Origin: Isoetes taiwanensis
Lineage: Eukaryota > Streptophyta > Lycopodiopsida > Isoetales > Isoetaceae
Direction of reading: 5' to 3'
Length of the DNA stretch: 64,000 nucleotides
Assembly (NCBI GenBank): GCA_021234155.1
Contig: JAJEKV010000096.1
Coordinates: forward strand, 229,501 to 293,500
In this document: in pieces, positions 1 to 64,000 of the stretch
Position numbering within the stretch: the first letter of the stretch is position 1
Layout of the letters: each line of letters starts with the position of its first letter
Notes under the pieces: generated by a model
Told to the model about the DNA's origin: nothing
Databases searched by the model: none
The model's input: the letters and a program-made list of their open reading frames with translations, nothing else
Translations under genes and position numbers: made by a program

Positions 1-705
1 AACTAAAGGCTGTATTTAAACCAGGGTGGTCTGCTTCTGCTGATGCTACATCTGCCTTGACAGATGAATCTGCCCTTGATCATCTTCTCATGCTCTGTAT
101 CCCAGACATCAGAAGGCAACTTGCTGGTTTTACAACCTCTCAAGTGAGAAGACATATGCCTTGAAAGGATTAGGCAGAGTAAAGCATTTCAAACAGCAAA
201 TGGAAACACTCCCCATTGACGAATGTAAAGATGCTGCTTATTACATTCAGAAACTTCGTGCTCTCAAGGAAGAAGTCATATGTGCAGAAGGCAAATTGGA
301 GGATGAAGATCTTATCTCGTTATGCTATCTGCCATGGAAGTTTCCTATTGCCAGCAGGTAGTGAGTATTCAAACTCAAAAGGGTATCACATGGTCCTTTC
401 ATGATCTTCAAACTGTCCTTCTAGATGCAGAATTACAAAATTCCAAACGTCTCAAGATTCGGCAGTTGAATTATGCTCATGCACACAAAGATAAAGGAAA
501 GAGTGATGCAGACAGCACTAGATCTACCTTATCATATGCTGAAAAACGGGCTCAAGCTACTTGCTAGCACTGTGGAGTCACAGGGCACTATAGGTTCCAA
601 TGTAAGGCCTATAAGAAACTAGCAAGCGACTCAGCTACCTCTGCAAGACCAAGTGGAAAATCTGCCACAAAAGACACCACGAGAGGCATCTCAAGAGTTG
701 CACTT
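1..705 (+). pseudogene. copia gag remnant with broken zinc knuckle
   Basis: The translation in the first 700 bases shifts frame at least twice (near 150 and 330-360) but remains recognisable as a copia gag (UBN2-type) polypeptide, the nucleocapsid precursor that packages the element RNA. A CX2CX4HX4C zinc knuckle is visible at about 564-605, but its first cysteine is followed directly by an in-frame TAG (CATC-stop-HCGVTGHYRFQC). A lysine/serine-rich stretch follows and leads to the protease. Confidence 0.6.
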
Positions 706-711
706 TCAGGC

Positions 712-3700
712 ATGTTTAGTGAGGAATACTTACACATGGCCGTTGCTACTAGCATACCTGCCAGTACAAAGTATTTGCTCATGGATTCAGGGGCTTCTCA
801 ACATATTGTCACCACACCACTGATTCTTGTGAATCCTACTCATGATACGTCTCTCTTAGTGACAGTAGCAAATGGAGAGGTCCTACAGTCACATTCCAAA
901 GGTATTATTAACCTTCAGCAAGAGCAAGGCATATGTCCCATCAACATGTCCCTGATGCTACAACCAACTTATTATCTGTTTCCACATTTGACAAATAAGG
1001 TGAGACGGTTATGTTTGGTAAAGGAAAGATGTATTTAACAAACTTAAGCCCTTGGAAGTTCATTCCAGAGCAACTTCAGATTAACATGACAGGACACATG
1101 AACAAACGGGGGTTTGTATATGGTGGATGGAACACCTCAAGTCATGCCTCGGCTTACGTAGCAGCAGACCTGCATCTAGAAAAATTATGGCATGCACGAT
1201 TTGGCCATGTTGGAGGACTAGCTATTGGAGAATTAGCGACATTAGGAATGGTAACAGGCCTGCCAAAGCTCAAGATCACATCATTGGGGTGTGAAGCATG
1301 TCATTTGGGTAAGCAAACTCAACATCCTTTTCCTCAACATGCTGAATTTAGAGCCACTAGTGTTCTTGAGTTACTTCATATGGATTTATGTTACATGAGA
1401 CAGACTTCTCTAGGGGGAGCTCATTGGTTTCTAATCATTGTCGATGATTACAGCAGATTTACTTGGGCATTTTGTGTAGCCACAAAGGATAAAGCCTTTC
1501 TTAAATTCCAAGAATTTCATTCATGGTACATCACTCAAAGCCGTACGGACTGATAATGGAATAGAATTTAAGAATGCCAAGTTTGATGCTTACCTACTTA
1601 CTCATAAAATAAGAAGAGAGCACACAGTACCATATGCCCATGCCCAAAATGGCGTTGCAGCAAGAAAGAATCGAGCGTTACAGAATTTTGTAAGGACAAT
1701 GCTCATTCACAAGAACCTTCCATCACATTTTTGGGGGGAAGCAGTTGTTACAGCAGCCTATTTGGCTAATAGAGCTCCAACTCTAGCAAATCCAACTGGC
1801 ACTCCATATGAGTTAGCCTATGGATGCAAAGCAAATGTGGGTATCTACGAATCTTTGGTTGTTGGTATTATCAGATATACCTCAAGAGAAGCTCAAGAAG
1901 TATGGAAAATTACATCCTAGGGCAATTAAGTGCATCTTTATAGGGTATCCTATCAGCCAAAAAGGATGGAAACTATATGATCCAAAAACCAAGACCGTAT
2001 TCATCTCACGGAGTGTAGATTTTGTGGAAAGTGCATCATACTATGATGAAGAGCCATCTTTAAAATGAAGAATTTCAGCTCCAAATGATTCAGCATTTAT
2101 TTGAGCAAAGCATCATCTCTGCTACAAAAGATGCAGATCCACGAACAACTATTTCTCTTGAGCATGCTGCACCTGAAGATTCGGACTCATCTATGAGTTT
2201 TCATGATGAACTTGAGGATCAACCATGTGTTACAACATAGCAGATCCTCCAGATCATTCTACTATTGAAAATGCTTCAATATATGAGGCATATAACCTGG
2301 ATTGGAACCCACTCCATCCTCATATTGCAGTTCCACCATCATCTGCCATGCCTCCTATTGTCGTGAGAAGATCCGAGAGGCTCAAGGCAAAGCATCAATT
2401 TGCTTGCAAGAAAAACTCTTGCAATTATGCCCTAATGACTCAACTCCTTGCTACATCAGATCCTGCCACCTACAAGCAAGTAGCTGCCATTCCCTTCTGG
2501 AATGCAACTATGCAAGCTGAATATGACATGCTTATACAGCAAGGCACTTGACAGCTCACTTCCAAACCAGCAGGCCAACATGTCATTGGGAACAAATGGG
2601 TATTTTGGACCAAATACAATTCCAATGGCAGCATAGCAAAGCACAAAGCTAGACTTGTGGCCAAGGGATATGCCCAAGAACTTGCCATTGACTATAAGAT
2701 GTTTTTGCCCCTGACGCTAGAATGCCTACCATTCGAGCAGCTATTGCATTGGCTGCCAGTACAGGATGGTCCATGTATCAGCTAGACTTTAAAATCGCCT
2801 TTTTAAATAGTGACCTGCAGGAAACTATTTATATGGAGCAACCTCAGGGATTTGTGAAAAAGTGAGAAGAATCACTTGTCTGCCACCTCCAGAAAAGTTT
2901 GTATGGCCTATGACAGGCCCGGAGATGTTGGCACAACAAGATCAATGCTTTTTTATTGAACATTGGCTTCAAATGGTCCACGGCAGATCCTAGTCTCTAT
3001 TACAAGAAAGCTGATGCTCAAATATTTATTTTGGTTCTTTATGTGGATGATTCAATCATCACAGGACGGGGGATGCAACATCTACCATTGCAGATTTAAA
3101 AGAGCACCTTGCACGCTCCTTTGAGGTCACAGACCTAGGACTTTTACATTATTGCCTCGGAATTGAAGTATGGCAAAAAGACACCTCCATTATGCTCACT
3201 CAAACCAAATACATAAAGAAAGTGTTAGACAGATTTCATATGGATTCATCCCAGCCAGTTCTTGCTCCATATGAACAAGGTAATAAACTTACCTTAGACA
3301 CTAATGGCGAATCATGTGATACCAAATTGTTTCGACAATTAGTTGGATCTCTCATCTATATCACCATTACTAGGCCAGACATCGTGTTTGCAGTTGGGCA
3401 AGTTAGCTGGTTTATGCAACACCCAAAGATGAGTCACTGGAGAGCAGCAAAGCAAATTCTAGCATATTTGCAAGGCACCATGTTTGAAGGAATTACTTAC
3501 TTTCAAAACCATGTGCCTGTGTTGTCCTTCTACACCGATGCAAAATTTGCATCCCATGACTATGAAACAAGGAAGTCTACTACGGGATTTGTCTCCTTCT
3601 TTGGAAAAAGTCCACTTCTGTGGGCCTCTAAAAAGCAGTCTACAGTGAGCCTCAGCAGTATTGAAGCAGAATTAAAAGCACTGTGCATAGGATTTCAAGA

Positions 3701-3990
3701 AATGGCTTGGATGCACACTCTTTTTCATGATATGGGAGTACAAGTCAAGGAAGACATTATGCTAGTGGATAATTCTGGGGCTATCGCCTTGACCAAAGAT
3801 TAGAAATATCATCCCTTAACAAAGCATTTCGACACTCAGTTATGCTTTATGAAGCAGCAACTCGATTTATACCATCATAACTCTGCAGTATTGTGCTACA
3901 CGCAAGCAACTAGCTGATGGACTGACAAAACCTCTCAGCGGCACTAAACTTCAGCAGATGAAGCAGTCTTTAAGGCTGCAGCAGAGCCAC
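712..3990 (+). pseudogene. copia pol remnant: protease, integrase, RT, RNase H
   Basis: Protease motif LLMDSGASQHI lies at about 775-810. A GAG-pre-integrase zinc segment (LWHARFGHVG, then CEACHLGKQ) lies at 1187-1315. The integrase core begins with LLHMDLCYM at about 1370 and continues through VDDYSRFTWAF. Reverse transcriptase shows KHKARLVAKGYAQ near 2640-2680 and an intact catalytic LYVDD near 3037. RNase H runs 3192-3830, with FYTDAKFASHDYETRKSTTG and SLSSIEAELKAL. The coding line is split over at least six ORFs by stops (for example TGA at 1550, TAA-type breaks near 2068 and 2551, TAG after IALTKD at 3803) and indels. No expression of a full polyprotein is possible. Confidence 0.85.
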
Positions 3991-4046
3991 TGAATGTTTT
4001 CTTTCTGCTATTTGTTTTGTTTTGTTAGGATTCAATTTCAGGAGGA

Positions 4047-4235
4047 GTATTACATGAGGAAACCTAACCCTAACCCTACACATGACATGGTACCCTAACC
4101 CTACATGTCACCTTAGACCTATATAGGTCATTATTGTGCTCATACACAACACTTCATCTACCTAGAGCGTCTTCTTTCTCACTAGCTTTACACACAAATA
4201 GGCTTCCACCATTTACTGGTTTATAAGACACCATT
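4047..4235 (+). repeat. putative 3' LTR of the copia element
   Basis: This stretch sits just after the purine-rich tract. It contains two short runs of CCTAACCCTA-like repeats and a TATA-like CCTATATAGG at about 4128, as an LTR promoter would. The boundaries are uncertain because the partner LTR is outside the window. Confidence 0.35.
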
Positions 4236-4975
4236 CGTTGGAGCTGGTTGGACAGGGTCTTGTGGAGCATGATTACACGTTTCTTATATCTGCCTCAATA
4301 TTCGATCTAGAACACACTTTAAATTTGTATATCCTACAGAGCCACAAGGTCTTAGATAGATTTCGAGGTAAATCTCACAATTTTTTTATCACTCCATTGC
4401 AGATTGGGCAAGTTTTTAATCATACAGTATTGAAGAAATGTTCTTCTGCTGGTGTATTTTTGTACAATATACATGCACTACTGGAAACACCACCATGGCT
4501 CCAATTTAAGCATCTCTTTTTGTTGGTTTGTAGAGGAATTGCATGGACAAATGTCTGGAAGCAAAAATGTGAATAACTATTAGATTGGTCACAATATGGG
4601 AAGCTATGGGACTCCAAAGACTGAATAATTGAGCCATGAGGCAGGACATATGCCATGTTCAATAAACAGGTCATTCTTTTCTTTTGGAATAGTATGCTAT
4701 TTAAGAAATCACATAGCCAAGTTATGGCAGAGTGATGAGATGCTAGAAGACATATTAAGGCAGAAAAAATATAGCTAGACGATAGACTTACTTGCGTACT
4801 TGAATAGCAAGAAAGATGGAATCACAACATATATTTCCTTTTGTAGATTCTTATCAGGTATATTGGTATTATTTCCCTTTGCCCGAGCAATTCATAATTA
4901 TGTACATATGGACATGTAGGGTTGGATAGCAATGCTTTTTTGCTCTAACCATTATAGAATAACATTAAAACATTA
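4236..4975. other. no gene seen between copia and element 1
   Basis: AT-rich DNA with only short, unconvincing ORFs on both strands. It ends in ATTA, which is repeated right after the far terminal repeat of element 1 (17343-17346). Confidence 0.5.
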
Positions 4976-5000
4976 AAGTCGTATTTAATTAAAGTGGGAC
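4976..5000 (+). repeat. left terminal inverted repeat of element 1
   Basis: 25-bp sequence beginning AAGTCGTATTTAATTAAAGT and ending GGGAC. It pairs without mismatch with 17318-17342. Just inside, the two ends differ, so the TIR is short compared with the element length. Confidence 0.85.
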
Positions 5001-5249
5001 TCATTCCATTCCCATTTTTTTTCGGAACCCGGTTAATTTACATAAAAAGTAGCACCCCGACCCGAAAACTATCCTTAATTCGAATTTTTGAATAAAACTC
5101 TGAATCCGAGCTGTGCTGCAGTTTTCCCAGGTTCGCGAGTCGAGAACAAAAACAATGCAACTGAAACAAAGGAAATTCATTAAAGTTTGAAACCAAAGAT
5201 GTAGTTGAAAAAGAATTTTTATTAATAAATTGAACAGATACAATGTATT

Positions 5250-5763
5250 TTACATCGGACGCAGAGACCATGGCGGTCTTGCTGTCACTACAGTTACATC
5301 ATCTTGGTAGGTGGTCCACCTTAGGGGATTAACTTGTGGCGCTTCTTCATGCCGTCTGTAAGCCTTGGGGGCAACCTGAAGAGTGTGGAATGCCTCACGT
5401 GGAGGTGCCTCTGGAGCTACCGGCCGACCTGTCCACCCGACTTCTCCACTCGCCTCCCGCAGCCTTTCATCGAATATGCTCCTTCCCCAACCTCCGTGGA
5501 TGTTATGCAATGCTTGCAATATGCCTTGAGCTTCCTGGACTTTCTCTTTGTTCTTCGCCTGTTCTTTATCCCCAGGGTGTAGCGAGCAACCTCTGAATTC
5601 GCGAGCAACCTTGTCCCAAAGGCCGGGCAAGAGTGTAGCGTGACCGGGATCTGTGCCAGAACGGTATTTCTTCCGCCTTGAGCTGGATCTGTGTCGCCTG
5701 GAGCGGTCTCTGTGATGCCTGAGCGGGATCTGTGCTGGTGTCGGATCTGTGCCTAAACCACCT
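5250..5763 (-). CDS. hypothetical ORF at left end of element 1
   Basis: An open frame of about 170-185 codons on the minus strand with no recognised domain. It contains an Arg/Ser-rich patch (HHRDRSRRHRSSSRRKKY) followed by charged sequence (DKEQAKNKEKVQEAQ). There is no upstream ATG; an acceptor-like ctccttgctccag ends at about 5764, so this is probably an exon. High GC compared with flanking DNA. It could equally be a chance ORF in GC-rich DNA. Confidence 0.3.
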
Positions 5764-5891
5764 GGAGCAAGGAGAGTATGATTAACAATTACGGTGCCAT
5801 TAGTCAAAACGAAGAAAAGAATGTTGAAATCAAATTACAACGGAGAACATTCATTCCATACAACTGCATCCAATGACGTGGGAAGTAGTGT

Positions 5892-6173
5892 CTTTCTCGA
5901 CTCGCGAGTCGAGAAAGGCCCATAAAGTCAAAGTACAACCATTCTCATTAGAATATGGTTGCATCCAATCACACACGGAAGCATACAAATGCTTTTGTCA
6001 ACGAGACAACCAGCATGCCTTTCTCGACTCGCGAGTCGAGAAAGGCCCAGGAAACCCAATGTACAAGCATTATCATAATAGATTGTGGCTGCATCCAGTC
6101 ACACAATCAAACATACAAATGGTTTCATCAACACGACAAGCATGCCTTTCTCGACTCGTGAGTCGAGAAAGGC
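5892..6173. repeat. three CpG-rich palindromes
   Basis: Palindromes at 5892-5917, 6018-6045 (28 bp, perfect) and 6144-6173 (30 bp, central change CGTG). All share the core CTCGACTCGCGAGTCGAG or a one-base variant. They are spaced 126 bases apart, and the intervening sequence is also partly repeated (for example CAT..GGTTGCATCCAATCACAC), so this is a tandem array of a 126-bp unit with a palindrome in each unit. Confidence 0.85.
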
Positions 6174-6275
6174 ATCGAAAACTCAATATACAAGTATATT
6201 CATTACAAAATGGTCAATACATGTGTTCACGTTCGATTACAATATTCACACAATTTGACTATCTGAAAGCAGGGG

Positions 6276-7086
6276 TCACTCTTCTTGTTCACCAAAGTAT
6301 TTGTCGTCCATAGCTTTCATGATCGGCTTGCTCTCTGGATCGGCGACAAGAATGGCAAAGAGGGATTCCGCCAAGACAGGACAGAGTCCGAAGGACAACC
6401 ACCTATCCGTCTCATATTCTTCAGGTCGATATGGCTTAGCAATGATTGTATTTTGCGCGTTATGATAGCACTTGTAGGCGGAGTCGTCTATGATCAGCGT
6501 GTTGTGTTTGCCATAGTCCTGGAATTGCTCATAAACCCTGTCCAGCCTTTTCACCATTATAGGCTTCCCCTTTGTGATGGCTGGATCGAGGTCCTTCACA
6601 TGCTCGACCCTTTCGTTTCCCCAAACGAACTTGAACTTCAAAACTGAAATGCCGAGAACACCAAGAACATTGACAATATTTTTCTTTGCCATACAAGACC
6701 ATATGCCCACTTCGAATCCCCGTTCCAGGCACCATTCAATAATTTCCTTAGCTCTAGGCCTCGGATACACTATTTTATGCTCTGTTTTCATTGGGATCTG
6801 CGAGGTGTTAATCTCGGGGACGTCTTTGTCGTGGTATACTGCAGCTAATACTCCATTGACGTCAAATATTACAAGCTTGGTGGGACCAGCTGGATCCCAG
6901 TTGGAGTTTGGCTCTGACCATATTTCCGGTTCATCGGGATCCAAATGCGGGATCATTATCTTTTCAGGTCCTTTAAAGGCCGTGGCGGTGTCTTGCTCTG
7001 GATTGTCTTTGTCCTTTTCATTCTCCTCCTCGCGACGTGAACCGCTGCCCAATGACAATGATCCGGAGTCGTTGAGCTCGAATTCC
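6276..7086 (-). CDS. FCP1/NIF-like HAD phosphatase domain (C-terminal exon, element 1)
   Basis: This exon of about 270 codons ends at TGA (6276-6278); a tttcag acceptor precedes 7086. An acidic, Ser-rich lead (LGSGSRREEENEKDKD) is followed by the domain: motif I KLVIFDVNGVL, then YPRPRAKEIIEWCLERG, motif II IWSCMAKKNI, the motif III Lys region, and LIIDDSAYKC. This order matches the FCP1-homology (NIF) branch of HAD phosphatases, which dephosphorylate proteins such as RNA polymerase II CTD. The usual DxDxT nucleophile motif reads DxNGV here, with the second Asp replaced by Asn, as in some plant HAD-like proteins, so activity is uncertain. The C-terminus (MDDKYFGEQEE) resembles that of the element 2 copy (MLDKYFHK). 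Upstream coding segments on the same strand probably belong to the same gene. Confidence 0.75.
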
Positions 7087-7088
7087 CT

Positions 7089-7242
7089 GAAATGATGACA
7101 TCCAGCCGAAAGGAAGCGAGTTTTCTCGACTTCATGAGTCGAGAATGAAAGAAAAGGTATTGAAAGGAAGCGAGTTTTCTCGACTTTCGCGAGTCGAGAA
7201 ACACCGATAAACAAAAATAAACTCACCTCAATCTCGGGTTTT
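7089..7242 (-). other. probable intron carrying two palindromes
   Basis: Bounded by a GAG|GTGAGT donor at about 7226 and the acceptor before 7086 on the minus strand. It contains two palindromic repeats (7121-7145 and 7177-7201), each preceded by the same short lead (GAAAGGAAGCGAG), i.e. a local duplication. Confidence 0.5.
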
Positions 7243-8340
7243 TCAAGAATGTGTTCGGCAAACATTCGGGTCCAAACCGACATTCTCGTCTCCGTCAGCT
7301 TTGTCTCCCTCGTCCTCGTCGTCTTTACTGCTTCCATTTGTCTTCCTCCCCTTGAAATGCTCATGAAGCAGATCCAGGTATGACCGAATGGTTTCAACCA
7401 TTTCCTTATTTCCAACCACGGATATAGGTTTCATTCCAAACAAAGATAGCCCCCTCGAGAGAACAGGCCATTCATGTACCACTCGCGCGCCAATTTGATC
7501 TTCCTCGACCAAAGCGGTTATGAAGTACTTGATAACTCTTGGCGGGATAGGAATTCTATGTATAGGACACATCCGCACCATCTTTGCTGACCTTGTCCAT
7601 CGATGGAACATCCTCCATAAATCTGCCCCCCTTCCAGGGTTCCATCTGCTCTTGAGAGATCATGAACTTGTCGAGATAATGATGCTCGCTAGACCACCAC
7701 TTATCCAGGTCGACCGCCGATCTTGAAATCAAAACCAAAACTATGTTGGCAAAGCTTGGTGCCTTCGGCAAGCCAAGTCTGCACTCATGATCAAGTTCGT
7801 ATATGGAGTGCATGATCTTGTTGGTGAAGTTAATATCAGCTGCCCATTGGGAGACAGCAGTTGTTTGATTGCCCGGCATGCAAAAGACAAGGAAACTGAA
7901 AGTATCCAGGTCGGTCATGTCCGTTTTACGTCTTGTACCACTGCTCTATGTCAGCTTTGTCATAAAAAAGGGTGGGGTCTTCGATCATATTGATGGCAAA
8001 TAGTGCCACGGGTCCAGGTGCCAGTTCGAGACCACCAAATCCCTTGTGTCCCAAAGTAACCAGAAATGGGGAGCTATCGTCTGCCTTAAATGGGACCACC
8101 CCGAATCCAAGCTTCCTTTTCGAAATTGCCATAGCACGTTCGGGAAAGGAAGGGTTTTAACGTTACGCTTCGACTTGGTGTTGATGTAGGGTTGACATAG
8201 ACGGTTCAATTCCTTCATGTCTTCCTCATCAAGGGCAGCCTTTTCCTTGTAATAATCAAAATCATGGTATTCATTAGATGCAACGTTGCAGAACTCCGTG
8301 ATGCCTTCTTCTAACGCCTTATTTGTCGCTTTAGGGGCGT
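7227..8340 (-). pseudogene. middle coding segments of the element 1 phosphatase gene, with frameshifts
   Basis: Reading from 8340 down, a protein-like line runs EFCNVASNEYHDFDYYKEK, then MAISKRKLGFGVVPFKAD, then MTDLDTFSFLVFCMPGNQ, then PPRVIKYFITALVEEDQ, and ends in an acidic tail (SSKDDEDEGDKADGDE). Each step changes frame by one base (near 8310, 8140, 7925 and 7590). The composition is that of a real protein, with no stops within segments and conserved-looking hydrophobic patterning, but no known domain is recognised. The segments join the FCP1-like exon after the palindrome-bearing intron. Either the copy is decaying or the assembly has single-base indels. Confidence 0.5.
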
Positions 8341-8475
8341 GGCATAATCCTTTAGATCCCGCATTTTAGAACTCTGGTCTTCCTTAGCGGGGATTGTTCC
8401 CTCCAAGATTTTGCCTTGTAGGTCAAGCGTTTCTTTGTCCGGTGAGGCCCCAGTATCCTCTTCATGAACTGCTTG

Positions 8476-8844
8476 TCAAACAACTTGGGGTCCGGCACGC
8501 TTGGAAATTCTCCATTCTTTGTCCTTGACTTGCCTCTTGTCCATTGAGCCCATATGTCGGTCCATTTCTCCCCGGGCCGCCTCGGTTACTAAGAATGAGG
8601 TCATATTGGTCTGAGAGAGACTCCCCACCTTTCCTTGGTGTTCTCTTCTTCTTCTCCTCTTCTTCCTCTCCCTCGTCATCTTCCGTCCCTCCAGTGAGAA
8701 CATATCTGCATAGTTTCTCAAAGGTCTTCCACTTATCAGGGGAGCCCTGCGTCCTTTAGGGCCGAGGACAACCCAATGCTTTCCATTTGCCCTGGCGTGT
8801 ATGATGCGAGTCGGGATAAGGGCTGCATTCGGACAATGTACCAA
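8476..8844 (-). pseudogene. hypothetical charged segment, probably same gene
   Basis: An open frame of about 120 codons without an ATG start. It includes a strongly basic run (RKMTRERKKRRRRREH) that could act as a nuclear localisation signal if translated in this frame. It lies between the palindrome array at 8.9-9.3 kb and the better-supported segment below 8340, and I infer it is another exon of the same minus-strand gene. The frame is not certain. Confidence 0.3.
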
Positions 8845-8879
8845 TGTCGAGCATGAAAGTATCTACAAACACCCTAATA

Positions 8880-9290
8880 AGCGGTAAATAGTAGCCCGGG
8901 TTTTCTCGACTCGCGGTCGAAAAGTCCCTTGAATGTCTAATTTTCTTTTTACTTCTACGGGTTTTCTCGACTCGCGAGTCGAGAAAGCTCTACATCCTTT
9001 GATTTTTACGTATTACCACGGCTTTCGACTGCGAGCGGTCGAAACCCCGATGATAATCGGCAAATGTTAGGATGGCGGGGCTTTCTCGACTTCATGATCG
9101 AAAAAATCCTGAATGTCTAATTTTCTTTTCTTGGCTAAGGGTTTTCTCGACTCGCGGTCGGCTCTACGCATCCTTTGATTTTACGTGTTACCACGGCTTT
9201 CGACTCGCGAGTCGAGAAACCCGATGATAATCGGCAAATGTTAGGATGGCGGGGCTTTCTCGACTTCGCGAATCGAATGGAAAAATTCGA
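8880..9290. repeat. tandem duplication built from palindromes
   Basis: A unit of about 176 bp is repeated about twice (landmark GATAATCGGCAAATGTTAGG at about 9049 and 9225). Each unit holds several palindromes of the CTCGACTCGCGAGTCGAG family, at about 8902, 8963-8986, 9024, 9077, 9143, 9198-9219 and 9254. Several copies lack one or more bases of the palindrome (for example CTCGCGGTCGA), the pattern expected from mis-called bases at hairpins as well as from mutation. The array lies between coding segments of the minus-strand gene, probably in an intron. Confidence 0.75.
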
Positions 9291-9325
9291 GAGAGTTATT
9301 TACCTTCGTGGCGGCACTTTCGTTG

Positions 9326-9997
9326 CTATTGTGTTACGGCGGTGGCTAATGTCTCCGTCGAAAGAACTCTGCACTCTCGCTTGGCATATCTATCCTTGAT
9401 CCTTTGCGGCACCTCCTTCTCAAGTGCAATAATACTTGAGCCGCCCTCAGCGAATCTTGGCCCGCCTACAACCCGAACCCGGGCGTCTTTTCCCTTCAGA
9501 TCTTCCTCAGACTTCCAGCTGAACAACTCACCTGTCGATCTGCTAAAAGGTATGACATCCGCAGGCATTGGATCTGCAACAGGATGTCGCACCATCAGGT
9601 TCAGAATCTCCAGCATGTGTGCTGGATTAAATTCCACAATGGTTGAACAAGGCGGCATCTCCGTGCAAACCTTCAGCCGTCTAATGTCCAAAGCAGCGAC
9701 TTGTGTGATATTCCCCACGGATAATCTTGAGCTAGACGGCTCCATTTTACGTGCCCCTCTCTGTGAAATCCTGATCTGATCATCTGGATCGAGGTTTGGG
9801 GACTCGACCATATCTTCGTCTCCTTCCTCATCTGATTCCTCCCGTGTGGTGTCATCTTCCACATCTTTGTTTTTTGGTGGACTTTTTTGTGTATGAACCA
9901 CAACTTCATTCCCCACTGCAGAGTGTTGTAGAGCCTTCAGCACAGTAGAAGTGAAGCTCCCCGTATTGAACAGTTTTCCCCGACTGAAAATCTCCAT
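9326..9997 (-). CDS. hypothetical acidic protein segment (element 1)
   Basis: An open frame of 223 codons with an ATG at 9997, beginning MEIFSRGKLFNTGSFTSTVL. An acidic central region (EESDEEGDEDMVES) is followed by a patterned segment (NITQVAALDIRRLKVCTEMP, then NPAHMLEILNLMVRHPVAD). No domain is recognised. The position and strand suggest the N-terminal or second coding exon of the phosphatase gene. There is no upstream ATG in the adjoining 10.1-10.5 kb segment, so either this ATG is the start or an exon start is missing. Confidence 0.45.
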   Translation of the reverse strand: MEIFSRGKLFNTGSFTSTVLKALQHSAVGNEVVVHTQKSPPKNKDVEDDTTREESDEEGDEDMVESPNLDPDDQIRISQRGARKMEPSSSRLSVGNITQVAALDIRRLKVCTEMPPCSTIVEFNPAHMLEILNLMVRHPVADPMPADVIPFSRSTGELFSWKSEEDLKGKDARVRVVGGPRFAEGGSSIIALEKEVPQRIKDRYAKRECRVLSTETLATAVTQ

Positions 9998-10141
9998 ACC
10001 AAGCTCCCTCGGATGTTAGGGTTCCGCCTCCTTCATCCCTTCCGATCCTTCCACCCAAGGTTCGACAATTTAAAGGCGCCAGAGCCTTTTTCGGTGCCCT
10101 TAGCCTTGCTCATGGAAGAGTGAGAATAATTTGAAACCAAG

Positions 10142-10494
10142 CTAATTTTTGGTGCGATAGAACTTACTCTTCCTCCGGCGGTCCTCAACATGTAGTGTTA
10201 AATGCTTGAATCTGGCGCAGAGAGGCGGAGAGCACAACACCGATTTTCTTGTACTTGTCTCCGGAGCTCTTCTTGTCCCTTTGGTGTAGAAACAGATCTT
10301 TCTCCTTCCCACTTGTCGATACCTCGACATACCACCAAGAATCTGCCGCTTGTTTCAAGAAGCTCGTCTCCGGTCCCTCGATGACGAAGAATGGAGTTCG
10401 CCCGCTGATCACCAAAGTGAGTCCGGTGAATCTTTGCAAGAAGAAAGGATGGATCGGTTAAGGTATTCCGACAAAAGAAAAACCTCGAGCTCAC
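10142..10494 (-). other. possible upstream coding segment of the same gene
   Basis: Two overlapping minus-strand open frames (about 84 and 98 codons) without ATG starts. The frame ending near 10185 reads like protein (GRTPFFVIEGPETSFLK, then KKIGVVLSASLRQIQAF). A ttacttac donor-like site on the minus strand lies near 10165. Low confidence. Confidence 0.25.
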
Positions 10495-10499
10495 ACAGG

Positions 10500-13364
10500 G
10501 TGTTTGTCTTCTTCTTCTTCTTTGCCGGTAGAAGCATCCCCTCCGGCCTACCGCTTCTTGGGCGGAGTCATGTGCGTATGCCCTCTCATCCTCTTCGCAT
10601 ACCCCTCAGAAATTAAGTTTCCTCCGCGGGTTGTGAGTTTTAGGACTGCATGTAAAAAGATCAGGCGTGTTCTTTAGTTTGAACTTAAGGACATGCAATC
10701 ATTTATGAAAAGAAGCGGGCTAAGGGTACAAAGACGGTGGCCGCTTTTAGCCCGCCCAAACACTATTTCAAATTTAATCACATCAAGGGACTAAGTGAGC
10801 GGAGCGTAGTTTATCTTCCTCAAAAGCATTGGGGACCTCGAGTTGGAGGGGAGCATCGATCGTTAGCGACTTCGGAATGGCGCCCCGCTGACGGTAAAGG
10901 CGCTAACAGCGCCTTGCATATGTGTTTTTCCTGACCGCGCGTCCTATTGCAAGCAGTTGATTTGATCGATGAGCACGGAGCTAAGGTAGGAAGCGGAGAG
11001 GAGCTGCCAGACACGGGAACTCTACACTGCGGCGCCATGGAACGGGGATACGCGAGAATCGCAGTGATACAAGTATTAGATGCGAATACACTCTTGAAGA
11101 GACCGACAGAAGAAGCAAAGACTCTAGGTGAGGCTGCGGGATCCGTGATACAGTGGCCCAAGGAATTACTGCGTGAAGAGGTGAGTTTCAGAGATGCCTA
11201 TGTTATTTCGCTTGTAGAACATGCCGTATGTGTTTAAATAATGGAACTGCTGATAAGCTCGACGGATTCATTGTTTCTTTGTCGAGCATTTTTCAGCTTC
11301 GATAGATGATTTACTCTCTGGGTTGAGAGATGCTCGGCAAGGAAACAATGGATCGGGGGTAAAGAACAGTTCCGTTTTAGGTGTGTTTTTTCATGGACTG
11401 TTTACTTGGAATGTTGTACATAGATCAGGCTAGGACTAAGGCCCAGGAGATGCGGTTCAAATGCATCCTCTTGTAGTTAGTCGGAGGGGCCCACCACTGT
11501 CCAGAACCACTCCTCTTCGCAATATTCGAGGAAGATGGTTCAAGGAGAGTGGCTCGCATGTGCTAGAGGCACTTGGGACTAAAAAACAGAGAATAGAAAG
11601 TCAAAAGTGCTTGTAGAGAATGCAAGCCTTGGCTTCCTCTCTGTGGTTTCCCCTCGTGGTTGGTTGTAGAGGCCTCCACCCGGTCAGAGCCCCTCCCTTC
11701 CTAATACTCGGCGAAGATGGTTCGAAGGAGGAGTGACTGACTGGTCGAGGTGCTGCTACCATACAGGGAGATTAGGCGGCTAAAGATTCGACTTACGGGA
11801 AGTCGAGGAAAATGCGACTGTTAATTTTACTGTCTACGATCTCGGCTTCATAAAATGAGAATGCGCCAGCCATCGAGAACTCGGTTAGTACACCTGAGTG
11901 CACATTTGTTAAGGCATTCCCGATTCAGCGTGATCTGAAACGACAAACTCTATGGTTTCCACAATGCGGAGTTGCCGTGTCTATATTCTCGACTCGCCAA
12001 TTCGAGAATGCCTTAACCATGTCGAGAACTCCGGGGATGGTACACATGGAGTGCCGGTTGGGTAAGGCATTCCCGACTTCCTTGGCCGAGGAAATCATCT
12101 GACAAGCTCTGTGGTATCCACTGGGTTGCTGAGTTGCACTGTGACTGATCAAAACAACTTCCCGCCGCCCAGTGTCCGAGGAAGATAGAAGGAGAGTTGT
12201 TAAGACCGTCCGCAGCCAGCTCTAGAGTGCCGCTCGCAGCTGGCCGCTTTCTCACTCACGAGTCGAAAGCTGCCAGCACCTCGGTTAGTCGCCGAGGCCT
12301 CCACCCAATCGAGCCCATCCCCTTCTCGCAATATTCGGCGAAGATGGTTCGAAGGAGACGGTCTTTGATTGGGTAGAGGCCACAAATACCACATACAGGG
12401 AGAATTGGGTTGCAAGAGTTGGCCCGCACGCGAAAACCACTTCGCAAATGTCCGGCAGGAAGATAGAAGGAGAGTGGTTAAGACTGCCCGCAGCCAGCTC
12501 TAGAGTGCACTAGAGCTCTGCGTTTTCGACTCACGAAGTCGAGAAAGCGCCAGCAACTTCGCGGTTGTTGTCGCCGAGGCCTCCACCCCGGGCCGGAGCC
12601 GGTCCTCTTCGCAATATTCGATGAGCATGGTTCTGGCGAGAGTGGCTCAAATCGGGTGGGAGGCACCGGCGACCGCACAAAGAGCCATTGGCGGGGTATC
12701 ACATTCTCGACTCACGAAGTCGAGAAGGTCACCGCAGGTTCTAAAGAATGTGAAGACATTGGGTAGTCGTAGGTATCTCGAATCGCGAAGTCGAGAATCC
12801 CTCAACAACCAGCGGTCCGAGTGTACACTCCCTCTTCTGCCCTCGCGAAGTCGAGAGTTCTCGACTCATGCGAAGAAGAAGAAGGCCTTCTGACTTCCCC
12901 GGATCAAGTGGCAAGCTGAAGTATTCTCAACTCGCCACTCCCTTCTGCATGTCTCCCCCGCAAAGTGGATTTCTTTGTGAGTTAGAAATGGAGATTCCGT
13001 GAAGCAATTCCTATTCGAAGTCTTCTTTGGGAGAAAGACATTCCTAGTTATTTTCTCGTTAATGCTCGCAATATCTTACTTCCTAACACCGGTCTCGATG
13101 ATTTCTATCTCGGTTGCTTGCTACTACTCTAACCACTATTCTCACTTGTGCCTGCATAATGTATTCAATTCAACCACAAGCAAGAAAAAGATAACAAAAA
13201 AAGTAAAACAATACAAAGATTAATGAGATTAATGAGAAAAACAGAGAACAAAGGAGAACAAAGATCAGAACAACGCTGGAGAACAAGACATTTAAAAAAA
13301 TGAGATTAAAAAAGGGTATGATATTACAAAAACATACCTGGAAGATTTGCTGGATGAGGAGGAG
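10500..13364. other. element 1 interior without a supported gene
   Basis: GC-rich DNA containing several diverged copies of an internal repeat with landmarks such as CAATATTCGRBGAAGATGGTTC (11520, 11710, 12330, 12610) and AGGCCTCCACC (11670, 12295, 12575), plus the palindrome family. No ORF has a convincing protein-like composition. An imperfect inverted repeat lies at about 11250-11345 (GATTCATTGTTTC versus GAAACAATGGATC). Confidence 0.5.
11980..12870. repeat. second palindrome cluster of element 1
   Basis: Variants of the same CpG-rich palindrome occur at about 11983-12007, 12251-12267, 12527-12545, 12704-12726, 12775-12797 and 12843-12868. The centre varies (CTCAC, TCGCGAA, CATGCG) while the arms (TTCTCGAC / GTCGAGAA) stay matched. 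They sit in repeated blocks of roughly 310 bp. Confidence 0.75.
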
Positions 13365-13802
13365 GCTTCCGAGTTCGCTTCCATGTGGGTATAGTCGTTG
13401 GCAAAGCGTGAATAAGGATTTGTCGGGCTGTAAATTGTATCAGGGATTAATAAGAGCCTCTAACAACAGAATATAAGTAAAAATGCACTAAAGGACTTAC
13501 AGAAAACTAAAAAGCAGCACTAAAAAGGGCCTCACTTTCTTCTCAGGCGGTAACGCCCGCTCGAACAATGAATCAATGAGAACTTTATTTGGAAGCTGCC
13601 CCCGATCCGTCGACCAAGCTGCTGTCATAAGATGGCCTTGGAATCGCTCGGTTCGATCGATCGCCTGATCGGTAAAGCGGGCGCCTAAGGAAACAGGGGA
13701 GGAAGAGTGATCAGAGAAAACAGGGGAGGAAGAATGGTCGGGGGGAGAGGAAGAGGGTGCGCGATTAATTACCGCACCCTCGAACCGCGTGTAAAAGTGC
13801 AA
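13365..13802 (-). other. possible two-exon hypothetical gene start (element 1)
   Basis: A minus-strand open frame with a Ser/Pro-rich repeat (DHSSSPVFSDHSSSPVS) ends at AAGAAA|GTGAGG near 13536. A second segment starts after an acceptor (ttacag, 13431) and runs to a CAG|GTATG donor near 13339. Phase is kept across this join. No ATG is seen at the 5' end except an internal one. No domain is recognised. It would be transcribed divergently from the transposase-like gene at 14.2 kb. Confidence 0.25.
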
Positions 13803-13909
13803 TAATAAAAACCATTGTCACGTGTGGGCCATGCCCTCCATGACGTGGCAGTGCGGATTGCTGACATGGCCACGGTTTCAGCCTCTGAAGAGGCGCCACG
13901 TGGCCATGA

Positions 13910-14215
13910 CAAAATATGAAAGGGTAGGTTATATGTTTATATATGTTATCTTATGTATTTAATAAGGTTTCAATGGTTGTATTTAATATGGTTTCAATGG
14001 TTGTATTTAATATGGTTTCAATGGTTACAATGTTTACATATGGTTTAGAATGAGTGTGGTTGTATGCTTTAATATGGTTATATGATTTTAGTTAATATGG
14101 TTGTATGATTTTAGTTAATATGGTTGTATGATTTAATATGATTATATTTAATATGTTTGTATGGTTTTATATGGTTCATATGGTCATATTTGTGGTGTTT
14201 GGGGCTATATGGTTT
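13910..14215. repeat. short tandem repeats, (T)ATGGTT-rich
   Basis: Degenerate repeats of TTTAATATGGTTGTATG-like units fill this stretch immediately upstream of the transposase-like gene. No coding content. Confidence 0.7.
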
Positions 14216-14237
14216 TAATGTGAGCTTTTTCATTCAG

Positions 14238-17146
14238 GGAGCATGTGAGATGAGTAAAATGGAGCCAGGGAATTCCAAAGGAGGCCATTGCCCTAGGCTC
14301 CAATGGAGGAAGATGGGTTGCCTTTTGTTGCACCCTTGCAACCAGACGGTATTTGCAGAGGGCATAATAACTGCAGTTGATCCATTTGATAGTGTGAATG
14401 ATGAGAGGCTGGGAGATGAACATCTTGGAGTTGGCATTGTGAAGCTTCTTATCGAAGTTGATACTATCATGTCCCAGGGAAGCTCTAGTGATTGCATTGT
14501 GTGCTCGGGGTCAGGGAGTCCCAAGCTCGAGATGGCCAATTAGATTTATTACACACAAGAATGGTGATACTCTAGAATGCCCTCATGAACTACACACCCC
14601 AAGGCCCACCCAAGGCCATGTGGAAGATTTGGTGGTCGATGAGCATCCTTTGATCACAAGGAAGAGACGCTATATGTCTTTCATAAAAGGCAGCCAAAGG
14701 TGCCCAAGAGGCCTAGAAGTGACAAATATTTAGAAAGGATGGAAAGTATGGCACCAACCAAAGAAAACCTGGAGGCAATTAGGGGACAAGAGTGTTGCAA
14801 CCTAGATTGCACAGTGCATTACAATGTGGATGACCTCGTGCAGATAAGGTCCCAATACATTGGACAGCTTCAAAAAGATAGGATTAATTTCATTTACTCC
14901 TTGTGTAGGAATTCCAGCTATGATGAAAAACACAGGATCTACCGCTATATCAATTGAGGGGAATGAAGGTATGTATGAGAGCATTGAGATGGATTCTTGG
15001 GGTGAGCAAGTCTTCATTTTACAGATACTGGGAGCAGGTTAGAAAAGGGCACACTTTGTTCCAACATGGTAATGCACTCACTTTGAAACCTAGAGCAAAT
15101 ACTCTAAAGGCCATTGCAGTCTTCGAGAGCTTTGTGAGATACATGTCTCAATCTATGCCCCACAAGTCGAAGGTGAACGAGCACGGTGTGCGAGTGGTGC
15201 AAAGAATATCCAAAAGGAGTGCCTTAAGGAGGTCAACTCCATCCTAGAAACTACTGGAGGTAGGCCTCTTTCTCAATCACATTTCAGCAAGTTATGGAGC
15301 ACTCACTTCTCGGACGTGAGTGTCCTACAACACATGCCATTCTCAAAGTGCAACACTTGCATTCAACTCAAGGATACACTTGCATCAACTGCAATAGAGA
15401 AAGAAAGAATGGCAATTAGGGAGCAATTTGCAGATCACCAAAGGGACCAAATATCATGTAGACAGTTGTATTGGCAGTGGAGAACATTTTCTGAGATGCA
15501 GCCGGACAAATTTTTGTGTATAATTCATGATAAGATGGACCAACACAAGACTTTCTTGCCAAAGCTAGATCCTTTACCCAAGCGTTGTCAAAACGCTTTT
15601 CAGATGAAAGTAAGTCCGCAAGGGTGTATTAACACATGGTCATGGAACTGGAACATATGGTCATTTTGTGTGCTTGATCTATGGAGAGATGATCCAAACT
15701 TCCATGTGAGCTCTATTTTCAAGTGCCCGAGAACACTAGAGAAAGGATCGATAGAAGGGAGGAGGTATTCCCCTTCAACACCCATTTTTGAGGCTTTGAT
15801 GGATGATCAACCGCTTTGTTACCAAAGGCAGATAAAAAAGCTCACATCCAAGGTGTCTAGTGAATCAAGGAGGACTTGGGATGATTTCCCCTTACTTGAG
15901 AAATCACTTTGAGGAGCTATGTGTTCGTTGGACAAGCTGTTGGAAAGAAAACAAGAATAGATGGATGTTTGAGGCAATGTCATACTTGACGGCCAGTGGG
16001 GAGTATTCAAAGTTGTGAAAGTGGGATTCATGATGGTTGGGCATACGCATGATGATATAGATGGATTCTTTGGAACTTTCTCCACCAAGCTCAAGAGAGA
16101 AAACGTGACCACTCTCCCTGAACTAATGGATGTGTTTGAGAGCTGCATTGACCCCAACCCAATGGCTTCCTTGATGGATGAGGTTGCAGATTGGAAATCA
16201 TTTGTAGAAGGATACTTGCTAGATGGCAAGGACCGTTTAATGAGGACACACAAAGCCACTTCAATTCAAGTTTTGGGTTAGGGATGGAATACCAATCATG
16301 CAATATAAGTGGAGACCGGTGACAAGTTGTGGATGCCCAGTACAAGGTATCGAGTTGTGGCAAAGGGGTGCTTTCTTTGGTGAAGTTCTCATTCCTAAAG
16401 GGCAGCCAAAACCACTACCTCCCTTCAAGACAGTCAAAGACTCTAGCCAACTGGTGAAGGGCATCAAGGATTACATAATGCACTGGGATGATGCTCGAAA
16501 TGGAAAGCACACCTCCACTCTTAAGAAAAATCAAATGGACTCCCTAATCAAGTACTGGGAGAAAGTTGTGACATGCTTAGAAACCCCGAACGACCATGTG
16601 GGAGGGAGCTAAGAGAGCGGGTTCTTGCCAGAGTCAAGATGGGAGGGTTCTCAAGGTGCAAGCACGTCTAAGAATGCTCACTTGGGTCCCAACAAGGGTT
16701 CCAAGTGGTTTGTGGGAAGTAAGGCCTCAAAGCCGAAGTGGTTTGATCTTCCTGAGTGGGATCCCTTTGAGGACATCAAGGAAGGATACTTTGTGCTAGT
16801 AAGGCCCCGATGATGAGGACTGCCCAATATGGTTAGGGGTGGCACTCTCGATGTGACCACCACTATGCCTGATGGAGAGGAGTTAGGTCCCCGATTCCAA
16901 ATTCAATATTGGGAGCCCATTGGGAGGCACAAGAAGGGCAACTTGAAGGAGCAATACACTGACTGCTGGGAGAAGAAGTGGAGGGCAAATTATGCTGACC
17001 CTCAAAGGAGGGAATTGGTGGAGTGTGTGGTATGGTCATATCCAAGTTCTCACATTGCAAAAGACAACACACACAAGATCCCAAGAAAGGAGATGGACAA
17101 GGCCATGAGCAACCTCCATGCTATATCATTGTATGAGGGTGCATAA
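14238..17146 (+). pseudogene. DUF7869-type transposase-like gene of element 1, frameshifted
   Basis: A long plus-strand coding line broken by about seven frame changes. Segments in order: LQWRKMGCLLLHPCN; ECCNLDCTVHYNVDDLVQIR (14.79 kb); SKSSFYRYWEQVRKG; MPFSKCNTCIQLKDTL (15.34 kb); HDKMDQHKTFLPKL (15.53 kb); a CWKENKNRWMFEAM segment (15.94 kb); and MVGHTHDDIDGFFGTFS (16.03 kb), ending in a Trp-rich C-terminus (IQYWEPIGRH, WEKKW). The Asp-containing HDKMDQ, the ENKN region and GHTHDDID match the order of motifs in large plant, oomycete and animal proteins annotated DUF7869, which I take to be RNase-H-fold transposases of DNA elements. The region just before ENKN carries one extra base relative to the expected DNC motif. 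The gene points at the right TIR. Confidence 0.7.
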
Positions 17147-17317
17147 TATTGAGAAGTTTGAAAACTTTCTCAACTAGTGGTTTGTAAAATTTATGAGGAA
17201 AACAAGTAACCCAATTCTATGTGTGTCATGTGTAATTCTATTCAAGCAATCAATTCAGAAATTTCTTTTATGGTGTGTGAGTCCCATTTTCAGTCCGAGT
17301 CCCAAAATTCAAGATTT

Positions 17318-17342
17318 GTCCCACTTTAATTAAATACGACTT
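17318..17342 (-). repeat. right terminal inverted repeat of element 1
   Basis: Exact reverse complement of 4976-5000. It lies about 170 bases after the last codon of the transposase-like gene. Confidence 0.85.
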
Positions 17343-18708
17343 ATTAATAATGAAATGGATTAACTATTTCTCTACCCGTATGTTATTGTAGGTTGAGATA
17401 GAGGTGAGTGGTTGGCGCATTGTTCTAAGATTTTACCAGGACTTGTTACATGGTTCTAAAGATGTTGTCAAATGTTGTATAAATAATTCTATAAGAAGAG
17501 GAATCCATGCTATTGCATATACCAAGAATTGCATGTGTTTTGGTTGCATAAAAAGTAGGATGTTAATAAGTAGACTAGGTCTTCATCTATAATTAACTGG
17601 CTTTTCATTATGTGAATATGCATGGTTTACGCCTAATGCTATGCAACCTTGAAATGGATAGGTAATGGGAGCCTTGCATACAATGGCAAAATATAAGATG
17701 GATTTTGTTCTATAGATGGATTGGATCCCTACGTCTGGACTATGTACAATGACTTTGGTAGAAGGAGGAATTTGATGGCAAGTTTTAGCAAACACCATAG
17801 GCCTACCATGTCGAATTTACATTGGCAACAAGTATTGCAAAATGAGAGGAATTGCAACTTGTGTACATTATTTTTCTTTCCCATGATCTTAAGACCTGAA
17901 TGGAACCCCATGACCCTTCCCTTCTTATGGTTCGGTGACTCTTTTTAAGCCTTTGCATACTTCATACACAACACATGAGGTCACCCCATCTTCAGGTTGC
18001 CAATCTTGCTTGTATAAGGAAATAAGATCCAAAACTACTCTTTGTGAATTGGTCTAAGTTCTTTGCACAGTTATAAGATTGATGTAGAGGTTTCTATGGA
18101 ATGTAACAAGGGTTTTTTACTCTTAGAGTCTCCTATTATATGTAAATTGCACATTATTGGCTTACACTCGACATATTAGAGTGTGCTCTAGCAGTAGTTC
18201 TATACTGGCAATCCGTATATTGGAACTCAAAAGGAGAAGTTCATCATAAATATTTCTCCATTTTTTATTCCAAAAATGTACTTTATGAAGGATCATTTAA
18301 TACATATTTGTAGATATGTCTTTGTCAAAGACTGAGTATACTGGCAAAGCCAACAAAGTAACGTTGGGCATTTTTTCTAGTAAAAGATAAAAGACAAGCA
18401 TAACTAACAAGACTCCAGCAAGTTCAAGCACTTAATGATTCCTAAAAGTGTCGGTTACAAAAAGAGACAGAGCATCAAGAAATGTGTTACATAAGATAGA
18501 CCCGAATGAACTTTCAACTTTTGTATGGCCCCTAGCATTCTCTACCATGAAACGCATGTTGCACAAATCAAAAGCTCAAATGTAGTGATGTCTGATTTGT
18601 AAAGCTGATTCCTCAATCGAGATATAAGTTGTACACGTCCTATCAAACTCTACAAGTCTGCAACATACAAAGCTGCTATCTGGGAAAGGATCCTTTATAT
18701 TTAGACAT

Positions 18709-18739
<31 letters not shown>

Positions 18740-20081
18740 GAGATGTAGGGAGTGATTACGTGATATATAACCTGTCGTCCAACTAGGGTTCTTTAGGTGG
18801 GTGTTCTCCACTGTCATTCTATGTACTTTGATTCTCATTAGACAAAAACTTTTATCCTCCCAAGAAAAAAACTGAAATTAACTTAATTGATACTAACTTA
18901 AGGGGCAAATGGAAAACAGATTTCAGTTATTTGCCCTAGTTAACTTAACTTAATTTCAAGTAGAAAATAGCCTTTATAGCAATAAAATAAAAGTAATCCA
19001 GAGACGGATCGAATAGGAGGTATAAAAACAAATGGACCTCTTCTTTACATATAGCAAAATCATTTGAAAACTCTTAATCCACGTAGTGGATTTTTAACCT
19101 CATCGTATATTTTAACAGCAAAGCAAATGGCTTTTTCTAGCAAAAGTTTATAACCTTTCTTTCTGCATGATTAGCAACAGTGATATGTGCATGTTGATAT
19201 TGGAATATAAAGGATTATGTTGATGGGCTTCTAATCTCTATGTTCTTGGACTTGATATTATAGTGCCCTTTCGTTCCTAATACTTGCAAGTGAGCATTTT
19301 ACTTTTACCATTCTCGAGCTCTATTTGCATTCTAGGGTCTGTATCATACTAGGAGTTTGTTGGAGCCGTCACGATTATGGTATAGGAGCTTCAATTCCCG
19401 TTTTGCACATAGGAGTAGTTGAATGATTAGGTATATATTTTATTGCCGTTCTTGGTATATGACGACAATTATTATTGTCAGCCCATGAAACTATACTCTC
19501 TAGGTAAGTGTGATGGACTATATACCCTCTAAGGGAAGGTGTGATGACTTCAATTCAATGCATGGGCCACAGACTTAGGGATTCTAAGAGCAATAAAAGA
19601 AGCTCAAGTTTTGGTCGTCCAACTACCATCACTTCCAAATTGGTCCGTGTTTTTTAAGAAAACATTGCTGTGTCGAATTTTGTCCTAAACCATTTTATAT
19701 TGAATGCGACTCTGTGTTGCCCCGAATAAGAGACAAAGCAATCGAAAGATAATGTAAAAATAACAACCATAGCAGCAAAGCACATGGCAACACTTGCAAG
19801 ATAGATACACAAACGAAGCACCAAAGCTTTCTTCTCCCAAGCTTTTGCAAAATTGGCAAACTCTCTCTACATGTCCACAGTAGTTGGCAAATCAGCCATC
19901 ATAAAGAAAAAAACGAGAAAAGGATCCTTTTTCACAGATACAAATCCTCTACCATGGCACATCATCAATTACCGGTTTATAAATTCTGTACAAATCATAT
20001 CGTTACAACTCCTCCAGGTTGAATAAATGTTGGACTACACTGTTCTACTGTAGAAGGACTTTCGAGCTAAACATTGCAGGC
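17343..20081. other. intergenic, no gene seen
   Basis: AT-rich DNA with only short ORFs on either strand. It contains a 29-base T run at 18711-18739, which could be the reverse-oriented tail of an old retroposon, but no body is recognised next to it. Confidence 0.5.
18711..18739. repeat. poly(T) tract, 29 bases
   Basis: Uninterrupted T run. It could be the poly(A) tail of a minus-strand retroposon insertion; I could not find a target duplication. Confidence 0.9.
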
Positions 20082-23000
20082 TTATTTTCCACGACGTGGG
20101 CTAACAGGTGGGAAACGACGTGGGCTATTGGGTTGGAAGGGTCCAACATTGGGTTGAAATGGGTTATGCACAGATGATCCTCTTGGAGTTGGTGCCTGTG
20201 ATAATTCAGCTTGAAAGTCCCTTCTAAAATAAGACAGCTTCTCACTTGCTTCTTTCATTGTTGGTCTCTCATTTTTAGATGGTGCAGAGCACTGAAATGC
20301 CAGTTCTGCCAACTTCTCAAACGTAGAAAGAACGTTCTGTGTCCTTTCCAGCTTTGGATCCAGGACTTCATTCAATTTGCCTTCCACAAATTTCTTAAAT
20401 GCCTGCCCATATATAGCGAAAGTTTTTAAATAAGTTGCTTATGATACAGCCACATTCAGAAATATCCAAAAGAGAACATACCCATCTTACTGTAATGCGC
20501 TCCTCGCTTGGCCTTCGCAGCTCTATTGGCCGCCTTCCCGAGAATAATTCTACCATCAGTATGCCAAAAGAGTATACGTCACTTTTAGTTGTCAGCTTGT
20601 ATGTCTGAAGATAGTCAGGATCCAAATATCCAGCTGTTCCTTTCACTTGTGTTGAAACATGTGTTGCACCTCCTTCTGCAGGCCCAATTTTTGAGAAGCC
20701 AAAATCAGCCACTTTAGCTCTGAAATTATCTGTGAGAAGGATGTTTGTAGATTTAATGTCCCTGTGAATAATCGGTTGGTCTGCAAATTAGAAACACAGT
20801 CATACACAAATTACGTAAGCATACAATTTCTACTAGCACCTTGTGTCTCAATAGAGATAAATACCTGCATACAAATGAAGATATGTAAGCGCATGTGCAA
20901 CATCAATTGCAACATCTATCCTTTTCGCAAAATCCAATGTATCTCCATACACACCTGCATTTAAACCAGAAAGTCAGTCCTAACTTTCATAAAGCTTGTT
21001 CTAAACATATATACCATCAAGATGTTCACGTAAGTTTCCATTTGAAACATATTCCACGACAAGTATATGCTCCCGACGGTCCTCCACATATCCAATTAGC
21101 TTAACAAGGTTTAAGTGCTCAATGTTCGAAAGTGTCTTAAGTTCATTCTCAAACTCTTTTGCACGTCGAGCATCAACAGTCCCCTGCAAATATTGCCAAC
21201 AACAAGAGTTATAATAAAAGAAACAGAGTTCGGGTCAAGGAAATAGGAAGATAATTGTTATGACGCGACTTCCGACATAGACTAACCAGGTGCTCCATAG
21301 CTACTTTAAAAAACATGGGAATTAACAATGAGGGCAGTAACTAGGCAAGTGATTAACCACTGGAAATAATTCGCCTGAGAAACAATGTTCCTGACAATCC
21401 AGCAGCATAGGAATCTAAAAATGAAGTAGCCAGACATATACAATATGCTGCCACATAGATCTGATCCCAGGAAACAAATCGTGGAAAAGGCGGTTTTCAA
21501 GAACTACCTTGTCTGGTTTATTGCCTTGGGTGGTAAGTGTCCAAGAACTAGACAGCAAGGAATTCTTTCATTTCCTTCTGTAAAAAAAAATGGCATGTCT
21601 TGAATATCTAGTCTTCAATATATATGGCTTTTGTATCATTTTACTAATGGCAGTGAGTGAGCGCCCCTATCTTAAATGTATTCCATCAAGTACTATATAT
21701 ATGGCTTTTGTATCATTTTACTAGTGGCAGTGAGTGAGCGCCCCTATCTTAAATGTATTCCATCAAGTACTAGGATACGAACAATCCGCACCTGAAACAT
21801 CCCTAGAAAGTATGGAGATCAAAGATGGTAAAATGTGCGAAGAGATAATACCTTCTTAGCACGCTTCACTGCAACCAGCGTACCATCCCGAAGCTTGCCC
21901 TTGTAAACATCTCCAGAGCCCCCATGTCCAATCTTGTTATTGTTAGAGAAGTTCTGAGTAACTTTCATGAGCTCAGGCATGGTGAAGATCAGGGGACCCT
22001 GACCTGTGACCCCGCTGGTATCTCCACCGAAAGATGTAGAAGAAGTTGCTTCCTGGGATGTCTGAATGGCTGCTGAAAATGAAATGTTAGTTACAGCAAG
22101 AACAAAATTGCTACCTCACATTTCAAGTTACATTGTGGGCCTTAGAAGATGCACTTCATCTCTAAAATGTCTAAGATATCTCATGAGGCATTGTCTTAGC
22201 CCCATAAAGAGGTTAATGTATGTGCTACGGCAATGAGAGGTGACAATCACATGAAACTGACAACCTATCCCACACCAATCTTAGACATCATTCTCAAGCC
22301 TTTCTTCTTTCTTGATGTGAACAATAAGCTGGTTATATCTAATCTATTTACTTTTCTACGGTAATTTGTTTTCTTATGTATAAACCTTGCAATTACTTCC
22401 GAAAAAGAAAATTTTGAATGCAGTTAATAAACTTGTTAAATCACTGACATCGCATCATAGTTTTTGCTTTCTATTTTCAACTAGAAGTCAAGAATTGGGT
22501 TGTGCCACAACATACATCTGACGGCAGCATTGCTGTCTTTTTTATGTGCCAGAAAACATGGACAAATGAATGCGCAGGCTAGAAAGGTGCAGCCTCCCCA
22601 GAATGCAAAGATTCTGCTCCCACCGCCTTGCTGGAATCCAGAGAGTTTCACAACTATAACTTCTCGTGAAGAATTCAATAATGTGTTTGGTATGACAGCT
22701 GATTTACTGTCATGGAGTTCATCTCTTCCTCCTAAAGATGCAAACAAAGAGTATCAGCATTTGAAATCATCTGCATGAGGTACAAGTGGAAAAGTTTGCA
22801 TAGGTCATCTGTGTCTAAGTCAATAAGGATTAAAAGATAATTTGATTTGAATGCATATCCTTGGCTACACGTATACATGGATGAGAAACATATTTTCAGG
22901 TATCATAGAACCAACCTTCACTTTGTTAAAGTGCTTCACTGAGAGGCTGTCTTCCTCCTTTCTTTTCCCTTCCAGTTTATTCTTGGAATCCACAAAGCTG

Positions 23001-23786
23001 ATCATGTATCACGGTTGTTTACAACACTTATAATTCCCAAATGCAAGCACCAAAAGAACAATGCAATAGTTTTCCAAGCAGCATTGCAAAAAGTAGCTCT
23101 GTTTGCAGCAAATCCCATGAAGGATGATGCAATTACCTCCCTGGGCCTATGAAAAAATTAAAAACTTTGTGGAAAGAAATGCCGGGATCCTAGTGGCATA
23201 TATATGTACATTAGCATTCTTGGATGAATCATATCCTGGATGAGTACTCTTAACCGGATAACCTTGGGAAAGTATGCTAAAGCCTGAAAAACTTTTAAAA
23301 CATTGGAAGTTTATTCTTTGGATGATATTTTGTCAAGGTCCTGCTGAAGCTCCAACCATAAGTTTTGCGGGGACAGGTAAGAATTTAGTTACAAAATTCA
23401 TAGCAATCACACCAGGCATAGCCTTTGACAACTAACATTCCCCAAGAAATACATATGTAGAACTTCTAAATCTTACCTGAATTTGTAAGGCACAAAGGCC
23501 TTCTAGAAGGAAAAGATCTGATATAACATAAGCTCCAAGCAAGATCCTCCAAACCACTGCTCCTATCACGAGTTCTGCTGCAAAAGCATCCAGCATATGC
23601 CATGGATGCCAGGGCATCACAACATGCTTCTTTGCTGGGGGAATCATAGTGAGAAACATTCAGGCTCGTACAAGGGGCGCCCAAATCTTTTAAGCTGCTA
23701 CACACGACAGACCCGTCATTTGTGGCCCTTGCAACGGAGCAAAGTGCTCCGACCAAAACCAGAGCCGCCCACCATCTGTTTCTCAT
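20082..23786 (-). CDS. CRCK-like receptor-like Ser/Thr kinase, seven exons
   Basis: Exons on the minus strand: 23477-23786, 22516-22731, 21852-22072, 21015-21183, 20865-20954, 20482-20780, 20082-20402. All junctions are GT-AG, the phases agree, and the total is 1626 nt (541 aa). The start is the ATG at 23786; the frame upstream lacks another ATG. Residues 1-21 form a signal peptide. A Cys-rich ectodomain ([15 protein letters not shown]) and one membrane helix (about 144-165) follow. The kinase domain has the Gly-rich loop GHGGSG (about 224-229), VAVK Lys245, HRD 341-343 (HRDIKSTN), DFG 361-363 and [10 protein letters not shown]. The region from [15 protein letters not shown] through [18 protein letters not shown] most resembles calmodulin-binding receptor-like kinases (CRCK). 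The tail is Pro/Arg-rich. It should be a plasma-membrane signalling kinase. The gene appears intact; the ligand is unknown. Assignment to CRCK rests on remembered family similarity. Confidence 0.9.
21620..21773. repeat. 76-bp tandem duplication inside an intron
   Basis: The block starting TATATGGCTTTTGTATCATT occurs at 21621 and again at 21697, continuing to CCATCAAGTAC, with one or two differences. It lies in the third intron (between the exons at 21852 and 21183) of the kinase gene and does not touch coding sequence. It looks recent. Confidence 0.9.
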
Positions 23787-25859
23787 TGCAGATTGTAACA
23801 AAACTTACGGGATTACAGACAACTCATCCTACACAATAATAAGAGTCTACAGACCCATTCAACGGGCCGCTTTCTTCGAGGAATGTTACCAAACATTGAC
23901 CTGATCAGGTCTGGCCGGCGAAGGACACAAAACAACCCAATTTCTACTTTGCGAAGATCCGTCTTCTATGGAGAATAGGGTACATAATTGAGAAGAAAAG
24001 CCTGACTATATTGGACGGCAAAGGGATACAGCTAGTTAGAATCAACATTTTGGATCAGATCTGGACTATTTGACACCATCAACTGGGTCGGAAATTGTGA
24101 CGCGGCTTGTTGCACTAAGTCATGGTCTTGCTTTGAAATTGCTACGGTTTCAGATTTCAAGGAGTTGACCTTTTCCTTTGTGTATATATTGTTAAATGTC
24201 GTTATTTCCGCCTCTGAATTTTCTGGTTGAGTTCTAAAGGTTCTGGCCAATTTCATTCGAAATGGTGCCCTTATAAATCAAATCTGATGCACTAGAAACC
24301 ACCAATAGCTTGTGTTATATCCCTTTTTGTAGTTGCTAAGAGTTCACCACGAAGAGGCTATGCATGCTCATTTTTTATGACCAAGACCTCAAGTGCAACC
24401 CTACCAGTCTAGTGAACCATATCTAGATATTAAATTGGACTTTTTCGGCAAGTGGAAAACCTTCTCAGTATCATCCCCCCTTCCCTTTTCATTCCAACAA
24501 TTCCATGAAACAAAGCAAACTAGAATTGGCATTGAAAAAGTCGTTTTCCTATATTTTCCCATGTACCATCTTGGCATGCATGCTATGATCCTTGAAGACC
24601 TTACGAGTGGCTTTGGGTGATTCTTCTAGGGATCATGACCCTCCTCTAATTCTTGATCCTTACCCTCATAATTCTTTTAGATGACAAATTCTGAGTTATC
24701 AAATGCTTCGTTTGAAATCGGGATGAGATTTTATGAATGTGATGGTGTGCACAACACAATGCATGTTGGTTCCAAGGATTAGAACTTTGAAGCTTCTGTG
24801 TTAGGCTAATTTTTGTAGAAGAAGCTTGTGGTATGGAGTTTGCATAGTAAAGCTTCTGTAATATCGACAACCTATGGGTGTTCCTTGCTTGAACTTTAAT
24901 ATTGCTAGATTAAAAAGGCCAAAGTCTCCAACCTACCCTATTTCTTTTTAGGACGAAGAATAGTCTGGACAGATATTAATTTGGTTTTCCATTACTTGAA
25001 CTATGTCATTCGTAATTGATGCTGATATGAGGTAAGACATCAACCAATTCCGCTCACTATAAGTAATGGCAGCATTCAAGCCAAGTAATATCTTTTGCTT
25101 TGCCCTTCTCTAGGTCTGAATTTGAATAGAATATGATCATAAACTTTGTCTTCTCTTTTAGAGTAGGATCAAATTCCTAGAATTTCAATCACTTAGTGGA
25201 CGTCTTTACTGCACTAGGGCGAACAACTTATTTGGTTTGTAGATTGCAATGTTTGGCAAAAAGTTTCAAGAAAATTTTGTTAATTCAACAAATAGAGTGA
25301 ATCTAGTAGAAACACAATGTTCCAGTTATAACTGTTATGACTTTGTTGGTGGTTGTCACCAGTTCCAGGGATCCTTGCAACCTATTTTATGAAAGCTTGC
25401 AACTAATGGTTCTCATGTATATCAATCATCTACGAATATTTACTTACAAATGCAGAGAAGGAGCTAGTCTGCCTCTACTAGAGAGTCTACAGAAAGGGGC
25501 TAATCTACCAGCTTGCCCCCATAACTCGTCCGCTTCATATAGTTGTCATAATCATATACCCCATATGTTTGTTCGTTGGTTGGACGTAAAAAATGCAGGC
25601 TTCAACATTTCAAGAAATATGGCAGAGTTCTCTTTGTTGAGTTGTTTGGGATGAGCTTCATAAAGGTCAAAACATTGACAAAGGGCCGCGAACATGTCTT
25701 TTTTGTTGAAATCTCTTTCTTAAAACTGAGTTTATCATCGCCTGAAGATCTTCAGGTGTACGTCGACAAACACATGAAAAAAAAAAGTGGTTAGCATTTC
25801 TGTCTGTGTTCTCCATGTCTTTATGAAAAATTTCTAACCTTATTCATCTTTTGTAGGAC
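23787..25859. other. upstream region of the kinase gene, no supported gene
   Basis: Holds the 5' leader and promoter of the kinase gene (minus strand). A 74-codon minus-strand ORF at 24032-24256 has ordinary composition but no domain or partner. At 25576-25794 an ORF of 72 codons (GRKKCRLQHFKKYGRVLFVE) may be an upstream piece of the broken gene at 25.9 kb. Otherwise nothing is seen. Confidence 0.4.
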
Positions 25860-26690
25860 TTGCTCATAATCATGAACAATGTGTTCCAATCCACTTCGAA
25901 AGAGCTTCCCACGGATGCAGGTGAGGAGAGACCAGAAAGTCCATCCAATGAAGAAGAAGTCATTATTTCCAGTTCAGAGTCAGAGAAGGAAGAGACAGAG
26001 GAGACAGTTTTGCCTAAGCCTAAAAGGCAAAGAATGTCTCAGATGAAGAAAGGTTCTTCTTCAGTGGCCGCCCCCATAAAGAAAGGATCTAAGTCCTCAG
26101 GTGGCCGTAGCGCACTTGGTACGTAGATTGCTGACCGGGATAAGGACGTGGCATCGAAGATGCTAGAAGAAATTGAAGGGAGGTGTCGTTTCCCTAAAGT
26201 CATGCATCTACAGGTTGATGTGTCAAGTTGTGCCCAAAGAATGAAAAGGGTGAAAGAATGCTGCAGGTAAGGCCAATTTATTCTAGCCATCTGAGTGCAT
26301 TAAAGGAGTGAATCCGTGACAGGCCAATTGCTGCGACCGCCCCTCATATCTGCATTGTCGAACCATCCCAGTGCCCATGCATTCGTAAAGGAGGAAGATG
26401 AGATCTACAAGTATTACGTCCTGGGTGGGATACACAGCTTTAAGGCCAGACGACAATTATACAGAGAGACAAAGAATCACTGCTTCTCTCAGATTTTTGC
26501 TTTCGTCTATGTTGAAGTCACTGACACAGAAGCTAAGCTTTTGGAAATGAGCCATAATTTTGATAACTAGTATAAAATGAGCAGGAGCTTCATAGATAAA
26601 ATCATATTCATGCACAAGGAATATGAAATATTTAGAAGCCAATACAAGGACAATGTCATCAGCAAAGACCAGACTCTGCACCTATAACTG
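25860..26690 (+). pseudogene. broken ORF with acidic/basic linker and ParB/Srx-like motif
   Basis: The coding line starts after a ttgtag acceptor-like site. It gives an acidic linker (NEEEVIISSSESEKEETEE), a nuclear-signal-like KPKRQR and a Lys/Ser-rich stretch, then after a TAG (26125) a helical segment (KDVASKMLEEIEGRC). In another frame (26316-26570) comes YKYYVLGGIHSFKARRQLY, ending in SHNFDN-stop. V/L-GG-x-HS-xxA resembles the phosphoryl/nucleotide-binding loop of ParB/sulfiredoxin-fold domains. At least three breaks are visible. Possibly a relic of a transposon accessory gene. The domain call is tentative. Confidence 0.35.
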
Positions 26691-26699
26691 AAAGAGCAG

Positions 26700-27440
26700 T
26701 GTGCGACAAAATGATGCATGACGTACTCAACCAGTGATGTTCAGTAGTCTCTGGCCAAATATGATAATTACTCCAGCTTGCTTTCTGCCATGGTCGGGTA
26801 TATATTCTACTTGAAGTTTTTTTAGCTTAGTTAAACTTTAACCTCGAGCCCATACGCATATAGACTGAGATCCTAACCTCAATGTTCTGCAGCTCCTTTT
26901 GGTATACTTCTGCCACAAGGTCCACAATTCTTGCTTGAAAGTGGGTTTGATTTCCTTCAGATTTATCTTCCTATTATGAAGAGTTGACCTTAATTTGCTT
27001 TGGTTTTTTTCCAAGAAGATGGCAAATATGGAATTTTCCAAATTCAAACTCTGTTCTAGCAAAGGCCCGCATAAAAATCACATGAATTAGAAACACAAAG
27101 TAGCAAAAGAAAATTCTTGCATGTCAGGAATCCATTAAGCAAGCTAGTGGCTTTAAGATTATAGCAAGTGGGTTCTATTAAGCAAGCAACTAAAAGGTCA
27201 AGCAAGCGGCTTCGAATATAGTGAGCGGCTTCCAGTGGAGTTTGAAATGCAAGAAAAGTAAAAGTTGCTAGCCCAATCAAATCATCCTCTGCATGTTTGA
27301 CCATTTCTCGTGCAGAAATCGAAGCTCTGCTACAGCCTGCACTAGACCGTACCTGACACTTCATACTGGTCGTCGCCAAACTTCAATACGTTGTACAGCC
27401 CATCGAGCAAGCAAACCAACACCGAAATATAGGTGCTAAT
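26700..27440. other. no supported gene
   Basis: Two short minus-strand ORFs (26838-27062 and 27056-27379) have no recognisable domain and no splice context. Nothing else is seen. Confidence 0.4.
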
Positions 27441-27656
27441 GACATGCTAAAATTTTGCATTCTTGCACTGCGACTCGCATGAAACCAACAAAGCGCCCGA
27501 TAGATAGGCTTCTCATTCATCTCAGCAGATTTTCTACAATGGTGGATAGTGGGTAGCCGCACACATGCGAACTACCCACAAAAAATAAAGGGAAAATCCA
27601 ATTATATCGCTTGGACCCCAAAAATACGATGCTAACAGATGTTTGGTTGGTGTACC

Positions 27657-27737
27657 TGCCGAAAGCTTATCACCGGGATTAAAAAACCCCGCCCTTTCGG
27701 GTTTTCGAGGAAAAACCCTAGTGATAAACCTTCGGCA
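27657..27737 (-). ncRNA. structured motif copy A (possible three-way-junction RNA)
   Basis: On the minus strand an outer stem (TGCCGAAGGTTTATCAC with GTGATAAGCTTTCGGCA, few mismatches) encloses two hairpins: GGGTTTTTCCTCGAAAACCC and CGGGGTTTTTTAATCCCG. The same core occurs at 28911-28991 and 39999-40063 with different outer stems. It could be a SINE or LINE 3' structure. Transcription is not shown by sequence alone. Confidence 0.4.
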
Positions 27738-28712
27738 AGGGGCTTAGACAAACGCTAGGCAGAGAAATCGCTCCCAAAAACCTACGAATGGAGGTGTCGA
27801 AACAGATGCCGCTCGCCAACCTGTACCTGCACATCACCAACACCAAAAAACAAAACAAAACAAACCTCCCAGAGTGGAGGGGCTGATTACGCGCGTGCCA
27901 CGCGACAAATATAATAAACAAAGAAGGGGGAGGGTGGGTTCAAAGAGAAATAGGTACTGCTGAGAGAAGAGGAGGCGCCGATGAAACGTCGATGAAGAAT
28001 TCCGCAATAAGTAGCAAACGCCCAACCTGATGAACGGCCCAAAACGCATGCGATGCATGCATGCGACGCATGCAATGCATGCATGCTCGTCTTGAGCAAG
28101 AATGCCGATTAAATACGCCGAATCGACGACATTCTTGCACCGCGACCGCATGAAACCAACAAAGCGCCCGAATACCAAAGGACTTCCCTTAACAAACTAG
28201 GATCGAGGGCGAAAGGTCACGCGGATGAAGGCTAAAGGCCGGAAAAGACAGCAAGAAAGCAACGCCAAATTGGCCAAACCAGGCAGGAAGAAGCCCCTCC
28301 TCTGCCTGGAAACAATTCAAAGAGAAATAGGTACTCTTTGAGAGAAGAGGAAGCCAGATGAAACGCCGATGAAGAATTCGCAATAAGTAGCAAACGCCCA
28401 ACCTGATGAAGCGGCCCAAAACGCATCACGATGCATGCATGCGGCGCTTGTAATGCATGCATGCTTCGCTTTGAGCAAGAATGCCGATTCGCCACGAATC
28501 GACGACATTCTTGCACTGCGACTCGCATGAAACCAACAAAGCGCCCGAATACCAAAGGACTTCCTTAACAAACTAGGATCGAGGACGAAGGTCACAGGAT
28601 GAAGGTTAAAGGCCGGAAAAGACAGCAAGAAAGCAACGCCAAATTGGCCAAACCAGGCAGGAAGAAGCCCCTCCTCTGCCTGGAAACAATTCAAAGAGAA
28701 ATAGGTACTTCA

Positions 28713-28786
28713 AGAAATCTGCTGAGATGAATGAGAAGCCTATCTATCGGGATAGATAGGCTTCTCATTCATCTCAGCAGATTTCT
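28713..28786. repeat. perfect inverted repeat, 36-bp arms, 2-bp spacer
   Basis: The left arm at 28713-28748 (starts AGAAATCTGCTGAGATGAAT) is the exact reverse complement of 28751-28786, with GG between. The right arm is the normal start of block X; the left arm is the same sequence turned around at the block junction. It can form a cruciform or hairpin. Confidence 0.95.
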
Positions 28787-28910
28787 ACAATGGTGGACAG
28801 TGGATAACCGCACACATGTGAACTATCCACAAAAAATAAAGGGAAAATCCAATTATATCATTTGGACCCCAAAACAAATACAATGCTAATAGATGAGTGG
28901 CTGATGTATC

Positions 28911-28991
28911 TGCCGAAAGCTTATCACCGGGATTAAAAAACCCCGCCCTTTCGGGTTTTCGAGGAAAAACCCTAGTGATAAGCCTTCGGCA
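28911..28991 (-). ncRNA. structured motif copy B
   Basis: Same core as copy A. In the outer stem one base differs (CCTTCGG preceded by AAG rather than AAA), which improves pairing with CTTATCAC on the other side. Confidence 0.4.
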
Positions 28992-29815
28992 AGGGGCTTA
29001 GACAAACGTAAGGCATAGAATCGCTCCCAAAAACCCGCGCATGGAGAAGTCAAAACGGATGGCGCTCGCCAACCTGTACCTGCACATCACCAACAACAAA
29101 CGAGAAACATACCAAAGAATAGCATCACCCAGTGGGTGGAAAAAAAGCATCACCCACCGGATGGAAAAACATGATAAACATAACTCGTACAAAAAAGAAT
29201 AAACAAAGAAGGGGGGGAGGGTGGGTTCAAAGAGAAAAAGGTACTGCTGAGAGAAGAGGAAGCGCCGATGAAACGTCGAGGAAGAATTCCGCAATAAGTA
29301 GCAAACGCCCAACCCGACGAAACGGCCCAAAACGCGCATGTGATGCATGCATGCGACGCGATGTATGCATGCATGCTGCGTCTTGAGCAAGAATGCCGAT
29401 TCGCTACGCCGAATCGACGACATTCTTGCAATCGCGACTGCATGAAACCAACAAAGCGCCCGAATACCAAAGGACTTCCTTAACAAACTAGGATCGAGGA
29501 CGAAGGTCACAGGATGAAGGCTCAAGGCCGGAAAAGACAGCAGGAAAGCAACGCCAAATTGGCCAAACCAGGCAGGAAGAAGCCCCTCCCCTGCCTGGAA
29601 ACAAATTCAAAGAGAAAAAGGTACTGCTGAGAGAAGAGGAAGCGCCGATGAAACGTCGAGGAAGAATTCCGCAATAAGTAGCAAACGCCCAACCTGACGA
29701 ACGGCCCAAAACGCATGCGATGCATGCATGCGACGCATGCAATGCATGCATGCTCGTCTTGAGCAAGAATGCCGATTCGCTACGCGAATCGACGACATTT
29801 TTATACACCTCCATT

Positions 29816-30957
29816 AAAAAAACACCTACCATTAATTTGCATTATTTGCAGCAAAAGCTACGTAGCTTGACTACAGCTTGGTATGCCCATTTCAGTTAGT
29901 AACTATCTTTCTCAGTGAGGTTTCATCTTCTATTTGTCTGCATGTTATTGTGCTTTATAGGAGATGTCGCTAAAATCTTCTAAGATCATAATCATAAAAT
30001 CATAATCAGTCCTTTTATGTTTATTATTATTTGCTCTGTGGCTAGGCATAAAATTAGGTTGTTTAGCCAATATGGCTTGCCCTGTAATGTCTTGATTGTT
30101 TCTTCAGCATACAAATAAAAATTGAACAAGTACATTTCAGTGGTTTACAATTGTTTGTGGAGTTATTACTACTTAAACAAAATGTGCCTCTAAATGCGGT
30201 TCCTTATAGCAATTATTGATGATAAAAGGTTGTCCCTGCTTATTATTTTTTTGAACACCTTGCAAACAAAAGCTCATCTTGCAAAACTGTGCTTCAATTA
30301 TGCAAGATGTTTAGGGCATCTCATTTTTTTCATGCTTTCACATGCACATTTTTGTCTATCATGAACAACTTACACATCATAACCATTTTGGGATGTGAAT
30401 TGACATATAGCATATATAGTGGCCATCTTTGAGAAGTAAAAGACATCTAAGTGTTAACCAACTTCTCTCAAAATCAAAAACTGGTTTTTAAATAATCGTC
30501 TAGGGCACCCATAGATCATGTTTCCTCATAAGTTTGAATTTCATCGAATTGCAACGATATGGTATAAGTGTTCTTGGTTGAACATCCTCATATATTACAC
30601 AACATTCCAATTCTCTCTTCATAATTAGTGACTTAATGTTCTCTGTATTTGTTTGAGCATATTTTATTTTATGTAATTGTCCTACCTATAGTCTCTCCTT
30701 GCTTTGTCATTAGAACTACTAAGTTCTAAGGCACAAACCCATAGCGGTTTAGTTAGGGTTTACACTTTTAGCATTGAGGGTTTAGGGTTATATGTTTATA
30801 GGCTATACAAATTTAAGGTTCATGTGCTAACATAATACATATATAATGCACATACAGTACAAACTCCGTTGAAAGACATATACCCACTATAACCTCTCGC
30901 CCAAGCTTACCACTATAGTCAGTAATATTTATTCAATCCAGACACAAATACTCTGCT
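29816..30957. other. no gene seen
   Basis: AT-rich intergenic DNA. TTTAGGG-like words begin near 30755 (GGTTTAGTTAGGGTTTACAC, GAGGGTTTAGGGTTATATG). No ORF of note. Confidence 0.5.
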
Positions 30958-31091
30958 CGGCATTGGATTATGGGTTAAGGATTTAAGCTCTACAGGTTTA
31001 GAGTTTCGGGTTTAGGTTTTTAGGGGTTTGTGGGTTTTTATGGTTTGAGGACCATACCATAAATTAAACAACTAAAAGGACGTAATGTAGA
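30958..31091. repeat. host tandem-repeat unit, left of the gypsy insertion
   Basis: Contains AAGCTCTACAGGTTTAGAG, degenerate TTTAGGG words, and ends AAAGGACGTAATGTAGA. The same unit recurs after the retrotransposon at about 37106-37210 (AAGCTCTACTGGTTTAGAG to AAGGACATAACATA), so the target was already a tandem repeat. Confidence 0.75.
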
Positions 31092-31568
31092 TGTTATGAA
31101 CATGTTAAAATACATGGGGCAAGGTAAACTAAATTAAAAATCGTTAGCTATGCAAATAAATCCCTCATTAATGGGTGAAGTGGCATGGCCCGATTAGATG
31201 GGCAAGCCAACAACCATCGGGCTGGGTTGCGGCGCAGGCAGCCTCTCGGATCTGCCTTCTGAGGCATCGATTAGATCCTAAGAGGGATCTAGAAGCAGGG
31301 CTGATCGATTTGGCCAAATCGGCCCCTGGGCTTCAAGGGGAGCTCTTCATATTCCCATTGCATGCCTTGTATAGAAAACCCATATTTTTCCAAAGGGGGT
31401 AGCAGACTGTAACCTTAGCCGTTCTTGATCAATTCTATAAGCGCCAGCATCAATCTGAGTCTTCAGGGAGGCTTGAAACGTCGTGGAAGAATCAGGGATT
31501 CCGAGGGCAGAGGCGGAAGGTGTAGATTGATGCGCTTTGTAGCTTCTTTGAAGCCAAGATCCATTTCA
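31092..31568 (+). repeat. 5' LTR of the gypsy element
   Basis: 477 bp, TG...CA. It matches 36617-37059 along its length, with extra bases in the first 120 bp and around a TATA-like TTGTATAGAAAACCC (about 31368). Confidence 0.88.
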
Positions 31569-31569
31569 T

Positions 31570-31581
31570 TGGTATCAGAGC
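31570..31581 (+). other. primer-binding site (initiator tRNA-Met type)
   Basis: TGGTATCAGAGC lies two bases after the 5' LTR. It is complementary to the 3' end of plant initiator methionine tRNA, the usual primer of plant LTR retrotransposons. Confidence 0.92.
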
Positions 31582-31598
31582 CTAAGTTTGAGGCTGAT

Positions 31599-33110
31599 AT
31601 GGAGAGGGAAATTATGGCAGAAGATCCCCTCATGGGCCTGGCTTCCCTTATCCCAGAAGAAAAAGAAGACCTTCTTGATGATCTTGCTCCTACGGAAGAA
31701 GAAGTGAGGGAATTAAATGAACTCACCCCCAAATTCCATCAGGAAGGATGAGATAATCAGCAAGTGCATGATCAAGAAGTAGAACTTGCAGTTCAGGATT
31801 CCCCATGCACACCAGAAAAGTTAGAAGATCCTGATCCTTTCAACTTTCAAGGGGAGTTGGATTATGCCAAAGCAAGAATCCGTGAATTGATGGGGCAGGT
31901 TGCAGAAACAAAGATTGAGCAAGCACATACTAATCAATTGCTCAAGAGTTTGCAACTCCAATTAACCAAGCAAGCTAATGATGCAGCAGAAAGAGAGAAG
32001 AAATTATTTGATACCATAGCTCGATTATTGGCAAGGGGCCCAGGGGGCACCACCAATGGGGGACCTAATCAAGCTCAGGGAGCCCAAGTTAACTAGGCTC
32101 AGGGAGCTCGGGTAAAGGTCTTAACCTAAGCAAACCCCTCTCATGTAAACCCAACTGTTGTTGCAAACCAGACTAGCCAAGCTCAAGGGACTGTGGCTAG
32201 GACGATGGATGCAAATCCCAATGAGGGAGTAGAAGTCCTGGCAAACTTATCTCTTGAGGAGGTTAAGGGGCTAGAAAAGAGGGATCATACTGAATTCTAT
32301 GCCACTGAGTTAGCAGAACAAACCATTCAGTGGCTTAACTGGTTAGAGACCTATTTTCAAGCCACCAAGAAGGGAGATGCAGCCAGGGTGCTGCATGCTG
32401 CTCTTCAGTTGCGAGGGGCTGCTTCTTCTTGGTGGGGGATCCTCATGGGTAGAGGAGTAGAGATTAATAGTTGGGCAGACTTTTGCAAATTCTTTAAGCA
32501 AGAATAAGCCCCTCACCATGATGAACATCATGCACTGATCCAGCTTAAAAGCATCAGGCAAAGGGACACCTTACAGCAATACATCAACACTTTAAGAGGT
32601 GTATTTGCAAGGATCAAGGAAATGCTAGCACGGATGCAAGTAAGTTATTTTGAAGATGGGCTTCGAAATCATAGCCTTAGGGCACATATCAGGCAGGTAA
32701 ATCCAGAGGATTTTGAGTCTACAGTGTCCCTAGTACGCGCATTAACAAGCTCCCCAAGAGAAGAAGGGGAGGAAGAGAGCAAGAAAGCTCGTCACTTCCA
32801 AGAATGAAAGCAAAGAAAACTTGAAAATAAGCAAGGAGGGTCAAATAAAAGGGCTAGAATAGCCCAAGTTAACCCTCCAAGCAATGATAAAGGCAAAGGG
32901 GATGCCTCTTCAGGGAAGAAGTCCACTAAGCCATTTGCTTGTTACAATTGCGGTGCAAAGGGGCATATGGCCAGGGATTGCCCAGAACCCCATAAGGACA
33001 AGAAGGCGATGGCCGCTACAACCAAACAAGTTGAAGGGGGAACCAAGCAACCCTCCGCCATAGCTCAGGGAGAGCCCAGTTCGGTAAGTAAGAAAAACTT
33101 TGTCGGGCAA
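31599..33110 (+). pseudogene. gypsy gag with zinc knuckle, broken
   Basis: The start ATG at 31599 opens MEREIMAEDPLMGLASLIP; the frame hits TGA at 31749 and TAG near 32094. The Retrotrans_gag region follows (WLNWLETYFQATKKGDAAR, then AASSWWGIL) at about 32325-32440, with TAA at 32505. A CCHC knuckle CYNCGAKGHMARDC lies at about 32938-32980. It packages the element RNA in active relatives. It has at least four premature stops. Confidence 0.82.
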
Positions 33111-36100
33111 GTTATCCGTTTACTTGGGAAAATAAATAATAGAAACGTCATTGTTCTTATTGACTCTGGGAGTACTGACAATTTCATTTCTGCAGACTTA
33201 GCACAAGAACTAAAGATGGAAATGGTTCAAGTGGCACCATACGAAATTGAGACTGAAGCTGGGAAACAGATTCAGCATTGGAGCCACGGGGTGGCTGGTC
33301 TGCACTCGACCATTGGAGACTATGAGGAAACAATGAGTTTTGACTTAGCAAAATTGACCAGATTTGATGTGATACTAGGTATCAAATGGCTTTAAATGGT
33401 CAAATTGATTGGAAAAAACATTTGTTAGTTATTTCTAGGGGAGGGAAGGAGATTACCTTCAGGGTACTCCTTTCCCCCAAGTTAATAATGGCTAGGCAAG
33501 CCAAACATTGTTTCCGTTCCAACATTAATGAAAAATATTTTGTCTATGTTCTTGACTCCCCCATAGATTCAATGCAAATAAATGCTATGGACAAGGATAA
33601 CAAGCTTGAAAGTTTGCTTAATAAATATAGGGATGTGTTCCCAGAAGGAGTACCATTGAGAGAAATCTAAAACGAGATAGAATTGGAACCAAGAACTAAG
33701 CCAGTGGCCAGGGCACCATATAGATTTAGCCTCCTGGAGCAAGAAGAGGTCAAAGAACAAATTCAAGAATTGCTCCAAAAGGGTTTCATAAGGCCTAATA
33801 AGTCACCATTTGGGGCGCCTGTCATCCTTGTAAAGAAAAAGGATGGGAACATGCGCATGTGTATCGATTATAGGGTTTTGAATAAAGCCACCATTAAAGA
33901 TCGCTACCCAATGCCTAGAATTGATGATATCATGGATCGATTGGTGGGGGCAAAATATTTCTCCAAGATCGACCTAAGAAGTGGATATCACCAAATTAGC
34001 ATTAGGGGAGGAGATGAACCCAAAACGGCCTTTCGAACCAACCAAGGGCATTTTGAATTTGTGGTCATGCCCTTTGGATTAATAAATGCCCCAGCCACAT
34101 TTATGCGGCAGATGAACACTGTTTTTCAGGGGTATCTAGACAAATTTATCCAAATATTCCTGGATGAAGAGGAGCACTTGGAACACTTGGAAAAGGTATT
34201 GATGACACTCTGGGAGCACAAACTTTATGCCAAAATTTCCAAATGTGAATTTCTAAAACAACAAGTGGCATACCTGGGACACATAGTCTCGGAAAAGGGT
34301 TTGGCCCCAGAGCTGGACAAAGTACGAGCCATAAGGGAATGGCCAGAACTTATAGATGTTCCCGATACAAGAAGTTTCTTGGGCTTAGCCACTTATTATA
34401 GGAAATTCATTCCAAAGTTTTCAAGGTGGCTGCCCCCCTTACAGACCTACTTAAGAAAGATCAACCCTTTGTATGGGGGAAGGAGCAAAAGATGTCCTTT
34501 GAAAATTCAAGTGAACCAATTCTGAAAATTCTGGATTTAAATTTGCCCTTTCAAGTTTATATTGACGCATGTGGACAAGCTCTGAGAGCAGTTCTAATGC
34601 AACAAGGGCATGTTGTGGCTTACGAAAGTTGTAAACTAAATCCGGCAGAAAGGAACTATGCCACATATGAACAAGAGTTGTTGGCCATAGTTCATGCCTT
34701 AAAAACTTGGTGACATTACTTAAGGTCAGGGACCAATAAAGAGCCACGCAAGTTTATTGTGTTCACTGATCATAAACCATTGAAATTTCTGCAAAGTCAA
34801 GCAAAAATAAGTCCCAGACAAGCGCGCTGGTTGGATTTCTTACATGAATTTCACTTTGAGATTCGGCACACCCCTGGGAAAGATAACCCAGTTGCAGATG
34901 CACTTTCCAGAATAAAATACATTAATTAAATGACATCTCTAGAATGGGATCACTTCCAACAAATCAGGGATTTGTATGAGAAGGATCAAGATCCATTTCA
35001 TTCCAAAAGAGAAGGTTCTCTTTGAGCACGAAATGACGATATATGGTTCTATAAGGGATGGATTTGTGTTCCCTTAGTAGAGAATCTTAGGAAGGAGATT
35101 CTTTACGAATTCCATAATACCCCGCAAGCAGGGCTTGGGGGGAGTGGAAGACATATGAATTGGTTAAAAGACAATTCTTTTGGCCTGGTATGAAACAAGA
35201 TGTAAAATCTTATGTATCACAGTGCCAGATATGTCAGGCGGTAAAAACAGATCATGGCAAAATGCCAGGATTATTACAACCGTTACCCATACCTTTGGAA
35301 AGGTGGGGATGCATAAGTATGGATTTCATAGTTGCACTCCCACGATCCAATCGACAACACACCCAAGTGCTAGTGATGGTCGATTGTCTGACAAAGTATA
35401 CAAAGTTCTTAGCATTACGAGGTGATGCTACTAGACAGGATGTGGCCAAGGAGTACCTACGGATTGTGTATGTTTGGTCTGCCACGAAGAATTGTAAGCG
35501 ATCGGAACTCTAAATTCACGGGGCACTTTTGGAAATATTTCATCAAGGGGTTAGGAGTAAGCCTCAGTATGAGTAGTGGAAATCACCCCCAAACTGATGG
35601 ACAAACAGAACGAATTAACATGATCCTGGAGGATATGTTAAGAAGTTTTGTATTTGAAAAATAGTCCAAGTGGGAGGAATATTTTCCCTTTGTATAATTT
35701 GCTTACAACAACGCATACCACACAGGAACCAAAATGAGCCCCTTTATGGCAATGATGGGTAGGAACCCAAGATCATATACTGGGACTAACCAAGCCTTGA
35801 AAACTGATGCAACTATCCATATGTTGGAAGATATGCAAGCCATATTATAACAGTGTAGGGCAAACTTAAAGAAGGCTTAAGATCGAGCCAGGCTAAATGC
35901 CAACAAACATCATAGGGAGGTAACCTTCAAGGAAGGTGAGTATGCATTCTTACGAATAGTTTACCCCTCGGCACTCAAGGTTGGGACCTTGAAGCCATTA
36001 GTCAAGGGAAAGATTCCCAAATTGACGCCCCGTTATGCTGGACCCTTCAAAGTGTTAAGAAGGATCAATGAGACAGCATATGAGTTAGAGCTTCCAGATG

Positions 36101-36381
36101 GGATAAGAGTGCATCCTGTCTTCCATGTAAGCCAACTCAAGAAAGCGATATTGTCCACGGTTAACGTAATTGCTCCAGTGACAATACCCCTAGCCCTTAG
36201 CTCTGAAACTCCTGAGGCGATTCTAGACACTCGCATTCAGAAGCTGCGCAATAGAGATATTACAGAGTACTTGATCTTATGGTGAGGTCAATCACTCTCC
36301 GAGGTCACATGGGAGAGTGAAGAGTACGTGCAGCAAAACCCTCATTTGACTCAAAATCCGTGGAGGCCACGGAAAGATTAG
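33111..36381 (+). pseudogene. gypsy pol: PR, RT, RNase H, INT, chromodomain, broken
   Basis: Protease VLIDSGSTDNFISADLA is at about 33150. RT starts near 33683 and shows [19 protein letters not shown] and [13 protein letters not shown]. At the catalytic site the copy reads [13 protein letters not shown]: the YLDD-I-LVYS segment of the family is deleted in frame, which alone would kill RT. RNase H includes YATYEQELLAIVHALKTW (34.7 kb) and ends ADALSRIKYIN. Integrase has the HHCC segment (CQICQAVKTDHGKMPG, 35.25 kb), MDFIVALPRS and NHPQTDGQTERIN. The C-terminus has [13 protein letters not shown] followed by a chromodomain-like [19 protein letters not shown], interrupted by TGA at 36284. Final stop at about 36381. 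Confidence 0.85.
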
Positions 36382-36616
36382 TCGAGTCAATATGAGGTTA
36401 GTTACCTAGTACAATAAAATATGGGCTTGCATCAGGGATGGCAAGTAAGGACATCCGCAAACTACGAGCTACGAAACCGTGGTCACGAGGTGACCCAGGG
36501 AACGGGTTTCCGAAGGGACTAGATGACGAAATCATGGTCACGAGGTGGCCCAGGGAATGGGTTTTGGATTATACTCCCACAATCCTTGGGGACCAAGGAT
36601 TTGAAAGGGCGAGGTA

Positions 36617-37059
36617 TGTTATGAACATGTTAAAATACATGGGGCAAGGTAAACTAAATTAAAAATCATTAGCTATGCAAATATGTAGCATAATAACCAA
36701 CAGCCAACAGCCATCGGGCTGGGCTGTGGCGCAGGCAGCCTCCCGGATCTGCCTTCTGAGGCATCGATTAGATCCCAGGAGGGATCTAGAAGCAGAGGAC
36801 TGATCAATTTGGCCAAATCGGCCCCTGGGCTTCAAGGAGAGCTCTTCACATTCCCATTTCATGCCCTGTATTTAAAGCCCATATAGGGGGTAGCAGACTG
36901 TAACCTTAGCCATTCTTGATCAATTCTGTAAGCGCCAGCATCAATCTGAGTATTCAGGAAGGACTAAAACACTGTGGAGGAATCAGGGATTCCGAGGGCA
37001 GGGGCGGAAGATGTAAATTGATGCGCTTTGTAGCTTCTTTGAAGCCAAGATCCATTTCA
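36617..37059 (+). repeat. 3' LTR of the gypsy element
   Basis: 443 bp, TG...CA, partner of 31092-31568. Relative to the left copy it lacks about 30 bases, including part of the region before the transcription start. Confidence 0.88.
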
Positions 37060-37215
37060 ATAGAACTTCGGATTAAACAGATATCGGCTTTGAATTAGAT
37101 TCAGTAGGTTATGGGGTTAAGCTCTACTGGTTTAGAGTTTAAGGGTTTAGCTTTTAAGGGTTTATGGTTCGAGGATTTACCATATCATAAACAACTGAAA
37201 GGACATAACATACAG
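37060..37215. repeat. host tandem-repeat unit, right of the gypsy insertion
   Basis: After ATAGAACTTCGGATTAAACA the host repeat resumes and runs to AAGGACATAACATACAGCTTC. CTTCGGATT occurs at both ends of this unit (37066 and 37216), showing the repeat period before the retrotransposon split the first unit. Confidence 0.7.
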
Positions 37216-37970
37216 CTTCGGATTCAACAAATTTCATAGCAATCATGTAATCGATCACATCAAACAAACTGGTTAGACTTGGGTCTATGAAATCACATAT
37301 CTCCCATTTCACACACCCACTTTTCAATTGCAATTATGTTGACTATGCCTAAGATCTGTCATATTCGATAAAAGCATATACTGTCACACCAATACCCTAC
37401 ACTTTAGACATTCCATTGTCTCTCCATTCCATGTACATCCATGACTACATCTATCCATTCCACACGTCCATGACTAATGCTGGACATCGCCGAGCTCACG
37501 TTTTTAGTGCTATCATCTATATATAGTACTAAAATCAAAATAAGATGATAGTTTGTGCGCAATTATTGTTGCATGTGAGAACTCTTATTATAGACTGTCG
37601 ATCTAAGAGTGAAAGGATGCAATGGTTTTTCTCTTTTACGATGCCGCAAATATTGCACCCAAAATTTATTTCTGGCACAACCGTTCAATCACAGATATAG
37701 TTCGTGATTTATTGGAGATTCTGTGTGCGAAGGTAAGAATGAGACATAATGTGTGCTGTTTGAATGTGATGTACGCGGTTAAGCTTATCTGTGCTTCTCT
37801 GCATATAAATTTTTCTTATTTTGCAGTGTAAATCTAACAAGTAGTATTACCAAGGGAGCAGTCATGTAGTTAAAAGGTCATCCCCTGGTCCTGCACGATA
37901 TTAAAAACATCCTTTCTACAGTTGGCATTTGCTAACTCCTTTTGTAACTCCAGAGAATCATTCTTTGCGA
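37216..37970. other. no supported gene
   Basis: AT-rich. A 69-codon plus-strand ORF at 37622-37831 shows no domain. Nothing else is seen. Confidence 0.4.
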
Positions 37971-38780
37971 GCTATAACATTGTTCATCTGCACGGAAGTT
38001 GCCAAATTCGCATTTACTATTATGCAGTCTGCAGGATTTTTACCTTACATTGGCCCATCTAATAAGCCACCCAGAAAGTCAGGAGATAGCATGAAGCTTT
38101 TTGGTCATACAGTGGTAGTGCCCACAACAACAAAGCCGATTCCTGCACTAATTTGAAAGGTCGATAAAGGTAAATGCTATATAATGATACTTGCTTCAGT
38201 ATTCCATTTGTATGTATAACATTGTTCATCTGCACAGAATTTAACAAATTCGCATTTACTATTATGCAGTTTGCAGGATTTTTACCTTATATTGCCCCCA
38301 TCTAATAAGCAACCCAGCAAGTCAGGAGATAGCATGAAGCTTTCTGGTCATACAGTGGTAGTGCCCACAACAACAAAGCCGATTCCTGTAGTAATTTTCA
38401 AAGGTGGATAAAGGTAAATGCTATATAATGATACTTGCTTCAATATTCCATTTGTATGTAGTAGCTATGTTATAAATAAACAATGCTCTTGAAATTAAAG
38501 CATCACGAAATATAAACCTCTAAAATGAGATGAAATTCCGGATTCTGGAGATTGTGACCAAAATGTGACTGGAGTGGAGCAGATGATCCTGAAAAAACAT
38601 AGAAAAAAGGAACAATATCCTCCCAACTTTAGACCACCCATTCAAAACGTTACCATTTTAGCATCCATTTGTTCCTGAACATCTTGGGAATGGACAATGC
38701 CCAGGATATATGCTAGAATTTATGAAGCATATGTATGCTGGACTACCAGTGATGCCCAATCCTGATGATGGTCAGTGTTC
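37929..38780 (+). pseudogene. gene debris with duplicated exon-like block, function unknown
   Basis: An open segment contains GFLPYIGPSNKPPRKSGDS then MKLFGHTVVVPTTTKPIPA. The block from about 37977 to 38214 is repeated at 38215-38460 with small indels that break the second copy. Further on, at about 38705, GYMLEFMKHMYAGLPVMPNP follows. KLFGxTVxV-type motifs remind me of C-terminal parts of plant MYB-related regulators, but I cannot confirm this. Confidence 0.25.
37977..38460. repeat. tandem duplication of about 240 bp
   Basis: ACATTGTTCATCTGCACNGA at 37977 and 38218, and GGTAAATGCTATATAATGAT at 38169 and 38414, mark two direct copies that differ by a few substitutions and indels. It lies within the debris gene above. 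Confidence 0.9.
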
Positions 38781-38849
38781 CAGATCCACCACACCAGAAT
38801 ATTCACGAATATTACGTGCAGGTGCTCTTGCTTATGCAAAGTACATGGA

Positions 38850-39210
38850 AGGGTTTCCTGGAATGCCATGCTTGCGGCTTGTACTCAGCATGGAGACCTT
38901 GAAAGAGCTCGGAAGCTCTTTAATCAAATGCCAGCACATGACGTGGTGTCATTGAATACAATGATAATGGCACGTGCACAAGATGGAGATATCGATTAGG
39001 TTTGGAAGTGTTTTGATTAAATGCCAACACAAGATGTTGTTTCATGGAATGCATTAATTGGTGTTTATTCTAGCTATCGACATCTAGAGAAGGTATTGGA
39101 ACTATATAAGAAGATGTGTAATCAAGTATTGAAGCCAGATGAGGCCACATTTGTTAAAATTGTTGAGACATGCACTAAAACTGGAGCGCTAACTCAAGGG
39201 AACCTGAAAG
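38850..39210 (+). pseudogene. PPR (PLS-type) protein fragment
   Basis: The translation gives GRVSWNAMLAACTQHGDLER, then ARKLFNQMPAHDVVSLNTMI, a TAG near 38998, then MPTQDVVSWNALIGVYSS and EEATFV-type VLKPDEATFVKIVETCTKTG. These are consecutive pentatricopeptide repeats as in organelle RNA-editing and processing factors of plants. Only about three repeats remain, with no N-terminal targeting sequence and no E/DYW end, and the frame has a stop and a shift. A fragment, not a gene. Confidence 0.75.
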
Positions 39211-39219
39211 ACACAAAAT

Positions 39220-39905
39220 GTGCTGCATTTTTTTTTAATCCTCATTGCCATTTATCCATTGATGGATGGCATCGATCTGGTTTCCTTCTATTGTTGTAGC
39301 ATGCATCCAATTCTCAGTTCTGTTGGTTCTTTTCTATGTTGCCTAATACTTGTGAATTTTTGTGGCATAGCGAATTTTGTGAATTCCATTGGTTGCACTC
39401 TTATTTTAAGGGAGTGACATATACTTGAGAAGGCTGGGTATGGTGTTCATACTCATTGAGCTTGTGCACAACTGTAGATACCTTACCTAGCTAGGATAAA
39501 AACTCAAAAAAAAAAAGGATGCAGTTTGGTTATGGATGCTGCACTATGCTTGATCATTCAGATTGCATGTTGTAAACATCATTTAGCTTGAATAACTGGA
39601 AGTTATCTCTTAAAAATAAGCATGAGACGTGTAAACTGTACATTCTGCTTTATGACCCTTTCTCATGTGTATTATGTCTCTCCAAAGGAACTTTTTTAAA
39701 GTATCAAAGCAACCAGAAGACATGTGAGTCTGGATTTTGAACCTATGGCATAATCTGTTCACGGGCCTAAGTTTAAGGTTCCAATGCTTCTGGAAAACCT
39801 ATGATTGGTAAAAATAACTGACTCAGAAAAAGGATCTATAGTTGACCTCTCTATAGTGCTGGTCATGGCACATGCATTTTGACTATTTTGGAAGGATACA
39901 GGCTA
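39220..39905. other. no gene seen
   Basis: AT-rich intergenic DNA after the PPR fragment; short ORFs only. Confidence 0.5.
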
Positions 39906-39915
39906 TTAAAGTCCA

Positions 39916-40435
39916 GAATAGAATAAGAATAAGAATGATTTTTTATCGCCCACTTAGACCAATCGGCCTATGGGACCCAGAAGGAGCGCAGCAAACTAAT
40001 TACTGTCCGGGTTAAAAAACCCCCGCCCTGAAGGGTTTTCGAGGGAAAAACCGTGGCAGTAATAAGAATGCTGTCAAACTGTACAAGTATACATCATCAT
40101 GAAATAAATGTATATATACATGTCAAGTGTGTGCCCGAGGACATAGCTGATCTCGCATGTCCATAACCTCCTGAAGGTATGATCCCAGCACCCGTACGGA
40201 TGCTGTGCTCAATGTCACATGTAGCGGCTGGCCAGGCCTGACCAACTCAGCATAGCGCGTCCGAATTTGATCATATGCTGGACAACTTTGAAGGGTATGA
40301 GATTCATCCTCAATGACTCCCATTTGGCAGCATTGACAGAGGATGTCCTGGCGTGGCTCACCAATCCATCTGCCCATCTCAATTCGAAGATGATGTGGTA
40401 AGAATCTCTGGGGTGTAATAGGAAGGGCAGGAAGT
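39916..40435 (-). mobile_element. 3' fragment of a non-LTR (LINE) retrotransposon
   Basis: On the minus strand the frame ending at TGA/TAG near 40123 carries the C-terminal Cys/His motif of LINE reverse transcriptases: RIEMGRWIGEPRQD, CQCCQMGVIEDESHTLQSCP, AYDQIRTRYAEL. The 3' untranslated part (40122 down to about 39938) holds copy C of the folded motif and ends in an (ATTCTT)n-like tail at 39917-39937. AATAAGAATG occurs at both 39928-39937 and 40062-40071, which may mean the last about 125 bp is a separate small insertion. RT and endonuclease are absent: a 5'-truncated copy. Confidence 0.65.
39999..40063 (-). ncRNA. structured motif copy C
   Basis: The same two-hairpin core as at 27.7 and 28.9 kb (minus strand GGTTTTTCCCTCGAAAACCC, then GGGCGGGGGTTTTTTAACCC), but enclosed by an unrelated outer stem ATTACTG/CAGTAAT. 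Placement at the end of a LINE fragment suggests a role in retroposon 3' recognition. Confidence 0.4.
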
Positions 40436-40439
40436 GGAA

Positions 40440-43400
40440 TATATTATGTGAAAGGGAATATTGACATTTTTTTTGTAACTTGTGTTGCAGGTTGACCTGC
40501 AAATGTAAACTCTGTGATATGGAAGGAAGTTCTGTGCATGGGCAAAGATTGGACGTGGGTTGTGCAGCTCTGATGTGCAGGTGCATCTAGCATGTATTAC
40601 CTATCCTTCTGCTCATACATAGTGTGCCTCCATAGCCATAGCTGGGCCCCTATATCACTCACAGCAGCTCCTTGCCTCACGAAAAGTAGTCCTCATTTCT
40701 TTATATTACATTGTGGTCCTTGAGACATATTCATGGTTTTCTTCTTGCATAATGTTGGAACAGTTTTTTATATCTTGGTATCTTGGTTATCCTTTTGTTT
40801 GACACTGTTTTTTTTTTTTTTTTTTTTTCCAAATGTCACATTGTTAGTTCTGCTTGTAGAATTGCAACGTAGATTTAGACATGCATTATATTGCTAGGTA
40901 ATTATTGCTTTAGAATCGTATCGATGCAATCAATAAATGGATCAGACTTTGCATTAGGCTTTGCATTACGGCATCTCCTGATTGTTCATATTGCATTAAC
41001 AAATGCGTATGGGTGGTAACCGGTATAATTGCTAGCAAAAGATGCGATGTAGACAATGTGAAGTTCGCAGTGGCTGATCCTTTTTCTTGTCAGATCACAG
41101 GGTGTTGTTCAAGCAGCTTGCAGTTGCTTGCTTAACCTATTAAGAATGTTAAACCACATGGGCAGGAAGCCTCGCATTGTTGTAGTCTCTAATACTCCAA
41201 CTAATGTGTCTAAGAATAAGTAGTTACTGGGTTCATCATATGAGACATATTGCTTTTCCATGTAATGTAGCTGCATACTACCTGATGGTTGGACAATCAT
41301 GTTACAAGCATCCAATTTAGCCCAGTAAAATTACCAGTCCACCTAAATATATGTAGTACTCTTAAATTGAACTTGGGTATATCTAGGTAGGTTTATGTGC
41401 ATATCATAAGCATTTGGTGGTACCTGCAAAATACGTTATCGTTTGAGGTATATCTACGTATGTTTATATGCATATCATGAGCATTTTGTGATACTTGCAA
41501 AATAAGTTGTCTTCTGCCAAGGATCCTTCCACATCATTTTTCTTTTGCATGTGAAGGACTTAGATGTAGGAGCACAATTTGATGATGAGTTAATAAATGC
41601 AGAAGATGATGGCTCGGTGGAGGACGTCAGAGATGCAACCTTGCAAATGGAAATGAAAAGGTTGTAGATGCATCAGAAGGCATCAATAACATCACAGATC
41701 TGAGCTTAGAACGGACGGAGGCAAGTGTCCAATGTGGTTGGCTTGCATAAGTGTGCTACAGTTGAGGAAATGGGGGAAGCTGCATTGGCTGAGACTAATA
41801 TGGAATCCTTATAAGTGAGAAGGTCGATTCAAGATTATGTAAAGGAGCACGGTAACGTTGTAATAATGCAGACTCAATTTGATTTTGTTAAACATATGGG
41901 TAATGCATCATTTCAATTTTTAGATCTGGTTATCTTATGAAGAATGTCTGTAAACAGGTCCTCAAAAGATTAGAACATTTCCTGCAGGGCAGTTTTACAA
42001 GCGTGGATTTGTATTTGTAAGAGCACAGTAGGATGGATTTGGCAATGAAATGTATAAGGTTCTAAATGCAGCTGGTTTAGTCCAGTAAAATTATCAGTCC
42101 ATCTAGAGATATGTAGTACTCTTTAAAAAATGTGTATCTAGCCTTAATAGCATTCTACAAATTACAAGTTTCCCTTATAGCTTGCAACACTAGATTTACA
42201 ACTTTTTTTTATAGCCCTGCAACACTAGGCTCGGTTTGCATTAAAATATACTAAAACATACAATTTCCCTTATAGCATACATGTTTAAGGGGCATTGCTT
42301 GGGCTTGCAAATAAGAAATGCTTTTCGACTATGATTGTCAAATACTAATGCGAGTCTAAACACTACATGCAAATTGGATAACACCTACCCCAAAAATAAG
42401 TGGCAACCATCTTCATCATATAAAAGCTTTACCTAAACATTGGGATGATGGAAAATATGATGTTCGAGTGAAATTGCCACAACTAAATGAGCCTAATTGA
42501 AAGTCATTTCATCTTTTTTTTTTTGCTCAACATGTTCCTTATCTTCTCCACATTAATATACTCTTCGTGTGTTCACTAATCTAATGGAATGTTATAGAAT
42601 GGCCTATCAATATATGTTCAAGACATACTAACAATAATGACGACGACGACATAATAATAGTACCTGCTAGATATTTTTGAGATAGAATTCATGTTCGGCT
42701 AGAACATCAAAAGAATAAGAATTAGGGGCAAACTCACTTGCAACACGTAAATATTCACTCATAATTATATACCATTGCAATTGCTCTTAGACATTAGAGG
42801 CACTAGCCATAACACACGCAAAAGCTTTTACATCCGTTACCGACTTACAAACATTTATTTTCAAGGTAAAGGGCTTAATCCATATGCTATACTTTAGTTG
42901 TGTTTATTAAAAAATATCATTTCTAATAGGTTCCCAACTTATACAATTTTGGGTACTTTAGATGGTGTAAAGTTAAATTCATAAGTTTTATCAGTTTTTA
43001 ATTTATGCCTGACAAAAAGCCCAACAACGCTGGGCATATTCTCTAGTATTGTTCATAAACTTGTCCCTTCCAACATGAACTTTTGCATGATGTCAATATG
43101 ACAAGCACCACGCTCCTTCTAGAAGCATGATAATGTAATGAGGTTTTGATGATAATGTTCAAAATTTGCAAAAGATGTCATATCAAATGACATTAGCTTT
43201 TGGTCTCCTTCAATTTCGTTAAGCAATGGACAGAAAACCTAAGAAATCTATAATACAAATTCAGACTTAACTATATAAGTGAAAAGCAGCCAATTGCATG
43301 CCCTACGCAGTTGTCCAACTATTATGTGCAATGTTCAAGTCAAAGTGATCTCCATGACCAACTAATAAATGTGCCCAACCATTGGGTGCAATGCTAAGGC

Positions 43401-43960
43401 CGCTTCCCCTTCAAAAGCATGGCATAAAAAATGCTAAGTCTCGTCGTAATCAAGATTCTTTACAGATATCCTCTCAATGTTTGGTGTTCAATTTTGATTT
43501 GCTTGTTTTTTACTACGCTATTATAACCTTGGTTCGGAAACTTTTTAAGCACAATCGACACATTTCCTGCTGGATCTAGCCCAACCTACCAGCTACATAC
43601 TCACACTCTATTCCTAGCAAACGTAACCAAAACAATTGCTATTTTTAGGAGGAAATTTTCCTGCTATTTCTAAACTATATTGTTAATTTTCAGATGTATG
43701 CGTTAGGTTACAAGAATGTTCATAAACTTGTTCCTTCCATAATGAATTTTTGCATGATATAATAAGACAATTTTGCTTCTAGCATGGCAATATAATGAGA
43801 TTTGCTCTACGATGATAGATAAACCTAAAGGTACCTTGAAGATGCATGAGAAGGTGATATGTTTTAGAATAAATAGGTTCATGGCTATGGTTCCATATGA
43901 CAATGCAAAAGATGGCATAATCAAATGCATTGGGCTTTTGGTCTCCTTCAATTTTGTCTC
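40440..43960. other. intergenic, no supported gene
   Basis: Long AT-rich stretch. It contains a 21-base T run at 40808-40828 and a short acidic ORF-like stretch near 41556-41640 (DLDVGAQFDDELINAEDDG) that dies in stops. The phrase CCAGTAAAATTAYCAGTCCA recurs at 41320 and 42082 with AGATATGTAGTACTCTT following, so a repeat pair is present. Nothing else is seen. Confidence 0.45.
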
Positions 43961-44430
43961 TTAATGGGTTACTAATGACGCTTACATCAAAATCGCTAGT
44001 GTCTGAGGACCGTGGAGCAAAAACTTGCATCACTACTTGCCTTTTACATAACACAAAAGTTGAGTTCCCACCTTCAATTCTAGTTGATAATCTTCTTGAA
44101 AAGTGAACTCAATCTATATCTGCGCGTCTAGGGTCTTTCTCCAATAGCTACGAATTTTGTCTCTTAATGGGTTACTAAGGACGCTTACATCATTGCACGT
44201 CTAGAGTCTTTCTCCAATAGCTACAAATTTTGTCTCTTAATGGGTTATTAATGACGCTTACATCAAAGTCGCTAGTGTCTGAGGACCGCGGAGCAAAAAC
44301 TTGCATCACTACTTGCCTTTTATATAGGACAAGTTGAGTTCCCACCTTCAATTCTAGTTGATAATCTTCTTCTTGTAAAAGTGAACTCAATCTATATCTG
44401 CACGTCTAGGGTCTTTCTCCAATAGCTATA
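43950..44430. repeat. local tandem duplication
   Basis: The block TTTTGTCTCTTAATGGGTTA starts at 43953, 44154 and 44227. The first and third copies run on through GCTAGTGTCTGAGGACCG and TCTATATCTGCRCGTCTAGG; the middle copy is shortened. Not coding. Confidence 0.85.
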
Positions 44431-46000
44431 AAAGTGCAATAACATACACATCGAAAGCGCAATGAACAATCTCTGCTACACAGGTAAATTCCAGTGAGTA
44501 GAGAATGCCAAAATGCTTGGTGCCAAGATTTCCACATTACCTCTAAGGAGACACCATTTTAAGGAAATCTTGTGCAGGAAAGGAAATATAATGCTCATGT
44601 CAGCTCCCAAGACAAGGCTCATATGCGCATTATATTCCCGTTGTCATAAAAGAGGTTGCACAAGAAAATAACATCATAAATGAATTGTGTGAAACTGCAA
44701 AGGAACCGCAAATTTTCACAGGTTTATGTAACGTTTATGGCATATTCGAATAGTGGCATAAACAAGACATGTAAGTAGCTTCAATGCAATTGTACAAGAC
44801 AAGAAATGTGAAGTTGATTAACAAGAGACGTAGACCTAAAGAACTCATGCCCTACAATCAACATAACTCCTCTAAATGTTGCCTTTGAGCATAAAATAAC
44901 ACATGTGACTGATTTGAGAACTTGGTTGGCGCAGATAACAAGAAAATTTTGTCCAAGAAAAATAAATATCCTTTACCTTTGGAAATCCACCCTTTCTGAG
45001 GATTTTTGCAATTTTAAGATGAAAAGCTCCAACTTCTTCTCCATTCATGTTGTGCAGAAAATCTACCAACATAAACCCAACAATATAAAGAAATATAAGA
45101 ATCCCAAAGGGAAATGCATATAACCTTAACCTCCCTTTATTCTGAAAGGCATTGCAGGACATGGTTCAAGATGCATTAAGTAGAATTCAGTATGATGATA
45201 GAACATCACATCAAATCAAATGCACAGTGGGAGAGTTAATAGCTTTTGCTAGGATACTTGTTTCGATCTTTTAAGACATGAAATGGTTTGATAGAGCAAG
45301 AATCAGTCTTACATTTGCATTTTCTGTGCTACGATTTGCGAGAACTAACTGCGGATTTTTCTGCCAACAGAAGATACCGACCTCGGAAACAATACTATGG
45401 CCATTACTTCAGTTTGTTCTATCCGTAATGAAATTGAGATGCTTATAAGCTGAGAAGAAGGAAAATATACACAAAAAACCTACCATGTATTCTAGAGGAA
45501 GTGTTCCATGAGGTAAAGCTTTGTGTGTCATGATGACAGTGTGTCATATCTCTCCTACGTGAGGGCTTGAATAAGGATAATCATACGCCTGCGCTATCAT
45601 ATGAGGTTAGAAGCAAAAACAGCAGAAATAACCCTAGCAGATAGGGCAACAAGGAATAAATTGGTGGCTGCATCTGGGAGCCTGCACTCACTACAGTTTA
45701 TACAATATGCATCAAATATCCAATGCTGCATTCTGCAGCAAAATTCAATTACAACTGCAAAATTTCAAACCAATATACCTATTTATGAAGGATAATTTGA
45801 ACTGCTGATCTCCATGCCACTTCAGATGGTCATATTTGCTGCTAACATCCATTCTCAATTGTTTCAATCTTTCAAGACTTGATGAGGCTTATATTTACAT
45901 TTTCTGCACTATGAGAATATAAAGAATATAGATACTTTCATTGAAAGAATATGTTGATACATCAAGGGGCATATGTCAAGCCAGCCTTGGACAAGTCTTT
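44431..46000. other. no supported gene
   Basis: AT-rich DNA downstream (minus strand) of the kinase gene repeats. Short ORFs on both strands lack domains. Confidence 0.45.
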
Positions 46001-46002
46001 GT

Positions 46003-47150
46003 GTTACAGAATTGGTAACACATTTGATATACAATTGGCAACTTCCATTTCATTGCCCTTTCAGTTCATCAGCAATTTTAGCAAGCAATTGCGCATGGCT
46101 TCATTGCTCGCAACCATCCACCTGCCAATACCCTTGTGTGTGGGCTTTTTTCCTTTCTTCATCAGCAATTGCACGTGGCCAATGCTTGCACCACTAATCC
46201 CTTGGAATTTGATGAGTTTAGAAGGAAGCATACATGTACCATCTTGATAGCATGGCCTCTTGTGATTTAAGCTTTCAGTTGCTGCATGTTCATGCATCAT
46301 GTCCCGTGGTATCTTAATATTTAAACTCCTTATCCTCCTCCTTTCACATGCAACTGAGTATTTGGCAATCCAAGGGTGTTATAGAATTGGTAACACATTT
46401 TATGTACAATTGGTAACTTTCATTTCATCAGCAATTTTAGCAAGCAATTGCACATGGTTCCATTGCTGGCAGCGATCCACCTGACAATACCCTTGTGTGC
46501 AGGCTTTTTACCATTCTTCATCAGCAATTAGCAAGCAGTTGCACATGGCTTCAATGCTTGCAGTGATCCACTAGTCCCTTGAAGTTTGATGAGTTTAGAA
46601 GGAAGCATACATGTACCATCCTCATAGCATGGCCTCCTGTGATATGGTCTCTTGTGATTTAAGCTTTCGGCTGCTGCCTGTTCATGCATCATGTCCCGTG
46701 GTATCTTAATCTTTGTCCTCCTTATCCTCATTCTTTAACATGCAACTGAGTATTTGGCAATCCAAGATGTTACAGACTTGGTAACACATTTTATATACAA
46801 TTGGTAACTTTCATTCCATCAGCAATTTTAACAAGCAATTGCACATGGTTCCATTCCTCGCAGCGATCCACCTGACAATACCCTTGTGTGTGGGCTTTTT
46901 TCCATTCTTCATCAGCAATTAACGAGCAGTTGCACATGGCTTCAATGCTTGCAGTGATCCACTAGTCCCTTGAAGTTTGATGAGTTTGGAAGGAAGCATA
47001 CATGTACCATCTTCATAGCATGGCCTCTTGTGATTTAAGCTTTCAGCTGCTGCCTGTTCATGCATCATGTCGCATGGTATCTTAATCTTTGTCCTTCTTA
47101 TCCTCCTCCTTTCGCATGCAACTGAGTATTTGGCAATCCAAGGGTGTGAC
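46003..47150. repeat. three tandem copies of the 3' end of the kinase gene
   Basis: Units of about 373-385 bp start near 46003, 46376 and 46761. Each carries (minus strand) the last coding stretch of the kinase (ERRRIRRTKIKIP, DMMHEQAAAESLNHKRP, GTCMLPSKLIK) and 3' flank. Only the copy nearest the gene is in frame with it; the outer two are free-standing 3' ends with small differences. Confidence 0.9.
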
Positions 47151-47989
47151 AATATTTGCTGCAAACTTATTCTTTCGTCGGGATCAGGCCGCAACATCGC
47201 CAAAACAAGACTCCTTGCTTCTTCTGATACCATTCCAGCGGGCCATTCTAACTCTGATACAGCCAAATCCTCACCATTGAGCAGTTTTTCTCCAATCTCA
47301 CCAGTCTCTAAGTTTGGGAAGTGATTGAGGCCAGTAAGTGACTGATATAATATCAAACCCAAACCCCATATGTCTATCTCTGTGGAATAATATCCCTGCA
47401 GAACCTCAGGAGCAAAGTAGCCATCGGTTCCAACTTGGGATGTAAAATTGGGAGGAGAACATGTAAAACGAGCCGAGATGCCAAAATCTGAAACCCTAAC
47501 ATCGTAAGGTTTTGTTGTTGAGACCACAAGAATGTTATCTGGCTTCAGGTCCCGGTGGATAATACCATTTTGATGTAGATCTTGTATAGCTAGTGCAAGG
47601 TTTCTAATAAGAAGGGCCACTTCCTTCTCGCATAACTTGCCTCTGTTCATAATTAGGTCAACCAAACTACATTCACATAATTCCATGATCAGGTGCCAGT
47701 AACCATCATCTATGATCACTTCGTGTAAGAGTATTATGCCAGGGCTGCTGGCCAATTTCTGCATAATCTCTATCTCCTCTGCTGGCTTTGTGTATTCGGC
47801 CTTCTCAATTGAGATGGTTTTGCAAGCAAACTGTTTCTTACCCCTTTTACTCCTGCAAAGGAAAACCGTAGCTTGGGCGCCATTGCCTATCTCCTTCACC
47901 AGATCATAGCGCTCCAAAAGATTAGGATATGAAGCCAAATAAGTGTAGTTGAGAACGTCTTCTTCTGCCTCTTGCATCTCTGTCTCCAT
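46919..47989 (-). CDS. intronless Ser/Thr protein kinase, CDPK/PPCK-like catalytic domain
   Basis: 356 aa. The start is taken at the ATG at 47989 (METEMQEAEEDVL); the open frame continues upstream but without another ATG, and CT-rich leader sequence lies there. The kinase domain covers most of the protein: Gly loop EIGNGAQATVF, ACK lysine, HRD in IIHRDLKPDNIL, DFG in VSDFGISARF, GTDGYFAPEV, DIWGLGLILY, and HPWIAKY near the end. It is complete, with all catalytic residues. The domain resembles CaMK-group plant kinases (CDPK, PEP-carboxylase kinase) but no EF hands follow; the tail of about 55 residues is basic then Cys-containing. The single exon and small size fit PPCK-like kinases; the substrate is unknown. 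Its 3' end is the template of a downstream triplication. Confidence 0.88.
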   Translation of the reverse strand: METEMQEAEEDVLNYTYLASYPNLLERYDLVKEIGNGAQATVFLCRSKRGKKQFACKTISIEKAEYTKPAEEIEIMQKLASSPGIILLHEVIIDDGYWHLIMELCECSLVDLIMNRGKLCEKEVALLIRNLALAIQDLHQNGIIHRDLKPDNILVVSTTKPYDVRVSDFGISARFTCSPPNFTSQVGTDGYFAPEVLQGYYSTEIDIWGLGLILYQSLTGLNHFPNLETGEIGEKLLNGEDLAVSELEWPAGMVSEEARSLVLAMLRPDPDERISLQQILSHPWIAKYSVACERRRIRRTKIKIPCDMMHEQAAAESLNHKRPCYEDGTCMLPSKLIKLQGTSGSLQALKPCATAR

Positions 47990-48297
47990 TTCTTCGCGTC
48001 TCTGTGAACACACACTCTCTCTCTGAAATGAAAACGGACCAAATTTATACCTTTCGTAAGTTGTTGACGTTTCTGTCCGTTGGATGTTGGCACGATCCCA
48101 AAGCAAACAACGCGAGCCGTTGATGCACAAACACAATCCCAAATGCTAAAAGATGCCAACTCAGCATCATCTGCCCATTAGATTTACAAGGATATGCTGA
48201 CTGGGACTTTGTGGGTGTATCTAAATAGTATATGAGAGGAAAGAGCTAAAATAACAAAGTAATAAACGCTTGGTACAATCAAATTTAGCCTAGATAG

Positions 48298-48534
48298 TAT
48301 CACACAGTACACTTGCAAAGCGGTGCCGTTATCGCTATCCTCGTCTGTTTGCTTATGAGCAGCAGGAGTTCCTCTGCTCTGCAGAAAAGAATTTTCATTT
48401 TTACTGGAGCAATAATGTTTTTTATTGCTATAGCCCTGCTTCTATTTTTTGGAGCCATAGCTCGAAAGAAACCTTACCCGCCGTTGAATCCAGCAACAAA
48501 CTCTGCTAAGGCTCCGCAAGAAACTGCGCCATAG
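48298..48534 (+). pseudogene. 3' end of a small membrane-protein gene in the TIR
   Basis: The open frame reads GAVIAILVCLLMSSRSSSAL, IFIFTGAIMFFIAIALLLFF, then ARKKPYPPLNPATNSAKAP and stops at TAG. It has two hydrophobic helices and a Pro-rich tail. The TIR boundary (48421) falls inside it at MF|FIAIAL. The downstream half recurs at 49491-49605, at about 62250-62330 (minus) and 62673-62785 (minus), each with the tail pattern KKPYP..NP and the PQETAP end recognisable. No ATG-led full gene is seen. It looks like the captured end of a host gene or an ancestral element gene. Function unknown. Confidence 0.45.
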
Positions 48535-50873
48535 CCCGAGCCAACAATTTCTATTTGAAATGTCACGTATCAGAATCTGAACCAAACGTCCCATAAGTCA
48601 TCGGCTAGGCAGTATTGCACCCCATAGGGCTTCAAGGCGGCCCCTCAAAGCCCTACGGGGCGTAATGCTGCTCTACCGGTGAATTACGTAGTACATAAAC
48701 TGGATTTTTCTTATTTTGCCGCCCTCGAGTAGAAGATCTGAAACTAGCCTCCGACTTAAATGGAGGACCTCTTAAAAAAAATAAGAAAGTGTAATAATGT
48801 GGCCAATCCATTTACGCACATATTATGCCACATCGCTCAAACTTATTTTACATTGTTGGATGTAAACGGATTCCCATCGACGACAACATGTTTTTTATTG
48901 CACTGCCGCTGCATTAGGGTAAATGTTCTGGTGCATAGATTTAAGCCAGCTGTGAGTTTTCTTTGCCCCTGCTGTGGCTCTCATCGGGAGTCCATTGAAC
49001 ATTGTCTAGTCTTGTGCCCACATTTGCAAGCTGCATGGGATTGGATCAGAGCATTGTTCCGGATCAGGATGTGTAGCCAGAAGATACTTCTTCATGTGTT
49101 TCCAGCTTCATGGTCCTCTCCTAAGAAGCATGCTTTCCATCTATGTAAGGCGTGGTTGGTTTGGTTGATTTGGAAACGGCGTCGTTTATGGATTTTTCAA
49201 GGGATTCAGCAACCTGCAGCCTCTCTAGTTCCATGACTCAGACATAAGTTATTCCAGAGTTTTCTTGTGTTTACTGGCCTAGAGGAGACAAAATTTCGCA
49301 TCTGGCGAGATATTTTGCACATTGTAAATGCGAATGGGGAGTTTGTACAGTGATTACTAGAGGCGATTAGAAGTTTACGCTCTAGTTTTTTAGTATGGGG
49401 TGCTGAGGTGTATCTTTTTCCTCACTACTCCTCTTGTATCATTGCCATTCTTTTAATATAAGTGTCTCAGCTTTTCAAAAAAAAAAAAACATGTTTTTGA
49501 TTGCTATAGCTCTGCTTCTCTTTTTTTTTAGAGCTCGAAAGAAACCTTACCCATCATTGAATCCAGCAACAAGCTTTGCCAGGGCTCCGCAAGAAACTGC
49601 GCCATAACTCGAGCCAACAACTTCTATGTGGAATGTCACGTATCATAATCTGAAGCAAAGCATTTATTATGTCCCCTAAGTCACTGGCTAGGCAATATTG
49701 CACCCCACAGGGCTTCAAGGTACCTCAAAGCCCTACGGGCCCTACCAAACGTCCCATAAGTCACAGGCTAGTCAGTATTGCATCCCATAGGGCTTCAAGG
49801 CGGCCCCTCAAAGCCCTACGGGGCGTAATGTTGTCCCACTGGTGCATTACGTAGTACATAAACTGGATTTTTCTTATTCTGCTGCCCTCGAGTGGAAAAT
49901 CTGAAACTGGCCTCCGGCTTAAATGAAGGACCTCTTAAAAAGTTAAGAAAGTGTAATCATGTGGCCAATCCATTTATCCACGTGTTATGCCACATCGCTC
50001 AAACTTATTTTACATCATGGTTCTATATATCACAGAAACATAATGATATGTAGAATCGTTATGTTCAACTTACAACTCTAGTGTTAAGTTCATTCCAGAA
50101 AGCATTGAAACTCTGCATTGCCCATAAACAGATTCAGAAACAAACCTAAAATGAAAGAGGAGAAAAGGATAGACTTACAGACAATGGTTACGTGGGTTGC
50201 TCTTCAACGCCAAAGAAGGGCGAACCAAATGCCTATTCACTAAAACTCACTCAATTCGTCAGAAGAAAGCCCTAAAGTATGGAGATCCCAAAAGCCCTAC
50301 GAAGAAAACATAAGAAGTGAAAGATTATTACCGGCCACAAGCTGATAACTGATTATTTTGATGTCAAATATCCTTGATGATAGCATCCTCAATTCATTAT
50401 AGTGTCAAAGCTCGAGTTTGTTGCACAGATCGGCCATCAAGAATGCTTTAGGAGCAAACAAATGTACACAAATATAGACTTCCCAGCCCATATGAAGGTT
50501 AATGACAATTGTCCATTCTCTCAATGCTAAATGCACCTCCACATATATTAAAGATGCCAATGTATCAATCCAAGATATGCCTCGACAAACTCGTAAACTT
50601 GTGCAGTAACTTGAAAGCGTTAACGCAATTCAAGTGATGTCTCGACAAATTCGTAAACTTGTGCAATAACTTGGAAGCATTAATGTTAAAACTTCACATG
50701 TTAGCTAAACAATTGATCTAGAACATTATCATACTTACAAGCCTAGTGCCCAGATCATGGATTTGGTCAATGTCTTATTAACATTCTCAATTTGAAAACT
50801 ATTATCCATCCACGCACTTATTCCTACAAGAAATTTATCACGGCGGGTTTCATATCCTCTGTCCATGTCTTCC
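48421..50873 (+). repeat. left terminal inverted repeat of element 2
   Basis: About 1.86 kb without the LINE insertion at 48896-49487. The inner edge is at GTCTTCC (50873), where the CCA microsatellite begins. The arm contains a direct repeat of about 440 bp (unit 1 at 48421-48860, unit 2 from 49499) and then unique sequence to 50873. Confidence 0.88.
48896..49487 (+). mobile_element. 5'-truncated LINE inserted in the left TIR
   Basis: The insert encodes the zf-RVT C-terminal domain of plant LINE reverse transcriptase (VLVHRFKPAVSFLCPCCGSH, then ESIEHCLVLCPHLQAAWDW) to a TGA near 49236, about 240 bp of 3' UTR and an A13 tail. AACATGTTTTT at 48885-48895 and 49488-49498 is the 11-bp target duplication. 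The right TIR has an uninterrupted version of this site. Confidence 0.9.
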
Positions 50874-51195
50874 CACCACCACCACCACCACACTCCACCA
50901 CACCACATCATACCACCACACACCACCACCACCACCCTCCACAACCACACCACACCACCACCACACTCCACCACCACCACCCCCTACCACCACCACACAC
51001 CACTCCACCACCCCCCACCACCACCAACCCCCACCACCACTCCACACTCCACCATTTGGTGTATGGTGTATGGTGTGTGGTGAATGGTGTGGTGTGTGGT
51101 GGAATGTGGTGTGGTGTGTGGTAATGTACACAGCACTAAGGTGCTCGTTCTGGTGAATATGATGAGTGTGGGGCATGGTATGGTGCATGGTTTGG
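50874..51195. repeat. CCA/CAC microsatellite turning into GTGG repeats
   Basis: 50874-51050 is almost pure C/A/T (CCACCA, CACCAC); after about 51056 it switches to TGGTGTATGGTG-type repeats on the same strand. The two halves are complementary, giving a long imperfect inverted repeat directly inside the left TIR. Confidence 0.9.
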
Positions 51196-51238
51196 TGTGG
51201 TATACACATCCTAACAGTTTAGTGTTCATTTCATGCAG

Positions 51239-52978
51239 ATGCTATTGTTCAAGAGGTTTCTGGACCAACATCCAGAAATTAAGATTCGTCTTCGAGCTTT
51301 TGAGAAGCTAAAACTCAGGTTTGTTGTGAAATTGAAGGACTTCAATAGTTGTTGTTGCATTCAGCATGTGAGGATGCAAATGCTAGTGGATGGACTCAAT
51401 GGGATGAGAACCAAACATCCGAAGAATTGCACTTCCACCTGCGATGTTTGTAGATCACATGAACTTGGTCAATGCAGGGCACACCAGCATAAAATTGCAA
51501 GTATAGGAAGCTTGTGAAGATCTATATTGTGTCCAAAGAGTGAATTAGATGAGTTTCACAAGAAGGCGTGCATCCTTGGAGATTGTGAGCTTTGTGGAAT
51601 CAAGAAGTTTCAAACCTGTCCCATGGAAGAAAGTGGCAGTAACAGGAAAGTGAAATGGGAGTACATTGACTATGAAAAAGACAACGTCTCGAGTTCTGGT
51701 AGGAGACTGACTCATCAGTACAATGAGACAGAACTCAAGGAGCTTCTGGATAAACTGAAAGAGCGTCTAAAAATCTTTCCACTGCATAATTTCAGGTACC
51801 AATGGCGGGCAAAACAATTTAAGGAGCTTCTGGAGAATCTCCCAGCAGATGCATGTCTTTCGGTAGTGGATTTTGCAGAGAACTATACATTCAAGGAACA
51901 AGAGGAGGTGCAGTCGATGCGCTGGGACAATAACCAGATTACCATTTTGGTTCAAATAACATATCAGTATGACTCAATGGCAGATGAGATTATCAAGGAA
52001 ACACATTACTATGTATCAAATGATAGGGAACACGATACTTTGTTCGTGCAACACTGCTTCATGAAGCACCACAAACATCTGGAGCAGAAAGGAAGGGTGC
52101 CAAAGAGACATTATGTGTTTTCAGATGGTGCAGCATCTCAATTCAAGGCTTCTACATCATTTTACTTTGTGGCTAGGTACACAAACGACACTGATGTCTA
52201 TATGACGTGGATTTTTTTTTGTTCTAACCACATGAAAGGTGAACACGATGGCAAAGCTGCTGAGTTGAAGAGATGGTTAAGACAACTGCAATTAAAATAC
52301 AACAGCATAAAATTGGGTAATGCTCATGAAGTGGTAGAAGTTGCCGAAGAGATGTTTACTTGTGGAACATCCGAGTGGATGAACACATCTGAAACCAGTA
52401 AGAGGAAGAATATAAAAAGGTTCTTTTGGGAAGTCAAGGTGGAGGATATAGATAGAAAGAAAGCATGGGGTGCAGAAAGGATTTTGGACACTAGGCAGAT
52501 CCATTGTGTACATGCATTCAATCCTGAATCTCCATTGCAGTTGCACACGAAGGAACTTTCATGCTTCTGCAGCTACTGCTTGGATGGCATGTGGGATAGT
52601 TGTGTGAACAAGCACTATGTTGATGATTGGAAACTTCAAGCTATTGTACCATCCTCCAATGTGCATGCTGACATTGAGGACTGTAAATCCAGCAGGTCCT
52701 TGTTCTCCTCCAATCCCACGATGTTAGCAGAGGCACTTAGAGTTGGTGATAATTTTGCTGTCGTTGCTCCGAAAGGGAATGATGAGGGTTCTGAATTTTG
52801 GATTCTGATGTGCACAAAACCAAAATGGATAGTGGAGAAAGACTTCCAACTCAATGGAACATGGTACCTCGCTGGTGATAGTGTCATAGAAGGTATGTAT
52901 TACAAGAATGGTGCAAGATCAACCGTCAGCTATGATCTTTGCAGTAAAGACACCTTAGGCATAGTATTCACAACATAG
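51239..52978 (+). pseudogene. RNase-H-fold transposase-like protein of element 2, one in-frame TGA
   Basis: One reading frame runs from ATG 51239 (after a tttcatgcag acceptor-like site; another ATG at 51233) to TAG 52976, broken only by TGA at 51515-51517. The N-terminal part has FLDQHPEIKIRLRAFEKL and Cys pairs (CDVC, CELCG, CPMEE), probably zinc-binding. The core shows VVDFAENYTFKEQEEVQS (first Asp, 51.87 kb), FSDGAASQFKAS (second Asp, 52.12 kb) and NHMKGEHDGKAAELKRW (52.24 kb). These three blocks match a widespread family of uncharacterised proteins in invertebrates, fish and plants with DFAENY / SDG-QFK / HGK-DG blocks, which I read as a DDE-type nuclease. A Cys-rich C-terminal part (SCFCSYCLDGMWDSC) follows. 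No introns are needed. It lies just inside the left arm, as a transposase would. Confidence 0.65.
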
Positions 52979-52999
52979 ATCTGTGCAATCAGACTTCAC

Positions 53000-53110
53000 A
53001 TGCCACCAACTAAACGTCAAAACAGGACTGTATATAGGCTGGATCCTTTAGATGAGGAGAAAATTTTACAGAATTTACCCGAAGTTCTTTCTGATGATGA
53101 TGAAATGTAG
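53000..53110 (+). CDS. 36-codon ORF in frame with the transposase-like ORF
   Basis: It starts with ATG eight codons after the TAG at 52976 and keeps the same frame: MPPTKRQNRTVYRLDPLDEE followed by an acidic end (LSDDDEM). The composition is protein-like. It may be the true C-terminus of the transposase (stop gained at 52976), or a short independent ORF. Confidence 0.35.
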   Translation: MPPTKRQNRTVYRLDPLDEEKILQNLPEVLSDDDEM

Positions 53111-53327
53111 AACCATTCTGTAGTTTTCAGAACTCATGTGAAGTTTTGTGCTTCAGCTGTGAAAATGAGTTTGTCTTGATTTTTTTTGAAGATTTGAATT
53201 CTTCTGAACACTTGATTCCTTTGTTTGTGAGATGAATTGAATATGAATTTTCATTCAAATGAATCGAGGTTACAATAACAATTATGTACATAAGAAAGAT
53301 ATACAATGATTTGAAGTACGAGGTGAC
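53111..53327. other. convergent 3' ends, no gene
   Basis: AT-rich spacer between the plus-strand transposase-like gene and the minus-strand protease gene. Confidence 0.5.
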
Positions 53328-54284
53328 TCATGCACCTACATACTTCCCAATACATATGTTCCTCTCAGTTCCAGCTTTTGTTGCTTCTAATCTTAAAATT
53401 TCAAGCATGAACACTCTAACATCAACTAGATCCTGATCTGAAATGTCCACAACCTGCAGTTAACCACACTTTGTCAATAACAGAGTTTGGTTTGTCTGCT
53501 GCATTTGAGTTGACTTACTAGATCAGGTATATCAAGTACCCCCTCACAAATTTGTGCATAAACGAACATACGGCAGGGCCACATGAATGACCATCGGTTT
53601 GAAGAGGCGTTCTGGAAATTTTCACAACATCTGAGGTTGTAAAGCTGAAATTATTGTGTCCAAGAAATTCCAGGAACCTGCATTCAAAGTTTGTTGTCAT
53701 TGTGCCACAACAGCAAAATGCAATGAGCAAGCACTAACCTCTCAATATGTCTGCTTCTGCCATGCAAGCCTGAGCTATCAAAGTGATATATCCCTGGTTT
53801 ATATCTCTGTGCGAGACACGCGTGGCTTACAATCAGAAAACAGGTCCAGTGATGTCCATCACAAGCAGGCAAAAACATGTACTGGCACTTATCCAGATTC
53901 ACATGTTTCCTTATTGTTTTGTAACTATTTGTGTTCTTGGACAATGTCGAGTGAAAAAGAGGGTCAAAGAAATGAAAGGGATGGCTCATTCCTTGGAGCA
54001 TCAAGTAGTATTCCATGTATCTGCAAACATATGCATATGATGGCACAATCCTGATGATCACAAATCAGATGAAAGTATCACCTTGAGAAGAGGAGGATCA
54101 ATTGATCATTGAACCACTGCGTATCAGCTTCCAAAATTTTGATGTCGGTGGAGCTAATCACGACAGTTTCAGTTCCACTTAGCACCACTTCCAAATGTGT
54201 ATTTGGCTTTAGATAGACAGGGACTGCCGAAGCTCTATCATCTCTAGTTCTAAACACACACGAGAATATTTGCTCACAATCCAT
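53328..54284 (-). CDS. Ulp1/C48-type cysteine (SUMO-protease-like) protease
   Basis: Exons on the minus strand: about 54081-54284 (MDCEQIFSCVF to TQWFNDQLILLFSR, the substrate-groove WxND block), 53737-54060 (IVPSYAYVCRYMEYY, then YMFLPACDGHHWTCFLIV with the catalytic His, and YHFDSSG with the catalytic Asp), 53541-53669 (LEFLGHNNFSF, then LQTDGHSCGPAVCSF with oxyanion Gln and catalytic Cys) and possibly 53328-53453 (VVDISDQDLVDV to stop). The first two joins are GT-AG and in phase; the last join does not keep phase with any donor I can see, so the C-terminus is uncertain. All triad residues are present. Ulp1-like genes often ride on plant Mutator-like and other large transposons; the substrate is unknown. 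It may be fused to the phosphatase upstream. Confidence 0.75.
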
Positions 54285-54367
54285 TCAAATATCTTAAATT
54301 GAAAAAGTACAACACATATCATAGAATTTTTTTTACTTATATTGACTTTCAAAGAGTTTTACAACAT

Positions 54368-55260
54368 TCATTTATGAAAATACTTGTCGAGCATTTTCAT
54401 GCAGTTGCGCGACTCTTCAGAATCCCACATGTTCCACATTTGATGTTCCTTCACATAAGCTGGCACACTTTCTGCAGCCAGAAGTCCCTCCAGCCATGGT
54501 TTGAGTTGCTCCAAAAGGAAATTGAAATCCAACCTGTCGGGAGCAAAACTATTTGGACATATCATTGTATTCGGCTGGTTGACAGAACCCTTACATCTGC
54601 TGTCATCTATCAACAATGTGTTTTTCACCTGGTATTTCCAGAATTTCTGGTACACTTTGGACAGATCCTTAAGGAAAATTGGCTTATTAACCACTTTTAA
54701 TTTTGTGTTGGTGCAGTCATCCTGATTCCAAATAAAAAGAAATCTGCCCTTATATTCCTGCAGCAACTTTCTCATCAACAAGTCAACATTACTCTTAGCC
54801 ATGCTTCTCAAATTTTGAAAAATACCATTCTAAGAACTCCTGCAATCCAGGCCTGGAAACTGCTGCCTTTTGAAGGTTCAATTTCTGGAGGGTCACTTCT
54901 GGCTCGGGCGATGCAGGGATCTCTTTCAAGTCATAAAACTTGCCTAAAACCCCATTAAAATCCAGAACAAGGAGAATTTCAGTTAACCTCTTGGTTTTTC
55001 TTGGTTGACGTTGTATTGGACTCGTTGAGCAGTTTGCATCTTGTCCGGGATCCGGGGTTTCTTTGTCAACTTCATCACCTGCATCCGCATTTGGCTCATG
55101 TTCAGCACCAAAACTTTTTTCTGGTCCCGTGCAAAATGAATCTCAAGGGAATTAATTTCCTCCCCTAAAACAGATGCACTAGGAATCTCTTCGTGATGAC
55201 TTCCATTTGCAGTAGCATTTATCTCTGTAACATAATTGAAATGAGGAAGACCACAGAAAA
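54368..55260 (-). pseudogene. FCP1/NIF-like HAD phosphatase of element 2
   Basis: Reading down from 55260: an acidic linker (NSLEIHFARDQKK), a one-base shift at a T6/A6 run (about 55115), then KRLTEILLVLDFNGVLGKFY (motif I, DxNGV as in element 1), SRPGLQEFLEWYFSKFE, a second break at about 54800 that removes the IWS block, then SMAKSNVDLLMRKLLQEYKG, FLFIWNQDDCT, KNTLLIDDSRCKGS (motif III/IV region) and the end MLDKYFHK with TGA at 54368. The order of blocks equals that of the element 1 phosphatase. Two frame changes make this copy unlikely to be functional as assembled. It lies 84 bases upstream of the Ulp1 ATG on the same strand. Confidence 0.65.
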
Positions 55261-55812
55261 ATACAAAAAAATAAATCATGTATGTGGCATCGGTACTTAC
55301 TTGATCTGACGCATTCGATTCACTATCAAATTTCGTTTTGGAGTCTCCACGCGTCGGCCGGTTGGGATTGACTTAGGAGTATCAAATGGGGTGAATTCTA
55401 GGTACAACCGGAGGTATCTTGCGGTCTAAATGGCTCGATCGGGCGTGGATAATCTGTTGGATATCCTTGGTCTTAAATTTACGCAATTACGCAAACACTA
55501 AGTCGATGGACACAGTGACAACATCGGTAAACATTAGTTAAGGCACTTACTTGTGTCTATTGGTTCTTGTGGTACCACTCGAACACCAAAAGCCAAAAGC
55601 CATGTCTCAGTCATAATGTGGGCACAACTGGGTGTCTGCAAAACAAATTCAAAATCAATAGAGTCTTTAGACGAGGGTTAGAGATGATAATATTTACCTC
55701 AAATGGTGTGATAGACATGGAATGTGATCTTTGGTGGCGCATTACGCTATCACAACCGGCAACATTTTACCCTCCCATTTCGGACAAACGTCCACAAAAT
55801 GGACAACCTTCA

Positions 55813-56262
55813 TCACCCTCTTCTTACGCCTCGAGGGAAGCATTGGAAGTCGCGGGGATCTAAAGGAGTGTCATGACCACTACGCTCAGAAAAAATCTCA
55901 AATCTTTGCATTCGAGGTTGCAGCTCTAGCAGTAAGTCTTCACATGCCTTTAGCTCAATTTCAGTTTCTGCTAGTTCCTTATTTAATTGATTCAGCCCAG
56001 GCAACACTGTACCATTTAGCTCTTCATCCTTTGGTTAAACACAACCCGAACACCCTCTGCTTTGCTTTTCGGTTCTGTTGTCATGATTGATTGCCATCAC
56101 ATTGCAAATCAGCTCTAATTTCTGATGCTTTATGTTCCACCAACTCAATCTTTCTTTTGATATCATTTTTCCTATCCTCGTTTGCTTGCAATCGTTGCTT
56201 GCATCTATCAAACCTACCTGATGTTGCAGCCAACCATTCCTTCACAAGTCTGCAATAGTTTG
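55813..56262 (-). CDS. coiled-coil exon, hypothetical (element 2)
   Basis: On the minus strand: LVKEWLAATSGRFDRCKQRL, NDIKRKIELVEHKASEIRAD, a TGA/shift near 56080, then LPGLNQLNKELAETEIELKA and LLLELQPRMQRFEIFSERSG. Heptad-like spacing of Leu/Ile suggests a coiled coil. No enzyme motif. I infer an internal exon of the minus-strand gene whose first exons are at 57.0-57.6 kb. Confidence 0.4.
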
Positions 56263-56439
56263 CAAAACAAAATACTACGTATATGTCAGCCTCCTAACAT
56301 AGTAAGCCACGTACTGATGGAAAACCATAATCACACACCACACAACACAAGGTACTCTCTACACACCACTACATACCACACACCACACAACATATGCTGC
56401 ACAGTACACACCACACAACACGCTGTGGTGGTAGCAAGG

Positions 56440-56790
56440 AGTGGTGGGACATTGTGTAGGGTGGTGGTGGTGGTGGTGTGTGTGGTGGTGGTGGTGGTGG
56501 TGGTGGTGGTGGGGTTTAGTGGTGGTGGGTGGTGGGGTGTGGGGTGGTGGTGGAGTGTGGTGTGAGACATGGTGGAGTGTGGTGGTGGGACATGGTGGAG
56601 TGTGGTGGTGGGGTGTTGTGGTGGGGTGTGGTGTGGTGGTGGTGGAGTGTGGTGGTGGTGGTGGAGTGTGGTGGTGGTGGAGTGTGGTGGAGGGGTGTGG
56701 TGTGGGACATGGTGGAGTGTGGCAGTGGGAGATGGTAGAGTGTAGTGGTGGGAGATGGTGGGGTGTGGTGTGGGACATGGTGGATGCCAA
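56440..56790. repeat. GGT/GTGG microsatellite
   Basis: Nearly pure GGTGGT / GTGTGGTGGTGG repeats, complementary to the CCA array at 50.9 kb, within what would be an intron of the minus-strand gene. G-rich strand runs could form quadruplexes. Confidence 0.92.
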
Positions 56791-57029
56791 CAACTCACCA
56801 CTCACCAGACCACACATACCTCATCTATCATTCTGGCATCCACGAAATGCCCCACAGATGGCATCATAGAGACACAACATGACAATACAGCCAACATGAT
56901 GCAAAATGGTAGTAGGCATACCTGATTCTTGAAGTGGATTTGATGTTACATTTTCTGTGTTGATAGAAACAATCTAGGTCAAGCTTGAGATTTTTTTCTG
57001 TTGTAACACAACTAATAATTGAACATACC

Positions 57030-57597
57030 TGCAATGGCATGTTTTGGTCTTAGAACATTGCTCTGCTTTTCTATTTTGATTGTGAGTTCAGATTGAATGT
57101 GTGGTCTAGAGGAATCTGATTTGGTTTTTTCCCTATCATCTTCATCATCCCTGTCACTTTTACTATTTTCCTCCTGGTCAGGTTGGATTTGCCCATGCTT
57201 TCTCTTGGGTCTAGAAGAACTGACCTCTGCTTTCTCATCGGGAGTTTTATAATAATCCGAGAAGCTCTTCCAATTAACAGCCTCCCTTTTTATATGCAGA
57301 TAATAAGCCACTGCCCAGGTTCCAAGAGCCATTCCACCCCATGTATGTGGCTTCCCTGTAATTCTTTTGTAAATTTGCATGAACTCTTTGTATTGTTGCT
57401 CAGATTCTTCAACCTGTACGAGAAAACATATGCCTTAATTTTTCAGTTTGAACAAAAACATTTGGGGAAAAATACCTGTAGCCAGATTTATTTGGAACTC
57501 TGTCACCCCAAAGCTTCTTTAGATCTTCATGGGGCACAATCTCTTGTTTGAGGAGAGATTTCATCGTGTAACCAGTGGCATTCAATTCTGACTCCAT
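57030..57597 (-). CDS. N-terminal exons of a hypothetical element 2 protein
   Basis: Exon 1 runs from ATG 57597 (MESELNATGYTMKSLLKQEI) to a CAG|GTATTT donor at about 57477. Exon 2 starts after cgtacag at about 57414 and reads VEESEQQYKEFMQIYKRITG, KPHTWGGMALGTWAVAYYLH, then NWKSFSDYYKTPDEKAE and a charged region (KRKHGQIQPDQEENSKSDRD). There are no stops and good splice sites. No known domain; the Trp/Gly-rich GGMALGTWAV block may be part of a small fold. It is probably the start of the gene that continues through the coiled-coil exon toward the phosphatase and perhaps the protease. Confidence 0.5.
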
Positions 57598-57599
57598 TA

Positions 57600-60100
57600 G
57601 GGTTCAATCGGCAAGAAGCGGCAAAAAAAACAGAAGAAGAGGTGATTATTTCTTAATTCAAAATGAGGGACAATGACGTGGACCGACGCTCATTAATTCG
57701 CACTCCCGCAATCTCCGCTTCGGTACGCACCACCCCATTCTACCACAAAGGTGGGGATACTCCTGGGTTGCATAACCCCATTGAAGGTGTCGAACCTATG
57801 CCTTGCCCACACTCAGTGGCTTGCGATGAGGCCTAGCCTGCTAAGATCCCCGGTAGGCTTTACACACCAAAGGGATCAGTTTGTAACTGGACATGTCCTC
57901 CTTATATGTTGGTCCAACCCCGCCATCCATAGCCAGGCGGGCTCTTATGCACAGGCCGCAATAATTTGGGAATTATAAAGGCTAACTAGGTACATGATCT
58001 ACTAAAACCTTAGGGTCCAACATCATCTAATTTATCTATTTAACATACATGGTTAGGTTCTTTCATTAGAGGCTGAGATCTCGGAATCTATAGGGCTTCT
58101 AAGGCTAATTTAACCTACCAACTCGGCCTAATGCCGAACTGGAAGTCGGCAACCATCTCGGATTCTTGGCTCGCTCCAGCTCCACGGACGATGTCCATGC
58201 TATCGATCAGGAAGGAGATGAACGAATTCGGGAGATCTGTTATGCAAAGTGGGGCTTCAGGATTAATGCGGTAGGCGGGGAATGGCGCAAGTGCTTGATG
58301 AGGCAAGCTCTTGGAGTCTGGAATCCGAGAAGGCCAAATTTAGAGTTCCAGTCTCTTTTACATCTCTTTTAGGATTATGGTCAAAAGGTCATGTAGGGCT
58401 TTGCCACGTGGCAAATGGGGTTATATGAACATGTTAAAGGCATGTGCAATGCCCCCAGGGTACAACCCTTTATGGTTGCCATGTACATGTTGTCAAGGTC
58501 GACATGTAATATTGACGTGGCAGTATAATATATGTATTTATAACGTATATTGAACTGGAACATCACACTAAGCATCTGCAAAAAATGGAAATTGAGGTAA
58601 AGATAGAGTCTCATGTTCGGAAGTTGGAACCTGTGTGCAGAATGGAACAGTTGTTTGCCTCACCTGCAAATAAGACAATCAAATTAGAGAAACACATTCT
58701 AGATAGACCATTCAACCTAATTGTATCCACAACTTAGTTTGCCCACATATCTACTCCACTATTATCCCCCAAGCCCTTTGCCAAGATGTTGCACCTGCAT
58801 GAATATCAGTGGGCAAAAGAAAATCGAGAAATCTGGATATTCAAAGTTCAAAGATCTACAATCTACAACTCCAAGACAAACAGAAGACCAAAGATCTGAG
58901 GCCAAGAAAGCACTAATCGTAATCTATGCCATTGCCTGCTCTCTTTTATGTGCATTTTGATGCTTGCCCAAAGCTTGAAGGCTTGTGAAATTTCTTTGGC
59001 AATATGGACTTGGCAAATCCTTTGGCTCTGTTTGTTGCAAAGCGACCCATCTGCCGACATAGCTGCTTCAACAACCTCAGAGACTGTCCTTTGTTTGCAT
59101 CAAAAGGAGGTGGAGCAGAGTCTAATCTCTGCTCTCACATTCTACATCGCCTAGAGTGTAAGAAACCAGATTCACAGCTTATTTCCACAAAGGCGCACCA
59201 TATGGGCTCTACTGAAGAATTAAGCCGACTTTTACTTCAGGCATAGCAAATCCCTAAGAAGAAAACCTGAGAAGGAAGTTTGGACGTCAAGAATAAGCTG
59301 ATAAATCTGGCAGATCTTCCAAGGCATTAAGCAATGCCAGATTCATGACTATGGCAGGGCCGGATTTGAGTGATACTCATGAACAAATAAACAATAAGGA
59401 ACTACCTGAGATTGGATAAGCCAATTTTTACTCCCTTAATAAGCCAATTTTTGGCCTCCTGTCGAAATGTAGATGGCACAGAGATAGCTCGGAGATGGGC
59501 ACAGAGAAAACTTAGAAATCAAGTGAAAAGCTTCCTTAAAACTGGAAAATATTTTCGAAAGAGAAGGAAGAAAGAAGAGTTAAAGGTTCTACCTCCTATT
59601 ACCGCTGAAGGCCGTGTCAAACGAAATGGTCATCGTTGAAGAGTGAAATGGGTTTCAAAATGCTATTGCTCAAGGCAGCCCTGAACATAACTGTGCACTC
59701 CATTTAATCGTATCCAGATTCTCATTGTTGCCTAGAGGGAAAAATGGTCGGAAAAAGGACATTTCGCCGGAAAATCTATTTTTAGCTTCCAAATGTAACA
59801 CCCAAAAAAGGGCACACTGGCATTATCACCCACCCCCAAAAAGATTTTAAGTAAGTAGATAGGAGAAATGCATTGATAAACTCCTGAATTAAGATGATAA
59901 AACAACCTATTAAGAAGCATATAAGCAATTCTTATTATTAACAAACTTACACACACCATCCCTACGATGTACGTGAACCATCGCCCTTGGCTTAGGATTT
60001 TCAAGTTCCCGAGGTACAAAGGGTGTGTAGGACTTCATGATCTGCACAGTTAAAAGGTCAACAAACGTCAAAGAAACACGAAAATCCTTGAAAAAAAACA
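57600..60100. other. element 2 interior without a supported gene
   Basis: Contains the promoter side of the minus-strand gene and several short ORFs: 58166-58372 (plus), 58863-59060 (minus) and 59412-59639 (plus, very basic end FRKRRKKEELK). On the minus strand at 59910-60048, IMKSYTPFVPREL may be an exon downstream of the helicase fragment. None is convincing. Confidence 0.35.
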
Positions 60101-60262
60101 CATGCATATGTACTATATTGACAGCAGAACATTAGTCGCAAACATGATACTTACCCCCATCACAAAGCATCCGTGTAAACCACGATCCTTGTGAACCTTG
60201 AAATTGTATTGGCGCCTTCTTGAGGCATGGACGGTGTCTGTAATAGCAACCCAAATTCCTTT

Positions 60263-60692
60263 TCAATTTTGCACCTTTGAGAATGCTACATATAACTGTC
60301 CATGCATAGAGACAGGCTTTAGAAGATATATCCCCACCTTATGCATTGTCTGGCCCGATGACTTGTTTATCGTCATGGTAAATGCCGGTCGCAAGAGGAA
60401 TTGAACCCTTTCAAATTGAAATGGAAAACCTGAATCGGTAGGTACAATTGGAATGCCTGATAGGAACACAATGTCATCCACATGGGTTCCAGTTACTATC
60501 TCTGCCTCAATGAGACGTCTTTCTAGCTTTCATATAATCAATCACGTTCCATTGCACAGGCCCTTCTTGAATGACGTAGACCTCAACAACATGACAATCA
60601 TTCCCACCTTCAGATTTAGCTCGTGGGGCGGTACACCACTCTTCGTAAATGTTCGATAGCAAACAAACTTTAAAGAACTTGAAGTACTTCAA
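60263..60692 (-). pseudogene. PIF1-like DNA helicase, C-terminal fragment
   Basis: On the minus strand: a lead NDCHVVEVYVIQEGPVQWNV, a frame change near 60520, then AEIVTGTHVDDIVFLSGIPI, GFPFQFERVQFLLRPAFTMT, INKSSGQTMHKVGIYLLKPV and SMHGQLYVAFSKV. This is the UvrD-like C-terminal helicase block of PIF1 and Helitron-type helicases (consensus pattern PFxFxRxQFP..AFAMTINKSQGQT..GQLYVALSRV). The Walker A/B N-terminal half is not present in the window. It could be a relic of an intact helicase once carried by element 2, or of an inserted Helitron piece. Confidence 0.7.
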
Positions 60693-60784
60693 GTTACATT
60701 GAATATTGTAAACTTTTTCTACAAGTTTTTAGCAGTTTAGACCTTTTCATTTGCAGTTTGTTATTAAATTGAATATTATTGTAG

Positions 60785-60992
60785 GTTGCATTCTAGAACT
60801 ATTGAAAGACAACGTGCCAAAAATAAACAATTGGAAAGGGCTATGTCATCTCATTCTCGAAGAAGATTAGAAAGAAAAAATTCGATAGTTGAGATTCTCG
60901 AGGGAAAAAAGCGGGTTAGTGGGACTCCTTATACGTATTCGCTGTCAGACAAATTGATAGATGTTCGCTGCCAGACGAATTTCATGCTATAA
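60785..60992 (+). CDS. short basic ORF next to the right TIR
   Basis: After a tattgtag acceptor-like site the frame reads IERQRAKNKQLERAMSSHSR, RRLERKNSIVEILEGKKRV and ends TAA 15 bases before the right TIR. Basic, helical. No domain. It may be an exon of an otherwise lost gene. Confidence 0.25.
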
Positions 60993-61006
60993 ATGAGTAG
61001 ACAATA

Positions 61007-62785
61007 GGAAGACATGGACATGGGATATGAAACCAGGGGGGTTGGGAAAGAGAAATGTTCGCGACGGGCTTGGCTGCCGCGATAAAATTCTTGTAGGAAT
61101 AAGTGTGTGGATGGATAATAATTTGCAAATTGAGAAAGTTAATAAGACAATGACAAAATCCATGATCTGGGCAGGCTTGTAAGCATGATAATATTCTAGA
61201 TCAATTGTTTAGCTAACACCTGAGGTTTTAATGTTAATGCTTGCAAGTTATTGCACAAGTTTACGAATTTATCGAGACATCACTTGAATTGTGTTAATGC
61301 TTTCAAGTTACTGCACAAGTTTACGAGTTTGTCGAGGCATATCTTATTGATACAATGGCATCTTTAATATATATGGAGGTGCATTTAGCATTTAGAGAAT
61401 GGACAATTGTCATTAACCTTCATATAGATTGCGAAGTCTATATTTGTGTACATTTGTTGCTCCTAAAACATTCTTGATGGCCGATTTGTGCAGCAAACTC
61501 GAGCTTTGGCACTATAATCGGCTGAGGATGCTATCATCAGGGATACTTGACATCAAAATAATCAGTTATCGATTTGTGACCAGCAAAATCTTTCACTTCT
61601 TATGTTTTCATCTTAGGGCTTTTGGGATCTCCATACTTTAGGGCTTTCTTCTGACGAATTGAGTGAATTTTAGCAAATAGGCATTTGGTTCGCCCGTCCT
61701 TGGTGTTGAAGAGCAACCCACGTAACCATTGTCTGTAAGTCTATCCTTTTCTCCTCTTTCATTTTAGGTTTGTTTCTGAATCTGTTTATGGGCAATGCAG
61801 AGTCTCGATGCTTGTGAATGAACTTAACACTAAAGTTGTAAGTTGAACATAACGATTCTGTATATCACTATGTTTCTGTGATATATTGAATCATGATGTA
61901 AAATAAGCTTGAGCGATGTGGCATAACACGTGGATAAATGGATTGGCCATATAATTATTTACGTCTTCCATTTAAGCCGGAGGCCAGTTTCAGATCTTTC
62001 ACTTGAGGGCGGCATAATAAGAAAAATCCAGTTTATGTACTATATAATTCACCGGTGGGACAAAATTACGCCCCAAGGGGCCGCCTGGAAGCCCTATAGG
62101 GTGCAATACTGTCTAGCCAGTGACTTAAGGGACATAATAAATGCTTTGGTTCAGATTATGATACTTGACATTCCACATAGAAATTGTTGGCTCGGGTTAT
62201 GGCGTAGTTTCTTGCGAGAGCCCTGACAAAGTTTGTTCTTTGGATTCAATGGTGGGTAAGGTTTCTTTCGAACTATTGCTCCAAAAAAATAGAAGCGAGC
62301 TATAGCAATCAAAAACATATTGCCGTAGATGGGAATCCGTTTACATCCAACAACGTAAAATAAGTTTGAGCGATGTGGCATAACATGTGCATAAATGGAT
62401 TGGCCACATGATTACACTTTCTTATTTTTTTTTAAGAGGTCCTCCATTTAAGTCGGAGGCTAGTTTCAGATCTTCTACTCGAGGGCGGCAAAATAAGAAA
62501 AATCCAGTTTATGTACTACGTAATTCACCGGTAGAGAAGCATTATGCCCGTAGGGGCTTTGAGGTGTTGCCTTGAAGCCTTATGGGGTGCAATATTGCCT
62601 AGCCGGTGACTTATGGGACGTTTGGTTCAGATTATGATACATGACATTTCAAAAAGAAATTGTTGGCTCGGGCTATGGCGCAGTTTCTTGCGGAGTCCTA
62701 GCAGAGTTCTTGCTGGATTCAACGGTGGGTAAGATTTCTTTTGAGCTATGGCTCCAAAAAATAGAAGCAGAGCTATAGCAATAAA
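61007..62785 (-). repeat. right terminal inverted repeat of element 2
   Basis: About 1.78 kb. It pairs with the left arm from GGAAGAC (61007) to GCAATAAA (62785) with scattered differences. The same internal direct-repeat pair is present (about 61900-62300 and 62345-62785). It lacks the LINE insertion, so the LINE arrived after the arms were made. Confidence 0.88.
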
Positions 62786-63510
62786 CAAGGTCTTTGTATG
62801 AGGAGGTTGCCCTCCATGGCCAGAGGGTGAAGTGGCTTAAATCATACTTCAAAGTCATAATCAATCAAAACTGCTACTTCAAATAAATAGAATACTTGAT
62901 ACCATGAGTTAATGGGAATTGGCCTGAAGAGATCTTTGGTGCTTGGCATGGAACAAGTATTGCAGAAGCATAAGGACAAGTCTAATAGAGAAGAGAATGG
63001 AAAACATGTTTTGTTAGCATAAAAATTAGAGTAACTCCTTCAAGCCTCTGATCTGTTTTTTTGTGCTCGGGAGGAGGAAAATATGGAGCATTGTTGTGTA
63101 AAGATGCTGATGCGAATGAAGTTAAAGAAATAGTGTATGAATCACTCTCCCTTTATAATTATGATGTTTTGGTGAGAACATTGTGCATATTCAAATATAT
63201 AAGATTTACAACCCTGATTTAGACCTTTTACACTGCATCCTAAAATATGAATGCCAGATTCTGGATATGACGACATTTGTGACTCCAGAGCAAAAAATGC
63301 AACACATAAAATATACATTGTTTTTACATTTGAAGATGGATGTTGTTGTGTAGCTCAGTCCTAGAGCACCGCCACTGCTTTGTGAGGAATGGATGCACCT
63401 TATCAACATTATTTAACAAAACAAAGATAGAAAGCTAGTAAATAACAATCTTACTAGAGGCATTTCAACTAAGATTTATGGGCCTAAACTGAAGAAGCTA
63501 GGTTTGATAG
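62786..63510. other. right flank of element 2, no gene
   Basis: AT-rich; short ORFs only. Confidence 0.45.
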
Positions 63511-63768
63511 AGAGTTTTCAACTACTTATCTTGCGATGGGGATTATCCATTCTTACAATTGCTCGATTTATCAGAAAATGGCGTTGGGGGTTCCAAATCT
63601 TCACAGACTGGCAAGTATTCTCAACTTTGCACAAGCAATCTCGCAGGGAACTCTTTATCAGGGGTTCTAGCAGTGGAGTTAGATGAGCTTAGAGCATGTT
63701 ACAGAAATCATACTGTTGATAGCAATCTGTGCGCAATCAATGCATTAGAAACATTAGTGGTAAATTAA
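63511..63768 (+). pseudogene. leucine-rich-repeat-like fragment
   Basis: The frame reads RVFNYLSCDGDYPFLQLLDL then SENGVGGS, followed by CTSNLAGNSLSGVLAVELDE and a TAA at 63766. LQLLDLSENGVGG and LAGNSLSG match LxxLxLxxNxLxG plant LRR spacing. There is no start codon or signal peptide and the segment between the two matches is degenerate. Probably a relic of an LRR receptor gene. Confidence 0.35.
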
Positions 63769-64000
63769 ACAATGGATCTGATGTGTCAACTGTACAATTT
63801 AGAATGCAGTCCTGGCCATGAGAAAGTAGAATTATGAAGGTCAAGAAGCATAGGCTTCAATGGTCTCACACGACCAAAGATGGGTGCTCATTTCCCAGTC
63901 CTAATTGACTAACACCCGACCATGGATGGTTCGAACTTCCAAGCTCCTACAAATATAGTGCTAGACGTTGCAATAAAAGGTCCTTCTATCGTGAAAACCC
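63769..64000. other. no gene seen to window end
   Basis: AT-rich; no ORF of note. Confidence 0.5.

Follow-up and report, generated by a model that had tools for sequence, protein, structure and literature searches.

Sola2 and Ginger1 are among the closest described counterparts of the transposon dealt with here. In the excerpted description of Sola2 (PMC3627910) the elements have 4-bp, AT-rich target site duplications (TSDs) and short terminal inverted repeats (TIRs), while a likewise partial account of Ginger1 (PMC2836005) gives TGTNR ends, CCGG or CCGT/ACGG targets and 4-bp TSDs. In our analysis of a 64,000-nucleotide stretch of the Isoetes taiwanensis genome (the window; contig C1107:229501-293500), a TIR transposon with 4-bp TSDs was found nested between two long inverted arms. 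An earlier note had described the whole, from arm to arm, as one autonomous 14.4-kb element with 1.8-kb inverted arms and four genes, possibly a giant transposon class that had not been described before. Our results suggest, with a probability of roughly 0.93, that the 14.4-kb stretch is a composite, in which an inverted duplication of a kinase gene and its upstream DNA (the arms) surrounds a doubly truncated and unrelated 9.5-kb TIR transposon (Table 1). The parts of this reading that genomic comparisons demonstrate are the association of the arm with the kinase gene, the transposon family's own ends and 4-bp TSDs, and the absence of both ends from the copy in the window.

Table 1. Features of the composite stretch, in window positions
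Feature	Position	Strand	Basis or remark
Protein-kinase gene, ORF of 407 aa	46919..48142	-	Pfam Pkinase 5.9e-59; the arm is its upstream side
Left arm	48418..50873	+	Upstream part of the kinase repeat; at other sites homology extends past its outer end into the kinase gene
Insert in the left arm: 3' end of a LINE, with poly(A)	~48906..49490	+	Sequence; 39 other copies scored
9.5-kb TIR transposon, truncated copy	50874..57754	+	Where homology to other copies begins and stops
DDD transposase, catalytic part, 483 aa	51527..52978	+	ORF list, genome matches, alignment, structure prediction
Ulp1/C48-like protease stretch, two exons or frames	53511..54061	-	Pfam E 0.0022, below family cut-off
FCP1/NIF-like stretch, frame broken in window copy	54368..54995	-	Pfam NIF E 1.7e-5, above cut-off
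5' exons of minus-strand transposon gene(s)	57012..57597	-	Inferred from reading frames; ORF 57012-57380, ATG at 57597
Spacer, transposon remnant to right arm	57755..61006	.	Genome matches
Helitron-type helicase fragment, 88 aa	60263..60529	-	Helraiser E 2.8e-23
Right arm, inverted	61007..62788	-	Inverted-repeat comparison

The limits of the nested transposon were defined by the points at which its homology to copies elsewhere begins and stops. On the left, other copies start to match the window at ~50863-50873, within a CCA microsatellite. On the right, the match ends at 57754 in 37 of 38 non-local copies and at 57750 in the other; this count excludes the window, its local duplicate and a single 93-base match (query 487-579). 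Past both limits similarity persists among the other copies read, which argues that the window copy has been cut on both sides; it is without the left 2.6 kb and without the last 57 bp at the right. The copy is dead, and the loss of both ends argues against the autonomy that had been proposed, as a copy truncated in this way would be unable to move by itself. A full copy of 9503 bp is present on C1048. In this copy and in that on C1036, each read from end to end, GGGTAAAAGCACGCTGTGGTGT stands at both termini, the right end being 1 or 2 substitutions off, and homology between the two is bounded by GGGTAAAAGC / GCTTTTACCC. C985, C1049 and C35 provided additional right or left ends. The TSDs are exact in three of the four copies read, namely AAGA (C1048), CATT (C985) and GCAC (C35), and the flanks of the fourth, C1036, are ATGT/GTGT, with 3 of 4 bases matching. 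In a search with the left end, 38 of 40 matches begin at query base 1, which is only consistent with a sharp end since the query itself began there. On these alignments, the sharp ends of dispersed copies, which carry inverted repeats, together with a TSD of fixed length, mark the nested family as one of cut-and-paste TIR transposons. The alignment of several copies that the earlier note had proposed for finding ends and target duplications has yielded both, for the 9.5-kb family and not for the arms. In the mechanism that we propose, transposase from copies elsewhere would pair the GGGTAAAAGCACGC ends and insert the element with a 4-bp stagger, and intact copies are predicted to transpose by cut and paste, using their own DDD transposase.

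The alternative that survives best concerns the affiliation of this family and not the composite itself. The nested transposon may belong to Sola2 and not to an unnamed superfamily, a possibility that we regard as appreciable though below even odds, the two having been compared by description only. The 4-bp TSDs and short TIRs are shared with the excerpted Sola2 description (PMC3627910), and relatives of the family occur outside plants, for example an oyster protein; against this, the Sola2 TSDs are AT-rich in that description while those of the nested family include AAGA, CATT and GCAC.

The protein encoded at 51.2-53.0 kb had been described as DDE-like and proposed for structure prediction. 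An RNase H fold is predicted for it, supported in all 50 listed VIA entries, with the acidic triad D115, D200 and D241, which is invariant in 23 aligned sequences (the window ORF and 22 of 44 related proteins). We therefore retain the fold and the acidic triad of the earlier description and change the third residue, the core protein being a predicted RNase H-fold transposase with a triad of the DDD rather than the DDE type. In the same alignment a nearly invariant residue, Gly236, is Met in the window copy, and an in-frame stop lies directly upstream of the 483-aa ORF. The best 88 loci of 11,809 candidates in the genome include the window's own (100%), and the others have 57-95% identity; they derive from 101 rows, 13 of which were second pieces of loci already counted. 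Neither Pfam nor NCBIfam has a transposase model that matches the protein. Pfam includes a model for the Kyakuja-Dileera-Zisupton (KDZ) transposase domain, and no KDZ match was obtained at E up to 1. A sequence search of the PDB returned a phosphatase as its best hit (E 0.6), and Foldseek alone was weak (NurA ranked first, TM ~0.12), while the VIA realignment of Foldseek's candidates was clear. In a test of selection using variants present in at least 3 copies, the ratio of synonymous to non-synonymous variants was 38:52 for the DDD ORF and 9:10 for C48, against 5:16 and 3:10 for two stretches taken as non-coding (3, 1, 1 and 1 stops, respectively, set aside). These counts point, weakly, in the direction of selection; for FCP1 the ratio was 1:0, from 5 copies only. 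A viral origin was rejected, as 58 pattern matches in viral contigs included none confirmed by tblastn. A phage search for relatives of the transposase likewise gave none that was confirmed. Among open PMC papers none contains both 'giant virus' and Isoetes, and the motif DFAENY was found in none.

Downstream of the transposase, and convergent with it, lie the Ulp1-like and FCP1-like stretches. The His-Asp-Gln-Cys residues of a C48 protease are all present (GHHWTC, FDSS, LQTDGHSCG), as the earlier note had stated, spread over two frames. The FCP1-like stretch, which had been called a HAD phosphatase, does match the NIF family; its frame is broken, and the DxDx motif I of active FCP1/NIF phosphatases is absent. 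Motif I reads LDFNGVL (DxN) both in the window, where its reading frame differs from that of the remainder, and in the copy on C1036. The two closest relatives, P0049 and P0050, read DYNGVLG and DFNGVLG, and in two plant relatives that were read the first Asp is absent too. Because the second Asp of motif I is Asn, phosphatase activity is doubtful, and the FCP1-like protein is perhaps no phosphatase. Its best matches are two proteins (47%), followed by proteins of flowering plants (29-45%), which suggests that the gene was likely captured from a plant. The minus-strand 5' exons farther along gave no family match above the Pfam cut-off, and a RING-like piece is present in full copies of the transposon, with Pfam scores below the cut-offs.

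Both stretches accompany the transposase elsewhere in the genome. Of 29 copies sampled, 23 cover the Ulp1-like stretch and 18 the initial 100 bases of the FCP1-like one, the sampled flanks ending thereabouts. A listed FCP1-like match lies convergent and downstream, within 12 kb, at 35 of the 88 DDD loci (the window's own included), and within 3 kb at 32; about 0.0005 would be expected per locus. This pairing is a lower bound, being drawn from the best 150 of 4,177 FCP1-like candidates, and among these listed matches none near a listed DDD locus is on the same strand. This agrees with the earlier grouping of the protease and phosphatase-like genes with the transposase, and on this evidence we assign both to the DDD transposon family. 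Their proteins are likely to be helpers or anti-silencing factors. No open PMC paper was found that contains 'DNA transposon', FCP1 and Ulp1 together.

The arms themselves are real: 15 of the 17 inverted pairs of at least 60 nt in the window are between them. Their pieces are 80-94% alike, the innermost being a 28-bp piece (50846-50873 against 61034-61007), and the outer ~480 bp is present as a second copy within each arm. The left arm is longer because the 3' end of a LINE has been inserted into it. With the outer 491 bp of the arm as a query, 58 matches on 18 contigs were found genome-wide, the strong ones clustered on 8 contigs. At 9 sites besides the window the arm homology passes 48418 and runs on into the kinase gene, unbroken in 5 and with small gaps in 4. 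Some arm matches are without an adjoining kinase, for example C1063:7527576, where homology ends at window position 48186. In the reverse search, the kinase gene as a genome-wide query scored 40 places, 14 of them (including the window's own) at 88% or more and the remaining 26 at 78-80%. All of the 14, for which arm association was counted, have an arm match on the same side, within 0.7 kb in 11 and farther off in the other three, where the distance is 2.9 kb on C241 and 10.4 or 14.0 kb on C1107. The copy at 14.0 kb, C1107:306316-307497, lies on the opposite strand beyond the right arm with 98% identity, and is the mirror partner of the kinase gene in the window. The constant same-side arm match, together with this inverted copy, argues for an inverted duplication of the kinase gene, of which the arms are, as judged from genome matches, the upstream parts. 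On the right, other DNA lies between arm and kinase, including a 1.15-kb dispersed repeat at 62805-63949. The right side is itself repeated ~45.4 kb downstream, with 98% identity over window positions 57300-58600 and 98-99% over 60388-64000. We suggest that the kinase gene and its upstream DNA were duplicated in inverted orientation, giving rise to the arms, and that kinase/arm copies were likely dispersed through local and dispersed segmental duplication. The earlier note had named, as an outcome that would tell against it, a segmental inverted duplication lacking other dispersed copies; an inverted segmental duplication is what the arms appear to be, and dispersed copies of them exist.

In the spacer that precedes the right arm, 57755-58600 is matched only in the window and its local duplicate, bar one 93-base match. 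Farther right is the helicase that had been called PIF1-like. A helicase piece is indeed present; it is only 88 aa long, of the Helitron type, aligning to residues 1374-1459 of the 1496 of the Helitron transposase Helraiser, and it lies outside the transposon remnant. On C952 homology from window position 60396 onward is continuous with the arm, so that at least part of the helicase piece belongs to the kinase/arm repeat. This joining of a Helitron-type piece to the arm side, and the presence of 14 kinase/arm places at 88% or more on 7 contigs, would fit a larger gene-carrying mobile unit, such as a kinase-capturing Helitron, made up of kinase, arm and Helitron fragment with the arms as its inner parts. 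We consider this unlikely: the copies are clustered locally, a pattern of tandem or segmental duplication, the helicase is represented by a short fragment, and the outer ends of such a unit were not found.

For the association of arms and genes we compared 24 representatives of the 58 arm rows (same-cluster and short weak rows omitted) with the 88 DDD loci and the 150 FCP1-like matches, the best of 11,809 and 4,177 candidates. Away from C1107, no listed DDD or FCP1-like match lies within 60 kb of an entered arm site, and only the window's DDD locus, among the 88 listed, is within 60 kb of any entered arm site. The DDD, C48 and FCP1-like genes, on the other hand, co-occur elsewhere without arms. 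Failure of the four genes to recur together was a further outcome named in advance as adverse; at the entered sites away from C1107 it holds for arms plus genes and does not hold for these three genes among themselves. A single autonomous 14.4-kb transposon carrying four genes between long terminal inverted repeats, to which the length and similarity of the arms and the position of the DDD, C48 and FCP1-like genes between them had pointed, is therefore rejected as very improbable, since homology between copies fails to stop at the arms' outer ends and continues into the kinase gene at 9 other sites, the DDD/C48/FCP1 family has its own ends in 9.5-kb copies and its window copy is truncated on the side of both arms, no second arm-plus-gene unit exists among the arm sites entered, and the helicase piece comes from a Helitron and lies beyond the transposon remnant.

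The composite reading removes a false 'giant transposon class' and indicates that a transposon nested within a duplicated gene can mimic one. What it leaves is a bounded, high-copy plant transposon family with FCP1-like and Ulp1-like cargo, and a transposase outside the Pfam and NCBIfam transposase models. As to its affiliation, we speculate, with little confidence, that the family belongs to an unnamed DDD-transposase superfamily (DFAENY ... SDG ... HGKGxxDG) common to this plant, an oyster and many unnamed sequences. Its lineage here may have acquired an FCP1-type pseudophosphatase of plant origin together with a SUMO-protease-like gene, and this convergent second gene block might protect the element against silencing by the host or guide repair once it has transposed.

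Set against known systems, the nested family resembles eukaryotic cut-and-paste DDD/E TIR transposons in its TIRs, its 4-bp TSD and its transposase, for which an RNase H fold is predicted and whose acidic triad is invariant, and differs from them in having no Pfam or NCBIfam transposase match and in its convergent FCP1-like and Ulp1-like block. The Helitron helicase of Helraiser is matched by the 88-aa piece alone, a fragment outside the TIR transposon. With Sola2, as partially described (PMC3627910), the family shares the 4-bp TSDs and short TIRs; the AT-richness given there is absent from the targets in the copies read and is not seen in GCAC. With Ginger1, as far as the excerpted account extends (PMC2836005), the family shares the 4-bp TSD and, as also in Mutator elements with Ulp1, a Ulp1 domain that accompanies the transposase. 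Unlike Ginger1 in that account, the nested family ends in GGGTA and has AAGA, CATT, GCAC and ATGT/GTGT as its targets; membership of Ginger1 was rejected since the TGTNR ends and CCGG-type targets described there are absent from the nested family.

The right side of the region (window 57300-64000) recurs about 45.4 kb downstream on the same contig, at C1107:332234-339216, with 98-99% identity, and this second copy is a recent local duplication. Among the matches listed for the transposon's predicted DDD transposase gene, none lies in the duplicate. For the dispersed repeat that adjoins the inverted right arm, a first look at the genome gave 2534 candidates, the best 40 of which were scored. 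Parts of the tandem unit beside the kinase gene are also present at other copies of that gene.

The transposon's minisatellites are found in its other copies too, where their length is highly variable. In the full-length copy on contig C1048, a minus-strand ORF close to the left end, absent from the window copy, comprises a 167-aa stretch for which a Pfam search returned no family above the cut-off, and which may represent an additional transposon gene. Elsewhere in the window, the units of two tandem arrays contain the palindrome-like CTCGACTCGCGAGT, and a strongly AT-skewed segment encloses a further repeated unit.

Repeats and skewed sequence in the window
Feature	Window position	Size or value	Location
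Dispersed repeat, sharp ends	62805-63949	1.15 kb	abuts right arm
CCA/GGT-rich minisatellites, mutually inverted	50873-51054, 56441-56784		within transposon
Tandem unit	46058-47142	391 bp x 2.9	3' side of kinase gene
Tandem arrays	5892-6213, 8930-9267		
AT skew	27001-30000	3 kb; 0.23 to 0.32	
Repeated unit	27939-28709	374 bp x 2	inside AT-skewed segment
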